64,000 nucleotides of DNA from Ruegeria arenilitoris (lineage in GTDB: Bacteria; Pseudomonadota; Alphaproteobacteria; Rhodobacterales; Rhodobacteraceae), in the NCBI RefSeq assembly GCF_013035425.1, contig NZ_WQHX01000003.1, positions 199,001 to 263,000 on the forward strand, in the 5' to 3' direction. Shown in pieces: positions 1-64,000 of this stretch. The notes below the pieces were generated by a model that was not told the DNA's origin, did no database searches, and saw nothing but the letters and a program-made list of their open reading frames with translations. Positions within the stretch are counted from its first letter, which is position 1; every line of letters starts with the position of its first letter. The position numbers and the translations under genes are program-made.

Positions 1-130
1 AGCTGTTTCGAGTTTGCGCTTCGATCCCGCTGGCGGCGTTGGGGTCATAGGCAACAACGTAAGCAAGTCCATTGAAGGACACGGCATCGCTGCGCCCCTT
101 TGCGTCACTGACAACGCGCTGAATTTTCAA
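1..130 (-). CDS. RidA/YjgF-family protein, partial (3' end outside window)
   Basis: An open minus-strand frame runs off the left edge. Read from a TTG at 130 it gives LKIQRVVSDAKGRSDAVSFN, followed by a segment ending in IEAQTRNS. The spacing of SDAVSFNGLAYVVA and EAQTRNS resembles the N-terminal half of RidA-like proteins, which deaminate reactive enamine/imine intermediates or bind related small molecules. The frame stays open upstream of the TTG, so the start is uncertain; the TTG was chosen because AAAGGG lies a few bases before it and because family members begin there. The catalytic arginine would lie outside the window. The assignment rests on about 43 residues. Confidence 0.5.
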   Translation of the reverse strand, partial: MKIQRVVSDAKGRSDAVSFNGLAYVVAYDPNAASGIEAQTRNS

Positions 131-414
131 ATCAAACCCTTTCAGAAGTTTTACGGCCGCAAAATCGCACACCCAAACCAAATACGCAGTGAATAACAGG
201 ACTCAGGCGAACTGCAACAACCCAATCTAATCGCAATCCATAATCGATCGCCGATCATATCTTTTGTTGATTTGCCATTCACTCAATGCATATCGGCTAG
301 ACCTAAAATATCGTTGTTAGCGTTACCTGCCGCACCTATCTGAGCTTTGTCCCCAAAGGAACACATAGAGAAAACACCGGGGAATACGCCCTGGTCAAAG
401 TAAGGAATAGAGAA

Positions 415-630
415 ATGGCACACACAACTGCACTAGCACATGGCGGTTTCAACCTGAGTGCGCGAATTGCGAAGTTTGTCGAAGGTTTGAAAGAAACTCG
501 CACCAAGGCAATCGAGTACCACCGCACCTATAACGAGCTCCAACGCTTGTCCAACCGGGAACTGGATGACATTGGTTTGCGTAGGTGTGACATAGCAGAC
601 ATCGCGCGCGAGCAGGTTTATTTCTCGTAA
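415..630 (+). CDS. DUF1127 small protein
   Basis: This is a 71-residue protein. Its C-terminal half carries the DUF1127 (YjiS-like) pattern RLSNRELDDIGLRRCDI at about residues 44-60. DUF1127 proteins are short, arginine-rich helical proteins common in alphaproteobacteria; some bind RNA or take part in phosphate and carbon regulation, but the role here is unknown. The gene stands alone, with about 280 bp of apparent non-coding DNA before it and a hairpin after it, so it is probably monocistronic. It lies directly before rplO, in the interior of what is usually a continuous ribosomal-protein operon. Confidence 0.85.
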   Translation: MAHTTALAHGGFNLSARIAKFVEGLKETRTKAIEYHRTYNELQRLSNRELDDIGLRRCDIADIAREQVYFS

Positions 631-672
631 ATACAATGAAGCTGTATAGCGCTTTAATTTGGAACTGAAACT

Positions 673-692
673 GAGGCGCCCTGTGGCGCCTC
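673..692 (+). terminator. Hairpin terminator after DUF1127 gene
   Basis: GAGGCGCC-ctgt-GGCGCCTC forms a perfect 8-bp GC-rich stem with a 4-nt loop, followed by a short T-containing stretch (TGGTATTT). It lies 43 bases after the DUF1127 stop and before the rplO leader, so it probably separates the two transcripts. Confidence 0.6.
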
Positions 693-879
693 TGGTATTT
701 GCGGGTTTGGCAACCACGAGATGGTTGCTGAATGTTTGAAATTTACAAGAAACCTTGCAACAGACGGCACGAAGCTGTATCGGGCTGCGGTGGCATTGTG
801 TCCGCGAGAATCAAAATCAAAAAATGCCGTGTTTGGCCCATCACGCTTCGGGGGTCACATCCGGCCAAGGAGAAGCGAA

Positions 880-1353
880 ATGAAACTGCATGAATTGAGC
901 GACAATCCCGGCGCCACACCAAAACGCACCCGCGTTGGCCGTGGTCCCGGTTCCGGCAAAGGTAAAATGGGTGGCCGTGGTATCAAAGGCCAGAAATCCC
1001 GGTCAGGTGTCGCCATCAATGGTTATGAAGGCGGCCAGATGCCGCTTTATCAGCGTCTGCCAAAGCGTGGCTTCAACAAGCCGAACCGGAAGGAATTTGC
1101 TGTAATCAACTTGGGCCTGATCCAGAAATTTGTCGACGCTGGCAAACTGGACGTCAAATCAGCAATTACCGAAGACGTTCTGATTGAGTCCGGGCTCGTA
1201 CGCCGCAAACTGGACGGTGTCCGGGTTCTGGCAAAGGGTGAAATCAACGCGAAGGTGAACCTGGAAGTGACCGGAGCTTCGAAATCTGCCGTTGAGGCAG
1301 TTGAAAAAGCGGGCGGTTCACTGAAAGTCACAAAAGCTGCTGCGGCAGAGTAA
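880..1353 (+). CDS. rplO: 50S ribosomal protein L15
   Basis: This 157-residue protein begins [16 protein letters not shown] and has the glycine/lysine-rich segment [19 protein letters not shown] that is typical of bacterial L15, a 23S rRNA-binding protein needed late in 50S assembly. The start at 880 was chosen because it follows the strong ribosome-binding site AAGGAGAAGCGAA and gives the usual family N-terminus; the frame is open further upstream but that part has no family resemblance. The gene begins the spc-operon tail continued by secY and adk. The usual upstream neighbours rpsE and rpmD are not in the preceding 880 bp. Confidence 0.97.
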
Positions 1354-1406
1354 GCGCTTGTGAGTGGCGTCCGGGCCGCTTACATAGACTTCAGAGTTTT
1401 CCAAGA

Positions 1407-1440
1407 CGCCGCCCGAGCCGGAAAACGGTTCCGGGCGGCG
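1407..1440 (+). terminator. GC-rich hairpin between rplO and secY
   Basis: CGCCGCCCG (1407-1415) and CGGGCGGCG (1432-1440) form a perfect 9-bp stem, with partial further pairing inside, followed by TTT. As secY clearly continues the operon, this is more likely an attenuator, an RNA-processing site or a partial terminator than a full stop. Confidence 0.5.
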
Positions 1441-1462
1441 TTTACATAAGAGAGACCGATTT

Positions 1463-2827
1463 ATGGTATCAGCAGCAGAACAAATGGCAGCCAACGCGAG
1501 CTGGTCTGCCCTTGGCAAAGCCACCGATCTGCGCAACCGCATCCTGTTCACGCTGGGATTGTTGATTGTCTACCGCCTTGGCACCTTCATTCCGGTACCT
1601 GGCATTGACGGGCAAGCTTTGCGCGAATTCATGGAGCAGGCGGGGCAGGGCATCGGCGGCATGGTTTCGATGTTTACCGGCGGGGCGCTTGGGCGGATGG
1701 GTATCTTTGCCCTTGGTATTATGCCCTACATTTCGGCTTCGATCATCGTGCAACTGCTGACTTCTATGGTTCCGGCCCTCGAACAACTCAAGAAAGAGGG
1801 CGAGCAAGGGCGCAAGAAAATCAACCAATACACGCGTTTTGGCACCGTAGCGTTGGCTACGGTCCAAGCCTACGGTTTGGCTGTCTCGCTGGAATCCGGC
1901 GATCTGGCCACCGATCCTGGGCTGTATTTCCGTTTCTCTACGATGATCACACTGGTCGGCGGCACAATGTTCCTGATGTGGTTGGGTGAGCAGATCACGG
2001 CGCGCGGTATAGGTAATGGTATCTCTCTGATCATCTTCGTTGGAATCATTGCAGAAGTTCCGGCGGCATTGGCGCAATTTTTTGCCAGCGGTCGCAGCGG
2101 CGCGATCAGTCCGGCGGTAATCGTCGGCGTAATAATCATGGTAATCGCAGTGATTACATTCGTTGTGTTCATGGAACGGGCGCTGCGCAAAATTCACATC
2201 CAGTACCCCCGTCGCCAGGCAGGTATGAAAGTGTACGAGGGCGGCTCGAGCCACCTTCCGGTCAAAGTAAACCCTGCAGGTGTAATCCCGGCGATCTTTG
2301 CAAGTTCATTGCTTCTTTTGCCGGTGACTATCTCAACCTTCTCATCCGGCGCCACGAATGGGCCGTTCATGTCGTGGCTGTTGGCTAACTTTGGTCCGGG
2401 TCAACCGCTGTATCTGTTGTTCTTTGCGACGATGATAGTCTTCTTTGCCTATTTCTACACGTTCAACGTGTCATTCAAGCCGGACGATGTGGCTGATAAC
2501 CTGAAAAAGCAGAATGGATTTGTTCCCGGTATTCGCCCAGGAAAGAAAACTTCGGAATATCTTGAATATGTGGTCAACCGCGTTCTGGTTCTGGGTTCGG
2601 CCTATCTGGCGGCGGTGTGTCTTCTACCGGAAATTCTGCGAGGTCAGTTTGCCATTCCGTTCTATTTCGGCGGTACGTCGGTTCTGATCATTGTCTCTGT
2701 GACTATGGACACGATCCAACAGGTGCAGAGCCATTTGCTGGCGCATCAATACGAAGGTCTTATAGAAAAGTCCCAGCTGCGCGGTAAAAGCAAAAGACGC
2801 GGCAGAAAGGGACCCGCTCGGCGATGA
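1463..2827 (+). CDS. secY: Protein translocase subunit SecY
   Basis: This is a 454-residue polytopic inner-membrane protein with the expected SecY features: an N-terminal helix starting near [20 protein letters not shown], the segment [18 protein letters not shown], and the conserved cytoplasmic-loop region containing YPRRQAG, about residues 249-255. It forms the protein-conducting channel with SecE and SecG for Sec- and SRP-dependent export. A basic C-terminal tail ([15 protein letters not shown]) ends the protein. Its stop codon overlaps the adk start by 4 nt, so the two are translationally coupled. Confidence 0.98.
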
Positions 2828-3471
2828 ATATCATTCTGTTGGGCCCGCCGGGCGCGGGCAAAGGCACGCAGGCGCGGCATCTGGTTGAAACGCGCGGTAT
2901 GGTACAGCTAAGCACGGGCGACATGCTTCGCGAAGCAAAAGACAGCGGCACAGAGATGGGCAACCGTGTGGCGGAGGTAATGGCCAAAGGAGAATTGGTC
3001 ACTGATGAAATCGTCATTGGGCTTATTCGTGAAAAGCTGGATCAGGGCGCGTCGGGCGGATTTATCTTCGATGGATTTCCCCGGACACTGGCGCAAGCAG
3101 ATGCATTGGGTGAATTGCTCGAAAGTACTGGCAACAGTCTGGGTGCCGTAATCGAAATGGAAGTCGACGACGCTGCATTGGTTGAGCGTATCACGGCGCG
3201 ATCCACCTGTGGCGGTTGCGGTGAGGTCTACAACGACAAAACCAAACCCATCCCGGCCGACGGACGTTGCACGAATTGCGGTAAGGAAAACGACTTCAAA
3301 CGTCGTGCTGACGATAACGAGCAGAGCCTAAAGACCCGGCTTATGGAATACTACAAGAAAACCTCACCGCTGATTGGATATTATTATGCCAAAGGTCAGC
3401 TCTCCAGGGTCGATGGTCTGGGTGAGATTGCGCAAGTTCAAGATGCAATTGCAGGGGTTCTGGACGCCTAG
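2824..3471 (+). CDS. adk: Adenylate kinase
   Basis: This 215-residue enzyme interconverts ATP and AMP with two ADP. The P-loop [11 protein letters not shown] is at residues 7-17, the AMP-binding region includes STGDMLRE, and the LID domain carries four cysteines in the pattern CxxC-x(n)-CxxC (CGGC about residues 129-132, CTNC later). The four cysteines indicate a metal-binding LID, which is not present in the E. coli enzyme but is known in other bacterial adenylate kinases. It is the third gene of the rplO-secY-adk run and starts inside the secY stop codon. Confidence 0.97.
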
Positions 3472-3495
3472 TGTATCTATGGTTGGAAAATGGGC

Positions 3496-3524
3496 TTGAC
3501 GACGCGATCAAAAGCCCATATCGA
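3496..3524 (+). promoter_or_regulatory. Candidate sigma70-type promoter for rpsM-rpsK-rpoA-rplQ
   Basis: TTGACG (3496-3501) and TATCGA (3519-3524) are separated by exactly 17 bp in the 211-bp gap between adk and rpsM. The -35 box is good and the -10 box is weak. The position fits a promoter that would let the rpoA group be transcribed apart from the spc genes. It was recognised by eye only. Confidence 0.35.
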
Positions 3525-3682
3525 CCCACATCCCTTAGGGAATCATCGTCGCGTGCGGGATTCGTCTGGCGCGCCTCTACTACCTCGTACAAATGCTGGA
3601 CTCTCTGGCCTCACTGCCAAGGTCAAGTGTTGTGAAAAAAGGTTCTGGAGTTACGGAACCGCAACAAAAAGGAAAGTGACAC

Positions 3683-4051
3683 GTGGCACGTATTGCCGGC
3701 GTAAACATCCCGACTGCCAAGCGGGTACCTATCGCCCTCACATATATCACCGGTATCGGTAACACCTCGGCTAACGCAATATGCGAAGCCGTCGGTATCG
3801 ACACGGCTCGCCGTGTCAACGAACTCTCGGACGCCGAAGTTTTGGCCATCCGTGAACATATCGACGCTAACTACACTGTTGAAGGTGACTTGCGTCGAGA
3901 AGTTCAAATGAACGTCAAGCGCCTGATGGATCTGGGCTGCTATCGCGGTCTGCGTCATCGCCGTAACCTGCCGGTTCGCGGTCAGCGTACCCACACCAAC
4001 GCCCGTACCCGCAAAGGCCCCGCAAAGGCCATCGCTGGTAAGAAAAAATAA
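3683..4051 (+). CDS. rpsM: 30S ribosomal protein S13
   Basis: This 122-residue protein begins [20 protein letters not shown] and ends in the basic tail [14 protein letters not shown], both typical of S13. It sits in the head of the 30S subunit and contacts the P-site tRNA and S19. The start codon is GTG at 3683, preceded by AAAGGAAAG; it gives the canonical N-terminus. rpsK follows after 15 bp. Confidence 0.97.
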
Positions 4052-4066
4052 GGGAGGGTTTGATCG

Positions 4067-4456
4067 ATGGCACGTGATAAGACACGCGTTAAGCGTAAAG
4101 AGCGTAAGAACATCGCATCGGGCGTTGCCCATGTGAACTCGACGTTCAACAACACCAAGATCCTGATTTCGGACGTACAAGGCAACGCCATTTCGTGGTC
4201 GTCTGCCGGCACAATGGGGTTCAAGGGTTCGCGAAAGTCGACACCTTATGCTGCCCAGATGGCTGCAGAAGATGCAGGGAAAAAGGCGCAGGAACATGGC
4301 GTCAAGACGCTGGAAGTCGAAGTGCAGGGGCCTGGCTCTGGTCGGGAATCTGCGTTGCGTGCGTTGGCTGCAGTGGGCTTCAACATCACGTCGATCCGCG
4401 ACGTGACCCCAATCGCTCACAACGGTTGTCGCCCGCCAAAGCGTCGCCGCGTCTAA
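4067..4456 (+). CDS. rpsK: 30S ribosomal protein S11
   Basis: This 129-residue protein has the S11 hallmarks [14 protein letters not shown] and the C-terminal [11 protein letters not shown]11 lies on the 30S platform and helps form the mRNA exit region. The start follows AGGGAGGGTTTGATCG. A hairpin lies directly after the gene, before rpoA. Confidence 0.97.
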
Positions 4457-4472
4457 GTGATTTTGAATAGAG

Positions 4473-4500
4473 CTGGGGCTGTGTTTTTGCACGGCCCCAG
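4473..4500 (+). terminator. Hairpin between rpsK and rpoA
   Basis: CTGGGGCTGTG (4473-4483) pairs with GCACGGCCCCAG (4490-4500 region) to give an 11-bp stem, with one G-T wobble and a T-rich loop, followed by CACGTCATTTT. The T-tract is weak. Within an operon it may reduce read-through or protect the rpsM-rpsK message. Confidence 0.5.
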
Positions 4501-4570
4501 CACGTCATTTTAAACCTCGGGCGTCTGCACCTTGTTGGTCATGGGGCGCGGACAGGAATGGAGGGATTAC

Positions 4571-5587
4571 ATGATCCATAAGAATTGGGCAGAATTGATC
4601 AAACCGACCCAGCTTGACGGTAAACCGGGTAATGATCCTGCGCGTCAGGCAACTCTGGTTGCCGAGCCGTTGGAGCGTGGATTTGGTCTGACTTTGGGCA
4701 ACGCACTGCGTCGTGTATTGATGAGCTCGCTACAGGGTGCCGCTATCACAAGTGTCCAGATCGACAACGTTTTGCACGAGTTTTCGTCGGTTGCGGGTGT
4801 GCGTGAAGACGTCACCGACATCATCCTGAACCTAAAAGGCGTGTCCCTACGTATGGAAGTCGAAGGTCCCAAGCGCCTGTCGATAAACGCCAAAGGCCCT
4901 GCCGTTGTTACTGCAGGCGACATTAGTGAAAGTGCCGGTATCGAGGTTCTCAATCGGGACCATGTCATCTGCCATTTGGACGATGGCGCGGACCTGTTTA
5001 TGGAGCTGACTGTCAACACTGGCAAGGGTTACGTCTCAGCCGAAAAGAACAAACCCGAGGATGCTCCCATCGGTCTTATCCCGATCGATGCGATCTACTC
5101 TCCGGTCAAAAAGGTTGCCTATGATGTTCAGCCTACCCGCGAAGGGCAGGTTCTGGACTATGACAAGTTGACCCTGAAGATCGATACCGATGGATCGATC
5201 ACTCCAGAAGATGCTTTGGCCTTTGCCGCGCGTATTTTGCAAGACCAATTGTCGATATTTGTCAACTTTGACGAACCAGAGGCAGCCGGTCGCCAAGATG
5301 AAGATGATGGTCTGGAATTTAACCCGCTGCTGCTGAAGAAAGTGGACGAACTTGAACTGTCGGTCCGTTCGGCGAACTGTCTGAAGAACGACAACATCGT
5401 GTACATCGGTGATTTGATCCAGAAGACCGAAGCCGAGATGCTGCGCACTCCGAACTTCGGCCGCAAATCGCTAAACGAGATCAAGGAAGTGCTTTCCGGT
5501 ATGGGTCTGCACCTCGGTATGGATGTCGAAGACTGGCCGCCCGACAACATCGAAGATCTGGCCAAGAAATTCGAAGACGCGTTTTAA
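4571..5587 (+). CDS. rpoA: RNA polymerase subunit alpha
   Basis: This 338-residue protein has both alpha domains. The N-terminal assembly domain carries [20 protein letters not shown], which is involved in dimerisation and beta/beta' contact. The C-terminal domain has [14 protein letters not shown] and [16 protein letters not shown], the helix-hairpin-helix DNA-binding part that contacts UP elements and activators. The start at 4571 ([15 protein letters not shown]) follows GGAGGGATTAC and matches the family; an upstream ATG at 4532 in the same frame has no such support. Confidence 0.97.
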
Positions 5588-5598
5588 GCGCGTCTTCG
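5572..5598 (+). other. Perfect hairpin spanning the rpoA stop codon
   Basis: CGAAGACGCG (5572-5581) and CGCGTCTTCG (5589-5598) form a 10-bp perfect stem with a 7-nt loop (TTTTAAG) that holds the rpoA stop codon. No T-tract follows, so it is unlikely to be an intrinsic terminator. It could act as a processing or stability element between rpoA and rplQ. Confidence 0.5.
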
Positions 5599-5704
5599 CC
5601 TATGCCCGGGTTGCCGGGGACGTTCTGGGCACTTCCGCCCCAAGGAGAGCCGATGACACGCATCGCCGGCCAGACAAAGCAAAATTGAAAGAAGGAACTA
5701 AAAA

Positions 5705-6127
5705 ATGCGTCACGCACGTGGTTATCGCCGCCTGAATCGTACTCACGAGCACCGAAAAGCTCTGTTTGCGAACATGGCCGGTTCTCTCATCGAACATGAG
5801 CAGATCAAGACGACACTTCCCAAAGCTAAGGAATTGCGTCCGATCGTTGAAAAACTGATCACCCTTGGCAAACGCGGTGACTTGCATGCCCGCCGGCAGG
5901 CAGCGTCGCAGCTGAAGGAAGATAAGGACGTTGCAAAGCTGTTCGAAGTTCTTGGTCCTCGTTACGCCGAGCGTCAGGGCGGCTATGTCCGCATCCTGAA
6001 GGCTGGTTTCCGCTATGGCGATATGGCCCCAATGGCGATCATCGAGTTCGTTGATCGTGATCTGGACGCCAAGGGCGCTGCTGACAAAGCACGCGTCGCT
6101 GCGGAAGAGGCGGCTGACGAAGAGTAA
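5705..6127 (+). CDS. rplQ: 50S ribosomal protein L17
   Basis: This 140-residue protein starts [20 protein letters not shown] and keeps the L17 core ([26 protein letters not shown] in three adjoining blocks). The acidic/alanine-rich C-terminal extension ending EEAADEE is common in alphaproteobacterial L17. L17 binds near the peptide exit tunnel of the 50S subunit. It closes the operon and is followed by a good terminator. Confidence 0.97.
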
Positions 6128-6148
6128 TAGAACCTGGCACGATCAGAA

Positions 6149-6187
6149 GGCCCCTGCGTTTTAATCGCGGGGTCTTTTTGTTTTTTC
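6149..6187 (+). terminator. Intrinsic terminator of the rpoA operon
   Basis: The stem is formed by GGCCCCTGCG and CGCGGGGTC around the loop TTTTAAT and is followed by TTTTTGTTTTTTC. It lies 22 bp after the rplQ stop. This is a clear rho-independent terminator. Confidence 0.85.
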
Positions 6188-6266
6188 AGGTGCCTAAGGC
6201 TTACTGTCGTCCTGTTGCCAGAATCGAGATTTTGAGTGATCCTTCAAGAAATTGAGGGATCGCAAT

Positions 6267-7601
6267 ATGTTCAGATATTTAATAATTGCGCTCAGTATCG
6301 GCGCATCTAGTGCCCTTTATGCGCAAGAAGCATCCGACAATGTTGAAGCAGCGCCATCTGATCTTTTGACAGATGCCGAACTGCAAACTTTAGTCGCCCC
6401 GGTGGCTCTTTACCCCGACACGTTGCTAATACAGATCTTTGTCGCCGCCACGCAGCCATTGGAGATTGTCAAGGCCGAGCGCTATTTGCTTGATAACGCT
6501 GATCGTGACCCTGCAGAACTGGAACCTGAAATAGAAGCGATGGGATGGGATCCTTCTGTAGCTGTCTTAGCGACAGCTTTTCCCGAAGTCGTTGGACAAA
6601 TGGCAACGCATATTGATTGGACCGAAACGGTAGGTACCGCCATGCTGGCCCAGTCAGATGACGTGTTGGACGCAGTTCAGGTGATGCGGGATCAGGCAAT
6701 CGACAGCGGTGCATTGGTTTCAGGGCCTGAGCAAACCGTCGAAGTGGCCGAAGATGAAACAGTCGTAATCACACCCACAAACACCGAAACGGTCTATGTG
6801 CCCCAATACAACCCAGAGACCGTCTACACAGGGCCTTCGGCTGGAGATGTACTCGGCGCGACTTTGCTGACCTTCGGCACCGTGGCGTTGATTGATGAGA
6901 TTTTTGACGATGACGACGATTGGTATGATTATTGGGGATGCCGAAATTGCGGGGGGTGGGACGGTGGTCCTATCTACAGAAACCCAGACATCGACATAGA
7001 CGTCGATGGAAACGTCAACATCGGTAATGACATAGACTTGGGCGACCGAACAAAGAATGGGTGGCAACCCGATCCGGATCGTCAACAACAGGCGCGCAAC
7101 AAGATCGCGGATCATAAAAGACCCGAAGGCGGTCGTAGCGATCTGCCAGTCAACCGCCCTGAGGGGCGCACAGATGAGTTGCGTGCCAAATTGAGCCGAG
7201 AGTCCGGAGCCGCAGATATCAGCAGAGATGGAGCCGCGCGAGACCGGGCGGCGGCAGCTGCGGTTGGAGCAGGCGCTGGTGCGGTGGCAGGTGGTGCGCT
7301 TGCCAATCGGGCAGATGGAAACGGTAACCTGCCGCAGGTTAATCGAGGCAATGTTGACCGCGATAAGGCTGTGGCCAAACAACAAGCTATTGATCGCACC
7401 AAACAACGGCCAGATGCCGGGAAAAAGAATGTGGCGCAAAGACCAAAGACCGCTCAGAAACCGCCAGTAAAGAAAGCGGCGGCGCCGCAACGTAAACCTT
7501 CGGCATCCAAGGGGCGGGCGATGAAGAAAAAAGCGTCGGGTAGCAGAACACATAGTGCGTCCAAACGTGGGCACGCGGCCAAAGGAAAGCGGAGACGGTA
7601 A
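6267..7601 (+). CDS. DUF3300 exported protein
   Basis: This 444-residue protein has a cleavable signal peptide (MFRYLIIALSIGASSALYAQ). The DUF3300 region follows, with LVAPVALYPDTLLIQIFVAAT near residue 45 and TVYVPQYNPETVYTGPSAGD further on. After an acidic stretch (DEIFDDDDDWYDYWG) and repeated D/N-rich turns, the last 80 or so residues are rich in lysine, alanine and proline. DUF3300 proteins are predicted periplasmic or surface proteins without a known activity. The start at 6267 was chosen for the signal peptide and the upstream GAGGGAT. The downstream DUF2950 gene begins one base after its stop, so the pair is probably co-transcribed. Confidence 0.85.
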   Translation: MFRYLIIALSIGASSALYAQEASDNVEAAPSDLLTDAELQTLVAPVALYPDTLLIQIFVAATQPLEIVKAERYLLDNADRDPAELEPEIEAMGWDPSVAVLATAFPEVVGQMATHIDWTETVGTAMLAQSDDVLDAVQVMRDQAIDSGALVSGPEQTVEVAEDETVVITPTNTETVYVPQYNPETVYTGPSAGDVLGATLLTFGTVALIDEIFDDDDDWYDYWGCRNCGGWDGGPIYRNPDIDIDVDGNVNIGNDIDLGDRTKNGWQPDPDRQQQARNKIADHKRPEGGRSDLPVNRPEGRTDELRAKLSRESGAADISRDGAARDRAAAAAVGAGAGAVAGGALANRADGNGNLPQVNRGNVDRDKAVAKQQAIDRTKQRPDAGKKNVAQRPKTAQKPPVKKAAAPQRKPSASKGRAMKKKASGSRTHSASKRGHAAKGKRRR

Positions 7602-7602
7602 G

Positions 7603-8493
7603 ATGCGTAAGTCGTTTTTTTCTATTTTGCTCCTTGTCGCCGCCGCTGGCCCGGCGCTGTCGGATGGAGCTCGGTTTGATACCCCGCAGACAGCTCTGGA
7701 CGCATTTGTCGAAGCGTTGAGGGCGAGCGATCAAGAAAAACTTCTGGAGATTTTTGGGTCCGAAGCTGAAGAATTGATTGGCACGGGTGAACCTGTGGAA
7801 GAGCGGGAAACAAGGCAGGAAGTGCTTGAAATGTACGCCGAAGGGTACCGCTTTCAGCCCGAGGGTGAAGGGGTAGTTCTTCTGCTGGGTGAAGACAGTT
7901 GGCCCTTCCCGATCCCAATTTCAAGAGTTGAAAACGGATGGCAATTCGATCTCGAAGCCGGGGTCGAAGAACTGTCCGCCCGTGAGATCGGTTTGAACGA
8001 ACTCGAGGTTATCGACTTGCTTGAGGCTTATGTCGATCTTCAGGCTGCGTTCCGGTTGATCGATCATAACGGTGATGGAGTTATGGAGTTTGCACGAACT
8101 ATCATCGCCGATCCAGGGGAAAGAAACGGGCTGTTCTGGCCTGAGGAAGATAGTTTCGTGGGAGCAGCACTGGCGCGTGCTGCGGCCTCAGGGTGGAGCG
8201 ATGGCGAGGCCGACTATGAAGCTGAACCCTTCCTTGGTTACTATTATACAATCTTGCAAGGTCAGGGACCAAACGCTCCTGGTGGGGCTTATTCCTATTA
8301 TGTCGGCGACTTGTTCTTGGCTGGGCACGCACTGCTGGCGGTCCCGTCTGAATATGGTGAAACGGGTGTCCACTCGTTCCTGGTTGGTGAAAACGGGGTC
8401 GTTTTCGAGGCCGACTTCGGCCCGGATACGCTTAACTTAACAGCTGAAATTTCGACCTATGATCCGGGCCCAGATTGGTCACCGGTTGAATAA
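7603..8493 (+). CDS. DUF2950 exported protein
   Basis: This 296-residue protein begins with a hydrophobic signal-like segment (MRKSFFSILLLVAAAGPALS), followed by FDTPQTALDAFVEALRASDQ, a pattern typical of DUF2950 proteins. No enzyme motif is evident. It is probably periplasmic. Its start lies one base after the DUF3300 stop, and the two families tend to be neighbours, so they may act together in the envelope. The start is the ATG after GGAGACGGTAAG; the frame is open further upstream inside the preceding gene. Confidence 0.82.
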   Translation: MRKSFFSILLLVAAAGPALSDGARFDTPQTALDAFVEALRASDQEKLLEIFGSEAEELIGTGEPVEERETRQEVLEMYAEGYRFQPEGEGVVLLLGEDSWPFPIPISRVENGWQFDLEAGVEELSAREIGLNELEVIDLLEAYVDLQAAFRLIDHNGDGVMEFARTIIADPGERNGLFWPEEDSFVGAALARAAASGWSDGEADYEAEPFLGYYYTILQGQGPNAPGGAYSYYVGDLFLAGHALLAVPSEYGETGVHSFLVGENGVVFEADFGPDTLNLTAEISTYDPGPDWSPVE

Positions 8494-8561
8494 GCTGAAA
8501 TTCAGAAACGTAAGAGATCTTTGTCCGCTGCTTGCAACATCATAGGTTGTGCTGGACTAAA

Positions 8562-8694
8562 ATCGGTTGTGTGAATTCAGTTGTTGGGGCCAGCGCCGCT
8601 GTCATGAACCGCGGCCTCGTAGACGTGCCCATCGGTTGTCCTCGCTTGCATTACTGGCTTGTGGAGCGCATATCCACCTGAACAATATCGGTTG
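8562..8694. repeat. Three direct copies of ATCGGTTG upstream of the DegP-like gene
   Basis: ATCGGTTG occurs at 8562-8569, 8631-8638 and 8687-8694, and a near match (ATAGGTTG) lies at about 8542-8549. All are in the 209-bp gap before the protease gene, the last copy ending 8 bp before its start. They could be activator sites or chance; nothing else is seen in the gap. Confidence 0.3.
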
Positions 8695-8702
8695 AGGTAT
8701 CC

Positions 8703-10088
8703 ATGTTTCGCGCGACACTTATTGTTTTGTCATTGGCATGCGCCACTATGGCCACGGCAGAAACCCGAGTACCGAAGACGCAGTCCGAAATTTCCTTGGG
8801 TTTCGCGCCTGTCGTCAAGCAAGCAGCACCAGCCGTTGTCAATATCTACGCAAAAATCGTGAGGAAGGGTGGTGCAAACCCTTTCTTTTCAGACCCGTTC
8901 TTTCAAGAGTTTTTTGGCCGTGATTTTGGCGCCCCAAGGCCTCGTGTTCAAAATTCGCTGGGTTCTGGAGTAATTTTGACCGAAGACGGATTTGTCGTTT
9001 CGAACTATCATGTCGTCGGATCTGCCACGGAAATCCGCGTGGTCACTACGGACAGGCGCGAGTTTTCGGCTAAAGTGGTGCTGGGAGACGAAGAAAGCGA
9101 CATCGCCATCTTGAGATTGGAGCAAGCTGATAGCCTTCCTTACCTAATAATGCGCGACTCGGATCATGTGGAAGTGGGCGAGTTGGCGTTGGCAATTGGC
9201 AATCCATTCGGGGTGGGGCAGACGGTTTCCTCAGGCATTATCTCAGGTTTGGCACGGACAGGAACCGCAACCGGTAACGCGCGCGGGTATTTCATTCAGA
9301 CCGACGCTGCAATTAACCCCGGCAACTCCGGTGGTGCTTTGATCGATGTGAATGGGAAACTGATCGGAATTAATACCTCGATCCTAACGCGGTCCGGTGG
9401 TTCGAATGGTATTGGTTTTGCCATACCTGCCAATCTGGTTGCTGAATTTCTGAAACAGGCACGTGCTGGCAATTCGAACTTTGTCAGCCCGTGGGCTGGT
9501 ATGGCCGGGCAGCACATGAGCGCAGATATCGCCGAGTCGCTGGGCATTACTATCCCACAAGGCGTGGTCATCTCCGATTTACACATTCTCAGCCCACTGG
9601 CTGACGCCGGGTTGCGTGTAGGTGATGTGGTGACCCATGTCGATGGGGATGAGGTCAACTCCCCCGCTGAAATGAAATTCCGCATGTCTGTATCGGGTGT
9701 TGGTGGAACATCCATCTTAACGCGACTAAGGGACGGCGTGAGCGGAGAAGTTGAAGTAGACCTGATTGAGGCTCCGGACAAGCCAGCGGCAGAAGAAACG
9801 TCTCTTGACGATAAAACTGTATTGCCCGGTTTAAAAGTTGCCCGAGTAAATCCCATTATGATTACAAGCCTTGGATTGGCTCTTTCGCAGACAGGCGTGG
9901 TCGTCGTAGATCCCGGCCCTTACGGTGGTCGTGCTGGCTTGCGGGTCGGCGACGTTCTGAATGCTATAAATGGCGCAGAAATGGAGCGCCCGGGCGACGT
10001 TGTTAGCGCTTTGACCGATCCTGGGCGCAGATTGAACATGAGTATTCAACGTGGCGGGCGTTCTTTATCCCTTCGGTTTCGGTTGTGA
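8703..10088 (+). CDS. DegP/HtrA-family periplasmic serine endoprotease
   Basis: This 461-residue protein has a signal peptide ending near ATMATAE. A trypsin-like domain follows, with the catalytic triad visible as His in VSNYHVVG, Asp in EESDIAILRL and Ser in NPGNSGGAL. Two PDZ domains come after it (GVVISDLHILSPLADAGLR and the C-terminal GVVVVDPGPYGGRAGLRVGD). DegP-type enzymes degrade or refold misfolded envelope proteins. The length is near the usual 450-500 residues. rarA begins 3 bp downstream, suggesting co-transcription. It could equally be the DegQ/MucD type; sequence alone does not separate these. Confidence 0.93.
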   Translation: MFRATLIVLSLACATMATAETRVPKTQSEISLGFAPVVKQAAPAVVNIYAKIVRKGGANPFFSDPFFQEFFGRDFGAPRPRVQNSLGSGVILTEDGFVVSNYHVVGSATEIRVVTTDRREFSAKVVLGDEESDIAILRLEQADSLPYLIMRDSDHVEVGELALAIGNPFGVGQTVSSGIISGLARTGTATGNARGYFIQTDAAINPGNSGGALIDVNGKLIGINTSILTRSGGSNGIGFAIPANLVAEFLKQARAGNSNFVSPWAGMAGQHMSADIAESLGITIPQGVVISDLHILSPLADAGLRVGDVVTHVDGDEVNSPAEMKFRMSVSGVGGTSILTRLRDGVSGEVEVDLIEAPDKPAAEETSLDDKTVLPGLKVARVNPIMITSLGLALSQTGVVVVDPGPYGGRAGLRVGDVLNAINGAEMERPGDVVSALTDPGRRLNMSIQRGGRSLSLRFRL

Positions 10089-10091
10089 TCT

Positions 10092-11411
10092 GTGACTGAT
10101 TTATTCGACACAGGAAAGTCCGAACCTGCCGAAGAACCACACCGACCGCTGGCCGATAGGTTGCGGCCAAAATCGCTGAGCGATGTGATCGGACAGGAAC
10201 AAGTGCTTGGACCAGAAGCACCGTTGGGCGTCATGTTGGCTGCGGGTAGTTTGTCCAGCCTAATATTCTGGGGACCTCCGGGTGTCGGGAAGACCACGAT
10301 CGCGCGACTTCTTGCGCAGGAAACCGATCTACACTTTGTTCAGATCAGTGCGATTTTTACAGGGGTGCCAGACCTGAAAAAGGTTTTCGAGGCTGCGAAA
10401 ATCCGTCGGCAAAACGGTCAAGGCACATTGTTGTTCGTCGACGAAATACATCGTTTCAACAAGGCGCAGCAGGATGGGTTTCTGCCACATATGGAAGATG
10501 GCACGATCTTGTTGGTTGGGGCCACGACTGAAAACCCGTCGTTTGAGTTAAACGCCGCGGTGCTGAGCAGAGCGCAAGTTTTGGTTCTGGAACGCTTGAG
10601 TCTTGCGGATTTGGAACGTTTGACGCAACGGGCTGAAAAAGAACTTGGACGCGCATTGCCGCTGAACCCGGCTGCGCGAGATGCGCTGCAAGAGATGGCA
10701 GATGGCGACGGGCGCGCGTTGCTAAATCTGATCGAACAGATCGCGGCGTGGTCAGTTGATAGGCCTCTGGATCCGGATGCCCTGTCGACGCGCTTGATGC
10801 GAAGGGCTGCCAAATATGACAAGTCTGGAGACGAGCATTACAATCTGATCTCGGCGCTGCATAAATCGGTCCGAGGGTCCGACCCCGATGCGGCCCTTTA
10901 TTGGTTGGCCCGAATGCTGAACGGTGGCGAAGACCCCAGATACCTTGCGCGTCGGATCACCCGGATGGCGGTCGAGGATATTGGTCTTGCCGACCCACAA
11001 GCCCAGGCAATTTGCCTTCAATCCTGGGAGACATACGAAAGATTGGGTTCTCCTGAGGGTGAATTGGCTTTGGCGCAAGCACTCATCTATCTGGCTTTGG
11101 CGCCGAAATCGAACGGGGCCTATATGGGCTATAAGGCGGCGACGCGGCTTGCAAAGCAGTCGGGCAGTGAACCTCCGCCAAAGCATATATTGAACGCGCC
11201 AACGTCCCTAATGAAAGATCAGGGTTATGGGGAAGGGTACGCTTACGATCACGATGCCGAAGACGGATTTTCCGGTCAGAACTACTTTCCCGACGATATG
11301 AAACGCCCGGTCCTGTATCAGCCGGTAGAACGCGGTTTTGAGCGCGAGTTAAAGAAGCGTCTGGAGTATTTCGGTAAGTTGCGAGCGCAGCGGAACTCTG
11401 ATCAAGGCTGA
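10092..11411 (+). CDS. rarA: Replication-associated recombination protein A (AAA+ ATPase)
   Basis: This 439-residue protein has the RarA/MgsA/WRNIP1 layout: the N-terminal LADRLRPKSLSDVIGQEQVL, Walker A GPPGVGKTTIAR, Walker B FVDEIHRFNKAQQD, sensor 1 GATTENPSFELNAAVLSR, and a C-terminal tetramerisation region with GYAYDHDAEDGFSGQNYFPD. It is thought to act at stalled replication forks with SSB and the clamp loader. The start codon is GTG at 10092, 3 bp after the protease stop. Confidence 0.95.
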   Translation: MTDLFDTGKSEPAEEPHRPLADRLRPKSLSDVIGQEQVLGPEAPLGVMLAAGSLSSLIFWGPPGVGKTTIARLLAQETDLHFVQISAIFTGVPDLKKVFEAAKIRRQNGQGTLLFVDEIHRFNKAQQDGFLPHMEDGTILLVGATTENPSFELNAAVLSRAQVLVLERLSLADLERLTQRAEKELGRALPLNPAARDALQEMADGDGRALLNLIEQIAAWSVDRPLDPDALSTRLMRRAAKYDKSGDEHYNLISALHKSVRGSDPDAALYWLARMLNGGEDPRYLARRITRMAVEDIGLADPQAQAICLQSWETYERLGSPEGELALAQALIYLALAPKSNGAYMGYKAATRLAKQSGSEPPPKHILNAPTSLMKDQGYGEGYAYDHDAEDGFSGQNYFPDDMKRPVLYQPVERGFERELKKRLEYFGKLRAQRNSDQG

Positions 11412-11514
11412 CTTGACTCTTTGAACGATGCAGGCGAGAGACGCGCGTGTTTCCGTGCGGGATATTTTAGATTCAATTCGAACGCGTTTGCCGTTTGAAA
11501 TAAGGGACAATGGC

Positions 11515-12558
11515 ATGACTGGCGTGCAAATCGTCACTGTTGCAGAAGGAGACAGCGACCAGCGCTTGGATCGTTGGCTGCGTCGATTGTTTCCGCATGT
11601 CGGCCAAGGTCGCATTGAAAAAATGTGCCGCAAGGGTGAATTGCGCGTCGACGGAGGCAGGGTTAAGGCTTCGACCCGATTGGAAACGGGTCAAGTTGTT
11701 CGTATCCCACCGTTGCCTGATGCAGATCACAAACCGACGGAAACCAAAAAAAGAATTTCTGAGTCTGATGCCAAGATGATCCAATCCTGCGTGATCTACC
11801 GAGACGATCACGTTCTTGCGCTAAATAAGCCTCACGGGTTGCCGGTGCAGGGCGGTAGCGGACAAACGCGCCATGTCGATGGCCTTTCCGAAGCGTTGAG
11901 ATTCGGTTTTGAAGAAAACCCACGCCTGGTACATCGGCTGGATAAAGACACTTCGGGTGTTTTGCTGATGGCGCGTACGCGAGAGGCGGCCAAAGGGCTG
12001 ACGACCGCGTTCCGCCACCGCAATACTCGTAAGATTTACTGGGCGCTGGTCGCGGGCGTCCCAACACCATATCTGGGTGAGATCAAGACTGGGCTGGTTA
12101 AAGCTCCAGGTCACGGTAAGCAAGGTGAAGGCGAAAAGATGATCGCCGTTCACTTAAATGAAATTGACACCACCTCGGGTGCCAAGCGCGCACATACGCT
12201 TTATGCCACTCTTTACCGCGTTGCGGGTCGTGCGGCTTGGGTCGCATTGGAACCTGTAACAGGCCGCACGCATCAATTGCGGGCACACATGGCAGCTATT
12301 GGCCATCCAATAATCGGTGACGGGAAATACGGAGGATCGGGCCAGGAGAACCTAGGCGATGGTTGGGGTGCGCAACTGGGTGGAATTATCAGCCGAAAAC
12401 TGCACCTCCATGCGCGGACTCTGTCCTTTGAACACCCGGTGGCACACAAGCCAATAACCATCTCGGCCCCTCTGCCGGATCATATGAAAAGCAGTTGGGA
12501 CACACTTGGCTGGACCGAAGATCTAGCGGCGGACGACCCGTTTGAGGAGTTGCAATGA
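11515..12558 (+). CDS. RluC/RluD-family 23S rRNA pseudouridine synthase
   Basis: This 347-residue protein has an N-terminal S4 RNA-binding domain (QRLDRWLRRLFPHVGQGRIE...KGELRVDGGR) and a catalytic domain. The catalytic aspartate is in LVHRLDKDTSGVLLMA, and the motif VTGRTHQLRAHMAAIGHPIIGD follows. It isomerises uridines of 23S rRNA; the family is closest in layout to RluC. The ATG at 11515 was preferred over one at 11428 because the S4 domain begins shortly after it. The stop overlaps the next gene by 4 nt. Confidence 0.9.
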   Translation: MTGVQIVTVAEGDSDQRLDRWLRRLFPHVGQGRIEKMCRKGELRVDGGRVKASTRLETGQVVRIPPLPDADHKPTETKKRISESDAKMIQSCVIYRDDHVLALNKPHGLPVQGGSGQTRHVDGLSEALRFGFEENPRLVHRLDKDTSGVLLMARTREAAKGLTTAFRHRNTRKIYWALVAGVPTPYLGEIKTGLVKAPGHGKQGEGEKMIAVHLNEIDTTSGAKRAHTLYATLYRVAGRAAWVALEPVTGRTHQLRAHMAAIGHPIIGDGKYGGSGQENLGDGWGAQLGGIISRKLHLHARTLSFEHPVAHKPITISAPLPDHMKSSWDTLGWTEDLAADDPFEELQ

Positions 12559-13226
12559 CCGCTCCGTTGCGGCTGGTGCTGTTTGACGTCGATGGCACCC
12601 TGGTCGATAGCCAAGGCAGCATCGTTTCCGCCATGACAGCAAGTTTCGAGGCGCTTTCATTGAACGCCCCGCCTCGCTCCGAGACGCTGTCGATTGTGGG
12701 CTTGTCATTGCCGCAGGCAATAAGCCAGTTGGCGCCGGAACATTCCCTAAAGGTACAGGAACGTCTGGTTGAAGGATACAAACAAGCCTATCATGCGAAC
12801 AGGCTGGAGAAGGGTGCAGCCAATTCACCGCTTTATCCAGGAGCACGCAAGGTTATTGAGACGTTGCATTCAGTGCCGGAAATCCTGCTGGGCGTTGCAA
12901 CCGGAAAGTCGCAGCGTGGATTGGACGCTTTATTGGAAGCACATGATCTTGAACGGTTTTTCGTGACCCGGCAGGTTGCCGATCACCATCCGTCGAAACC
13001 ACACCCTTCGATGATAAATACAGCGCTGGCAGAAACAGGAGTCGCTGCGGAAAACGCCTCAATGATTGGCGATACCAGTTTTGACATGGAAATGGCGTCT
13101 GCTGCTGGGGTGGCTGGCATCGGCGTCAGTTGGGGGTATCACCATCGGTCATCGCTTACAGCAGCAGTTTCTGTGATCGACAGTTTTGACCTTTTGCCGA
13201 GTGTGCTGGCCGAGATTTGGGAATAA
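12555..13226 (+). CDS. HAD-superfamily phosphatase, phosphoglycolate phosphatase-like
   Basis: This 223-residue protein has the HAD motifs FDVDGTLVDSQG (nucleophile and acid aspartates), a cap-domain insertion, a lysine in SKPHPSM and the acidic motif IGDTSFDMEMA. It resembles the Gph subgroup that hydrolyses small phosphate esters; the substrate cannot be read from the sequence. It overlaps the preceding pseudouridine synthase gene by 4 nt and is followed almost directly by ATP12, a neighbourhood often conserved in Rhodobacterales. Confidence 0.85.
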   Translation: MTAPLRLVLFDVDGTLVDSQGSIVSAMTASFEALSLNAPPRSETLSIVGLSLPQAISQLAPEHSLKVQERLVEGYKQAYHANRLEKGAANSPLYPGARKVIETLHSVPEILLGVATGKSQRGLDALLEAHDLERFFVTRQVADHHPSKPHPSMINTALAETGVAAENASMIGDTSFDMEMASAAGVAGIGVSWGYHHRSSLTAAVSVIDSFDLLPSVLAEIWE

Positions 13227-13231
13227 ATGGC

Positions 13232-13939
13232 ATGAGCGATTGGAAACCGAAACGTTTCTGGACCGATAGTGTCGTTGTCCAGACAGAAGACGGGTTCACC
13301 GTTGAGCTTGATGGTCGGCGTGTCAGAACCCCGGCAAAGGAAGGGCTAATACTGCCCACGAGTGCTATGGCGCAAGCCGTTGCCGAAGAATGGGATGCGC
13401 AAGAAAAGGTCGTGGATCCAAACACGATGCCTTTTACCCGTTCTGCCAATGCAGCAATCGATAAGGTGCGTATTCAACATGCCGAAGTAGCGGACATGCT
13501 TGCCGATTATGGCGATTCGGACTTGCTCTGTTATCGCGCCACGCATCCAGAGGCGCTGCAAATGCGCCAAGCTGAACAATGGGACCCAGCGTTGGACTGG
13601 GCGGCCGATACCTTGGGTGCTCGCCTGTATCCGGTAGTTGGCGTATTGCATCAGCCGCAACCTACTGAAGCTGTTGAAACCTTACGGAAGAAAGTCCATG
13701 CGCTGGATGCCTTCAAACTGGCGGCTTTTCACGATCTTGTCAGTCTATCGGGGTCATTGATCCTGGGGTTTGCGGCGGCACACGGCTGGCGCGAGGCATC
13801 GGAAATCTGGACAATTTCCCGGTTGGACGAGCTTTGGCAGATAGAACAATGGGGTCATGATGATGAGGCAGACGCGGTATCGGAAACAAAAAGGGCCGCC
13901 TTTTTGCACGCCAAACGCTTCTTTGATCTATCTTTTTGA
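13232..13939 (+). CDS. ATP12-family F1-ATPase assembly chaperone
   Basis: This 235-residue protein begins MSDWKPKRFWTDSVVVQTED and carries GFTVELDGRRVRTPAKEGLILPT and EWDAQEKVVDPNTMPFTRSAN split over adjacent blocks, both typical of ATP12 proteins. ATP12 binds the F1 alpha subunit during assembly; it is characteristic of mitochondria and alphaproteobacteria, which supports the taxonomic reading. The start at 13232 gives the family N-terminus; an ATG at 13217 overlaps the end of the HAD gene and is less likely. Confidence 0.9.
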   Translation: MSDWKPKRFWTDSVVVQTEDGFTVELDGRRVRTPAKEGLILPTSAMAQAVAEEWDAQEKVVDPNTMPFTRSANAAIDKVRIQHAEVADMLADYGDSDLLCYRATHPEALQMRQAEQWDPALDWAADTLGARLYPVVGVLHQPQPTEAVETLRKKVHALDAFKLAAFHDLVSLSGSLILGFAAAHGWREASEIWTISRLDELWQIEQWGHDDEADAVSETKRAAFLHAKRFFDLSF

Positions 13940-14145
13940 TCCTTGTTGCGCGTTTTTAGTGCGTGACAACAAAAACCTGTGCCTCTGACTCATCGATTTA
14001 CTTGATCCTGCCCTTGACGTTTGTCAATGAATGCGCCCAAACTCAGGCCACTAAAGGGGAGACACCTTTTGGATAACCTTTCCGGCATGAAAATGTCGGA
14101 TCGAACTGTCCCTAGAAAGGGACGGAAAATCAGGAAGAGGTAAAA

Positions 14146-15162
14146 ATGAAAAAATCCGTAATCTTGGGCGCGGCAACGATTGCCGGTCTGGCTGCCGGTG
14201 CAGCTGCGGCGGGTACCGTGGACGATGTCAAAGCGCGCGGCAAGCTGAACTGCGGCGTTACAACTGGTCTGGTCGGCTTTGCGGCACCAGACGCAAATGG
14301 CGAGTGGAAAGGCTTTGACGTTTCGCTTTGTCGCGCAGTTGCTGCTGCTGTTCTGGGCGATGCCAGCGCTGTGGAATTCGTTCCAACCACTGGTAAAACA
14401 CGCTTTACCGCGCTGGCTTCGGGCGAAATCGATATGCTGGCCCGTAACACCACGTGGACATTCAGCCGCGACGTCGATCTGAAATTCGAATTCACTGGCG
14501 TTAACTATTATGACGGTCAGGGCTTCATGGTTCCCAAGGCACTGGGCGTCAGCTCGGCTAAGGAACTGGATGGCGCAACCGTCTGCATCCAGACCGGCAC
14601 CACCACCGAGCTGAATCTGGCGGACTTCTTCCGCTCGAACAACATCAGCTATGAGCCGGTCCCGATCGAAACAAACGCAGAAGCGCAGCAACAGTATCTG
14701 GCTGGTGCATGTGATGTTTACACCACTGATGCTTCGGGCCTGGCGGCGACTCGCGCTACGTTCGAAAACCCTGGTGATCACGTACTGCTGCCCGAAATCA
14801 TCTCGAAAGAGCCTCTGGGTCCGCTGGTCCGTCACGGCGACCACGAGTGGGGCGACGTTGTACGTTGGACACTGAACGCGTTGATCTCGGCTGAAGAGCT
14901 GGGTGTTACCTCGGCAAATATTGACGAGATGGCAGCTGGAACCAACAATCCAGAAGTCAACCGTCTGCTGGGTACCGAAGGCACCTTGGGCGAGATGCTT
15001 GGGCTGGACGCCGACTGGGCTGCAAAAGCCATCAAAGCCGGCGGCAACTATGGTGAAATCTTTGCGACCAACATCGGTGAGGAAACGCCGATTGGTCTGG
15101 CACGCGGCCTGAACGCGCAGTGGACCGAAGGTGGCCTGCTGTACTCACCGCCGTTCCGTTAA
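14146..15162 (+). CDS. aapJ: General L-amino acid ABC transporter, periplasmic binding protein
   Basis: This 338-residue protein has a signal peptide (MKKSVILGAATIAGLAAGAA) and a type-2 periplasmic binding fold starting VDDVKARGKLNCGVTTGLVG. Motifs such as FDVSLCRAVAAAVLGD, RNTTWTFSRD and VCIQTGTTTELNLADFF match AapJ/BztA proteins. It delivers a broad range of L-amino acids to AapQM. It is the first of four aap genes and is separated from aapQ by 125 bp that contain a strong hairpin, which fits the usual excess of binding protein over permease. Confidence 0.95.
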   Translation: MKKSVILGAATIAGLAAGAAAAGTVDDVKARGKLNCGVTTGLVGFAAPDANGEWKGFDVSLCRAVAAAVLGDASAVEFVPTTGKTRFTALASGEIDMLARNTTWTFSRDVDLKFEFTGVNYYDGQGFMVPKALGVSSAKELDGATVCIQTGTTTELNLADFFRSNNISYEPVPIETNAEAQQQYLAGACDVYTTDASGLAATRATFENPGDHVLLPEIISKEPLGPLVRHGDHEWGDVVRWTLNALISAEELGVTSANIDEMAAGTNNPEVNRLLGTEGTLGEMLGLDADWAAKAIKAGGNYGEIFATNIGEETPIGLARGLNAQWTEGGLLYSPPFR

Positions 15163-15174
15163 GACACCAATTGG

Positions 15175-15202
15175 AAAGGGCGCAGGGCAACTTGCGCCCT
15201 TT
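15175..15202 (+). terminator. Intercistronic hairpin between aapJ and aapQ
   Basis: AAAGGGCGCA (15175-15184) and TGCGCCCTTT (15193-15202) form a perfect 10-bp stem with an 8-nt loop, followed by TCG. It lies 12 bases after the aapJ stop. Such hairpins after binding-protein genes commonly give partial termination or stabilise the 5' part of the message. Confidence 0.65.
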
Positions 15203-15287
15203 TCGTAACTAAAAGCTGCGGACAAATACAGAGTGGGGTCAACCCCGCCAAGACAGAAGAATCCGCAAGCCACGGGGACTCCATAAT

Positions 15288-16520
15288 ATGTCGACCATGA
15301 CAGACCCGCCGAAAGCTGATTTTCGGTTGTCGATGCTCATAAACGATACCCGCTATCGCTCGTTAACATTTCAGGTGATCGCGGCCATCGTTATTGCGCT
15401 TAGTATCTGGTATCTTGGCAACAACCTTATCCAGAACCTGAGGGCCGCGGGCCTTAACATTTCCTATTCGTTCTTGGGGGATCCTTCCGGGTACGATATC
15501 AACCAGCGTTTGATAGAATATGATAGCCAGTCTTCGCACGGACGTGCGGCTGTTGTGGGTATCCTAAATACACTGCTGGTAGCCTTTCTAGCCTGTATTA
15601 CAGCAACGATTTTCGGCGTGGTCGCCGGTGTTCTGAGGCTGTCGAATAACTGGCTTGTTTCAAAACTGATGGCGATTTACGTCGAGATTTTCCGAAATAT
15701 TCCGGTTCTGATCTGGATCATCATCATTTTCACGATCATGACGGCGGTGCTGCCGGGGCCTCGCGCCTTTCGGGGCGAAAACCCGACCTCCAGCATGCTG
15801 TTTGACCTGTTTGCTTTCACCAACCGTGGTGTTTATGTTCCCCGGCCTGAATTTGCCAATGGCCTATTCGGCGCGACTATATTGAACTGGCTATTGGTTC
15901 TGGCAGTGTTGGTTGGGTCGTGGTTTGCGACCCGTGAAATCGACAGGCGCGCTACAAAAACGCAAGAAGAAACGGGTGAACGGCCAAAGACTATGATCTT
16001 GAATCTGGCTGTTTGGCTGGTCCCATTTGCCATCCTGATGTTCCTAATGGGACTCACGTGGGACGTTCCCGCGCTGAAAGGCTTTAATTTCAGCGGTGGT
16101 ATTAAGGTAGGCGGTCCGCTTATCGCGCTTTGGTTTGCTCTTTCGATTTATACTGGCGCGTTTATCGCGGAAAACGTCCGTGCTGGCATCCAAGCGATCT
16201 CGAAAGGTCAGACAGAGGCAGCGGCTGCTTTGGGGCTGCGTCCTGGGCGCGTCATGAATCTTGTGATCCTGCCACAGGCGTTGCGGGTTATCATTCCGCC
16301 GCTGATATCTCAGTACCTCAACATCACCAAGAACTCGTCGCTGGCGATTGCTGTTGGCTATGCCGACATCACTGCGACCTTAGGCGGTATCACGCTGAAC
16401 CAGACGGGTCGCGCGATTGAGTGTGTATTGCTATTGATGCTCTTCTATCTGACAGCTTCGCTGCTGATCTCGATGGTGATGAACATCTACAACGCATCCG
16501 TCAAGTTGAAGGAGCGCTGA
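15288..16520 (+). CDS. aapQ: General L-amino acid ABC transporter, permease AapQ
   Basis: This 410-residue permease has an N-terminal membrane segment (FQVIAAIVIALSIWYLGNNL), the His/Glu/Gln permease signature region (VEIFRNIPVLIWI), a long insertion typical of AapQ/BztB, and the EAA loop (AAAALGLRPGRVMNLVILPQ). It pairs with AapM in the membrane. aapM begins 3 bp after its stop. Confidence 0.94.
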   Translation: MSTMTDPPKADFRLSMLINDTRYRSLTFQVIAAIVIALSIWYLGNNLIQNLRAAGLNISYSFLGDPSGYDINQRLIEYDSQSSHGRAAVVGILNTLLVAFLACITATIFGVVAGVLRLSNNWLVSKLMAIYVEIFRNIPVLIWIIIIFTIMTAVLPGPRAFRGENPTSSMLFDLFAFTNRGVYVPRPEFANGLFGATILNWLLVLAVLVGSWFATREIDRRATKTQEETGERPKTMILNLAVWLVPFAILMFLMGLTWDVPALKGFNFSGGIKVGGPLIALWFALSIYTGAFIAENVRAGIQAISKGQTEAAAALGLRPGRVMNLVILPQALRVIIPPLISQYLNITKNSSLAIAVGYADITATLGGITLNQTGRAIECVLLLMLFYLTASLLISMVMNIYNASVKLKER

Positions 16521-16523
16521 GCC

Positions 16524-17822
16524 ATGGCCGATCAAACAACAAACCCGATCGCATTCGTGGCAGAAGGCACAATTCCTCCTTCGCCGCCTCCGGCACGAGA
16601 AACCGGAGTGGTCAAGTGGCTACGTGAAAACCTGTTTTCAGGTGTCACGAACACTATCTTGACCGTTCTGTCGTTGATCCTGATTTACCTTCTGCTCAAG
16701 AACACGTTGCCGTGGATCTTGAACGGGGTTTGGCAAGCTAACTCGTTGGCTGAGTGTCGAGAAATCCTGGATGGAAAGACAGGCGCATGTTTTGCGGTGC
16801 TGACTGAACGTTGGCCACAACTGATCTACGGGTTCAAATATCCCGTTGATGCCTATTGGCGACCAAATCTGGCCTTTATCCTGATGCTGGTAGCCTTTGC
16901 GCCGGTTCTATTCTTCGATTTGCCGCGCAAAATGCTGGTGTTCACGGCGCTCTACCCGTTCTTGGCCTTCTGGCTGATCTGGGGTGGCACCATTTTGGTT
17001 CCACTCGTGGCTCTGCTGGGCTGTGTTGCCGGTGGTGCTGTGTTCCAGAAGTTTGGCAAGAACAGTTTCGCCGCAGGTTTCTTTGGAGCAATCGTTGTCG
17101 CGCTGGTCGTCTGGAATGTTGGCGGCGCTCTAATCCCCGAAGGAGCCTCCGAGAACGCGTGGCTGACGGCTGTTCCCAGCCGTGACCTGGGCGGCTTCAT
17201 GCTGAACATGATGCTTGGCGTTACCTGTGTGTCGCTGTCCATTCCACTGGGCATTGCCCTGGCTCTTGGGCGTCAATCAGACATGCCATTAATCAAATGG
17301 GTAAGTGTCATTTTCATCGAGTTCATCCGTGGCGTGCCGCTAATCACGCTGCTATTCGTGGCGTCGGTGATGCTGGCTTATTTCTTCCCGCCGGAAAGCA
17401 CAGTTGATCTGTTCTTGCGTGTGGTGATTATGATCACCATGTTTTCGGCAGCCTATATCGCTGAGGTCATTCGAGGCGGTCTGGCCGCCCTACCGCGCGG
17501 GCAGTACGAAGCAGCAGACAGTCTGGGCCTTGATTACCCGCAGGCAATGCGGCTGATCATTCTGCCTCAGGCGCTGAAAATCTCGATCCCTGGTATCGTG
17601 AACGTGGCTGTTGGCCTGTTTAAGGACACCACACTGGTTTCGGTCATCTCGATGTTCGACCTGGTGGGCATGATCCGGGGCCCAATTCTGGCGTCTACCG
17701 AGTGGAACGGCGTCTATTGGGAGCTTTTAGGTTTTGCCGCGCTTCTGTTCTTTGTCGTCTGCTACGGCATTTCTCAATATTCACAGTGGCTCGAGCGTCG
17801 CCTTGCCACCGATCATCGTTAA
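16524..17822 (+). CDS. aapM: General L-amino acid ABC transporter, permease AapM
   Basis: This 432-residue permease has several transmembrane segments, FIEFIRGVPLITLLFVASV and the EAA loop ADSLGLDYPQAMRLIILPQA. The long N-terminal half, with an extra set of hydrophobic helices before the conserved permease domain, is the normal AapM/BztC architecture. The spacing of 3 bp from aapQ and 12 bp to aapP shows one transcription unit. Confidence 0.94.
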   Translation: MADQTTNPIAFVAEGTIPPSPPPARETGVVKWLRENLFSGVTNTILTVLSLILIYLLLKNTLPWILNGVWQANSLAECREILDGKTGACFAVLTERWPQLIYGFKYPVDAYWRPNLAFILMLVAFAPVLFFDLPRKMLVFTALYPFLAFWLIWGGTILVPLVALLGCVAGGAVFQKFGKNSFAAGFFGAIVVALVVWNVGGALIPEGASENAWLTAVPSRDLGGFMLNMMLGVTCVSLSIPLGIALALGRQSDMPLIKWVSVIFIEFIRGVPLITLLFVASVMLAYFFPPESTVDLFLRVVIMITMFSAAYIAEVIRGGLAALPRGQYEAADSLGLDYPQAMRLIILPQALKISIPGIVNVAVGLFKDTTLVSVISMFDLVGMIRGPILASTEWNGVYWELLGFAALLFFVVCYGISQYSQWLERRLATDHR

Positions 17823-17834
17823 GGAGTTCAACGC

Positions 17835-18626
17835 ATGTCTGAACTTGCAATTGACCGCGAAATCGACCGCTCCAAAATGCAGGTGAGCGACGAGGTCGCC
17901 ATCGAAATCAACGCAATGAACAAGTGGTACGGATCGTTCCATGTGCTTAGGGACATCAATCTGACCGTTAATCAGGGCGAGAGGATCGTGATCGCGGGGC
18001 CTTCGGGTTCCGGTAAGTCTACTCTGATCCGCTGTCTGAACGCGCTGGAAGAACACCAGCAGGGTAAGATCGTTGTCGACGGGATCGAATTGTCGAACGA
18101 CCTGAAGAACATCGACAAGATCCGGTCCGAGGTGGGGATGGTGTTCCAACACTTCAACCTTTTCCCGCACCTTACCATTCTGGAGAACTGCACACTTGCG
18201 CCGATTTGGGTAAGAAAAACGCCTAAGAGGGAAGCTGAAGAGCGCGCGATGCACTTCCTGGAAAAGGTTAAGATTCCTGAGCAAGCTGACAAGTATCCGG
18301 GTCAGTTGTCCGGTGGTCAGCAGCAGCGCGTCGCTATCGCACGCAGCCTTTGCATGATGCCCCGGATCATGCTGTTCGATGAACCTACCTCGGCGCTCGA
18401 CCCAGAAATGATCAAAGAGGTGCTGGACACCATGATCGAACTTGCCGAAGAAGGCATGACCATGTTGTGCGTGACGCATGAGATGGGGTTCGCTCGTCAG
18501 GTCGCAAACCGCGTTATCTTTATGGATGCCGGTCAGATCGTGGAGCAGAACGAGCCAGAAGAGTTCTTCAATAATCCTCAGAGTGAACGGACCAAGCTGT
18601 TCCTCAGCCAAATTCTCGGCCACTAA
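17835..18626 (+). CDS. aapP: General L-amino acid ABC transporter, ATP-binding protein
   Basis: This 263-residue ATPase has Walker [13 protein letters not shown], the Q-loop [14 protein letters not shown], signature [14 protein letters not shown], Walker [13 protein letters not shown] and switch histidine in CVTHEMGF. It drives the AapQM permease. A ribosome-binding site AAGGAG lies directly before it. It ends the aapJQMP operon and is followed by a shared terminator. Confidence 0.95.
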
Positions 18627-18647
18627 ATCATGTGAAATACCCAAAAG

Positions 18648-18671
18648 AGGCGGGGTTCAGCCCCGCCTTTT
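18648..18671. terminator. Bidirectional terminator between aapP and the SixA-like gene
   Basis: AGGCGGGG (18648-18655) and CCCCGCCT (18661-18668) form an 8-bp stem with the 5-nt loop TTCAG. It is flanked by AAAAG on the left and TTTTG on the right, so it works on both strands. The stop codon of the minus-strand phosphatase gene (18657-18659) lies inside the loop. Confidence 0.85.
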
Positions 18672-19169
18672 GTGTTCCAGCAATTCTCGTGGAATAGCAA
18701 AACCAAGAACTTTGCCACTGCCCCATCGAACACGCGACCAATCTTGAATGTCGAACTGAATTATTGAAGTGGCGCAGGTTGGGTAGTCCAAGAACCGTGG
18801 GTGCGGCGGAGCTTTTTGCACGATCAAACTGGCGAACTCTGCGATCCCTGGGTTGTGTCCAAGCATTAGCACGGTTTCTCCACTTGCCGCTGCGAGCAAA
18901 ACCAGCATGTCTTCAGGCTCAGCCAGATATAGATCGCGCGTAAAGTTGACGTTGGATGCCGACAGTCCAATCCTGTCCCATGTTTCACGCGTCCGGGTCG
19001 AGGACGAGCTCAGAACTTCATCCGGTAGCCAATTATTGTCGCGCAACCATTCGCCAATCGCCGCTGCGGAATTGCGACCTCTTTTATTTAGCGGTCGGTC
19101 ATGGTCGCTCAACGCTGGGGTGCCCCAGCTGGATTTCGCGTGGCGTGTCAGGATCAAAGTGCGGGTCAT
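18657..19169 (-). CDS. SixA-type phosphohistidine phosphatase
   Basis: This 170-residue protein begins MTRTLILTRHAKSSW, the RHG-type motif of the histidine phosphatase superfamily, and has the second histidine in LMLGHNPGIAEFASL. Members of the SixA branch remove phosphate from histidine-containing phosphotransfer proteins. The ATG at 19169 was chosen because the catalytic motif must lie near the N-terminus; upstream in-frame ATGs lie within the neighbouring gene. Its start overlaps the stop of the ferredoxin-like gene by 4 nt. Confidence 0.85.
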   Translation of the reverse strand: MTRTLILTRHAKSSWGTPALSDHDRPLNKRGRNSAAAIGEWLRDNNWLPDEVLSSSSTRTRETWDRIGLSASNVNFTRDLYLAEPEDMLVLLAAASGETVLMLGHNPGIAEFASLIVQKAPPHPRFLDYPTCATSIIQFDIQDWSRVRWGSGKVLGFAIPRELLEHKRRG

Positions 19170-19852
19170 GATGGATGAAATGCTCGCATGTGGTGCGCGG
19201 ATTGCTCTGCTTTCCTTTTTGACCCAGCACTCAATGGACATGCAAGGCGGGCAAGGCAACCGCCAGACATGCAGGTTTGTCCGGCATCGGTATTTAGATA
19301 ATCATGGCATGCATCGACGTTGTAAAAACTGTCAGAATTCAACGCACCGACTGGGCACGCAGATGCGCAGGGGGCTGGGCAATCGGTGCAAGGTGAAGTG
19401 CTGATCGGCTTAGGTATGGGAAACTCACTGGCAAAATGCAGCGCGCCTCGGAAAGAGATCATCATGCCAACGCTGTCATGTACCAGTGCGCCGACCGGGC
19501 TACTGAACGTGCGTCCAGATTTCAGCGCCCAATCAATGAACGGAGCATAGGGCGGTCCGCCAAACGGATAATAGGCGCGCGCACCAAGTTCGTTTGCCAA
19601 ATCGTTGATCACACGTTTAGACCAACGATCGACCGGATCTGATTGCCCGTCCTTCCACTCCGGAGAAGCCTTCAAAGCTGGCCAAAAAACCTCCCCGGCG
19701 CCCAAAAGTATCAATGTACCGCTATCCAAGCGTTTAGTTTCAACTCGCCGTGGGTGTAGCGCACCCATGATGATGAGGTGTGCATCCAGAACGGCTTGTT
19801 CTACGCTTGAGAATGGTGCGCCAGACCCCGAAACTTTTAGTTGATCGGCCAT
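19166..19852 (-). CDS. 4Fe-4S ferredoxin-like protein of unknown function
   Basis: This 228-residue protein has a C-terminal cysteine cluster, CTDCPAPCASACPVGAL, followed by CHDYLNTDAGQTCMSGGC and LARLACPL, which resembles a double 4Fe-4S binding region. The N-terminal part has FPFGGPPY-like turns (YYPFGGPPYAPFIDWALKSG) seen in QueG-like and related iron-sulfur proteins, but it is much shorter than QueG and I cannot assign a reaction. It is translationally coupled to the downstream SixA-like gene; argB lies 22 bp upstream. Confidence 0.75.
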   Translation of the reverse strand: MADQLKVSGSGAPFSSVEQAVLDAHLIIMGALHPRRVETKRLDSGTLILLGAGEVFWPALKASPEWKDGQSDPVDRWSKRVINDLANELGARAYYPFGGPPYAPFIDWALKSGRTFSSPVGALVHDSVGMMISFRGALHFASEFPIPKPISTSPCTDCPAPCASACPVGALNSDSFYNVDACHDYLNTDAGQTCMSGGCLARLACPLSAGSKRKAEQSAHHMRAFHPS

Positions 19853-19874
19853 GATTGCTGAGCCTTGTCATCGG

Positions 19875-20738
19875 TTAATCCGGACGGATCAGAGATCCCG
19901 CGCCATGTTCAGTGTAAAGTTCCAGCAACACAGCATTTGGCGCGCGCCCATCCAAAATGACCACCGCGCGTACACCGCTGTGAAGCGCATCCAGCGCCGT
20001 CTCGGTCTTTGGAATCATACCGCCGGCAATGGTGCCCGCTAGGGTCATCTCACGGATCTGACCCGCTGTGAGCTCTGTGACAACATCGCCTGCGGCATTC
20101 TTGACGCCCGATACATCCGTGAGAAGCAAAAGACGGTCCGCTTTTAATGCTGCCGCAATCGCTCCTGCAGCAGTGTCACCGTTTACATTGTAGGTTTCCC
20201 CATCTTTGCCAGCGCCCAAGGGGGCGATGACCGGTATCACGTCATGCGTAAACAAATCGTGCAGAATTTCGGGGTTCATCTCTGACGGAGATCCGACAAA
20301 GCCTAGCGATGCATCCGTTTGTTCGCAGATCATTAAATTGGCGTCTTTTCCAGACAAGCCAACTGCCATGCCGCCTTGCGAATTGATTGCTTGTACAATT
20401 CGCTTGTTGACCAAGCCAGATAGTACCATCTCGACCACTTCGACTGTCGCGGCGTCGGTCACGCGTTTGCCACCGACGAACTCGGACTGGATGTTCAGCC
20501 TATCCAGCATTGCATTGATCATGGGTCCGCCGCCGTGGACAACAACGGGATTTACCCCAACCTGTCGCATCAACACGACATCACGGGCAAAGCTTTCCAT
20601 TGCTTCGTCACTGCCCATTGCGTGCCCGCCCAACTTTATAACTACGACGGCTCCGTCATAGCGCTGCAAATAAGGCAATGCGCTGTTTAGCGTGGCTGCA
20701 GTTGCGATCCAATCCCGGTTCATGTCTCTTGTCTTCAT
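19875..20738 (-). CDS. argB: Acetylglutamate kinase
   Basis: This 287-residue enzyme phosphorylates N-acetyl-L-glutamate in arginine biosynthesis. The glycine-rich segments [12 protein letters not shown] and [17 protein letters not shown] form the nucleotide and substrate sites, and [14 protein letters not shown] closes the C-terminal part. The length is typical. The N-terminus [20 protein letters not shown] is the one usual in Rhodobacterales. It lies downstream of engB by 60 bp on the same strand. Confidence 0.96.
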
Positions 20739-20798
20739 CGCTTAGGTCCCTCTGGCGTTCCGTGTTAGGGGCTTTGGGTGGCGCTGCCAAGGGCCAAG

Positions 20799-21452
20799 CT
20801 ATTCCAGATGCGCGATGATTGAACGAAGCGTTGGTATACCGTCCCCTTTTTCAGATGACGTCATAACAAGTTCAGGAAAAGCGGCTGGGTGTTTGGCAAG
20901 CGCTCCTCTGACTTGTTCCAGTACCTTTTCGCGATCCTTCACCTTTACTTTGTCGGCTTTGGTTAGAACGCATTGAAACGTTACCGCGCTGGCGTTCAAA
21001 AGCTTCATGATCTCGTCATCAACTGACTTAACACCGTGTCGTGCATCGATTAGGACAAAAGCCCGACGCAGTGTCTGGCGACCGCTCAGATATTGTTTTA
21101 GCAGCTTCTGCCATTTTTCCACGACCTTGAGAGGCGCATTTGCATACCCATAGCCCGGAAGGTCTACTAGATAAAGTTCGGGACCTTGCGTGAAAAAGTT
21201 GATCTCTTGTGTGCGACCGGGTGTGTTAGAGGCCCGGGCGAGCCCCTTAGTACCTGTCAGCGCATTGATCAGGCTTGATTTTCCAACGTTGGAACGTCCG
21301 GCAAAACAAACTTCTATACGGTCTGGGCTGGGCAGTCCGTCCATGGCGACGACGCCCTTGACGAATTCTGAAGGCCCGGCAAAAAACTTGCGTCCAGCTT
21401 CCCGCGAAATCGCGTCGGGGTCTTCGGCCAATGGGAACTGCAGCATTTTCAC
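20799..21452 (-). CDS. engB: Ribosome biogenesis GTPase EngB (YsxC/YihA)
   Basis: This 217-residue GTPase has G1 FAGRSNVGKSSLIN, G2 TPGRTQ, G3 LVDLPGYGYA, and G4 VLTKADKVK. It acts in 50S assembly. The frame starts in the overlap with the MOSC gene stop (4 nt), so yidC, MOSC and engB are likely one operon. Confidence 0.95.
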   Translation of the reverse strand: MKMLQFPLAEDPDAISREAGRKFFAGPSEFVKGVVAMDGLPSPDRIEVCFAGRSNVGKSSLINALTGTKGLARASNTPGRTQEINFFTQGPELYLVDLPGYGYANAPLKVVEKWQKLLKQYLSGRQTLRRAFVLIDARHGVKSVDDEIMKLLNASAVTFQCVLTKADKVKVKDREKVLEQVRGALAKHPAAFPELVMTSSEKGDGIPTLRSIIAHLE

Positions 21453-22186
21453 AGAACCTCAACCTTGTCGCCCAGTAGGATTTCGCCGCCTTCCAGCACT
21501 TCTGCATTTACGCCGAAATCCTGATGGTTCCAACTGTTTAGTGCGCCCAAAGTGTCAGCATCGCGCTTGCCCGTCTCTGGGTTCGCAGTCGTGGCGAGAC
21601 ATCGGGATATTCGTTCCTTGATCCGAAATACAGCTTGACCGACCCGGACGTCACGCCCGACCCAGTCAAATTCTTCCCATAACGGCAGCCCGTCGAACCA
21701 TATGTTTCCCCGCCACCGGCAAACCGAAAGTTTTTTCCCCAGTTTTTGTTCGACAGCGCGATGTGAAGCCATATTGCAAAGACTGATAGACGGGAAATCG
21801 CTGTCGGTCATTCCTCGGCCAGGTACGCGTATGATATGTGTTGATGCGGCCCGGTCGCTTGGCATTAAGGGTTTGATCCAATCCAGAAAGACTTCCTGCT
21901 CTTCGTCCGGGTGGAACGTCAGATCAGGGCGTTTTGGGTGGCTTAGCGTTACTTGATCACCACGCAATCTCGCGGAAATTGCCATCAAGCCGGGTGCTTT
22001 CGCGCCGCGGCTGAAATTGGCACAAGGTACCCATTCCGATCCATCTGCTTTAGATGCTTCGTGCGCCACTGCCCAAACGCGATCCCCGGGCAAAGTTTGC
22101 CCGGGGGTCACTGTAACGTCAGTTAAGGGTTCTCGCCCATGGCTTTTTATGGGGTGGCGCCACAGACCGGTCACCCGCCCGCTCAT
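21449..22186 (-). CDS. MOSC domain protein
   Basis: This 245-residue protein has an N-terminal beta-barrel-like part (VTGLWRHPIKSHGREPLTDV) and a C-terminal MOSC region with VGQAVFRIKERISRCLATTANPETG in adjacent blocks, including the conserved cysteine in RCLAT. MOSC proteins bind or transfer sulfur to molybdenum cofactor or related substrates; the substrate here is unknown. It overlaps yidC at its 5' end and engB at its 3' end by 4 nt each. Confidence 0.88.
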   Translation of the reverse strand: MSGRVTGLWRHPIKSHGREPLTDVTVTPGQTLPGDRVWAVAHEASKADGSEWVPCANFSRGAKAPGLMAISARLRGDQVTLSHPKRPDLTFHPDEEQEVFLDWIKPLMPSDRAASTHIIRVPGRGMTDSDFPSISLCNMASHRAVEQKLGKKLSVCRWRGNIWFDGLPLWEEFDWVGRDVRVGQAVFRIKERISRCLATTANPETGKRDADTLGALNSWNHQDFGVNAEVLEGGEILLGDKVEVL

Positions 22187-24012
22187 TTGTCATCCGTCTT
22201 AGGTGTTTTCTTGAAACTGGACTTGATATTGCCGAAAACGTCCGGTTTGTAGCCCTGGCTTCGCATGATCATATACTGTTGTATGAACGTGATTGTGTTG
22301 TTCGCAATCCAGTACACGACCAATCCGCTTGCAAAGCTGCCCAGCATGAACATGAATACCCATGGCATCCAAGCAAAGATCATTGCTTGTGTCGGGTCGG
22401 TTGGCGCGGGGTTGAGTTTTTGCTGCAACCACATCGAAATACCCAGCAACAGCGGTAAGATACCGAGGAAGATGGTCGCCATCAAAGTGCCGGGTTCTGG
22501 TCCCGCCCATGGCAACAAGCCAAAGAAGTTCATGATGGACGTCGGGTCAGGCGCGCTAAGGTCCCGGAACGGACCAAACCACGGAGCCTGCCTGAGTTCG
22601 ATTGTGACAAAGATAACCTTGTACAAAGAGAAGAAGATCGGGATCTGCATTAAGATGGGCAAACAACCGGCGGCCGGGTTCACCTTTTCCTTCTTGTACA
22701 GCTCCATCATACCTTGCTGCATCTTCTGACGATCATCGCCTGCGGCTTCTTTCAGGGCCTCCATCTGTGGCTGCAGCTCTTTCATCTTGGCCATCGAGAC
22801 ATATGACTTATAGGCCAGCGGAAACAGAATTGCCTTAATAATCAGCGTAAGTCCGATGATTGACCAACCCATGTTGCCAATCAGGACGTTGATATTGTGA
22901 AGCAACCAGAAAATCGGCTTTGTCAGGAAAAAGAACCAACCCCAATCAATACTGTCGATGAACTTTTGAACGCCTTGGGCTTGATATTCCCGAATGGCTT
23001 CCCACTCTTTGGCGCCGGCGAAAAGTCTGGTGGTTACTTCGGCTGACTGACCCGGTTCAACCGTAAGTGTCGGAAGAACGGTTTCCGTTTGGTAGATTTT
23101 CCGTCGGGCATCGTACTTTGCTGCTGCTTTGAATGCGGATCCGGGCTCAGGGATCAAGGTGGTCATCCAGTAGTGATCGGTGAACCCTATCCAACCGTCT
23201 TCCTTAACCTGAAAAACTTCGGCCTGCGCACCTTCATTTGGGTCAATGTCGAAGTCCCGCACGTCGCCATAGTCAATCTCGGCCAAGGTCCCGTCGGCCA
23301 TCCCGATAACGCCTTCGTGCAGGATGAAAAAATTCTTAAGGCCGGGCAGGTCACCGTCTTCGCCTATGCCATGACGCGCAAGAATGCCGTACGGCGCCAA
23401 TCCCACCTCTGCTCCGGTTGCATTCTCAACCGATTGAGTGACCGAAAACATGTAATCTTCGTCGACAGAGATGGTACGGCGGAACGTAAGCCCGTTTCCG
23501 TTGTTCCATACCAATGTGACTGGCGTGTCGACACCGAGGATCTCGCCTTGTTCCAATGACCACATTGTATTTGGCCCCGGAACGTCTGTGCCAGCCAGTC
23601 CGGAACCGGGAGCCCAGCCGTAGAGCGCATAATAAGCTGATTCCGCGCCCACGGGCGACAACAACTCGACAATCGGAGCATCGGGCGCAAGGGATACTTT
23701 GTAATCCTTCAAAAACAGCTCGTCGATACGACCGCCTGAAAGGGACAGGCTACCCGATAGGCGAGGAGTGTCGATCTGAACGCGAGGTGCCTGCGCTTCT
23801 GGTTGGACTTCGTCAGCCGCCGCTGTTGCTTCGCCTACTGCAGTCGTGCCAGCGGCGCTGGGCGTCTGGACCGCATCGACCTCTGAGGTGCTGATCTCGG
23901 TGGGTTCCTGGGTTGTGGTCTGCTCCGGAGGGGGGAACAATACAAACCAGACGAGGATCACCAGAAAGCTGAGTGCGGTTGCGAGGATTAGATTCTTATT
24001 CTGATCGTCCAT
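22183..24012 (-). CDS. yidC: Membrane protein insertase YidC
   Basis: This 609-residue protein has an N-terminal membrane anchor (NLILATALSFLVILVWFVLF), a low-complexity Thr/Ala/Glu-rich linker, a large periplasmic P1 domain, and the five-helix insertase core. The core begins near GWSIIGLTLIIKAILFPLAY and includes YKKEKVNPAAGCLPILMQIP. It inserts inner-membrane proteins alone or with SecYEG. The start MDDQNKN at 24012 is the family start; an upstream in-frame ATG adds 20 unrelated residues. Confidence 0.96.
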   Translation of the reverse strand: MDDQNKNLILATALSFLVILVWFVLFPPPEQTTTQEPTEISTSEVDAVQTPSAAGTTAVGEATAAADEVQPEAQAPRVQIDTPRLSGSLSLSGGRIDELFLKDYKVSLAPDAPIVELLSPVGAESAYYALYGWAPGSGLAGTDVPGPNTMWSLEQGEILGVDTPVTLVWNNGNGLTFRRTISVDEDYMFSVTQSVENATGAEVGLAPYGILARHGIGEDGDLPGLKNFFILHEGVIGMADGTLAEIDYGDVRDFDIDPNEGAQAEVFQVKEDGWIGFTDHYWMTTLIPEPGSAFKAAAKYDARRKIYQTETVLPTLTVEPGQSAEVTTRLFAGAKEWEAIREYQAQGVQKFIDSIDWGWFFFLTKPIFWLLHNINVLIGNMGWSIIGLTLIIKAILFPLAYKSYVSMAKMKELQPQMEALKEAAGDDRQKMQQGMMELYKKEKVNPAAGCLPILMQIPIFFSLYKVIFVTIELRQAPWFGPFRDLSAPDPTSIMNFFGLLPWAGPEPGTLMATIFLGILPLLLGISMWLQQKLNPAPTDPTQAMIFAWMPWVFMFMLGSFASGLVVYWIANNTITFIQQYMIMRSQGYKPDVFGNIKSSFKKTPKTDDK

Positions 24013-24138
24013 CGGGGACAGCCACCTTGCGCAGTGAAAGACACCCGGTGGGTTCAACAGAGTGCAGCCCAAAAGGTCAAGTGGAATCGCCCCGGAATCC
24101 GCCCTGACATTAAGTTCGTGGGTCTGGACCCGCGAATC

Positions 24139-25680
24139 TTATCCGGTTTTCCGCCCAATTTCCGGGGCACCCTTTTGTTTCGCTTGGTGAGAGCCAATCC
24201 AGATTTGAGCTTTTTCAAACGGCATGGGCCTGCCAATTCCAAACCCTTGAACGTGATCCGCACCCAGTTGCGCCATGAGAGCGTGCTCGCCTGCGGTTTC
24301 AACCCCTTCGGCCAAGGTCTCCAGGTTCAATCGTTCAGCCATGGTCAGAATGGCGCTGACAAGCTGTTGCTGGCTGGGGTCCTGATCAGCCTTGGCAACG
24401 AACGTCCGGTCGATTTTGATTCGAGAGACATCAAAACGTTTTATTGAAGCGATCGAAGCATGCCCGGTGCCGAAATCATCCAGATCAATGCAACAGCCAA
24501 GTGCTGCTAACCCGGTTACGTTACGAGTAATTACGTCGTCTGGGCGTCGGGAGAATACGGTCTCCAGGATTTCGACCGCAAGCCTGTCAGGTGTTAGATC
24601 GAATTGGTCCAACTCCCACTTCAGACGATCAATCAATCCTGGATCGCGAAGTTCGTCTGAAGCAAAGTTCACACCTATCCGAGGTATTTTTGTGCCGCCC
24701 ATGTCCCAGGTTTGCATGGCAGAAAATGCATGGTGCCGAATAACCTGCCCAAGGCGGCCCATCAGGTCCGCTTGCTCGGCGAATGGCAAGAATATTTGTG
24801 GACCCATGATCCCTTTGGAAGGATGTTCCCAACGTGCCAGCGCCTCGAACCCGGTTATGTTTCCTGTGTCCGTCGAGACCTGCGGCTGAAACCACGGACG
24901 AATTTCACCATTGTCGAGTGCGGCTACAAAGTCTTTGCGCAAGTTGGCTCGAACCAATGTCCTGCGGCGAGTTTGCGAGGAAAAGGCACGAATCGTCATT
25001 GGGCCATTTCGCTGGGCTTCGTCCAAGGCGGCATTAGCGGCCTCGAGCCAATCTTCCGGTTCTGCCTCAGGGATGCTGGACCGCATACAAAACCCGATTG
25101 AACAGGACATATAGACGCTGGCTCCGTTCAGCAAAAATGGTTCCTCTACCGTGTTTTGTATGCGGCCAGACATTTGAACGCACGCCTCCAAATCCAGTTG
25201 AGCCGAAGGGTGCAAACCAATCAAAAAACGGTTCGGCTTGATCTGAGTGAAAATGTCCTGGCCTCGGATAACGGCCAGAACACGGTCAACAAATTGCGAA
25301 CTCACATGATCGGCAGCTGCATGGCCGTGAAGGTCTAACATCGCTGGATAGTCGTCAAAGGAAACGGCAACACAGGCGGCGTTTTCTCCGGATTTTTTGG
25401 CCTGTTGCAAAATAGCTTGGATTTCATCGTGAAAAACATCGGTGGATACCGCCCCGGTGGGCCGTGCACCAGCTGCTTTCGCGGTCAAAGAGTGGCTACC
25501 CGCAGCATTCAATGCTGCGTAGGCTAAAGGTAATCCCAGCGCAGCGGCCATCAATGCCAGCTCCCCCCCCAGCCAAAAAGCCGACAGGCAGGTAGCGGGC
25601 ACAAATGCCAGCGCCGGTGGACCTGACAGCGCGGTGCGAAGCGCATTCAGAGTTCGTACAGCAAACGGGATTTTCCGCAT
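24139..25680 (-). CDS. EAL-domain c-di-GMP phosphodiesterase with degenerate GGDEF domain
   Basis: This 513-residue protein starts with two hydrophobic segments (residues about 18-60), suggesting membrane attachment. A GGDEF-like domain follows in which the GGDEF motif is replaced by KPNRF, so cyclase activity is not expected. The C-terminal EAL domain looks complete: FEALARWEHP, VEILETVF, DLDDFGTGHAS and AEGVET carry the metal and catalytic residues. It probably lowers c-di-GMP. It lies between ttcA and yidC on the same strand but is separated from yidC by 126 bp. Confidence 0.9.
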   Translation of the reverse strand: MRKIPFAVRTLNALRTALSGPPALAFVPATCLSAFWLGGELALMAAALGLPLAYAALNAAGSHSLTAKAAGARPTGAVSTDVFHDEIQAILQQAKKSGENAACVAVSFDDYPAMLDLHGHAAADHVSSQFVDRVLAVIRGQDIFTQIKPNRFLIGLHPSAQLDLEACVQMSGRIQNTVEEPFLLNGASVYMSCSIGFCMRSSIPEAEPEDWLEAANAALDEAQRNGPMTIRAFSSQTRRRTLVRANLRKDFVAALDNGEIRPWFQPQVSTDTGNITGFEALARWEHPSKGIMGPQIFLPFAEQADLMGRLGQVIRHHAFSAMQTWDMGGTKIPRIGVNFASDELRDPGLIDRLKWELDQFDLTPDRLAVEILETVFSRRPDDVITRNVTGLAALGCCIDLDDFGTGHASIASIKRFDVSRIKIDRTFVAKADQDPSQQQLVSAILTMAERLNLETLAEGVETAGEHALMAQLGADHVQGFGIGRPMPFEKAQIWIGSHQAKQKGAPEIGRKTG

Positions 25681-25749
25681 TGGTCTTACGGCCTTCGACT
25701 AGGGCAGGGTTGCTCCGTTCAACCGTAGGAAACCAATCTGAGTCAGTCG

Positions 25750-26643
25750 TTAACGTAAGTCAGGAATTTCGACTGAATTTTCAGAATTTTTATTTGAACC
25801 TGTCGCCAGGTTAATAAAATCAAACAGTTTCGAGTCCAAAAGATGCGATGGACGCGCGTTGGTCAACGCTCTGAACATCACTTGACGACGGCCCGGTGTG
25901 TTTTTTTCCCATTGATCCAGAATCTGTTTGACCTGTTGCCGCTGCAAACCGTCCTGACTTCCGCACAAATCGCAGGGAATGATGGGATAGTTCATAGACT
26001 TGGCGAATTTCTCACAGTCAACCTCTGCCACATGTGCCAGTGGGCGATAAACGAACAGGTCGCCTTCTTCGTTCACCAGTTTCGGGGGCATCGTCGCCAG
26101 ACGCCCACCGTGAAACAGATTCATGAAAAACGTTTCTAGGATGTCGTCGCGATGATGTCCAAGCACGACGGCCGAACACCCCTCTTCCCGCGCGATGCGA
26201 TAAAGGTTTCCGCGGCGCAGGCGTGAACACAATGCGCAATAAGTGCGACCTTTGGGAACCTTGTCCACGACAACAGAATAGGTGTCCTGATACTCAATCC
26301 GGTGAGGCACACCCATACGGTCCAAAAACTCAGGCAAAACCGTTGCAGGAAATCCGGGCTGACCTTGATCCAAATTGCAGGCAAGTAGGTCAACCGGCAG
26401 TAAACCGCGCCATTTAAGTTCATAGAGAACGGCGAGAAGAGTATAACTGTCTTTGCCGCCGGACAGGCAAATCAACCAGCGCGGTGTTTTACCATCTTTG
26501 CCATGTGCAGACGGGTCCACCATGCCATATTGCTCGATTGCTTCGCGGGTTTGACGAACAATTCGCTTGCGCAACTTTTTGAACTCGGTGGTCGAAGGAG
26601 CGCCCGCAAAAAGGGGATGGATATCGTCTGCATCGTCAAACAT
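25750..26643 (-). CDS. ttcA: tRNA 2-thiocytidine synthetase TtcA
   Basis: This 297-residue protein has the PP-loop [16 protein letters not shown] and the TtcA cysteine motifs [10 protein letters not shown] and [13 protein letters not shown] that bind a 4Fe-4S cluster. It thiolates cytidine 32 of certain tRNAs. The length and layout match the family. It follows yidD by 50 bp on the minus strand. Confidence 0.94.
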
Positions 26644-26693
26644 GCGCTGCCCCTACAGGAGATGGATCAACCGGGCAAGTGTGCGCTCTTTTT

Positions 26694-26930
26694 TCATTTG
26701 TCAGAATGCTTTTCTGGAACCGGGTCATAGCCGTTGCCGCCCCAGGGGTGACAGCGCCCAATTCGCTTGGCTGCAAGCCACGTTCCTTTGACGGCGCCGT
26801 GCTTTTCCAATGCCTCCAGAGCATAAGCAGAGCATGTCGGTTGATATCGGCAATTGAATCCGACCCAAGGGCTAAAAACAAGACGATAGGCGCGAACAGG
26901 CAGAGCGAGTAAATGTGCAAACAGAGTCAT
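26694..26930 (-). CDS. yidD: Membrane protein insertion efficiency factor YidD
   Basis: This 78-residue protein has the YidD pattern [20 protein letters not shown] followed by [13 protein letters not shown] and [15 protein letters not shown]. YidD is a small amphipathic protein that helps YidC-dependent insertion. The ATG at 26930 overlaps the rnpA stop by 4 nt, matching the conserved rpmH-rnpA-yidD order. Confidence 0.95.
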
Positions 26931-27352
26931 TTTTGCGCCCCGTGGAGTTTGCCCAATGCGCGTCTCAGATCGTCCAGCAACGCCGTAAACGGTCGGTCTG
27001 CGGTGACTTCGGCACGACCAATCAGTACGTAATCCCATCCGTCTTTGCCCAGTTGGGGCAAAACCTCACGCGCTGCTTCGCGCATCCTGCGTTTGGCTCG
27101 GTTTCGAGCGACGGCATTGCCAACTTTCTTCGAGCAGGTGAAGCCGACACGAATTCCCTCCGCCTCGCCCACGGTACGCTGGCGCGCTTGCACCATCATG
27201 GTCGGGGTGCCTTGTCTGAGTGCCCGGGCAGCTTTCAAAAAATCAGAACGTTTTTTTATTACTGAAAGATGCGGAGACGGAATAAAAGAAGCCGCCGGGG
27301 GCGTTTCCCCGGGTTGGTTTATACCATCCTCAGGGGCCTCCGGCGGCATCAT
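26927..27352 (-). CDS. rnpA: Ribonuclease P protein component
   Basis: This 141-residue protein carries the RnpA signature [20 protein letters not shown] and the N-terminal [17 protein letters not shown]. It binds RNase P RNA to process tRNA 5' ends. The start at 27352 ([10 protein letters not shown]) follows GATAAGG; the frame is open far upstream across rpmH, but the residues there are not family-like. A start 3 bp later is equally possible. The N-terminal 30 residues before the conserved part are longer than in E. coli, which is usual in this group. Confidence 0.92.
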
Positions 27353-27381
27353 ATACGTTAGAACCTTATCAGTGGGCGCTA

Positions 27382-27516
27382 CTATGCGCTCAGCGACTTG
27401 CGGCCGCGTGCGCGGCGTGCGTTCAGAATCTTGCGGCCGGCTTTGGTGGCCATGCGGGCGCGGAAACCGTGGCGGCGTTTGCGTACCAGGTTCGATGGCT
27501 GAAAGGTGCGTTTCAT
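27382..27516 (-). CDS. rpmH: 50S ribosomal protein L34
   Basis: This 44-residue protein reads [20 protein letters not shown] at the N-terminus and ends [11 protein letters not shown], the near-invariant L34 sequence. It is short enough to be missed by length-limited gene calling. It heads the minus-strand run rpmH-rnpA-yidD-ttcA, with rnpA starting 29 bp after its stop. Confidence 0.96.
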
Positions 27517-27813
27517 CGCTCCGTCTCCAATCTGTGCGGTCGGGTAGGTCGCGGATTCGCCTGCCCGTGGTGTTCGAAGCCCGTCCTCTACTGGCTAGCA
27601 AGCGTTAAGTCAAACCCTATTGCTCGTGTTTCTGTTCCCTTTTGCAACAATTTTTCATGCCGCTGTGCTGAAAGGTTTCAAAAACTGGTTTTTAGGTGAA
27701 AAACCCTCACAATCGTCGTCACATGGTTCAACGCCGCGTGAGGTCTCTGTTTCTGACCGCGTTGGCATCGCATGTTTGGCAGCAGAATGAAGCGATTTAA
27801 GGCGGATAGCCAG

Positions 27814-28545
27814 ATGAGCGAAACGACGCAATCCCAGCGCAATGGGTTCCTAAGGCACGTCCCATTGATGGTTATCTTTGCCGTTGCCGTATTTGGGTTC
27901 TTTGTTCTGGGCGACTACTTGACCTTCGAAACCTTGCGCGACAATCGAGAGGCGCTGCTAGGATGGCGCGATACACATTATTGGTCGATGGCCACGGGAT
28001 TCATGGTGATCTACATCGTTATTGTCGCATTTTCATTGCCCGGAGCCGCAGTCGCATCTATGACCGGCGGGTTTCTTTTCGGATTATACGCGGGCACAGT
28101 TTTCAACGTGGTCTCTGCGACAATTGGAGCGTCCGCTATTTTTCTGGCGGCAAGTTGGGGTTTGGGCGCTTCGCTGACCGCGCGGCTGGAATCTTCTGAA
28201 GGGGCAGTCAAAAAACTGAAAGAAGGTCTACGGGAAAATGAGATTTCAGTTTTGTTCCTGTTGCGGCTTGTTCCGGTTGTTCCGTTTTTTGTGGCCAATC
28301 TTGTGCCGGCATTGGTGGGCGTGAAATTCCGTAACTTCCTACTAACGACTGCGCTGGGCATTATACCGGGGGGAATCGTGTACACTTGGATCGGTGTCGG
28401 TCTGGGCGGGGTTTTTGATCGTGGTGAAAACCCAGATGTTTCACTTTTGTGGGAACCATTCGTTATAGGGCCAATCCTAGGTCTGTGTTTTTTGGCCGCT
28501 TTGCCAATCTTCATCAAATCTATCCAAGGCAAAAAGGACGCCTGA
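27814..28545 (+). CDS. TVP38/TMEM64 (DedA-like) membrane protein
   Basis: This 243-residue protein has about five to six hydrophobic segments and the SNARE-associated/VTT-domain signature VAFSLPGAAVASMTGGFLFG plus LLRLVPVVPFFVANLVPALVG. VTT-domain proteins are inner-membrane proteins, some implicated in lipid scrambling. The oxidoreductase gene begins 3 bp after its stop; the same pairing of TVP38-like and mercuric-reductase-like genes is common in bacteria. The start at 27814 follows AAGGCGGATAG. Confidence 0.85.
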   Translation: MSETTQSQRNGFLRHVPLMVIFAVAVFGFFVLGDYLTFETLRDNREALLGWRDTHYWSMATGFMVIYIVIVAFSLPGAAVASMTGGFLFGLYAGTVFNVVSATIGASAIFLAASWGLGASLTARLESSEGAVKKLKEGLRENEISVLFLLRLVPVVPFFVANLVPALVGVKFRNFLLTTALGIIPGGIVYTWIGVGLGGVFDRGENPDVSLLWEPFVIGPILGLCFLAALPIFIKSIQGKKDA

Positions 28546-28548
28546 CCC

Positions 28549-29967
28549 ATGAAAGAACTTAAAACCGATATCCTGGTAATAGGTGCCGGGTCTGGCGGGT
28601 TGTCCGTAGCCGCCGGGGCAAGTCAGATGGGTGCAAATGTCATTCTGCTGGAAGGCAACAAGATGGGCGGGGATTGCCTGAACTACGGTTGTGTGCCCTC
28701 CAAGGCGTTGATCGCGAGTGGCAAGGCGGCAAATGCACAGACGCTTTCATCCGATTTTGGTGTCGCGAGTGTATCGCCACAAGTGGACTATTCCGCCGTG
28801 AAAGATCATGTCCACGACGTCATCGCGCAGATTGAACCGATGGACAGCCAGGAGAGATTCGAGGGTTTCGGCGTAAAGGTTATACGGGAATACGGGTCCT
28901 TTATCTCTCGGAGCAAAGTTCAGGCCGGAGGCTATGTAATCACCGCTCGTCGCACGGTGATTGCCACGGGGTCGCTACCCTTGGTTCCGCCTATCCCGGG
29001 GTTGGATCAAGTACCGTACTATACCAACGAAACTATCTTCGACTTGCGCGAAAAGCCCCAGCACTTGCTGATCATTGGGGGCGGCCCGATAGGTATGGAA
29101 ATGGCGCAGGCGCATGTTCGGTTGGGTTGCAAAGTCACAGTACTGGAAGGCGCCCGTGCGTTGGCGAAAGATGATTCCGAAGCCGTTTCATTGGTACTGG
29201 ATAATCTGTCCGCTGAAGGAGTGAATCTGCATGAGCAGGCGAAGATAGCGCAAGTCAGTGGAACAAAGGGCGCTATAGAAGTAATCGCGGAAACCGGTAA
29301 TGTCTTCAAAGGCTCTCATCTGCTGTTGGCGGTTGGGCGAAAGACCAATATTGATAACCTGAATCTTGCAGCTGCAGGGATTGATCGGACCCGGACGGGG
29401 ATCAAAACAGATGACACCCTTCGGACGTCCAATCGAAAAGTCTACGCGATTGGTGATGTCGCTGGTGGGATGCAATTTACCCATGTCGCCGGGTATCACG
29501 CGGGCATAATTATTCGATCGGCCCTGTTTGGTTTGCCCTCAAAGGCCAAGACATCACATATTCCATGGGCAACGTATACCGATCCTGAATTGGCTCAGGT
29601 CGGTCTGACCGAGGTGCAGGCCCGCACGCAGCATGGGGAAAGACTGGAAGTAGCGCGTTTTGATTATCACCACAACGATCGGGCCATGACCGAACGCAAG
29701 ACAAAGGGGTTCATAAAGGTCATGGTGTTCAAGGGCCGTCCGGTCGGAGCTACAATTGTGGGTTATCAGGCGGGCGAATTGATCAACTTGTGGTCTTTGG
29801 CTTTGGCAAATAACCTGAAGATGAGCCAGATCGCCGCTATGGTTTCCCCTTATCCGACGATCGGAGAGCTTAACAAACGTGTCGCGGGTGCCTATTTCTC
29901 GCCCAGGCTGTTTGAGAATCAGTCGGTTAAACGTGTGGTCAGGTTCGTCCAGCGCTGGCTTCCCTGA
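28549..29967 (+). CDS. FAD-dependent pyridine nucleotide-disulfide oxidoreductase (mercuric-reductase-like)
   Basis: This 472-residue enzyme has an FAD-binding GAGSGGLSVAAGA, the redox-active disulfide motif GGDCLNYGCVPSKAL, an NAD(P)-binding GGGPIGMEMAQAH, the second FAD motif VYAIGDVAGG and a C-terminal dimerisation domain. It lacks an N-terminal heavy-metal-binding domain and the C-terminal cysteine pair of true MerA, so mercury reduction should not be assumed. It is coupled to the TVP38-like gene upstream and the kinase gene downstream. Confidence 0.9.
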   Translation: MKELKTDILVIGAGSGGLSVAAGASQMGANVILLEGNKMGGDCLNYGCVPSKALIASGKAANAQTLSSDFGVASVSPQVDYSAVKDHVHDVIAQIEPMDSQERFEGFGVKVIREYGSFISRSKVQAGGYVITARRTVIATGSLPLVPPIPGLDQVPYYTNETIFDLREKPQHLLIIGGGPIGMEMAQAHVRLGCKVTVLEGARALAKDDSEAVSLVLDNLSAEGVNLHEQAKIAQVSGTKGAIEVIAETGNVFKGSHLLLAVGRKTNIDNLNLAAAGIDRTRTGIKTDDTLRTSNRKVYAIGDVAGGMQFTHVAGYHAGIIIRSALFGLPSKAKTSHIPWATYTDPELAQVGLTEVQARTQHGERLEVARFDYHHNDRAMTERKTKGFIKVMVFKGRPVGATIVGYQAGELINLWSLALANNLKMSQIAAMVSPYPTIGELNKRVAGAYFSPRLFENQSVKRVVRFVQRWLP

Positions 29968-29985
29968 CTGGAAAAGGAGCGCCAA

Positions 29986-31368
29986 TTGAATTCACTGTCC
30001 GGCCGTTTCCTGATCCTGACTACGATATTCGTGATGTTGGCCGAGATACTTATCTTTGTGCCTTCGATTGCGCGGTTCCGAGAGGATTTTCTGCAAAACC
30101 GGCTGGAGCGGGCCCAGATAGCGTCGCTGGCTTTGCTGGCGGATGATATGCTGGCAGAAGATCTTGAGGCCGAACTTTTGGCGAATGCCGGCGTCTACAA
30201 TGTGGTCCTACGTCGTGACGAAGTACGCCAACTGATGCTGTCGTCACCAATACCGGAACAGATTGTCACAACGTTTGACCTGAGGGATGCAAGCCCCTGG
30301 GTCCTGATCCGGGATGCAATGGCTCGGATTTTCACGGCTGAAAACGAAGTTATTCGCGTCATCGGCGAACCGGTTAAGGGCGCTGGACTTCTGATCGAAG
30401 TCACCATCGACAGTACTCCGCTGCGCATGGCGATGATCGATTACGGGCTGCGAATTCTGGGTTTGTCTTTTGTTATTTCGATCATCACAGCATCGCTTTT
30501 GTTTCTTGCAGTCCGGGTGGTTTTGGTAAAGCCGATCAAAAGCGTCGTCGGCTACATGCAACGCTATGCCAGCGCCCCAGAGGATGCGCGGGGCATCATA
30601 TCACCCAATTCCAAAGTGACCGAGTTGCGAGAGGCTGAAGAAGCCCTGCAAATGTTGCAAACTGATCTTACACAGGCCCTCAAACAACGAGAGCGGTTGG
30701 CTCAGCTTGGCGGCGCAGTAGCTAAGGTCAGTCACGATTTGCGAAATATTCTGACTTCGGCGCAATTGTTTACTGATCGGATTGAGGCAAGCGACGATCC
30801 GCTTGTTCGCCGTATGGCCCCTAAACTGGTGAACTCGATAACGCGAGCGGTGTCACTATGCGAAAGCACGCTGGCTTTCGGACGCGCAGAAGAGCCTGCG
30901 CCGACGCTGAATTTGGTGCGACTGCGCGACATCGCGGAAGATGTCGCAGCAAGTGAGCAATTGGCTGTCGCTGATGCTTGCGTCGAAATAACAAATGAAG
31001 TTCCCGAAGACCTGGTCGTACGTGCTGACCCTGAGCAGATATTCAGGGTGATCCTGAACCTTGTGAGAAACGGGCGTCAGGCGCTGGTTTCCTCAGGCAA
31101 ACCTGGGAAAGTGACGATCACGGGTTGCGAATTTCAGGACAACTGGTGCATCGAAGTCCGGGATACTGGCCCCGGATTGCCACCCAAGGCACAAGAGAAC
31201 CTGTTCACGCCCTTCCAGGGCGGCGTGCGAAAAGGCGGTTCAGGTCTTGGCCTGGCAATTTCGCAGGAACTGGTTCGAGGTCACGGTGGCGATCTTGTGC
31301 TGAAGGAAACCAGCTCTGAAGGAACCACCTTTGAAATAAGGCTTCCTCGAGGGGACGGGACTTTTTGA
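29986..31368 (+). CDS. Sensor histidine kinase (orphan)
   Basis: This 460-residue protein has an N-terminal membrane helix, a periplasmic segment of roughly 120 residues, a second helix near residues 150-172, a HAMP-like linker and a kinase core. The phosphoacceptor region is VAKVSHDLRNILTSAQLF; the ATPase domain has NLVRNGRQAL, DTGPGLPP and GGSGLGLAI. The start codon is TTG at 29986 behind AAAAGGAGC. No response regulator gene is adjacent, so its partner lies elsewhere. It is the last core gene before tRNA-Arg. Confidence 0.88.
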   Translation: MNSLSGRFLILTTIFVMLAEILIFVPSIARFREDFLQNRLERAQIASLALLADDMLAEDLEAELLANAGVYNVVLRRDEVRQLMLSSPIPEQIVTTFDLRDASPWVLIRDAMARIFTAENEVIRVIGEPVKGAGLLIEVTIDSTPLRMAMIDYGLRILGLSFVISIITASLLFLAVRVVLVKPIKSVVGYMQRYASAPEDARGIISPNSKVTELREAEEALQMLQTDLTQALKQRERLAQLGGAVAKVSHDLRNILTSAQLFTDRIEASDDPLVRRMAPKLVNSITRAVSLCESTLAFGRAEEPAPTLNLVRLRDIAEDVAASEQLAVADACVEITNEVPEDLVVRADPEQIFRVILNLVRNGRQALVSSGKPGKVTITGCEFQDNWCIEVRDTGPGLPPKAQENLFTPFQGGVRKGGSGLGLAISQELVRGHGGDLVLKETSSEGTTFEIRLPRGDGTF

Positions 31369-31432
31369 AAGATTTTTGAAGAATCGTCTTGCGCGTCTCC
31401 GATACCGGGTCTACATAGCGCCTCACCAATGC

Positions 31433-31509
31433 GGACCGATAGCTCAGCTGGATAGAGTACTTGACTACGAATCAAGGGGTCGGGGGTTCGAATCCTCCTC
31501 GGTCCGCCA
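31433..31509 (+). tRNA. tRNA-Arg (anticodon ACG)
   Basis: A 77-nt cloverleaf can be drawn. The acceptor arms are GGACCGA and TCGGTCC, the D arm begins TAGCTCAGCTGG, the anticodon stem CTTGA/TCAAG encloses the loop CTACGAA (anticodon ACG), and the T arm GGGGGTTCGAATCCTCC contains TTCGAAT. The discriminator is G and CCA is encoded. It decodes CGN arginine codons after inosine modification. Its 3' end is the left boundary of the island. Confidence 0.96.
31494..31509 (+). repeat. Left attachment repeat (tRNA-Arg 3' end)
   Basis: The last 16 bases of the tRNA gene, CCTCCTCGGTCCGCCA, occur again in the same orientation at 57695-57710. Integration into the 3' end of a tRNA gene leaves exactly this kind of direct repeat, so this is the likely attL. 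Confidence 0.8.
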
Positions 31510-31598
31510 TTTTTATAAATTAAATCAATGGTTAATGTGGCGGTAATATAATGCCCTATCCGTCACCCTCGCTCAGGGTAACAACGGGGGTAACGAAT

Positions 31599-31620
31599 CG
31601 AGGAAAATTCCTCGGTTTTT
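31599..31620 (+). terminator. Terminator after tRNA-Arg
   Basis: CGAGGAA (31599-31605) pairs with TTCCTCG (31608-31614) and is followed by GTTTTTG. It is a compact stem with a very short loop, about 90 bases after the tRNA. It may end the tRNA transcript. Confidence 0.55.
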
Positions 31621-31759
31621 GACAATTTTGGTATTTTGCACGTAAGCGATCACATAAAGCTCTCGCGGTGGTATCAGGGACCACCCAGATATGATTTATT
31701 GACCCAAGAGTGACTAGATCATCTGAACTGGCGATCTGTTACTGCTTCTGCTGTTCTAC

Positions 31760-32116
31760 CTAATCTAGGCGCACATAATATCCGCTTGCACTTTTGTCTG
31801 TTTCGCCTTCCTGACGCAATATTCGGAGACGAGAGGCGTTAAACATGATGTCACTGCAACTTCCTAATTCAATATCCCACCCATTCCAGTTATCGATCGG
31901 TTCATTGCTTAGGTCTGCCGGAGCGACCCAAATGAGTGTTGCATCGCCCTGCGTGTAGCAAACGCGATAAGTAACCCCCGGGTTATTTTCTCCGTGATAG
32001 ATAATTCCGACCTGACCTGCTGGAAGATGCCAGCTGGCGCGCGCTTCTTCGGCCTGGGTGGCCTGGACTGAAGCTACAAACGCGATGGATGCAATAGCAG
32101 TGAAGTACTTTGCCAT
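31760..32116 (-). CDS. Small exported hypothetical protein
   Basis: This 118-residue protein has a signal peptide (MAKYFTAIASIAFVASVQAT, cleavage near AEE) and a mature part of about 95 residues with two cysteines, CYTQGD and GSCSD, that could form a disulfide. I do not recognise a family. GGGAGAGAAATCG before the ATG at 32116 supports this start; the frame is open upstream. It is the first gene inside the island next to the tRNA, and two other small exported proteins lie nearby. Confidence 0.65.
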   Translation of the reverse strand: MAKYFTAIASIAFVASVQATQAEEARASWHLPAGQVGIIYHGENNPGVTYRVCYTQGDATLIWVAPADLSNEPIDNWNGWDIELGSCSDIMFNASRLRILRQEGETDKSASGYYVRLD

Positions 32117-32305
32117 GTCGATTTCTCTCCCAAAAAATACCATTTCTTTGCAATTGCTAGAATAATACTTAGCCAAGCAAACATACCACAATCCGCTCCA
32201 CCGATCAGTTACCGCCGAATTGGATGTACCCATTGTTTAAGTAAGGCTCCCATTTGAAAGCGCGGAACCACTACAACGCACGCCGAGAGTGCATATATCA
32301 AGCAC

Positions 32306-32578
32306 ATGCGACGTCGAAGTTTTATTGCTGGTATTATTGCGACGACCCTCGCAACGCCAGCTGTTGCCAAATCTAGGCGGAGACGTGGTCGCGATGGCCG
32401 GTCCGAAAGACAAACGCCCCGTCGCGGTAGAAACCAACGTTTTCAAATGGAACGAACCCCAAATGGTTGGCGCACTGCTGCAGTCTTGGCGTTGGGCACC
32501 ATCCTAGTCTTTGACAGCGGGGAGGAGTGCCAAGTTGTGGAGGTATGGGACGGCTATTCGTGGTGTGAACCACTTTGA
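32306..32578 (+). CDS. Small exported basic hypothetical protein
   Basis: This 90-residue frame begins MRRRSFIAGIIATTLATPAV, a plausible signal peptide, followed by a strongly basic Arg-rich stretch and a C-terminal part with two cysteines (GEECQVVEVWDGYSWCEPL). A twin-Arg-like RRR is near the start, but the Tat consensus is not complete. No clear ribosome-binding site is visible. It could be real; the case rests on the signal peptide and the balanced C-terminus. Confidence 0.42.
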   Translation: MRRRSFIAGIIATTLATPAVAKSRRRRGRDGRSERQTPRRGRNQRFQMERTPNGWRTAAVLALGTILVFDSGEECQVVEVWDGYSWCEPL

Positions 32579-32662
32579 CAGAAAGGCATCAATCGAACGA
32601 GGGCAGTGACTATAGCACTGTCGCTCAAGTAATCTGCTGGGCGCTACTTAAACCTGGGTCTG

Positions 32663-32872
32663 CTAACCTAGTTCCGATAATTTATCCTCGGCGTGGGTCG
32701 GCGCTTCACCAATATTAGTCCAGCAGCCATCTTTGACTTCATCCTCAATAACAACCGACACGGCTTCCAAATTTTTTGGAGATACGTCATCTTCCAGCAC
32801 CCATGGGCCAGCCTTCGCGCTAGCAGGTATCGCCATAGCTGCCGCTAATGCGAATGGTATTATTCTAAGCAT
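32663..32872 (-). CDS. Small exported hypothetical protein
   Basis: This 69-residue protein begins MLRIIPFALAAAMAIPASAK, a clear signal peptide, and continues with GPWVLEDDVSPKNLEAVSVV. One cysteine is present (DGCWTN). No family is recognised. The start at 32872 was chosen to place the signal peptide at the N-terminus. It lies on the strand opposite to the basic protein and downstream of no obvious operon. Confidence 0.5.
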   Translation of the reverse strand: MLRIIPFALAAAMAIPASAKAGPWVLEDDVSPKNLEAVSVVIEDEVKDGCWTNIGEAPTHAEDKLSELG

Positions 32873-32996
32873 AGTTTTGTCCTTCAAATGTGTTGCCCAA
32901 TATGTGGGGCCGCACACTCAAAACCGCTTTTGAATAAAAGCCATTTTTGAAGTGGAGTTGCGTTTTGCTGGCCGAAAACAACAAGCCCGCGATGCC

Positions 32997-33028
32997 GAGG
33001 GGCTGAACGGGTAGCTGTTCAGCCCCTC
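32997..33028. other. Perfect 12-bp hairpin in non-coding DNA
   Basis: GAGGGGCTGAAC (32997-33008) and GTTCAGCCCCTC (33017-33028) form a perfect stem with the 8-nt loop GGGTAGCT. No T-tract follows on either side. It lies in a 670-bp stretch (32873-33549) in which I see no convincing gene; a weak 84-residue frame at 33112-33366 is not supported. Confidence 0.55.
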
Positions 33029-33455
33029 TCGTGGGGGTCATCGGAAGTGGAACTTCCCGGCTTCACTTGTGAAAACAAGAAAGTCCACGTTCCGTAAACA
33101 ATCAATTTATATTGTTTCTCAAATGGAAACAAAATTATTTTGGAACCGCTCTTTCGCCACACCTAATGTGTGCAGTTCCCGTGACCGCATTTAGTCAAGC
33201 CATAGCCCTCACCATCCCTGATAGGCCAATTCCTTCAAACATTCCGCAAACGAACTGTTTCCCTGAGGTTAACAGTGAAGACATACAGTGGGTCATTGTC
33301 CGCCAAAACGATCCGCGAAACGCAGTAAATTCGATCAAACCCCAATTTCGTTTTCCGCCATTTTGAACAAGCGCTAATTTGTTCCGGTAAGTTGTAATGA
33401 GTTTTGTGTTTTATCTGAGTGTTCGGGAATTTGAGCTACACACCTGGCGCTCCGC

Positions 33456-33504
33456 AAAAAACCCCACGCCTCCTGTCCCTCCGAAGCGGCGGCGTGGGGT
33501 TTTT
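33456..33504. terminator. Strong bidirectional terminator-like hairpin
   Basis: AAAAAACCCCACGCC and GGCGTGGGGTTTTT form a stem of about 14 bp around a 20-nt loop (33471-33490), with A's on one side and T's on the other. This is a good rho-independent terminator in both directions, yet no intact gene ends next to it, suggesting that the gene it served has been lost. Confidence 0.7.
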
Positions 33505-33549
33505 ATTTTCAGCGTTGACCTCTGTGAGAACAAGAGTAGAACATTTGCT

Positions 33550-33744
33550 ATGCGCAAATGGCCACGCACAATCCCATACCACCTAAAATGCAAGCTGGAA
33601 CAGCAGCAGGAATATCGCTCCAAGCCTAGTTTGCAGGATCAGTGGGCGACGGTGCTTGAATGGTTAGAGACGCACGGTGTGGAAGCGCCCGCGCATCCAT
33701 TGCCCAGGGAACCGGAACTGGGTGGACCGCCCGGGCATACATAG
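33550..33744 (+). CDS. Small conserved-looking hypothetical protein
   Basis: This 64-residue reading frame begins MRKWPRTIPYHLKCKLEQQQ and ends in a proline-rich tail. The centre (SLQDQWATVLEWLETHGVEA) looks like an amphipathic helix. The composition is that of a real protein, but no family function is known to me and the ribosome-binding site is weak. The frame is open upstream across the preceding terminator, so the ATG at 33550 is the reasonable start. Confidence 0.45.
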   Translation: MRKWPRTIPYHLKCKLEQQQEYRSKPSLQDQWATVLEWLETHGVEAPAHPLPREPELGGPPGHT

Positions 33745-34003
33745 AAACCCGCGCTGCCAATTTTACAGGGGACAAGGTGGATTGTTCCTTAGAGATGGTA
33801 TTCAAATTGGGATGAAAAGCTGCCGACCGCGTTTCTGAACATTGTACTTCGCTGAAACGTCTGTTGATCGAAGTCAATGCGAAGCCCGCCAACTAGCTTA
33901 CCTTTGAAAAAAGGCGAGCATTAACTTGGTTAGAACCATGCAGATCAGTTCACAGAATAAGTTCCACTCTTAGGAAGTTCAGGCAACTGAGAGGGTAAAA
34001 GAT

Positions 34004-34195
34004 ATGGAATATTTTTTGGTTATTACGGCTGTAGCCGTTTACATCACAATATTGGTTACCCTAGCGCGAGCAAAAAACCGTCGCGTGTGGGTTTGGCTAT
34101 TATTTGGCTTGATTTTTCCAATCGTCGCCTTGGTTGTTCTTATCTTTGCATACCCGCTCGCAAATGACGGGGAGCATGAAAGTGGTCTTTCTTGA
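34004..34195 (+). CDS. Small two-helix membrane protein
   Basis: This 63-residue protein has two hydrophobic segments, MEYFLVITAVAVYITILVTL and WVWLLFGLIFPIVALVVLIF, separated by the basic loop ARAKNRRV. GAGAGGG precedes the ATG by a good distance. Proteins of this form can be membrane-stress or phospholipase_D-nuclease_N-like proteins; no specific role can be given. It lies next to the IS5-type element. Confidence 0.6.
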   Translation: MEYFLVITAVAVYITILVTLARAKNRRVWVWLLFGLIFPIVALVVLIFAYPLANDGEHESGLS

Positions 34196-34268
34196 CAAAA
34201 TGCTTACATTCGCACGCCCTCAAGTGGCATCGGAGTGCTTTGCAAAACGCCTGAGCAGAATACTCTTA

Positions 34269-35090
34269 GGGTCTGGACTCATAACCAAAACAATACCGTT
34301 GCCGCGAGGGCGATGGCAGACAGGAAGATTATAGGGCACCTGTCATAGCGTGTCGCGACCCTGCGCCAATCCTTCAGCCGTCCGAACATGTTCTCAATCT
34401 TGTGACGGCTTCGATAAATCTTGGTGTCATGTGGGATGATGTCTTTGCGGTTACGGCGGGATGGGATGCAGGGTTTGATGCATCTTTCTTTTAATTCTTC
34501 GCGGAACCAGTCAGCGTCATAGCCGCGATCCGCTAACATCCAGTTCGCCGCAGGCAGTGAAGGTAGAAGCGCCCGTGCACCGATGTAATCGCTGACGTTC
34601 CCGGCTGTCAGGAATAGCTGGATTGGACGACCCAACGCATCGGTAACGGCATGCAGCTTGGAGTTCATCCCACCCTTGGTGCTGCCAATCAGACGGCCAC
34701 GCCCCCTTTTTTAAGCCCCATACTGGAAGCTGTTCGGTGGGTCTTCAGGTGGGTCGCATCAATCATTAGCGTGCCTGTTGCATCTCCTTGAGCGGCCAAT
34801 TCCGTCAGGATGCGTGCAAAGACGCCCATCTGGGACCATCGAGCCCACCGATTGTATAGCGTCTTGTGTGGCCCATAATCGGACGGAGCATCCCGCCAAC
34901 GCAGGCCATTACGAATGACGTGAATGATGCCGCTGAGAACGCGGCGATCATTGACCCGCACAACACCACGAGGCTTCGGGAACAGATGTTGAATGCGTTT
35001 CAAGTGTGCTTCGTGAAGCCAGTAAAGATGCGACATGAACAATCCCCCTCTCGCTGTTGAATCACGAAGCCACAATGAATGGAATCAGCC
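34269..35090 (-). mobile_element. IS5-family insertion sequence (IS427-like), apparently full length
   Basis: The element is about 820 bp. Its ends are estimated from imperfect inverted similarity between GGGTCTGGACTCATAA at the left and GGCTGATTCCATTC read inward from the right (35090). It holds one transposase in two frames. The target-site duplication could not be fixed by eye. It lies inside the island between the small membrane protein and the esterase. Confidence 0.75.
34279..35036 (-). CDS. IS5-family transposase, two overlapping frames
   Basis: The first frame (35036 down to 34689) begins MSHLYWLHEAHLKRIQHLFP and has the DUF4096-type N-terminal region and the first catalytic aspartate in LMIDATHLKTHRTA. 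The second frame (ending 34279) carries GMNSKLHAVTDALGRPIQLF, the second aspartate in LADRGYDAD and RSRHKIENMFGRLKDWRR with the catalytic glutamate. The frames meet at an A6G5 run at about 34702-34713, a classic slippery site in this family, so a single DDE transposase is probably made by programmed frameshifting rather than being broken. Confidence 0.85.
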
Positions 35091-35347
35091 ACAGCAATGT
35101 CTGCTCAGCAAGGAACACCGGTCATCCGCCAAAAACCGTCAGATGACAGCACTGAGCCCAATCCGGAAGCACTTCGGTGCTGATGCTCGCAAATGCAGCA
35201 ATCCGAGCGCCAAAATTGCTAGCCGCGTCGCAGAGAGAAAAGCGGCCGTTCGTTCACGGCGCAGCGAGATTTGCAGCATCTATTTCCGCTCTGCGGACTT
35301 GGCTGCCATTTGGATGGGCAAGGTCAGAGAGTTTTGCTCGTGACGAG

Positions 35348-36349
35348 TTAGTTCCGGAGATGTTCCGCGAAGAAGCTAAGCGCACCCTGAAAAACCGACA
35401 AACGTTCACCCTTGCTAGTCAACGTGGAGGCGCCCGAGGGGTAGAAATGCCCGTGTGACGGAACCCACGACAAGATGTACTGGGCGCCAATTTCATCAAG
35501 TTTGCCAAAAAGCGGAACTAGTTCCGTCTCAACGACTTCATAGTCAAATTGAGCCAAATGGAAAAGAGCTGGCGGAACCTCCGTTTTGTCCGTCAGCAAC
35601 CGATCCATGTCGAACACCGACGGGTAACCAGAGTTTACGACGATTGCCGCCACATCCTCTTTCATCCCGTAGGCAACATTAACGGTCGTCACCGCCCCGG
35701 CCGAGAAGCCAAGTAACCCAATTCGCTCAGGATCAACGCCGAAGGTATCACTCTCCGCCTTGACATAGCGGATGGCTTTCCGGAGGTCTTCAGCCGCAGC
35801 GATAACCGCATTTTTCATGATCGGTACGACGGTTTCTTGGGTCACGTCTTCCAGACCCATCTGGCGCCGGATAATGTTTGCCTGAGTGATCGCAGCCTGC
35901 GATTTGAAAAACTCCACGTCGAGATCATCTTCGGTGAAGCCTTCGTAAGGAGCAATCACTGGATTGTCCGGCGCGACGCGGTACGTGATTGTGAAGCAAA
36001 CGTACCCTTCAGAGGCAAATCGCTGTGCATACTGGCTCATCGTCGTGGTCTGCGCGCCAATACCGACGTAGGGAATGCGTGGATTGCCGCGGTGGAAGCT
36101 GCCTCCATAGGTCAGAATGATCGCCGGGCGCGGACCAGCCGTCTCTTCGAGTGGATGATATACGTCCATCCACAATTCCTTGACGCCTTCCTGGCCGTCG
36201 GTGAGCACTGCACCGTGGCCAAAGACCACTTCGGTCTCAACTCTGTATTGCACCACAGAGGGGGAGCCATCTGTGTAATAACTACCCTGAGCCAACGCGC
36301 AGTTACTTCCTATGAACGCAAGCACAAAGGCGAAAATCGTAAGCTTCAT
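35348..36349 (-). CDS. Exported alpha/beta-hydrolase (esterase-like)
   Basis: This 333-residue protein has a signal peptide (MKLTIFAFVLAFIGSNCALA). The alpha/beta-hydrolase fold shows an oxyanion-type segment AIILTYGGSFHRGN, the nucleophile elbow GLLGFSAGAV and a late histidine in WVPSHGHFYP. It is likely a periplasmic carboxylesterase or lipase-like enzyme; the substrate is unknown. A 303-bp stretch (36350-36652) in which I see nothing separates it from the amidohydrolase gene upstream on the same strand. Confidence 0.8.
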   Translation of the reverse strand: MKLTIFAFVLAFIGSNCALAQGSYYTDGSPSVVQYRVETEVVFGHGAVLTDGQEGVKELWMDVYHPLEETAGPRPAIILTYGGSFHRGNPRIPYVGIGAQTTTMSQYAQRFASEGYVCFTITYRVAPDNPVIAPYEGFTEDDLDVEFFKSQAAITQANIIRRQMGLEDVTQETVVPIMKNAVIAAAEDLRKAIRYVKAESDTFGVDPERIGLLGFSAGAVTTVNVAYGMKEDVAAIVVNSGYPSVFDMDRLLTDKTEVPPALFHLAQFDYEVVETELVPLFGKLDEIGAQYILSWVPSHGHFYPSGASTLTSKGERLSVFQGALSFFAEHLRN

Positions 36350-36652
36350 TTCAATGGCTCCGTGGTTTTGTTGCCGGTGACATTGGAATTCCGTAAATCA
36401 TAGATGGAGCCCGCGTCAATTCTAAGCGCCGCGGCAGATGCATGGTCCGCTCTGGGCTCCGAGCTGCCTTGCGGCAATGCGGCGGGTCAAGCTGCGCCCC
36501 ATTCCCTAAAGCAGACATAGCGAAAACCAAGATAATCTGGCGTTTACATCAGCTTGGCCGAATACGCCGACATTCAGCTTTCGGAAGCTGTCGATCGCAC
36601 AAATCGGACTAACCGACCGCACCGAGCCCAACACAGACGTTACAATAAGCAG

Positions 36653-38305
36653 CTAGTCGCCTTCGCCGAAACCCGGCCCGGTTCCATCCAAAGCTGCGTC
36701 CTGAAGTGTGAACGTTTCCTGCCAGACTTGTGTGTCGACCGGTTCATGCCGTGGTTGGTTTTCTGGTGGAAAGCGCATTGGTTTTCCAGGCAACGCACCT
36801 GTCGCCGCACCGTCCCGTTTTACGAAGACGCCGTTGACGACCACATGAGGCATGCCGCGAGGAGGCAGCCCCTGGGTGCCGCTCTGATAATCCGATCCAG
36901 GACCGACAGTTTCAGGGTCGAAGATGACGATGTCTGCTGCCATACCCTCTTGCATACGACCGCGCACGTTTAGGAACTCCACCCCGGTAGCCCCCATATG
37001 ATAGGCGGGCCAATAACTAAGCTGCGACAACGTAAACATGAGCGGCACGCCTTCCTCACGCGCGAGCTTGAGAACGGTCGAATGTGAACCCGAGGTGCGC
37101 GGGTGCCCGGCGAACAAGAGCGGATCGCCACGCAATCCCAAGTCTTCCGTGTACCACATGCTGTCGCTGCCCACGACCATGTTCGGCACTCGGAGCCATT
37201 GCGGCAACCACTCCTCCCTCGCGGGATTGAAGACGATCACAGTGCGACCCGGATCGTCTTCTGCGACCTGTTTGTACTCTTCAATCGTCAGGAATTGGTC
37301 CTGACTTGGGTCGTACATAATGTCTTCGTATTTGAGCCCAAGGGCAGCGATAGCGTCCGGGGTTAGCTGATCAGAGGCGATCGAGGTGGAGCCGGCTGTA
37401 TAGGGGTAGTACTCGGCCCACATATTTAATCCCTTGGCGCGCGCCATCTGGAGTTTCTCTTCTATCTCCCACCAGCCATAGTCGTTGTTGTGGCTGTAGA
37501 GGAGAGGAGCATCGAGTAAGAAAGCGTTGGTGAAGACTTCCGCAAAGCCAAGCGGAGCTTCCGGGTTCGTCGCCGAGGTATGAAACCGGCCGTGTACCCC
37601 CGTGGCCCGTCCGTAGCGGGCCGCCGTGCGTTGCAACTCAAACTGTTCATAAGTGCTGATACCAACGCCCGCGTACCCAACCGTCGAACCTGCACACAGC
37701 CCCCCTTCTTGCAAGCCTTTGTCCACGATTTGCATGATCCGGTTCATCTGTTCGACGCTTGCGCGAGTAACAGACCAATCCGCAACACCGTCTTCTGAAC
37801 TCGACAAAGCGCGCAATGCGAACAAGTTCGAAGCGTCGACGGGCACATCAATCTCAAGCTCGTCCATGACGACCATGCGGGCGATTTCATGCGACACGCA
37901 GGTGCCGTAGTTCATCGGCCAAGTGCTTTCTTCGCGGGAATACCAGTCGGCGATGTTGATGGCGCCAACTTCGCTGTCATAGGCTGTCGTGACACCGTCC
38001 ATCATACTCATGTTGATGGCATACTTCTGACTGGAGTGTGTGTGGCTATCAATAAAACCCGGCGCCACTACATGCGCAGTGGCATCCACGGTATCTTCGC
38101 CTTCAATTGGAGCGGTCGTAATTTTGACAATCCAGCCGTCGCTGATCCCGACATTGGCAATTTGGTCAAAGCCTGTTTCAGGGTCCATGACACGGCCGTT
38201 CAGAATAACCAGATCATAGGTGTCAGCCGAAGCCCCCGTAGTCATTTCACCTTGAATTATGCAACTGGCGGTCAGGGCCATGGCGCTCCAAAATAACTTC
38301 GACAT
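36653..38305 (-). CDS. Exported D-aminoacylase-like amidohydrolase
   Basis: This 550-residue protein has an N-terminal signal-like segment, then the amidohydrolase start VILNGRVMDPETGFD, the metal motif VVAPGFIDSHTHSSQ, VGYAGVG and VGSDSMW, and the C-terminal ADIVIFDPETV typical of N-acyl-D-amino-acid deacylases and related urease-superfamily enzymes. It probably hydrolyses an N-acyl or cyclic amide substrate, but the exported location is unusual for D-aminoacylases. The start at 38305 follows AGAGGAGTG. The membrane-fusion gene is 46 bp upstream. Confidence 0.8.
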   Translation of the reverse strand: MSKLFWSAMALTASCIIQGEMTTGASADTYDLVILNGRVMDPETGFDQIANVGISDGWIVKITTAPIEGEDTVDATAHVVAPGFIDSHTHSSQKYAINMSMMDGVTTAYDSEVGAINIADWYSREESTWPMNYGTCVSHEIARMVVMDELEIDVPVDASNLFALRALSSSEDGVADWSVTRASVEQMNRIMQIVDKGLQEGGLCAGSTVGYAGVGISTYEQFELQRTAARYGRATGVHGRFHTSATNPEAPLGFAEVFTNAFLLDAPLLYSHNNDYGWWEIEEKLQMARAKGLNMWAEYYPYTAGSTSIASDQLTPDAIAALGLKYEDIMYDPSQDQFLTIEEYKQVAEDDPGRTVIVFNPAREEWLPQWLRVPNMVVGSDSMWYTEDLGLRGDPLLFAGHPRTSGSHSTVLKLAREEGVPLMFTLSQLSYWPAYHMGATGVEFLNVRGRMQEGMAADIVIFDPETVGPGSDYQSGTQGLPPRGMPHVVVNGVFVKRDGAATGALPGKPMRFPPENQPRHEPVDTQVWQETFTLQDAALDGTGPGFGEGD

Positions 38306-38351
38306 CTCAAACACTCCTCTTCTACAATTCGCTTTCGGGAGGGTGCACACC

Positions 38352-39188
38352 CTAGTTTTCATAGCCCGTAACAACGACGTCCATTCCCGGTCTCAACACA
38401 TGCTCCGGATTTGGGAAGGCCACCAAGACCGCCGCTTCATCTGTGTCGGGGTTCAATCCTATGCTCGCCGAGATAATTCGTCCGGTATGGGGGAACTCCG
38501 TCCCATCCGGGAGTTCCAGCCGCACAGTAATTGATGCATGTATTGCCGTTTCATCTTCTCCTGACAATACGCGCTCCATAACGCGATCTATTGGAACGGG
38601 TGCGCGTACATGGATCGGATCGAGCTGTACAAGTGTGGCAACTTCCCGGCCACGATTGATATTCACATTAGCGTTTTCACGGTAGTTGGGCGATGTCATC
38701 TGCCCGCTGAACGGCGCGTAAAGCTTTTGCGCAGCTAGCAAAGATGCCGCCATGTCACTCTGCACGCGTAGTGTCTGTGCGGAAGCTTGCGCAGCTCGCA
38801 ACGCGAACAAAGCTTCCTGATATTGAGCCTCTGAAACAGTTTCGCGGTCTTTCAGTTCTTGCTGCCGTGCAAAATCTTCCTGAGCTTTTTCAACTGCGAC
38901 CAATGCTTCATTCAGTTGCGCTTCTGCCAAGGCAAGCTCCAACTCTTTGAAGCCAGTATCGAATTCAACCAACAAGTCACCCTTCGCAACGACTTGTCCT
39001 TCCACAAAATGCAACCGGTTGATTTTATTGCTGACTTCGGCTGAAACGTCCCATGCCCGCGCGGGTACAACAATTCCTTCAACAGTTGATGTCACCTGCG
39101 CTGCGGAAGTCGGTGGGAAAGCAAATCCCGCAGTCAATAGGATCGGAACGATCGCTAGCAAAGTTTTTGCCCGCCTGCCGAAAATCAT
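38352..39188 (-). CDS. RND-type membrane-fusion (HlyD/AcrA-like) adaptor without a pump gene
   Basis: This 278-residue protein has an N-terminal signal or anchor (TLLAIVPILLTAGFAFPPTS) and a split lipoyl-like domain around VSAEVSNKINRLHFVEGQVV. A coiled-coil hairpin rich in A, E and Q follows (about residues 85-145), then the second half-lipoyl YAPFSGQMTS and a beta-barrel part. It ends with GMDVVVTG, shorter than full AcrA-type adaptors. The strong GGAGGGGAG supports the start. No RND pump or outer-membrane channel gene adjoins it, so it may serve a pump encoded elsewhere or be a remnant. Confidence 0.8.
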   Translation of the reverse strand: MIFGRRAKTLLAIVPILLTAGFAFPPTSAAQVTSTVEGIVVPARAWDVSAEVSNKINRLHFVEGQVVAKGDLLVEFDTGFKELELALAEAQLNEALVAVEKAQEDFARQQELKDRETVSEAQYQEALFALRAAQASAQTLRVQSDMAASLLAAQKLYAPFSGQMTSPNYRENANVNINRGREVATLVQLDPIHVRAPVPIDRVMERVLSGEDETAIHASITVRLELPDGTEFPHTGRIISASIGLNPDTDEAAVLVAFPNPEHVLRPGMDVVVTGYEN

Positions 39189-39962
39189 ATCTCCCCTCCA
39201 GGTACTATTCTTCTTTTTTATCACGATATTCTGTCACAGAGTTTGGAACGCAGACTTGACGTGTGTCAAACCGCCGTAGCTGCTGTCCCACCGGAAAAGT
39301 AGACCACTGCTTAAGTCTGTTTTGTCCGCATGTGAGACATTGGACGTAGGTGCAGCGAATGGCAGGTTTGGATTTCAGCCTGTTTCACGCCTTTGAATGT
39401 CAGGTTTCGGGAAAACGTGCTGCGTTGCCGCGTTAGGGTCCGAAAACAGGACGTCGTGTTGAAGCGGATTTCGCTGCAACGGCGACCGGCGGAAAAGTCC
39501 GCATAGCAGTCGTTCATTCCAGGCGATACGAAAGTCCGCTTTCTTTCTTCTTCAAGAATGTGAAGTCGGTGAACTTGAGTTCACTAATTGCAAATCAGTG
39601 GTGTCCGCGTGGATTGTTTCGCGCATGCGGTAGCAGTTCGTAGCTTTCCAGTTTCGCCATATCCAAAAAGTACTGTGGTTTCCGTCGAGGGGCGGCCCGA
39701 ACTCACCTCCGTTTTGTCCGCCGGAATTTGTTAGACGGACGCCCACTTAATCCCAAGGTGCCAGACGTAGTGGTTGCATCACATCGCCGCTAAAACCAGT
39801 ACCGCAAAACGAACAATCAACCGCCCAAAAATTACTTCAATTCATTGTTCATTTGTCGAACAAAACGCAGTGAAAACTGGAGAGCGGAATGGTTAAAAAC
39901 GACATTTTTATCAGCGTGTTGGGAAGTATTTCTGGCTCGAAATATCCCGCGATGGGTGAGCT
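39189..39962. other. 774-bp stretch without a gene
   Basis: No convincing gene is seen here. It contains one GTGAACT-type palindrome (39569-39584), a short repeat with reverse-complement GCGGACTT (39488-39545) shared with other parts of the island, and an inverted repeat TTGTTC-N7-GAACAA (39845-39863) about 100 bp before the 777-residue protein gene, which could be an operator. Confidence 0.5.
39569..39584. repeat. Palindrome copy 1, GTGAACTTGAGTTCAC
   Basis: Seven-base arms GTGAACT/AGTTCAC surround two central bases. It lies 379 bp upstream of the large nuclease-like gene. It shares the arms with copies at 42412, 42467 and 57537 and, with one change, 42339. Confidence 0.75.
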
Positions 39963-42296
39963 ATGAAAGCTGAGAGCAGCGTCGACTTTGATCTTCCGCC
40001 CGACGCAATTCTAGCGGGCATAGGACTTCTGGATCGTCAGTCTCTCTGTAGTCTAATTTCAATCCTGGAAAGCGTTGATCTACTCAGCCTGATAAGGCAA
40101 ACCACAGATAGCGTTGCGAAAAGCCTGCAACTGTCCGATGCGGACGATGCCCAAAGAGTTCGTGCAGCTACGGATGCATTGTATTGCTCATCGGTTTCAA
40201 CGCCGACTTTGAGACATCGACTTTGGTACAGAATTTCTCAAGGTTTGTCCGTGTCATCCGAGACACCATATACCACAAAGTCGGCTCACAGGTCCTCTGC
40301 TGCAATAGCGGTACGTACTTCGGAGCGGCTTTCACCAGAACTTCAACGTCGACGTCAAAATGCTGCGCTAAATCTAGAGGCTGCTGGAATTGTCGAAAAG
40401 GCGACTGCAGCTGCAAGTTCGATAATGGAAACCGCAAGGAATGCCGTGTCAACGAGCGATCCATTACCGTTCGCAGAGATTGCGTCGGAAGAGTTCTTCG
40501 ACTTCATCAGTGATGAAAACACTTTTGAAGAAATCACGAAGATTACAGACTTAGATACGAAGGAGGCGCTCGGACGAGCTCGAATGCAGGCGCAGGCTGC
40601 CGCGGCTGGTGGCGCAGGTTGGGCCGTTTTCGCTGGAGTTGTCGCGAACAGCGGGTTTGCGCCTTACATCCTGGCTGCCAAAGCGAGTGCGGTGATACCG
40701 CTTGTGAGTGGTCCGGGTCTTGTGTCCCTTCTAGCGGTAATAGTTAATCCCGCGACACTTTTGGTTGGTCTTGGTGGTCTTGCTTGGATTGGAGCTGGAA
40801 AGTCGACGAGCGCGGCGCGTAGTCAGGTGGCCGCAAGACTTTGCGCAATGCTGGCCATGCGGGGAAGCCAGGATACTGACTTCGGCGTTCAAAAATTCAT
40901 CGCTGACATGCGTTCTAGCGCGAATGGAAAGTCTACTGAGTTCGAACATCTCGACAAATCCGCAAAACACCGGATGCGAAAGCGGATCGCGGAGATTGAA
41001 AGTACTCTAGGCGGTCCAATGCCAGCACCGGCTGGAACGCCGCCGAAGCCGTGGAACGAAAGTATATACTCTGCCAAAGAAAGTACAGATTACGCTGATC
41101 TCGTAGATGCGGCAGCAGTTGCCACACTGACAACAGGTCAGCTCCTTTGGCACGCGGTTGCAATGGATCGGAACGTGCTTCGTGCAGCTGACTTTTCGAG
41201 GAATATCAATCTCGACAACCCACTGGCTTTCGCTGCAAGCGCGCATGAGTTCGCGATGCGGGGCGCACAGATTTCCTTAAGGGGATACACAGCCGAAAGG
41301 CTTGTTATGGATCAGCTGGTCGCAACCGGGCACGATGTTGTGATGCCAATCAACAGCAATATGCCCGGTTTTGACTTGCTGGTCGATGGTTGTGAAATTC
41401 AGGTGAAATGCGGGGAAACACTGAGTATTCTCACCGACCACTTCGCAAAATATCCGGGCATCCCTGTTATCGCGAATAGCGAGCTCGCAAAAAGAGCATG
41501 GGAACAAGGTGAGGAATGGGCAAGCCTCGTGACGACACTACCTGGTTTCGACTTGAGTGTTGTCGAAGGAAAGGTCGCGAAGGCGCTCGACCACGCTTTG
41601 GACCTTGTTGATTTAGATGTTCTGTTTTTTGCTTTCGCTGTTGGGCTGGTTCGAGGTGGAGTGGAGGTTTGGCGCGGTGCAATTCCGTTAGAGGACCTTC
41701 CTGCTTGGATGCTGATAGACGGAGTTGCACGAGGTGGTTTGGGCCTGGCTGGCAACACCGGTGGTACTGCGATTGGTTTGCTAGCGATTGGACCTGCGGG
41801 TGCCTTAATTCTTGGTCCGGCATTCGCTTGCGCTGCGCTAATGGGAACGGGAACAGCTCGAGACAGTATAGCCAGTTTGTTTATGCGGGAGTGGCACCAA
41901 GAGCGAAAAAGGTTGGCTGCGGAGCTGCATGCATCGCTTCTTTCTGCCCTGGAAAGGAAAATCCGAACACTTTCTAAACGGCAGTCACACTTGCCTTCCA
42001 GCGTGGAAGAGGAAACGAAGGAAGTAGCCATTTGGATGCAGCGAAAGGGATGGGATGACGTAGTTTCTGCAATCGAAGAAAAGGCAGAGATATCCATACC
42101 GCCTAGCGATGAGTTTGAGACGCTTGCCCTTCTTGTGGAGGCTTCTCGCTTGGCACCGGCAGATACAAAGGTCCTAATTGCACGTGGAAGATTGGAACGG
42201 CACCTGCAGTCCAGACCGAGCCTAAATGAAGCAGTGTTTAAAAGTCGTCTGCCTCAGCTTCCCTCATACCCTTTTAGCTATCCTAAGAAGGGTTAG
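39963..42296 (+). CDS. Large hydrophobic-segment protein with PD-(D/E)XK-like nuclease core
   Basis: This 777-residue protein matches no family I can name. The N-terminal 210 residues are helical and polar. Residues about 212-280 are hydrophobic and Gly/Ala-rich, enough for two or three membrane-crossing helices. Near residue 441 the segment GYTAERLVMDQLVATGHDVV begins, followed by FDLLVDGCEIQVKCGE with D471, E478, Q480 and K482; this is the order seen in Mrr-like PD-(D/E)XK nucleases, where Q may replace E. Further hydrophobic stretches lie at about 553-570 and 587-630. The last 140 residues are charged and helical. Two further nuclease-fold genes follow on the same strand. Function is inferred, perhaps defence. 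Confidence 0.6.
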   Translation: MKAESSVDFDLPPDAILAGIGLLDRQSLCSLISILESVDLLSLIRQTTDSVAKSLQLSDADDAQRVRAATDALYCSSVSTPTLRHRLWYRISQGLSVSSETPYTTKSAHRSSAAIAVRTSERLSPELQRRRQNAALNLEAAGIVEKATAAASSIMETARNAVSTSDPLPFAEIASEEFFDFISDENTFEEITKITDLDTKEALGRARMQAQAAAAGGAGWAVFAGVVANSGFAPYILAAKASAVIPLVSGPGLVSLLAVIVNPATLLVGLGGLAWIGAGKSTSAARSQVAARLCAMLAMRGSQDTDFGVQKFIADMRSSANGKSTEFEHLDKSAKHRMRKRIAEIESTLGGPMPAPAGTPPKPWNESIYSAKESTDYADLVDAAAVATLTTGQLLWHAVAMDRNVLRAADFSRNINLDNPLAFAASAHEFAMRGAQISLRGYTAERLVMDQLVATGHDVVMPINSNMPGFDLLVDGCEIQVKCGETLSILTDHFAKYPGIPVIANSELAKRAWEQGEEWASLVTTLPGFDLSVVEGKVAKALDHALDLVDLDVLFFAFAVGLVRGGVEVWRGAIPLEDLPAWMLIDGVARGGLGLAGNTGGTAIGLLAIGPAGALILGPAFACAALMGTGTARDSIASLFMREWHQERKRLAAELHASLLSALERKIRTLSKRQSHLPSSVEEETKEVAIWMQRKGWDDVVSAIEEKAEISIPPSDEFETLALLVEASRLAPADTKVLIARGRLERHLQSRPSLNEAVFKSRLPQLPSYPFSYPKKG

Positions 42297-42338
42297 TCGG
42301 GCCTCGCAATCTGAACTTTTGTTCAATCGTTAAGGTCA

Positions 42339-42354
42339 GTGAACTCGAATTCAC
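42339..42354. repeat. Palindrome copy 2, GTGAACTCGAATTCAC
   Basis: One arm base differs from the consensus. It begins 43 bp after the stop of the 777-residue protein gene. A shorter related palindrome, TGAACTTTTGTTCA, lies at 42312-42325. Both have GAAC-N4-GTTC at the core. Confidence 0.7.
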
Positions 42355-42411
42355 TTGTTTTCCACCCTGATGCTGAAGGACAGTTATTCCCGTTGTCTTT
42401 ATACAATTTGA

Positions 42412-42427
42412 GTGAACCCAAGTTCAC
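42412..42427. repeat. Palindrome copy 3, GTGAACCCAAGTTCAC
   Basis: It is 73 bp from copy 2, about seven helical turns, and retains the GTGAAC/GTTCAC arms with one inner mismatch. Confidence 0.7.
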
Positions 42428-42466
42428 TGGCAACAAATGAACTCGTGGACTGCCAGTCCTTATCCA

Positions 42467-42482
42467 GTGAACTCGAGTTCAC
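42467..42482. repeat. Palindrome copy 4, GTGAACTCGAGTTCAC (perfect)
   Basis: This copy is a perfect 16-bp palindrome. It lies 55 bp from copy 3 and about 35 bp upstream of the decayed second start of the 777-residue protein gene, in a position suited to a promoter operator. Confidence 0.75.
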
Positions 42483-42505
42483 TTGACCGACTTGAATTAG
42501 CTCGC

Positions 42506-42583
42506 AATGGTCGAGCTTTGGAGACCAAGAGTAGTGCCGACTTCGAACTACCCCCCGACGCTAACTAAGCTGGTCCCACTGAC
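42506..42583 (+). pseudogene. Decayed duplicate of the 5' end of the 777-residue protein gene
   Basis: Translated in one frame this stretch gives KSSADFELPPDAN-stop-AG, against AESSVDFDLPPDAILAG at the start of the 777-residue protein. The bases align from about 12 bp before both starts (CGCAATGG..GAGCTTTG against CGCGATGG..GAGCTATG). The ATG has become TTG and a TAA has arisen. Only about 20 codons are recognisable. A second copy of this gene, or of its start, was once present here. Confidence 0.65.
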
Positions 42584-42642
42584 GGGGCGTAGAAGCGAGA
42601 GATGAGAATGCAACGGTACAATGGACCAATGGAATAATTGCG

Positions 42643-43293
42643 ATGAAAGGCATGATAACGGCGGTTGAGATGTCTCAGTCAGAAGGCATTGACCCTAAGG
42701 ATTTTCGTAGCGCTCTGCGAGCAGCAAACTTCAAGTGGCATTCCCATAATGATCGGTGGGTCGTTCCTATCGGCAGCTCACAACATGAAGACATGCTACG
42801 CGTCTTGTCGGAGTTGACCAAGAACACATCGCAGCACGCAAGCACTGTCAGTGCTGGTTCGGTTCGTCCAAGTGCCAGGCAGGCATCAAACAGCGATGAG
42901 GCGTGGATCATAGACCTATGTGACAAGGCACTTGGAAAAAAGGCAATGCGGCAACACCGCTTCCCGTTTCTACTCGGTGATCCGGGGTCGTCGGGACGGA
43001 GAGTGCCACTTCCCGTAGATGCGTACTACCCAGACTTGGCGTTGGTGATTGAGTATCACGAAAGGCAGCATACCTCCTCTGTTACCGTCTTCGACAAACG
43101 GAAAACGGTATCCGGCGTAGGAAGAAGAGAACAGCGAAGGCTTTATGATAAGCGCCGCCAAGAGGTGCTGCCAGAGAACGGGTATGAACTGATCGTGTTC
43201 GACTACTCTGAGTTCAAGCACGATAGAAGTGGCCGCCTAATCAGGGACCCCGATGCTGAGACAATTGTCGCGAACCGTCTCAGCGGTTTTTGA
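42643..43293 (+). CDS. Vsr/DUF559-like endonuclease-fold protein
   Basis: This 216-residue protein has a small N-terminal domain (DFRSALRAANFKWHSHNDRW), a serine-rich linker, and a C-terminal domain beginning AWIIDLCDKALGKKAMRQHR. The core VDAYYPDLALVIEYHERQHT has D126, D131, E137 and H143 spaced as in very-short-patch-repair and DUF559 nucleases. It is followed by REQRRLYDKRRQEVLPENGY and LIVFDYSEF. It therefore looks like a DNA endonuclease of the restriction-endonuclease-like fold. It lies between the large nuclease-like gene and a CoiA-like gene. An in-frame ATG 9 bp later is also possible as start. Confidence 0.7.
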   Translation: MKGMITAVEMSQSEGIDPKDFRSALRAANFKWHSHNDRWVVPIGSSQHEDMLRVLSELTKNTSQHASTVSAGSVRPSARQASNSDEAWIIDLCDKALGKKAMRQHRFPFLLGDPGSSGRRVPLPVDAYYPDLALVIEYHERQHTSSVTVFDKRKTVSGVGRREQRRLYDKRRQEVLPENGYELIVFDYSEFKHDRSGRLIRDPDAETIVANRLSGF

Positions 43294-43579
43294 ATTCGCC
43301 TTAGCCACTGATTGCTCCATACACTTTGGGACTTTCTCCAATGAACTCAAGGTCATCGGACAGCCGCGATTGCCTAACTTAGAACGATCGACTAGCATCA
43401 GGTTATAAGGCGGCCCCTAAGAGCCCTTCAAATAACCGGCGAGCGACGAAGTCTTAAACGCCGAAGAGAAGCAAGAACAGCGTTGGCGATCGCCTTCAAG
43501 CCGTCCTTTCAACTTTGCTCAAACCTCGGCGCTGGCGTGGTGCCGTGCGCCTGTAGCTTTCTGTTAAAGAGGATAGAAC

Positions 43580-44338
43580 ATGCAATTTGCAATCGTTGAC
43601 GGACGACGCAGCCAACCGGAACCCGGTCTAACTGGCTTATGCCCCGGCTGCAAATCGGACATGGTCGCGAGGTGCGGCCCGGTCAGGATTTGGCATTGGG
43701 CGCACAAGGGTATGCGTCACTGCGATCACTGGTGGGAGAATGAGACAGAATGGCATCGTCGATGGAAAAACAACTTCCCGAGCGATTGGCAGGAGGTCAT
43801 TCATTTCAGTCCATCGAAAGAACGCCATATCTCGGATGTGAAGACCCGGTACGGTTTGGTAATTGAATTCCAACATTCGCGGCTTGATGCTCAAGAACGC
43901 GTGTCGCGCGAGGATTTCTACAAAAAGATGATTTGGGTGGTGGATGGAACCAGGCGAAAGCGCGATCACAAACGCTTCCGATCGGGGCGCGGGGATTGGC
44001 GCCGAATACGACCAAACACTCCGCTATTTGCTTCTCCTTTTCCTGAGAACTCCCTCCCGCAGGATTGGATAGACAGCAAAGTACCTGTGCTGTTCGACTT
44101 CGAAAGTTCGAACGAAAACCCTCCTGAAGTGGCTCAGCGCCTGTGGTGCCTCTTGCCGGGCAGAGCGTCCGGCCAAGCCGTGCTTTGGCGTATGGAACGA
44201 GCAGCCTTCGTCAAAGCAGCGTCAACAGGCAAACTAGACCTCAACTGGGAAGCGGGCCTGAAGCAGTCTATAGAAGCTACATTGCGCCGGCAGAATGCCC
44301 GCATCAGTATGGCACTTTCGAGGCGATCGCGCTTCTAG
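43580..44338 (+). CDS. CoiA-like competence/nuclease-family protein
   Basis: This 252-residue protein has an N-terminal zinc-finger-like CPGCKSDMVARCG, then IWHWAHKGMRHCDHWWENET and the nuclease-like core HISDVKTRYGLVIEFQHSRL. Within this, D86, E96, Q98 and H99 fit the CoiA branch of the PD-(D/E)XK fold. CoiA takes part in recombination during transformation in Gram-positive bacteria; in alphaproteobacteria such proteins are mostly uncharacterised. The ribosome-binding site AAAGAGGAT precedes it. It is the third nuclease-like gene in a row; the 286-bp gap before it shows only one half-site-like ATGAACTC. Confidence 0.75.
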   Translation: MQFAIVDGRRSQPEPGLTGLCPGCKSDMVARCGPVRIWHWAHKGMRHCDHWWENETEWHRRWKNNFPSDWQEVIHFSPSKERHISDVKTRYGLVIEFQHSRLDAQERVSREDFYKKMIWVVDGTRRKRDHKRFRSGRGDWRRIRPNTPLFASPFPENSLPQDWIDSKVPVLFDFESSNENPPEVAQRLWCLLPGRASGQAVLWRMERAAFVKAASTGKLDLNWEAGLKQSIEATLRRQNARISMALSRRSRF

Positions 44339-44493
44339 TTTTGCGGCAGTTTGGCGGACCGGTTCAAAGCTCTAGACCTAGGTAGGCACAGGGTTTCTTC
44401 CTAACCTCCTCCAGTGTGGCTCTCAGTCGGTTTAACTCGGCGTGTTACGAAGACAACCCCGGGGCGTATCCTGGCAAACCAGATTAATTTGCC

Positions 44494-45066
44494 TCATGCG
44501 ACCTCTGTCGTCTCCAGTTCGCGAAGTATGCGATACACCGAGGCCCGACTTATGCCCAGCTTCCTAGCGATTTCAGTTGCTCCTGTTCGCGCTTCATGTA
44601 GATCAACAACTTCCTTTGACTTGGCCTTGGCAGTCGGCTTTCGACCTTTGTACTTCCCTGCAGCTTTTGCTTTAGCAATCCCTTCCCGCTGGCGCTCAAG
44701 CATTATTTCACGCTCAAATTCGGCGATGCCGCCGAGAATTGTAAGCATCAGCTTGCCCGTCGGCGTGCCTGTATCGATGCCCATCCCCAAGATGCGGAGC
44801 GTCGCGCCCTTGGCCGCAAGCGTATCCAAAATTTCAAGAAGGTGCGGGACCGAACGCGCCAACCGATCCAGTCTTGTGACGATCAGCGTGTCACCCTCGC
44901 GTATGAACTCCAAGGCGTCCGCCAAACGCTGTCTGGCTTTTACGTCAATAGAAGATACTTGTTCTTCGAAGACCTTATCACATCCCGCTTCTGTCAACTC
45001 TAGCATTTGAGCTTCTAAACCGGCTTTCTGGTCTACCGTTGATGTTCTTGCGTATCCGATGAGCAT
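44494..45066 (-). CDS. Small serine recombinase (resolvase/invertase family)
   Basis: This 190-residue protein begins MLIGYARTSTVDQKAGLEAQ, with the catalytic serine in ARTSTVDQ, then VTRLDRLARSVPHLLEIL, GKLMLTILGGIAEFEREIM, the E-helix linker and a C-terminal helix-turn-helix with GATEIARKLGISRASVYRIL. It is of the Tn3-resolvase/DNA-invertase type. It converges on the CoiA-like gene. A candidate recombination or operator site lies just upstream. Confidence 0.93.
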   Translation of the reverse strand: MLIGYARTSTVDQKAGLEAQMLELTEAGCDKVFEEQVSSIDVKARQRLADALEFIREGDTLIVTRLDRLARSVPHLLEILDTLAAKGATLRILGMGIDTGTPTGKLMLTILGGIAEFEREIMLERQREGIAKAKAAGKYKGRKPTAKAKSKEVVDLHEARTGATEIARKLGISRASVYRILRELETTEVA

Positions 45067-45073
45067 ACAATCA

Positions 45074-45146
45074 CTTGTTTCAATAGGATTTAAAACATAG
45101 TGACACGTAGTGTTTCAAAATTCAACAGCAACCCTATTGATACAAG
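45074..45146. promoter_or_regulatory. Inverted repeat upstream of the serine recombinase gene
   Basis: CTTGTTTCAATAGG (45074-45087) is matched, in reverse complement, by CCTATTGATACAAG (45133-45146) with 13 of 14 bases identical. The 45 bp between are AT-rich and hold an inner imperfect dyad around AAACATAGTGACACGTAGTG. The position, directly before the recombinase start, suits a res-like crossover or accessory site that also controls the promoter. Confidence 0.5.
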
Positions 45147-45281
45147 CAGATATCGTGCGGTGGGTGTTTCACTAGGCCAAGCCCTATTGGAAACAACATT
45201 CTTAAAAGCGAAGCGGACGTTCATACAAAATGCAGCGAATAACTGCTTCGAGCCCAAAGTTGCCAGTGGTGCTCAGGGCAC

Positions 45282-45325
45282 GAAGGTCTGCGATGCGCAG
45301 AAAGCGGACTTTGCAAATTTACGAA
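45282..45325. repeat. Dispersed short repeat with GCGGACTTTGCAAA
   Basis: GCGATGCGCAGAAAGCGGAC and the following TTTGCAAA closely match a segment at about 53010-53045 (GCAATGCGCAGACAGCGGAC, then TTTGCAAA). Related but shorter matches in reverse complement lie at 39488-39545 and 57320-57362. All are in non-coding DNA of the island. Confidence 0.55.
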
Positions 45326-45541
45326 AACTGCCCAAAAGAAACTTCCTTACACCCACACCATCTGAACTTTAGCGGTTCGCTGAGTGGTTGAGAAAATCGG
45401 CCATTTCGCTCTGTGTCAGTGACCTTTTGACCGTCTGGCTGCTGAGCCCTCTGACAAGGAGTGAGGCGAAGAAAATTTATTTGACATGCAGACATTATGT
45501 TTCATGCTTTGATTAGTCTTTTCTTCGGGTTGGGAGTGCGA

Positions 45542-47290
45542 ATGATGAAGTGGATGATGATAGCAGTCGGTCTATTGACCTCTTTCGCCACAAACTCTGT
45601 AGCCCAAACCGCTGATACCGTCTTATTGAATGGCAACATCTACACTATGGATGCATCACGGCCTGAGGCTGAAGCAGTTGCTATTATGGGAACGCAAATC
45701 TTCTACGTTGGTTCCGATGATGGAGTCCAATCCCTGATTGGAGAAGAAACAAAAGTCATCGACCTTCAGGGACAAACGGTGCTGCCGGGCTTTGTCAGCG
45801 GCCACGAACACCTTGTCGCATCAGGGTGGACGCAATTGGGTGTCCAATTGGGCTCTGGTCAATCCAAAGAGGATTATCTCACTTTAATTAAAGAGTACGC
45901 GGACGCCAATCCCGAAGAGGAGTTTATCCGTGGCATTGGATGGAATGCGACTCTGATGGGCGGTGAGTTCACGGCTGCCGATTTGGATGCGATTGTACCT
46001 GACAGACCCGTGTTCCTGCAAGATTACACCATTCATGACGCATGGCTGAACACCAAAGCTATGGAAATGGGAGGCGTGAACAAAGACACTCCCGACCCAG
46101 TTCCGGGTTTGATCTATTTTGTAAGAGATGACGAGGGTAACCCAACAGGCTACGCGAAAGAATTTGCGTGGATGGGGGCCTATGTGGAATCTGGTGCATG
46201 GCAGCCAGATACGATGATCCCAGAGAGCCAAACAGAGCTTTATGATTTGGCCGCGAGATTTGGCTACACCACCTACATCAACCAAGGATTGGTTACACCA
46301 AATATCAAGTCTCAGGCGAAACACTACGATGACACCCGAGTGGCGCTGGACATCCTGCAAGCACAAGCTGACGAAGGCACACTCAAGCTTCGTACCTTGA
46401 TGATGACCCTTGTCAAAGGCGACGATTTCGATGCGGACGAGGCGGTTGCCAATACTTTGGAGCTGAAGTCTTCATTCGACAACGATGACGTTCGCGTGCT
46501 TGGAATTAAGATACACCCGGAAGGGGTTCACACAAGCCATGCATCGGTCATGCTTGAGCCGTGGCTGGACCTGCCTGAAAAAACGGCAGTGCGAGGTGTA
46601 TCGGCTGCCCTAACAGATGAAATTGTCCTCAAAGCAAACGCAGCCGGACTTGACGTCTCTGTGCATGTTGATGGCTCAAAAACCGTTCGCGAAACTGTTG
46701 ACTCATATGTCAACGCTCAGAAAGCTGGATACACCGAAGCCCGCAATTCGCTTCAACACTTAGCTTTTGCGCATCCAGATGATATTGAACGCATCATACA
46801 GCACAATATCCTGTCCAATATCACCCCGATTTGGGGCACGACTTGGGGCGGTGGGCTTGACGGTGCCATGGAAATTATGGGCCTCGAAAGGACCGTTTCC
46901 GAATTTCAACGCATCCGTACTTTGATGGACGCAGGCGCACCCGTCAGTATAGGCGCAGACGTTCCCAGCACCGATCCTAGCCTCATGGGTGTACTAACCT
47001 TATGCGAAGCAGCCGTTACACGGCGCGATCCGTCTAATCCGGACGATGATCGTATCTTCCCACCAGTATATCAGGCTCTCACGCTCGACCAATGTATATA
47101 CGCCGCAACGCTTGGTGGTGCGTATGAAGCGAGGATGGAGGACAAGATCGGAAGCTTGGAGTTTGGCAAGTATGCCGACCTGGTTATTCTAGAAGATGAC
47201 CTTTTCTCGGTGCTTCCTTCTGATATCGCGGATGTGAAGATAGTAGCCACGATGAAGGGCGGAGTATTCACACATGAAGATGGTCTTTGA
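45542..47290 (+). CDS. Exported YtcJ-like amidohydrolase
   Basis: This 582-residue protein has a signal peptide (MMKWMMIAVGLLTSFATNSV, cleavage near AQT), then VLLNGNIYTMDASRPEAEAV and VLPGFVSGHEHLVASG, the metal-binding HxH. Further marks are IKIHPEGVH, the metal-like histidines in LQHLAFAHPDD, and SIGADVPSTDP, and it ends with GKYADLVILEDDL. This is the amidohydrolase_3 architecture. The substrate is unknown; an exported form is unusual. The ATG at 45542 follows GGGAGTGCGA; an ATG 45 bp upstream adds an extra hydrophobic stretch. Confidence 0.83.
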   Translation: MMKWMMIAVGLLTSFATNSVAQTADTVLLNGNIYTMDASRPEAEAVAIMGTQIFYVGSDDGVQSLIGEETKVIDLQGQTVLPGFVSGHEHLVASGWTQLGVQLGSGQSKEDYLTLIKEYADANPEEEFIRGIGWNATLMGGEFTAADLDAIVPDRPVFLQDYTIHDAWLNTKAMEMGGVNKDTPDPVPGLIYFVRDDEGNPTGYAKEFAWMGAYVESGAWQPDTMIPESQTELYDLAARFGYTTYINQGLVTPNIKSQAKHYDDTRVALDILQAQADEGTLKLRTLMMTLVKGDDFDADEAVANTLELKSSFDNDDVRVLGIKIHPEGVHTSHASVMLEPWLDLPEKTAVRGVSAALTDEIVLKANAAGLDVSVHVDGSKTVRETVDSYVNAQKAGYTEARNSLQHLAFAHPDDIERIIQHNILSNITPIWGTTWGGGLDGAMEIMGLERTVSEFQRIRTLMDAGAPVSIGADVPSTDPSLMGVLTLCEAAVTRRDPSNPDDDRIFPPVYQALTLDQCIYAATLGGAYEARMEDKIGSLEFGKYADLVILEDDLFSVLPSDIADVKIVATMKGGVFTHEDGL

Positions 47291-47380
47291 AACGCGGGAA
47301 TGAACGTGCCTTTGGAAAGTGGGCCAGTGCGATGAACTAGGCTGCAACGCTACTAAAATAGGAAACTTTAGAGCTCTGAA

Positions 47381-48172
47381 ATGACAAGCAACTTGATCGC
47401 TCTGGTAGTTATTTTTTTCGCGTTCGCGGATGTGAATGCTGCTCAGGCGGAGGTTGCCCAAGGTTCACCAGAACCTGCTGCCCAAACGTCTCCTTCAGGG
47501 GCGAAGCGTTTTGACATGTCTCGGCGCGCGCATGATTTTACTTATGCTTCTAACTCCACTGTGATGGATGGATTTATTCAGAAACAAGTAGCGGATAGCT
47601 GGCTTGACTTGAAGCCAACCCTGAAGTCTCTGGAAGCCCCATTTGAAACCCTGCCGGATCCGTTGTTGAACGCAATGAGAACGCAAGTTCGTTGGCGAAC
47701 GTCCGGAACCGCTACGCGCTCTGATCCTGATTTTATCAAAGAATACAATGCAGCCACAGGTGTTCTGGCGGCGAATGAAGTCGACGTAGAAAAGCTGATG
47801 CTCGAACGCCGAAAGATCATTGCGCATAACAACTCAATCGGGCGCGGTCCAAACTTAGAAAAGCTGGGTACGGCGATCAAGCTACCTGGGTACATAGTAC
47901 CGCTTGCACTCAGCGGACGAGTTGTCACTGAGTTCCTATTTGTCCCGGTCGCTGGATCTTGCGTTCACACACCTTCGCAGCCGCCGAACCAGATCATTCA
48001 TGTTGATTACCCCGGTGGCGTTGAATTCAAGTCGATTTTCGAAGCGTTTTGGATCGAAGGGGAACTTTTAGCAGAAAGCAGGGTTAGCGACGTTGTGTTC
48101 TACGACGGCCAGTCAAACGTGGAATCCGCTTACAAACTAAACGCGAATTTAGTTGAAGTGTTCGCGCCCTGA
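47381..48172 (+). CDS. DUF3299 exported protein
   Basis: This 263-residue protein has a signal peptide and a low-complexity AEVAQGSPEPAAQTSP segment. The C-terminal domain carries IKLPGYIVPLALSGRVVTEF and LFVPVAGSCVHTPSQPPNQI, the hallmark of DUF3299. Family members are periplasmic, and some are linked to metal or transporter genes; no activity is established. It lies 90 bp after the YtcJ-like gene on the same strand. The 290 bp after it (48173-48463) show nothing. Confidence 0.78.
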   Translation: MTSNLIALVVIFFAFADVNAAQAEVAQGSPEPAAQTSPSGAKRFDMSRRAHDFTYASNSTVMDGFIQKQVADSWLDLKPTLKSLEAPFETLPDPLLNAMRTQVRWRTSGTATRSDPDFIKEYNAATGVLAANEVDVEKLMLERRKIIAHNNSIGRGPNLEKLGTAIKLPGYIVPLALSGRVVTEFLFVPVAGSCVHTPSQPPNQIIHVDYPGGVEFKSIFEAFWIEGELLAESRVSDVVFYDGQSNVESAYKLNANLVEVFAP

Positions 48173-48463
48173 TCTTTAGGCCCCAGTGACCCATAACTTT
48201 CGGTCTTCTGTACGCGTAGACACTAATACCGGTAGACCGTCGCATACAGACCAAGCCGAAAGTGTTGAATAGAATACGGCCCGACCCCTAATCTGGTGGG
48301 CTCTTGCGACTGCGGTCCCTTCGAAGATTTCTTCTAGGGGGTTCTCAATTTCCAAGAGCAGACCTTGATTTAACTTTGTCCAACGTTCGCTCTGCGGGAT
48401 AAATTAGCCTAAGTCGCAGTGCGAAACTAACACGCAAAAAAAAACTTTCTTATGCGATACGTC

Positions 48464-49300
48464 TCATGGATTGGTAGGGGCGATTACATACAGAGCTTTC
48501 AATGCTTCGCTGGGCTCAATCCCCGGCAAGGCAATACGGAAAATCTCCTCCATTGAACCTTGAGCATACATCTCTGACAAAATACGATCTACAAGCAATC
48601 GAAAATCATAGTCTCCTTTCGGTATCGCTAATCCTTGCTTTTCTATCGTCAATATTTCTTGGGATAACTTGAATTTACCCTTTAGCCCGGCAGCAATGTA
48701 GTTGACTAATAAAATCGACTGATCTGCAAAATACGCATCGATTTCGCCGTCTCGCAGAGCCTTGATGCCGTCTGGGTGTGAGGCGAACCTTACCATATTT
48801 GCATCGATACTTGCCGCTTCGAAGGAATTGAGAACGGATGCCTCTGTTGTTGTGTTGCTTCTCATGCCAACCCTCTTACCCGCTAGCGCACTCATGGTGC
48901 CCTCAGCCTCGATTGGCAACAATATGGACGTGCCGTCGACATAAATTGGAATCGAAAAATCAACAACTTCGCGACGGGAAAGTGTTATGGTCGCAGCCCC
49001 ACAAAGCACATCGACCTCTCCGGAGGCAATTTTGTCGAAACGATCCTTGGCGTCGACAGGAATGAACTGGACGTTTAATTCCTTTAATTCAAGTTTCTTC
49101 GCAAGCCTCTGCGCGACCTGATCGCAGATCAACGGTGACAAGCCAAACGGTCGACCTTGGTCGTTGAGGTAAGATAGTGGCGCAGCGTCTGCTCGAAAAC
49201 CAAACCGGATTTCGTTGTTTTTTGTTATCCTTTCGATTGTCTGAGCGACCGCTCCGGTTGAGAAAAGAGCCGTTGCAATAAGTACAGATAGCAAGCGCAT
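48464..49300 (-). CDS. Periplasmic amino-acid-binding-type protein (SBP family 3)
   Basis: This 278-residue protein has a signal peptide ending near AVAQT and the solute-binding fold: NEIRFGFRADAAPLSYLNDQ, FDKIASGEVDVLCGAATITL, MSALAGKRVGMRSNTTTEAS and ALRDGEIDAYFADQSILLV. It should bind an amino acid or similar ligand. No permease or ATPase genes are adjacent, so it is an orphan binding protein, perhaps sharing a permease or acting as a sensor input. Confidence 0.88.
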   Translation of the reverse strand: MRLLSVLIATALFSTGAVAQTIERITKNNEIRFGFRADAAPLSYLNDQGRPFGLSPLICDQVAQRLAKKLELKELNVQFIPVDAKDRFDKIASGEVDVLCGAATITLSRREVVDFSIPIYVDGTSILLPIEAEGTMSALAGKRVGMRSNTTTEASVLNSFEAASIDANMVRFASHPDGIKALRDGEIDAYFADQSILLVNYIAAGLKGKFKLSQEILTIEKQGLAIPKGDYDFRLLVDRILSEMYAQGSMEEIFRIALPGIEPSEALKALYVIAPTNP

Positions 49301-49338
49301 GGGTTTTCCTTCATTGTCCGGTTTCTAAAAAAGGTGAC

Positions 49339-49989
49339 TTAAAATCTTTGGCCAACATAAAAATACAGAAAATCATCGCCGTCGTCGTTAACTGCCGCGT
49401 CTATGGAAAAATCCAGTTTGTGTTTTTTTGTTACTCGGTAGCGCAAACCAACACCACCAGCGTAGCGGAAGCCACTATCGACGGAAATACTGTTCTTTTG
49501 CACTTCGCCGCCACCAGCAAATGCGACGTATCCAAATCGCTTAGAAAGTCGTCCTCGGTATTCAGCTTGCGCTGTAAGCATTGAATTTCCATAAACATCA
49601 AACAATGGAAAACCCCTTATTTCAGAACCTAGAAGGCAACTGTCGAAGAAAGGAGTGCGGTCGCTTTTTTCGCAAGCCGTTGCTCTGAAGGCGATAGCTG
49701 ATTCATTGCTAACGGGCCAAAACTTGTCGTAGCTTAGCTTCAGTCCGTAGTAGGACAGATCCCCGTTTTGAACATCGTTTGAGTAGGTCAGCGCCAGATC
49801 CACTTTGTTCCCGCTAACCGGGTAAAACGTATCGTCGCGAGTATCCCATTTCGCTACGAGGCCTACTGTCGCTATCGCAGTGTCTGAGAGTTCGGCAACT
49901 TCAGGAGGCAACGCGATACCGTCTACACCTGAAACTACGGTATTCAGATACTGCAACGATGCACCTGCGGAAAAAGTATCCGTAAACGA
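49339..49989 (-). pseudogene. C-terminal fragment of an Omp85/surface-antigen beta-barrel protein
   Basis: About 215 residues remain, including FTDTFSAGASLQYLNTVVSG, LVAKWDTRDDTFYPVSGNKV and a C-terminal barrel ending FYVGQRF, as in the bacterial surface antigen (D15/Omp85) domain. The N-terminal POTRA part is missing. A TAA lies directly before the first residual codon (TCG), and beyond it the DNA belongs to a different gene, so the 5' part was removed by a deletion. Confidence 0.7.
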
Positions 49990-50155
49990 TTAAAATGCCC
50001 ATCAGAAAGTAGGCAAGTGTATGGCCCAGGATTAGTGCGTAGCTTTTTGCAATCGGACGGCTCCTTGTGAGAGCATATGCAATCGCCACGAGTAGAACTG
50101 GGTTTGCTACATCAACCAATAAAATAGGTATTCCTACCGCCCAAATACTACTCAT
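49986..50155 (-). pseudogene. N-terminal fragment of a multi-helix membrane transporter
   Basis: The frame begins MSSIWAVGIPILLVDVANPV and runs through ALILGHTLAYFLMGILIVYG, the first two helices of a transporter-like protein (resembling GAP/LysE-like families). The match stops at about 49986, where the sequence changes into the barrel fragment in another frame. The remaining part of the protein is absent. Confidence 0.6.
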
Positions 50156-50164
50156 TCCGGGCAC

Positions 50165-50586
50165 CGAACACGCAAGTTTTTAGGTTTCCTAGACATCCTC
50201 TCATGTCCTCAACTTAGCTTTCAGAGGAGCCTAGTGGGAAGGATGATCTACTGCCCTGTGGCCCTCTATCGATTTCGGTGTGTAGCGAGGCAGCCCAATA
50301 CTTGCAGCGTTCCAATAGTCTTTCGTGCAATAAACTCATCTTACGGTTCCCATCCAATTTTTACGAAAATTGGGGTTTGAGTGTGGCTGTCGACCCCCAA
50401 ACATCCGGGTCGAAGTTTCACCAGATCGAGAATGTGAAATTACTAAGAGTTCGTTTTCTGCCATTGCGTCGAAAATGAGGTCGTGCCGCCAACCTGAAAC
50501 TAAGACGTTCACTGTCGTGGTAACTTCGTTATCCGAAATCGTATTGCGCACGGCTTTTTTAGCTCCAAATTGTTCTCTTTTTTTGT
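50165..50586. other. 422-bp stretch without a gene
   Basis: I see no supported gene, terminator or repeat here. Short open frames on both strands lack ribosome-binding sites and family resemblance. Confidence 0.5.
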
Positions 50587-51420
50587 TTAGAAGAAAAAAG
50601 AGATGCCAAATTTGAACTGTCTGTTTGGTCCGCCTGTCGGAGACTGGTTAACGTCGTAGTATCCAGCGCTCAGGTCCAGTGCCGTACCCTTCTCCTCGTT
50701 GGTTATGATAGTTTTGCCGACCGTTAGGCCCAATGGCACTAACCAGGCGTCATCACTGCTAGAGGCATTCCAATTATATGATATCACATTGTTATATCCA
50801 AAGTACCAACCTCCACCAAGGCCGTAGATCAGGATCGGCTGTAGTATAGTCGTGCTGAAGTCGCTTTCTCCCCACATATGAGCAAGAACACCACCCCAGG
50901 ACAAATCTCCTGCCTGGCCAAATATCACGAAGGCCGGACCCGCGCCCCAACCCGCGCCCTGAAGCGCGTCGTCGGTGTGGGTCGGTAAAGATACTTGTAG
51001 CCCATAGCCGAGAGAAATATTGCCCGAAGGTGTCGGTGCGTAAAACGCTTGAACCGTTGAATCACCTATTCCCCATTCGAGATCGGAGTTTTGGGTGGGT
51101 TCACCTATACCGGGCGGTAGAACTGCACCCGGCGCAACACCCTGAATTGGGATAATGCCCCTTAGCACCAGGTTGGCGCCGTCAAGTGGAACTGCGTAGA
51201 CTGGTTGAATCTGGAAGTTATAACTGTCTTCCTCATCCGTGCCCGTTCTGAATGCTACCGTGTTGTCAGTCATGATCGCGCGAATGTCAGCGAGGGGGTT
51301 GGCGGCTTTTCGGGCAGCTTCGCATGCTGCATCGCATCCGGCGTCTTGTGCTTGCGCAATCGTAGGCAGAAAGCTGTATGCCAGCGCACCAATAACGAGA
51401 TGTGACAACTTCTTTTTCAT
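50587..51420 (-). CDS. Outer-membrane beta-barrel protein (transporter-like)
   Basis: This 277-residue protein has a signal peptide (MKKKLSHLVIGALAYSFLPT, cleavage after AQA), alternating aromatic/hydrophobic beta-strands such as FNIQ-type and GNISLGYGLQVSLPTHTDDA, and a terminal phenylalanine (FKFGISFFF), the usual C-terminal signal for outer-membrane insertion. It resembles proteins annotated as neuromedin U-like or transporter in marine bacteria; the substrate is unknown. The start at 51420 gives the signal peptide. Confidence 0.75.
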   Translation of the reverse strand: MKKKLSHLVIGALAYSFLPTIAQAQDAGCDAACEAARKAANPLADIRAIMTDNTVAFRTGTDEEDSYNFQIQPVYAVPLDGANLVLRGIIPIQGVAPGAVLPPGIGEPTQNSDLEWGIGDSTVQAFYAPTPSGNISLGYGLQVSLPTHTDDALQGAGWGAGPAFVIFGQAGDLSWGGVLAHMWGESDFSTTILQPILIYGLGGGWYFGYNNVISYNWNASSSDDAWLVPLGLTVGKTIITNEEKGTALDLSAGYYDVNQSPTGGPNRQFKFGISFFF

Positions 51421-51679
51421 CTTCAATTCCCCGTCCCTAGAACACTGATTTACCACAAGTCTTCTGTCTCAAGGCTGCAATGCGATCCGCCAGCGCACAA
51501 GTCCTCTATCAGGTATTAACATTCATTTTCGTTTAACTATGCCGTGTCGCTTTCAAGATATCGAACGGTTTGGATACGCAAATTGTGCAATTCTCGCTCA
51601 ATTTGCTCTTCCAGTTTTGACCGTGGTTTTGGGCGAGTAAGGGCGTGGAGAACCCAGGACGGAATAGCCGTCCAATAAC

Positions 51680-52621
51680 TTACTGCTTTCTCAGTGTATC
51701 GCTCGGCAACTCGCCATATTGTCGTTTGTAATACTCAGAGAAACGCCCAAAATCGCGAAACCCATGTTTGCTTGCCACTTGCTTGATCAAAGTGCTCTGA
51801 CTGTTGCCCATCGCCAATTCGAACCGGGCGTTTTGAAGCCTTCGAAAGCGTATAAATTTTGCCGGGGAAACTCCAAGCTCTTGTCGGAAAGACAGGTATA
51901 AAAGTCTAGGGCTAACGCAAATCGCATCCGCAAGCTGTCGAGAGCTAAAAAACTGCTGGGAACTACTTATGGCTTCCAAGGCTCGTGCAACAGTCTTCCA
52001 AGTGGCGGCGCTTTTCAGGTTTGCGAAATCCTTTGACTTCTCGCTGTTTCTACAAAGCATGTCACCTAGCGAAAACATGATGTGATCTTGGAGATCATCG
52101 GGTGAAAATTGATCCCAAAGATGCGGTTGGTCAAATAAGCTGAACAGTAACTTCCGTAAACGCCGTCCAGTCGTCCCAAGCTTTGCAATTCCGTTTGTCG
52201 TATTCTGAGCCGTGTCAATTCGACAAAGTTCATGGACCCCGTAGCGGTCTAGCAGGTTGGTCTCGAAGGTCACAAAAACCGAACTAAGGCCAGCTGGTGT
52301 CAGGCTTGCATGGTCGCGACCGGAGGACGTAATCAAAACATCATCCGCTATTACAGGTAGGCCACACCAAATCTCGTTTTCGCTATTCGGGCGATAGAAC
52401 GCAAAGCTTGTTGTTTCGCCGTCATGGGTCCAGTTTACATGGCAAGGATGAGATTCTTCATTTAGCATGACTTGAAGGTCCGCTACGCGAACGATCTGCA
52501 ACTTGGAGTGTGTTATTCCGGGTTTGAGTTGGACGGCCTCAATGTTCCAACCACTCATTGCTGCATCAGTTTCCTGAAGAAAAGAAAACTCCTGATCCAC
52601 GAGCAAGTTTTTTGTACTCAT
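51680..52621 (-). CDS. AraC-family transcriptional regulator
   Basis: This 313-residue protein has a C-terminal double helix-turn-helix: FSSRQLADAICVSPRLLYLS for the first and LIKQVASKHGFRDFGRFSEY for the second. The N-terminal 200 residues would bind ligand. It lies upstream of the outer-membrane gene on the same strand and may control it. The effector is unknown. Confidence 0.9.
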   Translation of the reverse strand: MSTKNLLVDQEFSFLQETDAAMSGWNIEAVQLKPGITHSKLQIVRVADLQVMLNEESHPCHVNWTHDGETTSFAFYRPNSENEIWCGLPVIADDVLITSSGRDHASLTPAGLSSVFVTFETNLLDRYGVHELCRIDTAQNTTNGIAKLGTTGRRLRKLLFSLFDQPHLWDQFSPDDLQDHIMFSLGDMLCRNSEKSKDFANLKSAATWKTVARALEAISSSQQFFSSRQLADAICVSPRLLYLSFRQELGVSPAKFIRFRRLQNARFELAMGNSQSTLIKQVASKHGFRDFGRFSEYYKRQYGELPSDTLRKQ

Positions 52622-53383
52622 CCGATAGGCACCTCAAATCAAAGGTAGACAATTTCTGCCTCTAGCGCGAGACCAAGGTGGCAAAATCCCATTTTTTAAG
52701 AATAATTGCTCCAATCGGCCATCATTCCTCAAAGTAGCGGTGTTCCGCCGCCGGGTAAGGGAGCACTGAACCATGGGTCCGACTTATGATTCCTTGTTCA
52801 TCCAATACCGCCGATACTATCAGCAGTTTTGCTCGAATACCGGATACAGGTATTGAGCGGATGAAAGCGAACGGCAGTTTGTCCGCATCTCGGGATTTGC
52901 AAAGTTTAGTTTGGAATGTCCGGTTTGGGCTGCGACCAGCCAACCATGCTTGCCGCAAAGAATGGCCGCATCGAGCCCACTTTGACCGATGCTGCTCGAT
53001 GCCCCAATGACAGCAATGCGCAGACAGCGGACTTTGCAAAGTCTTGGGTACAGATCGTAATAGAAGTCTCTTTTCTCAGAACTCTGGGCCTAAGCATCGC
53101 TGGTTGGGGATTAGAAGCGCGAACAACGGATTCAGTTTCAAGGTTCAAATCCATCTCAGCGGATCGCCTAGAGACTATTGATCTTCCCCGAGTTCAGAGC
53201 GGAGCGACCAGATAGAATGATGCGGCGCGAGTGACGCCAATTTATTTCCTACCAACCCGGCGCGGGCAGGGATTGGCTCAAGGCAGTTCCAGGAAGGGTC
53301 AAGATAGGCGCAGAATACAAATGGCTGAACAGAGTTCTGGACTGTGACATAGATGATCTTCGCCGAGGTTGGGTGTGGGTGGA
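52622..53383. other. 762-bp stretch without a gene; one dispersed repeat
   Basis: No supported gene is present. At about 53010-53045 the segment GCAATGCGCAGACAGCGGAC followed by TTTGCAAA matches the repeat at 45282. The rest looks like decayed DNA with short broken frames. Confidence 0.5.
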
Positions 53384-54121
53384 CTAGTAGTTGAAACGCA
53401 AACCCAAGCCGGCACCTTTATCGTAGGGGCGGTCGGAACCTATACCGATTAGGAAATCAGCATAAATTGCGATGCCAGGACTGAGGTTCTTGCCAATCTG
53501 GAACTCAGCGGTCGCTGGCCAAGCATCGTTCTCCCAGTCATATGGTGCTTTGATGTCAGCCTTGGCCCAGTACCCATCGCCAAACGGTTGTAGCGCAATC
53601 AACCGCATCGCGGTTTGGTTTATGTCCGTCGGGCCATTGTATGAAGCAAAATGCTGGAGCAGTGGGATCAGCGTCAGCCCTGATTTTGTGTTTGCAAAGG
53701 CGAACCCGCCAAAAGGCGCAATTTGATCGGACCCGGTTCCGATCCCTTTTTCCGGGTCGCCAAAGTCCAGAATCCACTCCAGACCAATGGCCGACTTGAT
53801 GGCCCACGTTTCGTTGAGCGGTCTCTGAGAAGGGAAATAGATCGCTTTGAGGCTCAATTTCTCGAAGTCAGTGAACCGAGTTCCAGTCACATCCGTTGAG
53901 TTGTAGTGCAACTCATATTTCAGTTTCAGATCAGGCCGCAGCATGTATGCGCCATCTATAAAGGCGTCCTGCTTGTCAGCACCGTTGCCCAAATCAAAAT
54001 ACTGATACCGGATGTCCGTGTTATTAACTGCGGCCAAAGGGTTTGAAGCGTTTTCATCGGCGATTGCTGGGGCCGCAACAATGCCAGTCGCCAATGCAAG
54101 GACAAGCGCTTGGATTTTCAT
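53384..54121 (-). CDS. Outer-membrane beta-barrel protein
   Basis: This 245-residue protein has a signal peptide (MKIQALVLALATGIVAAPAI) and beta-strand-rich sequence such as LRPDLKLKYELHYNSTDVTG and GIAIYADFLIGIGSDRPYDK, ending in FNY, consistent with an outer-membrane barrel of 10-12 strands. It lies 95 bp downstream of the sulfatase gene on the same strand with a hairpin between. It may take up the sulfatase product or substrate; that is inference. The start at 54121 follows GGAAACA. Confidence 0.72.
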   Translation of the reverse strand: MKIQALVLALATGIVAAPAIADENASNPLAAVNNTDIRYQYFDLGNGADKQDAFIDGAYMLRPDLKLKYELHYNSTDVTGTRFTDFEKLSLKAIYFPSQRPLNETWAIKSAIGLEWILDFGDPEKGIGTGSDQIAPFGGFAFANTKSGLTLIPLLQHFASYNGPTDINQTAMRLIALQPFGDGYWAKADIKAPYDWENDAWPATAEFQIGKNLSPGIAIYADFLIGIGSDRPYDKGAGLGLRFNY

Positions 54122-54151
54122 ATTGTTTCCAGAATTTTTGTTGTGGATGCC

Positions 54152-54191
54152 AAGCCCCACATCAAGCATATCATTATCTGATGCGGGGCTT
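54152..54191 (-). terminator. Hairpin between sulfatase and outer-membrane protein genes
   Basis: AAGCCCCACATC (54152-54163) and GATGCGGGGCTT (54180-54191) form a 12-bp stem with one mismatch and a 16-nt loop. The T-tract on the minus strand is poor. It may give partial termination after the sulfatase gene. Confidence 0.5.
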
Positions 54192-54216
54192 GCATTACTC
54201 TTATCAGCTTCACCCT

Positions 54217-55890
54217 TTAGTCGGGCTGAATGTCCCGCTTGGCGACAAAGGCATCCACCGCTGCGACGGTTTCAGGACGAAGGTTCACGATACCTTCATA
54301 GGGACGTCCAGTCGCGGCCGGTTGATCGGGGTACATTTCCTTAAATTTCAGGTGGCGGGCAATAATGCGGTTAAACTCATGTCCAGCCCATGCTCCGATC
54401 TCGGTCGATACGCTCTGTTCTTCGCGGGGGTCGCGGAACAGGTTGTAGAACTTGGCCACGATAGCATTTTCACCTTTGGCCGGAACTTTGAGTTTGATGT
54501 GTTCCTTTACCACCTCTTTCAGCGAATTGATCGAGTAGATCAGTACATGATCCCTGCGCCCATGCGTATCGCCAATAAACATCAGGGACGTCTGATCGAC
54601 ACCGTCAATGATCCGGTCGCGGGGGATGGCATCCATCGCTCCGCCGATACGCGCAATTGACGTGAACAAATCAGAGATATGAATAATGTCAGATACAATC
54701 GAGTCTCCCTCGATCAAGCCGGGCAGGCGGGCGAACGCATCCACCCGAACGCCTCCTTCAGACGTATCGGCCTTGCCGCCCCGGAAGACCAGCGGCGAAA
54801 ACCCACTGCCGGGGGCATATTTGGTGAAGTGACCGTTGTCGCCCATCAAAACGATCAGGGTATTGTCCCTAAGCCCCAGCGCATCGACTTCGTTCAGAAT
54901 GACCCCGATCCATTCATCCAGCTCTTCCATGCTTTCAACGAATGTACCGCCGTTGGGTGTCGTGAACGCCTCTCTCGTCGTGCGCGTTGTCGACAGAGGG
55001 ACAAGCGGCCAGTATTGCAGGAAGAACGGTTCATCCCGTTCTGCTAGCAGGCGCAACTGTTCCATCGCCTGTGCCTGATAGCGGATGTTCATTTCATTAT
55101 ATTTGTCCTGGGTCCATTTCTCACCCGGTTCCATATGGACTTCGCGGACCTCCCCGCCAATAACAGCTTCGAGGCCGGTAATCATGTGTCCCGGATCAGG
55201 GCGAAACCAATCATCCAGCGTGTATTTGGAGTTGTAGTTGTCTTCCCCTATGGCCATGGTGATTTCTTCCTTGGCTGCATCTTCGTTGAAGATGGCCAAC
55301 TGGCCCTGCTGATGGATGGGGAACGCGGCGTAGTCAAAGCCCTGATAAGTAGGCCAGGATTCCTGAATGTCGCCCATGTGCCATTTGCCAACATGCGAGG
55401 TGTTGTAGCCTACGGATTTCAGAACTTCGGCAATTGTGACTTCTTCATCGGCAAGGCCAAAACCTGAAATATCGACGGCGGTATCGCCCATCCCATTGCG
55501 ATACGGCTGGCGACCCGTCATGAAGGCGACCCGCGACGGTGTGCAGGACGGCTCGGTATACATGCGCGCAAACCGCATGCTTTCCTCTGCGAGCGCGTTG
55601 ATATTGGGCGTCGAATACCCGCGTATCGCGTTCATCTCGGGCATACCCATGTCGCCAAAACCCATATCGTCAATAAGGATGTAGAAGATGTTTGGAGGGT
55701 TCCCTCCGTTTTTCTCACGAAAATCGGCCAGCAGTTGGTCAACCTGTGCGTCGTTCTCGACCCAAACGGCTTCGTTTTGCTGCTTCAGGACATAGTATTC
55801 CGCATCATGCACGATATTGCTGTCCTGAGCTGCCGCCGTGATAGCGGAGCCGGTAAAGACCAGCGCTGAGAGGAACAGTTTTGATTTCAT
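54217..55890 (-). CDS. Exported arylsulfatase-family sulfatase
   Basis: This 557-residue protein has a signal peptide (MKSKLFLSALVFTGSAITAA). The sulfatase metal site IFYILIDDMGFGDMGMP comes next, then the formylglycine motif CTPSRVAFMTGRQPYRNGMG (CxPSR type, needing a formylglycine-generating enzyme encoded elsewhere), HVGKWHMGD and LMGDNGHF with further active-site residues. It hydrolyses a sulfate ester, plausibly on an algal or marine polysaccharide or an aryl sulfate. The ribosome-binding site GGGGTATC precedes the ATG at 55890. A small regulator gene lies 14 bp upstream. Confidence 0.92.
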   Translation of the reverse strand: MKSKLFLSALVFTGSAITAAAQDSNIVHDAEYYVLKQQNEAVWVENDAQVDQLLADFREKNGGNPPNIFYILIDDMGFGDMGMPEMNAIRGYSTPNINALAEESMRFARMYTEPSCTPSRVAFMTGRQPYRNGMGDTAVDISGFGLADEEVTIAEVLKSVGYNTSHVGKWHMGDIQESWPTYQGFDYAAFPIHQQGQLAIFNEDAAKEEITMAIGEDNYNSKYTLDDWFRPDPGHMITGLEAVIGGEVREVHMEPGEKWTQDKYNEMNIRYQAQAMEQLRLLAERDEPFFLQYWPLVPLSTTRTTREAFTTPNGGTFVESMEELDEWIGVILNEVDALGLRDNTLIVLMGDNGHFTKYAPGSGFSPLVFRGGKADTSEGGVRVDAFARLPGLIEGDSIVSDIIHISDLFTSIARIGGAMDAIPRDRIIDGVDQTSLMFIGDTHGRRDHVLIYSINSLKEVVKEHIKLKVPAKGENAIVAKFYNLFRDPREEQSVSTEIGAWAGHEFNRIIARHLKFKEMYPDQPAATGRPYEGIVNLRPETVAAVDAFVAKRDIQPD

Positions 55891-55904
55891 GAGATACCCC
55901 TGTT

Positions 55905-56111
55905 TCATGATTTACTTGTTTTCAGACCTTCAAGGATCAGATGATGGCAAAAGGTTGAAAGGGAGAGTTCGCTGTCTTCAGCCTGTGAGCGCAACAACTC
56001 TTTTTCGCTTTTGGTTAGCAGCGTTACGACGCGTTCGGTTCGCGCAGTATCGTCAGGCAACGATGGGCGTCCGAACCTCTTCCCTCTCGATTTGTCTGCT
56101 TTGTCTTGCAA
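55905..56111 (-). CDS. Small ribbon-helix-helix-like protein before the sulfatase gene
   Basis: This 68-residue protein has a basic N-terminus (KADKSRGKRFGRPSLPDDTA) and TERVVTLLTKSEKELLRSQA, followed by LSLSTFCHHLILEGL. The pattern of a beta-strand (ERVVTLLT) followed by two helices is that of ribbon-helix-helix proteins, often autoregulators or relaxosome components. It precedes the sulfatase by 14 bp and is probably co-transcribed. It is divergent from the AraC gene with 55 bp between, so a shared control region is likely. Confidence 0.65.
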   Translation of the reverse strand: MQDKADKSRGKRFGRPSLPDDTARTERVVTLLTKSEKELLRSQAEDSELSLSTFCHHLILEGLKTSKS

Positions 56112-56166
56112 TTGTCCAAGCCTACATATTCGAATAACATTTCATGAAAACTACCTGCGGGGCGGA

Positions 56167-57123
56167 ATGGACGACATCAAAAAACGATCAGCCCCCAAAA
56201 AAACTTGCGCCCCAAACACACTTTTTTTGCAGGACCCTTCGCAATTCCGCGAGCTGTCCCAATGGGATGTTGAGCTACGCCAAATTGAGGAGGGAACTAT
56301 GAACTCTTCGGTATCCGTTTGGGCAGGTCTTGACCTTCAAATGATTGATTTGTCGTTTGATAAGGCTGTGTACCAAACTGGTGTTTCTCGCCCTGACATT
56401 CTAGCGTTTGGCTTACCAGACAAAGGGAGTGTACGGACTTGGCTTAACGGCTCACCCTCAGACACCGCTCTGATGAATTTTGGTAGCGGAGACCCTTTTG
56501 AAGGCGTGAGCAATTCAACGCTCACAGGCCTGACCTTTGGCATCAACATCCGAAGGGCTCAACGGATCGCCGACGATTGCGGTCTTGATATCAGCACCGT
56601 GCGAAATGACGCTTTAAGATCTTTCGTTAGCGACGCTGGAAAGCTTCATTCCTTAGTCAAAAACAAAGCGCGCTTTCTAATTGGATCAGCGGCCGGACCA
56701 AGCTCTGATAGTGAAGAGAGTGATATGATCTTTGAGCTTCTGGAAATGCTGGTGGTAGGCGAAGAATGGAGTGATCGGCGAAACAGTAAAAATAGAACCC
56801 GTTTAGCACAACAAGCCGTTGAGTTCATGCGGGCCCATTTGATGGATAACGTTTCAATCGGTGAAGTATGTGCAGATATTCAGGTATCTGCATGCACTCT
56901 TCGTCGCGCGTTTCAGGAAACATATGGGGTGAGCCCCAAGCAGTTTTATCTAAGAGCCCGTCTCGGTGCTGTGCGCCATGAACTGGTGTCCTGCTCGCCA
57001 GAGGAGAGTATATCGGACATCGCAAACGCTTACGGATTTTGGCACATGGGTCAGTTCGCGCGAGACTACAGAGCACTCTTTGGACAACTGCCGACACAAA
57101 CGTTGTCAGGCAAAGTGAACTGA
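56167..57123 (+). CDS. AraC-family transcriptional regulator
   Basis: This 318-residue protein has a C-terminal AraC domain: MDNVSIGEVCADIQVSACTL with RRAFQETYGVSPKQFYLRAR, then SISDIANAYGFWHMGQFARD. The N-terminal ligand-binding part has no clear family. It is divergent from the ribbon-helix-helix/sulfatase unit and is the likely regulator of that unit. The ATG at 56167 follows GGGGCGGA; the upstream frame overlaps the divergent gene and is not supported. Confidence 0.88.
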   Translation: MDDIKKRSAPKKTCAPNTLFLQDPSQFRELSQWDVELRQIEEGTMNSSVSVWAGLDLQMIDLSFDKAVYQTGVSRPDILAFGLPDKGSVRTWLNGSPSDTALMNFGSGDPFEGVSNSTLTGLTFGINIRRAQRIADDCGLDISTVRNDALRSFVSDAGKLHSLVKNKARFLIGSAAGPSSDSEESDMIFELLEMLVVGEEWSDRRNSKNRTRLAQQAVEFMRAHLMDNVSIGEVCADIQVSACTLRRAFQETYGVSPKQFYLRARLGAVRHELVSCSPEESISDIANAYGFWHMGQFARDYRALFGQLPTQTLSGKVN

Positions 57124-57694
57124 AACAGAGCTTGGCAACAGTCTTTGGCGCAAAGTTTGTGTTAAGCAATTGTAGTTGCGGAGCCACTGTCAGAGTTCAG
57201 TGGCTAGCGACGCTGAGACCTTGGCGGTACGCGGCCTAACTTGTCCGCAACACGAGAATTGCAAAGTCGGATTTTGTAGGTCCGCTTCGGGCTGACTGCG
57301 GTCCTATGGAGCAATACTGCGGATGTCTGCAAAGTCCGCGTAGCAGCCGTTCGTATCCATTCTTTCGAACGGCAGCTTTAGAGCGCAAACATCAGCGGCG
57401 CCCACGTCAGGTTGGCGTGGAGGAAGACCGTAGTCGGCGAATGTGGCAGTGGCAGAGTTCGATTGGTCGGGCCGTTTCAGCACTGGTCTTGAGACTTATC
57501 GGCGCAAAACTGGTGTTCGAAGTAGTAAAAATTGTTGTGAACTTAAGTTCACTCGAAGGGGGTTACTTTGAATTTCGTCGAGCCGAGACCCGGAATAATG
57601 TTGCACCACCCGTACTAACTCATTGATTTGTTTAATGGCCCATGAGGGCATCGTTGCAGTGTAAATAATTGAATAATAGAGAATATTTCAACCC
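57124..57694. other. 571-bp stretch without a gene at the right end of the island
   Basis: It holds a dispersed short repeat (57320-57362, reverse complement of GCGGACTTTGC with flanks similar to 39488-39545) and one GTGAACT-type palindrome (57537-57552). No gene is supported. Confidence 0.5.
57537..57552. repeat. Palindrome copy 5, GTGAACTTAAGTTCAC (perfect)
   Basis: This is a perfect 16-bp palindrome, 143 bp before the right attachment repeat and 15 kb from the other copies. It has the same seven-base arms as copies 1 and 4. Confidence 0.75.
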
Positions 57695-57710
57695 TCCTCG
57701 GTCCGCCACC
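57695..57710 (+). repeat. Right attachment repeat (tRNA-Arg 3' end copy)
   Basis: CCTCCTCGGTCCGCCA repeats the last 16 bases of the tRNA-Arg gene in direct orientation. No more of the tRNA is present here. It is the likely attR of the island. Confidence 0.8.
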
Positions 57711-57760
57711 TACCCCCATCTCTGTCAGCGCAATCCTTCTTTCCCTGTTTTCTAGCTTTT

Positions 57761-59002
57761 TTAGGGCGTTTGGACTATGCCATTCTTCCGGATGCGCCCT
57801 TTGTCCAGTATCTCATGCAGAAGATCCGGCACGCCCTGGGACAGCCGACGGGCGAGGGGCCGTGCCTTTGCCCCGAAGGCATTGTTTCGGTGTAGGTCAG
57901 GTGTCGCGCAGATCCGATGGTCGCTTGCTTGCTTATCAATATGTCGCGCGATGGCAGACGCTACTTCTCGCTCCAGAGCCATCGCAGGCAACCGCCAGCC
58001 TTGGGGATCGGTTCCGCCCGAGATCAACCGGTTCGAGACGTAGTAGCGGATCTGCCGTCCACGACGCCGGGTGTGCATCGGGGTTAGACGATCACCGGTC
58101 TCATCTTGCAGTTTTCCGGAGAGCAACGCGCCAGATTGCAGGGACGCTTGTTTGCGACCCCGCAGTCGCGCGCTTGCAGCCTGTAGCTTTGCCTGGACCC
58201 GTTCCCAGATCACGTCGTCGACAATGGGGTCATGCTGCCCGTCCTAGACTTTCGTCTTGTGGCGGATCTTGCCAATGTAGATCGGGTTTCGAAGCAGCGC
58301 GTAGATCTGGCCGCGCGAGAGAACGGGGTGCCGCCCTGAACACGACTGGATTTAAAGTGGTGGAGCTTGGAGCTCAGGCCCATCTCGTTGGTGCGACGCA
58401 TGACCGCGTTCAGGCAGCCAAGCTTGGCGTAAAGCGTGGATATCGCCCGGACAGTGTCCGCTTCCTTTGCGTTGAGAGTGAGGCCCTGGGTCTTCGGATC
58501 TGAATGTGGGTCGTATCCCAATGGCGGTAGCCCGCCCATCCAAAGGCCCCTTTTCTTGGAAGCTGCGATTTTGTCGCGGATCCGCTCGGCCGTCACCTCC
58601 CGCTCGTACTGGACGAAGGACAAGAGCACGTTGAGCGTCAACCGGCCCATGGACGAGGCCGTGTTGAAGGCTTGTGTGGGGGAGACAAAGGAACAACCAG
58701 CCTGACGAAGACGGCAAGGGATTGGGTCAGGCGGCCGATTTTTTAAACAACCACCATCTGCACGAGACCTGTGTTGAAATAGGCCAAGAGCTGCTACGGA
58801 GCGGACTTCTCAATCGCACCCCCCCAGATATACCGCCATCGTCGTATCTGGCCCTACAAGCAACCCACCCTTCGTGCCGCTGGCTGGCGATATAGGCGGC
58901 GCAGGCCTGGTGTTGGGCGTCGAGAGAGTTGAAGTCCTGATCGAGCCCTTCGTCGGAAGACTTCCTGGTGTAGATGGCGCAGCGGATCCGAGGTTTGCCC
59001 AT
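57761..59002 (-). pseudogene. Decayed large serine recombinase
   Basis: The frame starts [20 protein letters not shown] with the catalytic serine region and continues to YDDGGISGG. Broken pieces follow: [19 protein letters not shown] with a TAA replacing a Tyr codon, then a shifted frame with GRLTLNVLLSFVQYEREVTA and ERIRDKIAASKKRGLWMGG, and later GKIRHK and VYDGQHDPIV-like segments in other frames. It is a large serine recombinase of the kind found in alphaproteobacterial prophage-like elements. Several frameshifts and at least one stop codon make it inactive. It lies just outside the right attachment repeat. Confidence 0.82.
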
Positions 59003-59004
59003 GG

Positions 59005-59397
59005 TCAGGCTGACCTCTTCAGGCCTAAGAACCGCGGCCCCGACCACCGAGCGCCGGTGATGGTCCGGGTAATAGGTGACAGTGAGGTGTAGCACTTTCC
59101 GTTCCAGAGAAAGCCGCCGTCGACAACATCGACCACATGGGCCAGGCCATTCCATTCCCGGATCAACCGACAGCCGGGCTTGAGTGCGGGGCTCGGGGGG
59201 GACAGGTCATCTAGTGCCGCCTTGGCAAGCCTGGCGACAAACCCTTTGGGCAGGCCGCCTCGCTCGCGCGCCTGCATTTCGAAGGCCGGGAACCGGCGCA
59301 GGAACGCGGTGCTGAGTCGTTTCGGGACGGGTGTGCCGAAGGCTTAATCTCAGCCAGCGATCAGCGCCCCATGGTCCATGGTCTCGATCTCTGCCAC
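59005..59397 (-). pseudogene. Decayed DUF2924 gene
   Basis: Reading from the GTG at 59397 gives VAEIETMDHGALIAG, then two nonsense codons (TGA and TAA where Trp and Glu would be expected), then AFGTPVPKRLSTAFLRRFPA and on to [20 protein letters not shown] and SGPRFLGL. This is the DUF2924 family, usually encoded directly upstream of large serine recombinases, as here (2 bp gap). Apart from the two stops the frame is intact. Confidence 0.8.
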
Positions 59398-59501
59398 GGT
59401 ATGCCTCAACGCGCATCCTCCGGACTGCTGCTGATACGGTATATGGTCTTGTCAGAGGAACTTGTCTTGAGGCGTGCAGGTCGATTGCATAGCATTTAGG
59501 A

Positions 59502-60031
59502 ATGACCAAACCTTCCTCCTTCAAGTACTTTAAAACTAGCCCATAGATCATCCGCCTGGCGGTGATGCTGTACATCCGATTTCCGCTGTCACTCCGCAAT
59601 GTTGAAGACCTACTGCACGAACGCGGGATCGATGTCAGCCACGAAACCGTCCGCTACTGGTGGAACAGGTTCGGCCCAATGTTTGCCTCTGAGATTAGAC
59701 GCAAACGGGTCCAGCAACTTCGAGCCTTCTCAAAATGGAAGTGGCACGTAGACGAAGTATTCGTGAAGGCGAATGGCCGGCGACATTATCTTTGGCGTGC
59801 AGTCGATCACGAAGGTGCAGTGCTGTAGGTCGTTGTCACGAAACGCTGAAACAAAGCTGCAGCATTGAAGTTCCTCAGGAAATTGAAGAAGCGGCACTGT
59901 TGCGCTGAAGAAGTAGTTACAGATCGTTTCGCATCCTACAAGGCGGCGCTCAGAGATTTGGGTGAACTGACGGGCAGGTGGCTCAACAATCGAGTTGAAA
60001 ACTCGCACCTGCCGTTCCGTCGAAGAGAAAA
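59502..60031 (+). pseudogene. Decayed IS6-family transposase
   Basis: The start MTKPSSFKYFKTSP is followed by a TAG in place of Glu, then LAVMLYIRFPLSLRNVEDLL, ERGIDVSHETVRYWWNRFGP and KWHVDEVFVKANGRRHYLWR. Further stops (TAG and TGA) lie at about 59826-59850, then KFLRKLKKRHCCAEEVVTDR and NRVENSHLPFRRREK. The DDE residues D (WHVDE), D (VVTDR) and E (NRVENSH) can still be seen. The C-terminus is replaced by unrelated sequence after about 60031. Confidence 0.82.
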
Positions 60032-60166
60032 GACGTTGATGACTTCCTTGCAGAGTTCCTTGGGTCGGGGGCACATCGAAAGATGGTCGCATCTTTTGGC
60101 TTCTCGGCGGAAGAAGTCGATTTGGTGGCTGAAAATACCAACAAGCAGTTATCGGTTATCCGCTAA
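60032..60166 (+). pseudogene. C-terminal fragment of an unidentified protein joined to the IS6 remnant
   Basis: In a frame different from the transposase, this reads DVDDFLAEFLGSGAHRKMVA and FGFSAEEVDLVAENTNKQLS up to a TAA. It has the composition of a genuine protein end but no start. It is likely the tail of a chromosomal gene truncated by the insertion or a deletion. I do not recognise the family. The 355 bp that follow (60167-60521) show nothing. Confidence 0.4.
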
Positions 60167-60521
60167 CCAACGGAAGCATTGTCAGCATCGAGCCCTAAGC
60201 AGATAGTCAATCCATTGATGTTACCGCCTGTTTCGATAACCCGACAGTTGTCGTCCGGTCACGACCGACCAAGAACGAAAATACTATGGACAAAAATGCC
60301 GCGCGGGATGAAGGGAAAGTCTGTTTTTCTGAAGTTTCGAGAATTGCAGGCAAGCTTTGGTTTTAAGCAGTAAATTCTGCAAAATAGCAACAATGATGTC
60401 CAATCGAACCCTTTGGTTCTACATCAATTGGCAAAAGCTGACCTGACCTAAACTTTTTTTGAATACGTGCCAAACTGTGTCAGCATTTGTTAATAGGTAA
60501 AGTTAAAGGTTAGGACGCGTT

Positions 60522-60668
60522 ATGTCACCAAGACTGATCGAAGATGTCGCTGGCCGTCCGTTTCTGATCAGCAAAATCGAGAAACCGGAATTTAGCCGAC
60601 GTTTTGCCATCTATTGCCTCGGTAGCGCCACGCGCAACGGGGTAAACTTCGCTCGTATCTCGAATTAA
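60522..60668 (+). CDS. Small hypothetical protein (48 residues)
   Basis: The frame begins MSPRLIEDVAGRPFLISKIE and ends RNGVNFARISN. AGGACG lies before the ATG. It is followed after 4 bp by a second small frame on the same strand. No family is recognised; the call rests on the tight pairing and a reasonable codon composition. Confidence 0.35.
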   Translation: MSPRLIEDVAGRPFLISKIEKPEFSRRFAIYCLGSATRNGVNFARISN

Positions 60669-60672
60669 TACT

Positions 60673-60888
60673 ATGGCAGATATCTCACCGGAGGGAGCCA
60701 TCGCACGCGTACGCGCAGCCAAGTCAATCGGCGCGCGCGTAACTATTCGCTGTACATCGACTTCCGAGTTCAAAGCTATACAGACAGCCATTCGCGAACT
60801 CGACAGGCCGAAAAACGTTGGCGTCCGCCTGGAGCTTGAAAGGCCGAAAGCAGGAAGCCTGCAACCACGCGTATTGTTCAGGTCTTAA
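60673..60888 (+). CDS. Small hypothetical protein (71 residues)
   Basis: The frame begins MADISPEGAIARVRAAKSIG and has FKAIQTAIRELDRPKNVGVR near its end. It is basic and probably helical. It starts 4 bp after the preceding small frame. A long complementary frame exists on the other strand, so the coding strand is not certain. Confidence 0.35.
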   Translation: MADISPEGAIARVRAAKSIGARVTIRCTSTSEFKAIQTAIRELDRPKNVGVRLELERPKAGSLQPRVLFRS

Positions 60889-61066
60889 CGCAGTTTGTTC
60901 CAACCTGATGTGTAAGCTTTGACGAATAGTGCGAAAGTACTCAATCATAAGGTGCCTGTTGGCCACTCCAAAGGCCTTTGAGTACCGCACTGTAACTAGC
61001 GGCTGGATCGTCCGCAAATCAGACCAGGACATTCCTGCGCCCAACTTCCAGTCATCGCAAAAGGTC

Positions 61067-61579
61067 TCATCGAAGGGTCAAAGCGTAAGTTGCTTTCTCG
61101 AAAATGTCAGGATCATCCTGCACAGTCGCGAGCAATGCGGCACCTTCCAACTTAGCGAGCACCGCTAATGCGTCAGAATGCGGATCGTCGCTTTCCGGAA
61201 ATGCCCCGGTAAGTCGATCGGCCAATGCCTGAAAGAACCTTTTGGCCGCCTCCGTGACCGGCTCAGGCAGACCTCCGCTTTCGGCTGCAAGCAAACCACA
61301 AAGGCACATCTTTCCGTCCTGCCGCAGGCTTTCCGCGAATAGCGTGCGCAGGCGTCCGACCCGTGTATCCAACGGGCATTCATCCAGCGTTTCAAGGAAA
61401 CGGGACGTGTAATCCCTGGCAAGTCGAGCGACCAGGTCCGCCTTGGTAGGGAAGTAATGATGTATACCTGCGCTGGTCAGCCCGGTGTCGCGTGCAACGT
61501 CTCGGAACGAAAAGCCGTTGTAGCCGCCGGTGCGGACCCGCGCCTCGGCGGCGGCAAGGATCTTCTCTTCTGATGTCAT
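61067..61579 (-). CDS. TetR-family transcriptional regulator
   Basis: This 170-residue protein has the N-terminal TetR helix-turn-helix GFSFRDVARDTGLTSAGIHH followed by YFPTKADLVARL. The C-terminal part is a short ligand domain. It overlaps the upstream flavin oxidase gene by 4 nt, so it is the last gene of a cupin-oxidase-regulator operon and probably controls that operon itself. A candidate operator lies in the operon's promoter region. Confidence 0.92.
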   Translation of the reverse strand: MTSEEKILAAAEARVRTGGYNGFSFRDVARDTGLTSAGIHHYFPTKADLVARLARDYTSRFLETLDECPLDTRVGRLRTLFAESLRQDGKMCLCGLLAAESGGLPEPVTEAAKRFFQALADRLTGAFPESDDPHSDALAVLAKLEGAALLATVQDDPDIFEKATYALTLR

Positions 61580-62571
61580 GCCATCGTCCTCGATAATTCC
61601 CTGTGCGCTGTATCCACCGCTTCAAGGGCGCCTTCGAGGAACCCTCCGTGCGACGGCGCCGTTTCAGTTCCCGCAAAGATCACCCTCTGGGAAGGAGTGA
61701 GTGCACCATACTCTGGATGGGAGGTTGGCGGTTTGAGGTCGGCAGAAGTGGCGGTTGCCGTGTCGGCGCTCCAATCCTTGAAGAATACGGCGCGAGGATC
61801 GGCTGCTTCGGGGCCAAACAGGCGACCCAGTTGCGTCACCGCGAGCGCTTCGAACCCGGATTGCCGAGCCGCGCCGGGCACGGCAAAGCCGAACAGAGCG
61901 CCCTCGGTTCCGTCCAGGGGTGAAGCGTCATGTATTTCCGCCAGCGGACCTTGATGCGAGATTGCGTCACCATTCAGGCCCGCACCCCGCCAGAATGGGG
62001 TGTTGTAGACGGCAAGGAATTTGGTATGCCCGGCCATCCAAGTTGGCACATCTGGAACGACCACCCCCATCTGCGCAGCAAGACGCGGCGGCAATGCCAA
62101 AACCACGCGGTCGGCGCGCAATGAAAACCCGTCTCCGCTCAGGGTGACGCATCCGTCTTCTTCGATCACACGCCGAACCGGGTGTTCAAGGCGCAGCTTG
62201 TCGCCAAGCCTCTGGGCGAGCGCGTCGGTTATCTGGGCGAGCCCGCCGGCAACGCGCAGCGCGCCACCCATCGTGGCCAAGTCGAGATCGCGGCGCACAT
62301 TCCCCTGCGCATCTTCGAAGACCAATCGACCATCGCTATGTTGCGGAAATACCCGTAGCCCAAGCTTGTTAAGCAGGGCCAGCATTCGGTGGTTGTGTGG
62401 CCAGATCCACGAAGGGCCAAGATCATAACCGTCCTGTGAGAGAACGCGACCGCCCGCGCGGTCGCGCGTTTCCAGCAATAGCACGTCGCGTCCTTCAGGC
62501 TTCAGCATGTGCGCCAGCGCGAGGCCCGACAACCCCGCGCCGACGATGGCAATTTCTACATCTGGCTTCAT
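61576..62571 (-). CDS. FAD-dependent amine oxidase-like oxidoreductase
   Basis: This 331-residue protein has the N-terminal dinucleotide motif IAIVGAGLSGLALAHMLKPE with the downstream LLLETRDRAGGRVLS, both typical of flavin amine oxidases, and the C-terminal FAD motif IFAGTETAPSHGGFLEGALE. It is shorter than many family members (about 430 residues). The substrate is unknown. It overlaps both neighbours by 4 nt. Confidence 0.9.
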   Translation of the reverse strand: MKPDVEIAIVGAGLSGLALAHMLKPEGRDVLLLETRDRAGGRVLSQDGYDLGPSWIWPHNHRMLALLNKLGLRVFPQHSDGRLVFEDAQGNVRRDLDLATMGGALRVAGGLAQITDALAQRLGDKLRLEHPVRRVIEEDGCVTLSGDGFSLRADRVVLALPPRLAAQMGVVVPDVPTWMAGHTKFLAVYNTPFWRGAGLNGDAISHQGPLAEIHDASPLDGTEGALFGFAVPGAARQSGFEALAVTQLGRLFGPEAADPRAVFFKDWSADTATATSADLKPPTSHPEYGALTPSQRVIFAGTETAPSHGGFLEGALEAVDTAHRELSRTMA

Positions 62572-63239
62572 GCCACGCGCTCGGCGACGTGATTTAGGTG
62601 GCCTGTCTTAACCCAAACGCGCGCCCCTTCTGCACCTGTGGTCGCCTCGAAACTCGCCCCGACGGGCAGGCGCAACCAATCCCAGCGGGACAGGGTATCG
62701 CCACCCTCGTTCAGGCTTCCATCGATCACAAAAATCTCGAGCCCGCCAGAGGCATCAAGCGTGCGTACCGTACCAGCATCCCAGTGTTCCATTGCAACAG
62801 TTTCACGCACATCTGTGTGAAGGGGTAACTTGGAAACACCTTCTTCCGTTTCAATCCAGCCCGCATTACCGGTGTCGATCTGCACCTGAGTACGGTCGGT
62901 CGGATCGAATTGGTGGAGTTTTACCAAGATCGTCGCGCCGTCCTGTGCTGCGGGTGTATGAGACGAAGTCGGCGGGTTCCGCACGTAGGAGCCAGCCGGA
63001 AAATCTCCGTCCTCGTCCTGAAAGGTGCCGTCAAGCACCAAGTATTCTTCGCCTCCGTCGTGCGTATGGGCAGAGAAGGCGCTGCCTGGCGCGAAACGGA
63101 CTATGGTGGTAGCGCGAGCGACTTCCTCTCCAATCCGGTCAAGCATTTTGCGCTCAACTCCGGGCATAGGGGAAGCAACCCATTCGTTCTCGTTGAAGCG
63201 CACAAGGGTACGTTTGTTGAAGTCAGCATTCACGCGCAT
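62568..63239 (-). CDS. ChrR-like double cupin protein
   Basis: This 223-residue protein has a cupin with HTHDGGEEYLVLDGTFQDED, where two His and a Glu fit metal binding, and a second cupin-like half later (LEIFVIDGSLNEGGD). It resembles the cupin domain of the anti-sigma factor ChrR but lacks the N-terminal zinc anti-sigma domain. It is the first gene of the operon. Confidence 0.85.
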   Translation of the reverse strand: MRVNADFNKRTLVRFNENEWVASPMPGVERKMLDRIGEEVARATTIVRFAPGSAFSAHTHDGGEEYLVLDGTFQDEDGDFPAGSYVRNPPTSSHTPAAQDGATILVKLHQFDPTDRTQVQIDTGNAGWIETEEGVSKLPLHTDVRETVAMEHWDAGTVRTLDASGGLEIFVIDGSLNEGGDTLSRWDWLRLPVGASFEATTGAEGARVWVKTGHLNHVAERVA

Positions 63240-63286
63240 GGTTTGGTCTCCTTTTAGTGTCGCTGTGTACGAGCAGTTTGGTTTTG

Positions 63287-63306
63287 CTTACCAACTGATA
63301 GGTAAG
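63287..63306. promoter_or_regulatory. Candidate TetR operator upstream of the cupin operon
   Basis: CTTACC (63287-63292) and GGTAAG (63301-63306) are an inverted repeat with 8 bases between, centred about 57 bp upstream of the cupin gene start (63239). The operon encodes a TetR regulator, and the form suits TetR-family operators, so autoregulation is likely. Confidence 0.5.
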
Positions 63307-63480
63307 TTGTTTGTATACGTCGCCATTGCAACAGGGATCGCGCGTTCGTGAAGCTTTGATTAAAATCCAACGACTGGCAGGTTGTTGCGCAAAGCGGTCA
63401 TTGAAGAAGTTTTACGGTTGGCATCATCGAGTCCAAAGCGGATATGACCCGTTGTCTTCCTTCCTCGCAGTTTCTACGGT

Positions 63481-64000
63481 TCAATTTCGGGATGACGTGA
63501 CGGGCAGGCGTTGTCGTACCAACTCGACAAACCATTTGACGCCCTGCGCTAACGCATCGTCGTTGAAGTCGTACTCGGGGTTGTGCAAGGGGGCGCTATC
63601 CCCGTTTCCAATATTGACAAACGCGCCTGGAGCTATCCGCAAAGCCCAGGCAAAATCCTCGGAGGCTCCCATTCGTGGGGCATCCGGGTTTGTTTTAGCG
63701 GAACCGAATACCGCTTCTGCAGCTTTCAAGGCATGCTCAGTCGCACGATCGTCGTTAACTAAGGGGATGAACACACGGTCGTACTTGATCTCAACAGAGC
63801 AGCCATGAGCATTAGCAATTCCTTCAGCGATGCGGCTCATGGTTTCTTCTATCCGCAAACTGACATTGTCATCGAAATGCCGGCAATCGCCTTCGACGAT
63901 GGCTTCACTGGCGATAGCGTTCTTGATATTGTCACCCTGTATCGACGTCACTGAAACTACAGCAAGTTCAGCAGGATCAATCGCCCGAGCTACGATTGTC
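63481..64000 (-). CDS. M20-family amidohydrolase/peptidase, 5' part outside window
   Basis: About 173 residues are visible, running off the right edge. VVSVTSIQGDNIKNAIASEA, VEGDCRHFDDNV, MGASEDFAWAL and NIGNGDSAPLHNPEYDFNDD match the dimerisation domain and C-terminus of the hippurate hydrolase/IAA-amino-acid hydrolase branch. These enzymes cleave N-acyl amino acids using a two-metal site; the last metal ligand is the His in LHNPEYDF. The gap 63240-63480 before the cupin operon shows only the operator candidate. Confidence 0.9.
   Translation of the reverse strand, partial: TIVARAIDPAELAVVSVTSIQGDNIKNAIASEAIVEGDCRHFDDNVSLRIEETMSRIAEGIANAHGCSVEIKYDRVFIPLVNDDRATEHALKAAEAVFGSAKTNPDAPRMGASEDFAWALRIAPGAFVNIGNGDSAPLHNPEYDFNDDALAQGVKWFVELVRQRLPVTSSRN

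Follow-up and report, generated by a model that had tools for sequence, protein, structure and literature searches.

A predicted membrane-anchored PD-(D/E)XK nuclease and two further nuclease-like genes as likely separate passengers of mobile DNA in Ruegeria

The cutting of phage DNA at the cell membrane is an established principle of defence, represented by SNIPE, a membrane-bound nuclease that cleaves phage DNA during injection. In the accessible part of its description, SNIPE consists of an N-terminal single-pass TM segment, DUF4041 and a GIY-YIG nuclease (PMC13190303). Other described proteins that are relevant here include a CoiA-domain protein that belongs, in the part of that study available, to the systems whose defence activity was validated in E. 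coli (PMC9519451), the competence protein CoiA itself, and the Vsr endonuclease together with I-Bth0305I, a homing endonuclease of the EDxHD type. The locus presented here is compared with each of these and with the defence hotspots of P4-like satellites.

The window, i.e., the whole 64-kb stretch of DNA that was analysed, contains three consecutive nuclease-like genes, here called g1, g2 and g3. The first-pass annotation had described them as co-oriented, placed in a tRNA-bounded island next to a serine recombinase, and forming a candidate defence or DNA-processing locus. The three ORFs and the recombinase (Resolvase domain, E 1.1e-41) were indeed present (Table 1), and the motif residues named for each protein were found in the translations and are kept beyond chance in each aligned family. 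The tRNA boundaries were not recovered, as ARAGORN detected a single tRNA gene in the 64-kb window (tRNA-Arg, 31433-31509), which lies some 8.5 kb upstream of g1 and is separated from it by other genes. The spacing of the genes, with gaps of 346 bp between g1 and g2 and 286 bp between g2 and g3, does not look like that of one tight operon, and simple promoter and terminator scans at the locus revealed no excess over shuffles. Our main reading, to which we assign a probability of roughly 0.55, is that each of the three genes has likely travelled on mobile DNA as a passenger of its own, and that g1 is a predicted membrane-anchored PD-(D/E)XK nuclease that would protect the cell against phage or plasmid DNA.

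Table 1. Features of the locus, in coordinates of the window
Feature	Position	Strand	Basis or remark
Non-coding flank in common with element L018	39321..39615		88% identical to L018:9148-9442
Palindrome GTGAACTTGAGTTCAC upstream of g1	39569..39584		
g1, predicted membrane-anchored PD-(D/E)XK nuclease, 777 aa	39963..42296	+	ORF
g1 hydrophobic region 1, aa 236-277	40668..40793	+	Kyte-Doolittle
g1 nuclease core, aa 433-514 (E445, D471, Q480-x-K482)	41259..41504	+	Invariant 53/53
g1 hydrophobic region 2, including a glycine zipper, aa 597-627	41751..41843	+	Hydropathy
Three palindromes (42339, 42412, 42467) between g1 and g2	42339..42482		
g2, predicted winged helix (aa 1-67) and Vsr/EDxHD-like nuclease (aa 84-216), 216 aa	42643..43293	+	
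g3, CoiA-family protein, 252 aa	43580..44338	+	CoiA_N E 2.1e-7
Small serine recombinase, resolvase/invertase type	44494..45066	-	PF00239
Dyad upstream of recombinase, resembling a resolvase crossover site	45165..45194		Imperfect in the window

The co-occurrence of homologues was evaluated in 82 g1 loci; 80 of them are the best of 90 matches in the genome collection, and viral contigs supplied the other 2. These were taken with 10-kb flanks where the contigs allowed, several contigs being short; L047 is identical to L101, and L021 and L022 are near-copies. Profile searches revealed a g2 relative in 0/82 and a g3 relative in 1/82 of these loci, the latter in Mycoplana (L058), where a metallophosphoesterase-like ORF (read by eye) lies between g1 and a g3 relative of the same orientation. 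Among 385 genomes of the class, the g1, g2 and g3 profiles match 4, 3 and 9 genomes, respectively, several of them weakly or in part, and more than one of the three was found in 0/384 other genomes, only the window's own having them together. A conserved three-gene defence system was rejected on these counts, which cover what the contigs allowed to be seen. What remains of the original proposal is the presence of three nuclease-like genes with intact motifs, and not their joint conservation, as their relatives were almost never found together elsewhere.

The closest copies of g1 (83-84% identical, among the best 80 of 90 relatives) are two in Ruegeria atlantica (L011 and L012). Downstream of g1, these carry DUF6994, a GIY-YIG-like protein and then a recombinase 74-75% identical to that of the window, and upstream of it an Arm-DNA-bind_3 integrase and an AlpA-like gene. 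In the window, g1 and the recombinase are kept, with g2 and g3 between them. Three adjacent nuclease genes do not by themselves amount to a system, since the genes beside g1 have been exchanged in its closest relatives. The two R. atlantica copies are common over 9.0 kb at 96% and have just a 54-bp repeat in common beyond it, and this stretch is for that reason regarded as a mobile unit. The Arm-DNA-bind_3 integrase, the AlpA-like regulator and the exchangeable putative defence cargo of the R. atlantica element are shared with the defence hotspots of P4-like satellites, as far as the accessible part of their description goes (PMC9122126). Unlike the P4-like satellite elements, the window copy is without such an integrase; the integrases of L012, L018 and L020 gave no match in the 64-kb window (tblastn, E <= 1e-3).

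Element L018 belongs to the same genome as the window, lies beside tRNA-Ser and is without g1; its integrase is 35% identical to that of L012. Both flanks of g1 are present in it, with 34 bp where the window has 2.7 kb, and in addition to the upstream flank (Table 1), positions 42327-42427 are 84% identical to L018:9476-9576. Cargo has, to judge from these alignments, been exchanged at this locus. The definition of an empty site via flanking genes was attempted and dropped, since the only counterparts of the amidohydrolase-like gene at 45497-47290 (E <= 1e-100) are 42-43% identical, in 5 other genomes of 54, with a 42% paralogue in its own genome. For the same reason, the region around the locus is itself considered variable.

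The part of interest at the locus is g1, a worthwhile unnamed family without an entry in Pfam, NCBIfam or PHROGs. At least 76 homologues besides g1 itself were detected (scored among the 7997 candidates sharing most words), and the gene was found in 5/101 relatives searched, all of genus Ruegeria, its own genome counted. In an alignment of 53 of the 77 matches listed, own sequence included, E445, D471, Q480 and K482 are invariant in 53/53, giving the E...D...(E/Q)xK pattern of a predicted PD-(D/E)XK active site. The structure model of the core contains a helix (433-454), strands 472-474 and 477-482, a second helix (488-496) and a strand (502-504), with block pLDDT of 79-93 over residues 441-520. 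This motif is flanked by two conserved hydrophobic regions. The stretch matching residues 205-290 is hydrophobic in 53/53 aligned sequences (Kyte-Doolittle, 19-residue window >=1.6), and G231, Y235 and P263 are invariant in the aligned family; the stretch matching the second region (about residues 599-627) is hydrophobic in 50/53, and the three glycines of its zipper, G597-x3-G601-x3-G605, are invariant in 53/53. In a wider set of 75 family ORFs, each of at least 500 aa, a loose form of the nuclease motif was present in 65/75, hydrophobic stretches on both sides of the motif in 61/75, and GxxxGxxxG downstream of it in 62/75. Comparison with the copy in genome G072 gave dN 0.10 and dS 1.63 (NG86), i.e., dN/dS of about 0.06; by this estimate, g1 is under purifying selection, with dS near saturation.

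When two genes of one lineage correspond to a single fused protein in another, that protein usually acts as a functional unit. In 4/4 Bacilli loci (L097-L100), the g1 family is present as two neighbouring genes that together span most of its length. The upstream gene matches inside positions 12-371 of the g1 profile, whereas the match of the downstream gene spans positions 376-749, or 402-749 for the ORF called in L098. The two genes overlap in L097, L099 and L100, and the downstream gene of L098 is interrupted, close to its start, by an insertion that looks TnpB-like when read by eye. As g1 is fused here and split in Bacilli, it likely needs neither g2 nor g3 and is probably complete by itself.

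We propose that the hydrophobic hairpins of g1, the second of them through its GxxxGxxxG zipper, would enter the inner membrane or assemble there, and that this anchoring would hold the nuclease at a distance from the nucleoid. The core would then cleave invading DNA at its passage through the membrane, using E445, D471 and K482, and the cutting of phage or plasmid DNA at this site is predicted to protect the cell. As in SNIPE, within the accessible part of its description, one protein would combine a membrane anchor (for g1 predicted from hydropathy) with a nuclease at the inner membrane; unlike SNIPE as described there, the hydrophobic regions of g1 are internal and lie on either side of the PD-(D/E)XK motif (PMC13190303). 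DUF4041 and GIY-YIG, which mark SNIPE, are absent from g1 in a Pfam scan at E <= 1 that returned one unrelated weak match only. On our best reading, g1, a predicted membrane-anchored anti-phage nuclease, may work like SNIPE without belonging to it.

Among the candidate systems of PADLOC, PDC-M72B matches the g1 core (aa 421-511, E 3.9e-4, 96/193 positions) and also the half-proteins of Bacilli, with a best E of 2.2e-10. The PDC-M72 profiles have just 168-193 positions and are limited to the core of this 777-aa protein, and PDC-M72 is not named in the literature searched. We suggest only tentatively that g1 may found an unnamed anti-phage class, in which a PD-(D/E)XK nuclease would lie between two membrane hairpins, one with a glycine zipper, and would need no modification enzyme. 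Such a nuclease would occur as one fused protein in proteobacteria and as a membrane pair of two genes in Bacilli, and would cut phage DNA crossing the inner membrane.

The surroundings of g1 relatives were searched for defence genes, as the first-pass annotation had advised. On either side of g1, the closest ORF with a length of 120 aa or more was taken, yielding 150 proteins, of which 140 (67 + 73) were scanned; left out were the six from the duplicate or nearly duplicate loci L021, L101 and L065, the two from L071, and one short ORF each from L074 and L075. At least 13/140 immediate neighbours, in 11 loci, match PADLOC at E <= 1e-50, all 13 being among the 29 that were scanned singly and chosen mostly for length. 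They comprise TmtA-like proteins (two), PDC-S37 (two), one each of the type I R, S and M subunits, and SspF, IetS, MzaE, HEC-01A, PbeC and Orf5/HEC-06. HmaC also appears in the neighbour table at E 0, outside the 29, which raises the lower bound of the count to 14; 13 was used in the test. No such match was obtained for 133 control ORFs, which came from 19 stretches of a single genus with lengths unmatched to the neighbours, and the best of which reached E 3.4e-48. The difference corresponds to a one-sided Fisher p of 1.3e-4, several matches sharing a locus, and the signal comes mainly from distant g1 relatives (at least 11/73, against 2/67 for closer ones). Relatives of g1 adjoin strong PADLOC matches more often than the controls do, which lends moderate support to an association with defence.

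The two other genes have the features of nucleases described elsewhere. For g2, E86, D126, E137 and H143 are invariant in 63/63 aligned sequences, own included (63 of the 120 matches listed), and with these conserved acidic and His residues in a Vsr/EDxHD fold, g2 is a predicted nuclease. No sequence match of g2 to any solved structure was obtained, and distant homing-endonuclease matches were found. Compared with Vsr endonuclease and I-Bth0305I, g2 adds an N-terminal winged-helix-like domain, and no cytosine methylase adjoins it; the linkage of Vsr mismatch repair to a Dcm-type cytosine methylase was thus not seen, the direct neighbours of g2 being g1 and g3. The gene occurs in 1/54 genus genomes, the window's own.

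For g3, the alignment of the window's protein with 26 of the 120 matches listed revealed that D86, E96 and Q98 are invariant in 27/27 sequences (own included), as are four cysteines (C21, C24, C32 and C48), and that H99 is present in 25/27. The CoiA_N domain scores 30.8 bits, above its cut-off of 26.3, and CoiA_nuc 17.9 bits, below its cut-off of 20.3. The CoiA_N part, the four cysteines and the D/ExQ core are shared with competence protein CoiA; unlike it, the g3 relatives are carried by plasmids (44 records) and predicted viral contigs (62 viral_contigs loci). There are 3748 g3 homologues, g3 itself has no PADLOC match, and among 61 relatives it was found in 4, own genome counted, one barely and one with two internal stops. 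By its domain content and distribution, g3 is assigned to the CoiA family as a gene of plasmids and predicted viral contigs. Near the g3 relative, the six plasmids inspected (of the 44 records) have traA/C/D/G in 1, a MobQ relaxase in 1, zincin-like metallopeptidases in 3 and ParB-domain genes in 3.

We consider it likely that g2 and g3 act for the mobile elements on which they travelled, with roles in DNA establishment, recombination or homing. All three genes, g1 too, might do so, processing or establishing the DNA of their element or excluding its competitors, with phage defence a side effect at most. The transfer or partition-type genes near g3 relatives in the six plasmids and the homing-endonuclease matches of g2 are consistent with this, as is the position of g1 inside an integrase element in R. 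atlantica and of its relative behind three tandem recombinase-like ORFs in Bacillus. We nevertheless consider this less likely than the main reading: the most widespread neighbour families are seen in 8 g1 loci at most, so that g1 is not tied to the transfer or replication genes of one element; some g1 relatives also adjoin R-M, Ssp, IetS and TmtA-like genes.

The palindrome GTGAACTYRAGTTCAC and its near forms are found between genes of the window and likewise of the R. atlantica elements (L011/L012). Six copies of the exact form are present in the window's genome, and it was found in 0/294 other genomes of the family, a sample without the two R. atlantica genomes. A P4 iteron or a LexA-like operator may be candidate readings of the palindrome. 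As palindromes separate genes, they were also considered as the site of the recombinase; this was dropped, the dyad upstream of the recombinase being the better candidate. This dyad, with its 2-nt centre, is present in all three copies and is perfect in L012 (TCCAATAGGGC-2 nt-GCCCTATTGGA, 13708-13731). It is very improbable that GTGAACTYRAGTTCAC marks exchangeable cassettes and that the nuclease genes form an integron-like array whose members move at these palindromes. Palindromes do separate one gene from the next in the window as well as in L011/L012, L018 has the same flanks but no g1, and the window palindrome at 42412 combines the left flank of one L018 palindrome with the right flank of another. 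However, the crossover-like dyad of the recombinase bears no resemblance to the palindrome, some palindromes lie within coding sequence (L012:7247, L020:8144), and the exact motif was found in none of the 294 other family genomes searched. Least probable of all is a true three-gene system of recent origin, put together a single time in this lineage, with three nucleases acting on different substrates: the genes are consecutive on one strand with each active site intact and invariant, and g1 precedes a g3 relative in Mycoplana, but the near-absence of co-occurrence, the gaps between the genes and the DUF6994 and GIY-YIG-like genes at the corresponding place in R. atlantica argue against it.

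The reading of g1 as a predicted membrane-anchored nuclease that would protect the cell bears on a general problem, in that bacteria need to cut foreign DNA while sparing their own. A nuclease at the membrane solves this by location, with SNIPE as the recent proof of principle. If our reading is true, g1, which is small enough for testing on one plasmid, would be an independent solution that uses another nuclease fold and has sparse relatives from Alphaproteobacteria to Bacilli.

The palindrome GTGAACTYRAGTTCAC and its near forms were located in the window and in related loci, and one of the window copies, at 42412, has mixed flanks. Its left flank is that of one palindrome and its right flank that of another in L018, an element of the same genome without g1, the gene of the predicted membrane-anchored nuclease (window 42406-42447 versus L018:9440-9480 and 9540-9576). 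The junction falls at the palindrome itself and suggests that recombination took place there in the past.

Searched as the pattern GTGAACNNNNGTTCAC, the palindrome and near forms occupy 11 places in the window's genome and 5 and 3 places in two R. atlantica genomes. Palindromes with other central bases were found at one to two places each in 11 of 51 other genomes of the genus, and the YRYR-centred form was found in none of 294 other genomes of the family, a sample drawn without the two R. atlantica genomes.

Coordinates of the palindrome, the mobile unit and the dispersed repeat in the window and in R. atlantica (L011, L012) and further (L018, L020) loci
Feature	Window	L011	L012	L018	L020
Palindrome GTGAACTYRAGTTCAC and near forms	39569, 42339, 42412, 42467, 57537	present	present	9396-9642	8144, 10671
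9.0-kb mobile unit		5469-14444	4725-13812
Dispersed repeat, about 85 bp	45231-45317, 52961-53044	16614-16700	13776-13860

The 9.0-kb R. atlantica unit carries g1 together with genes for an Arm-DNA-bind_3 integrase, an AlpA-like protein, a protein of 457 aa, DUF6994 and a GIY-YIG-like protein. Its resolvase has a near-perfect crossover-like dyad. The dispersed repeats are common to the window's genome and R. atlantica, and one adjoins the unit's right end.

Amongst the g1 loci (the best 80 of 90, plus two viral), two families out of the trio were seen together in just one other, that of Mycoplana azooxidifex (L058:9296-14059), in which relatives of g1 and of the CoiA-family gene g3 flank a metallophosphoesterase-like ORF, assigned by eye. 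Also by eye, three tandem tyrosine-recombinase-like ORFs were assigned upstream of the split g1 pair of Bacillus sp. M6-12 (L097:4282-7705), and so was a TnpB-like reading frame that interrupts the downstream half of the pair in Kurthia huakuii (L098:8447-9983).

CoiA-family genes lie less than 5 kb from zincin-like metallopeptidase genes in three of the six plasmids opened (L230, L233 and L235), and this proximity hints at a role in plasmid establishment.
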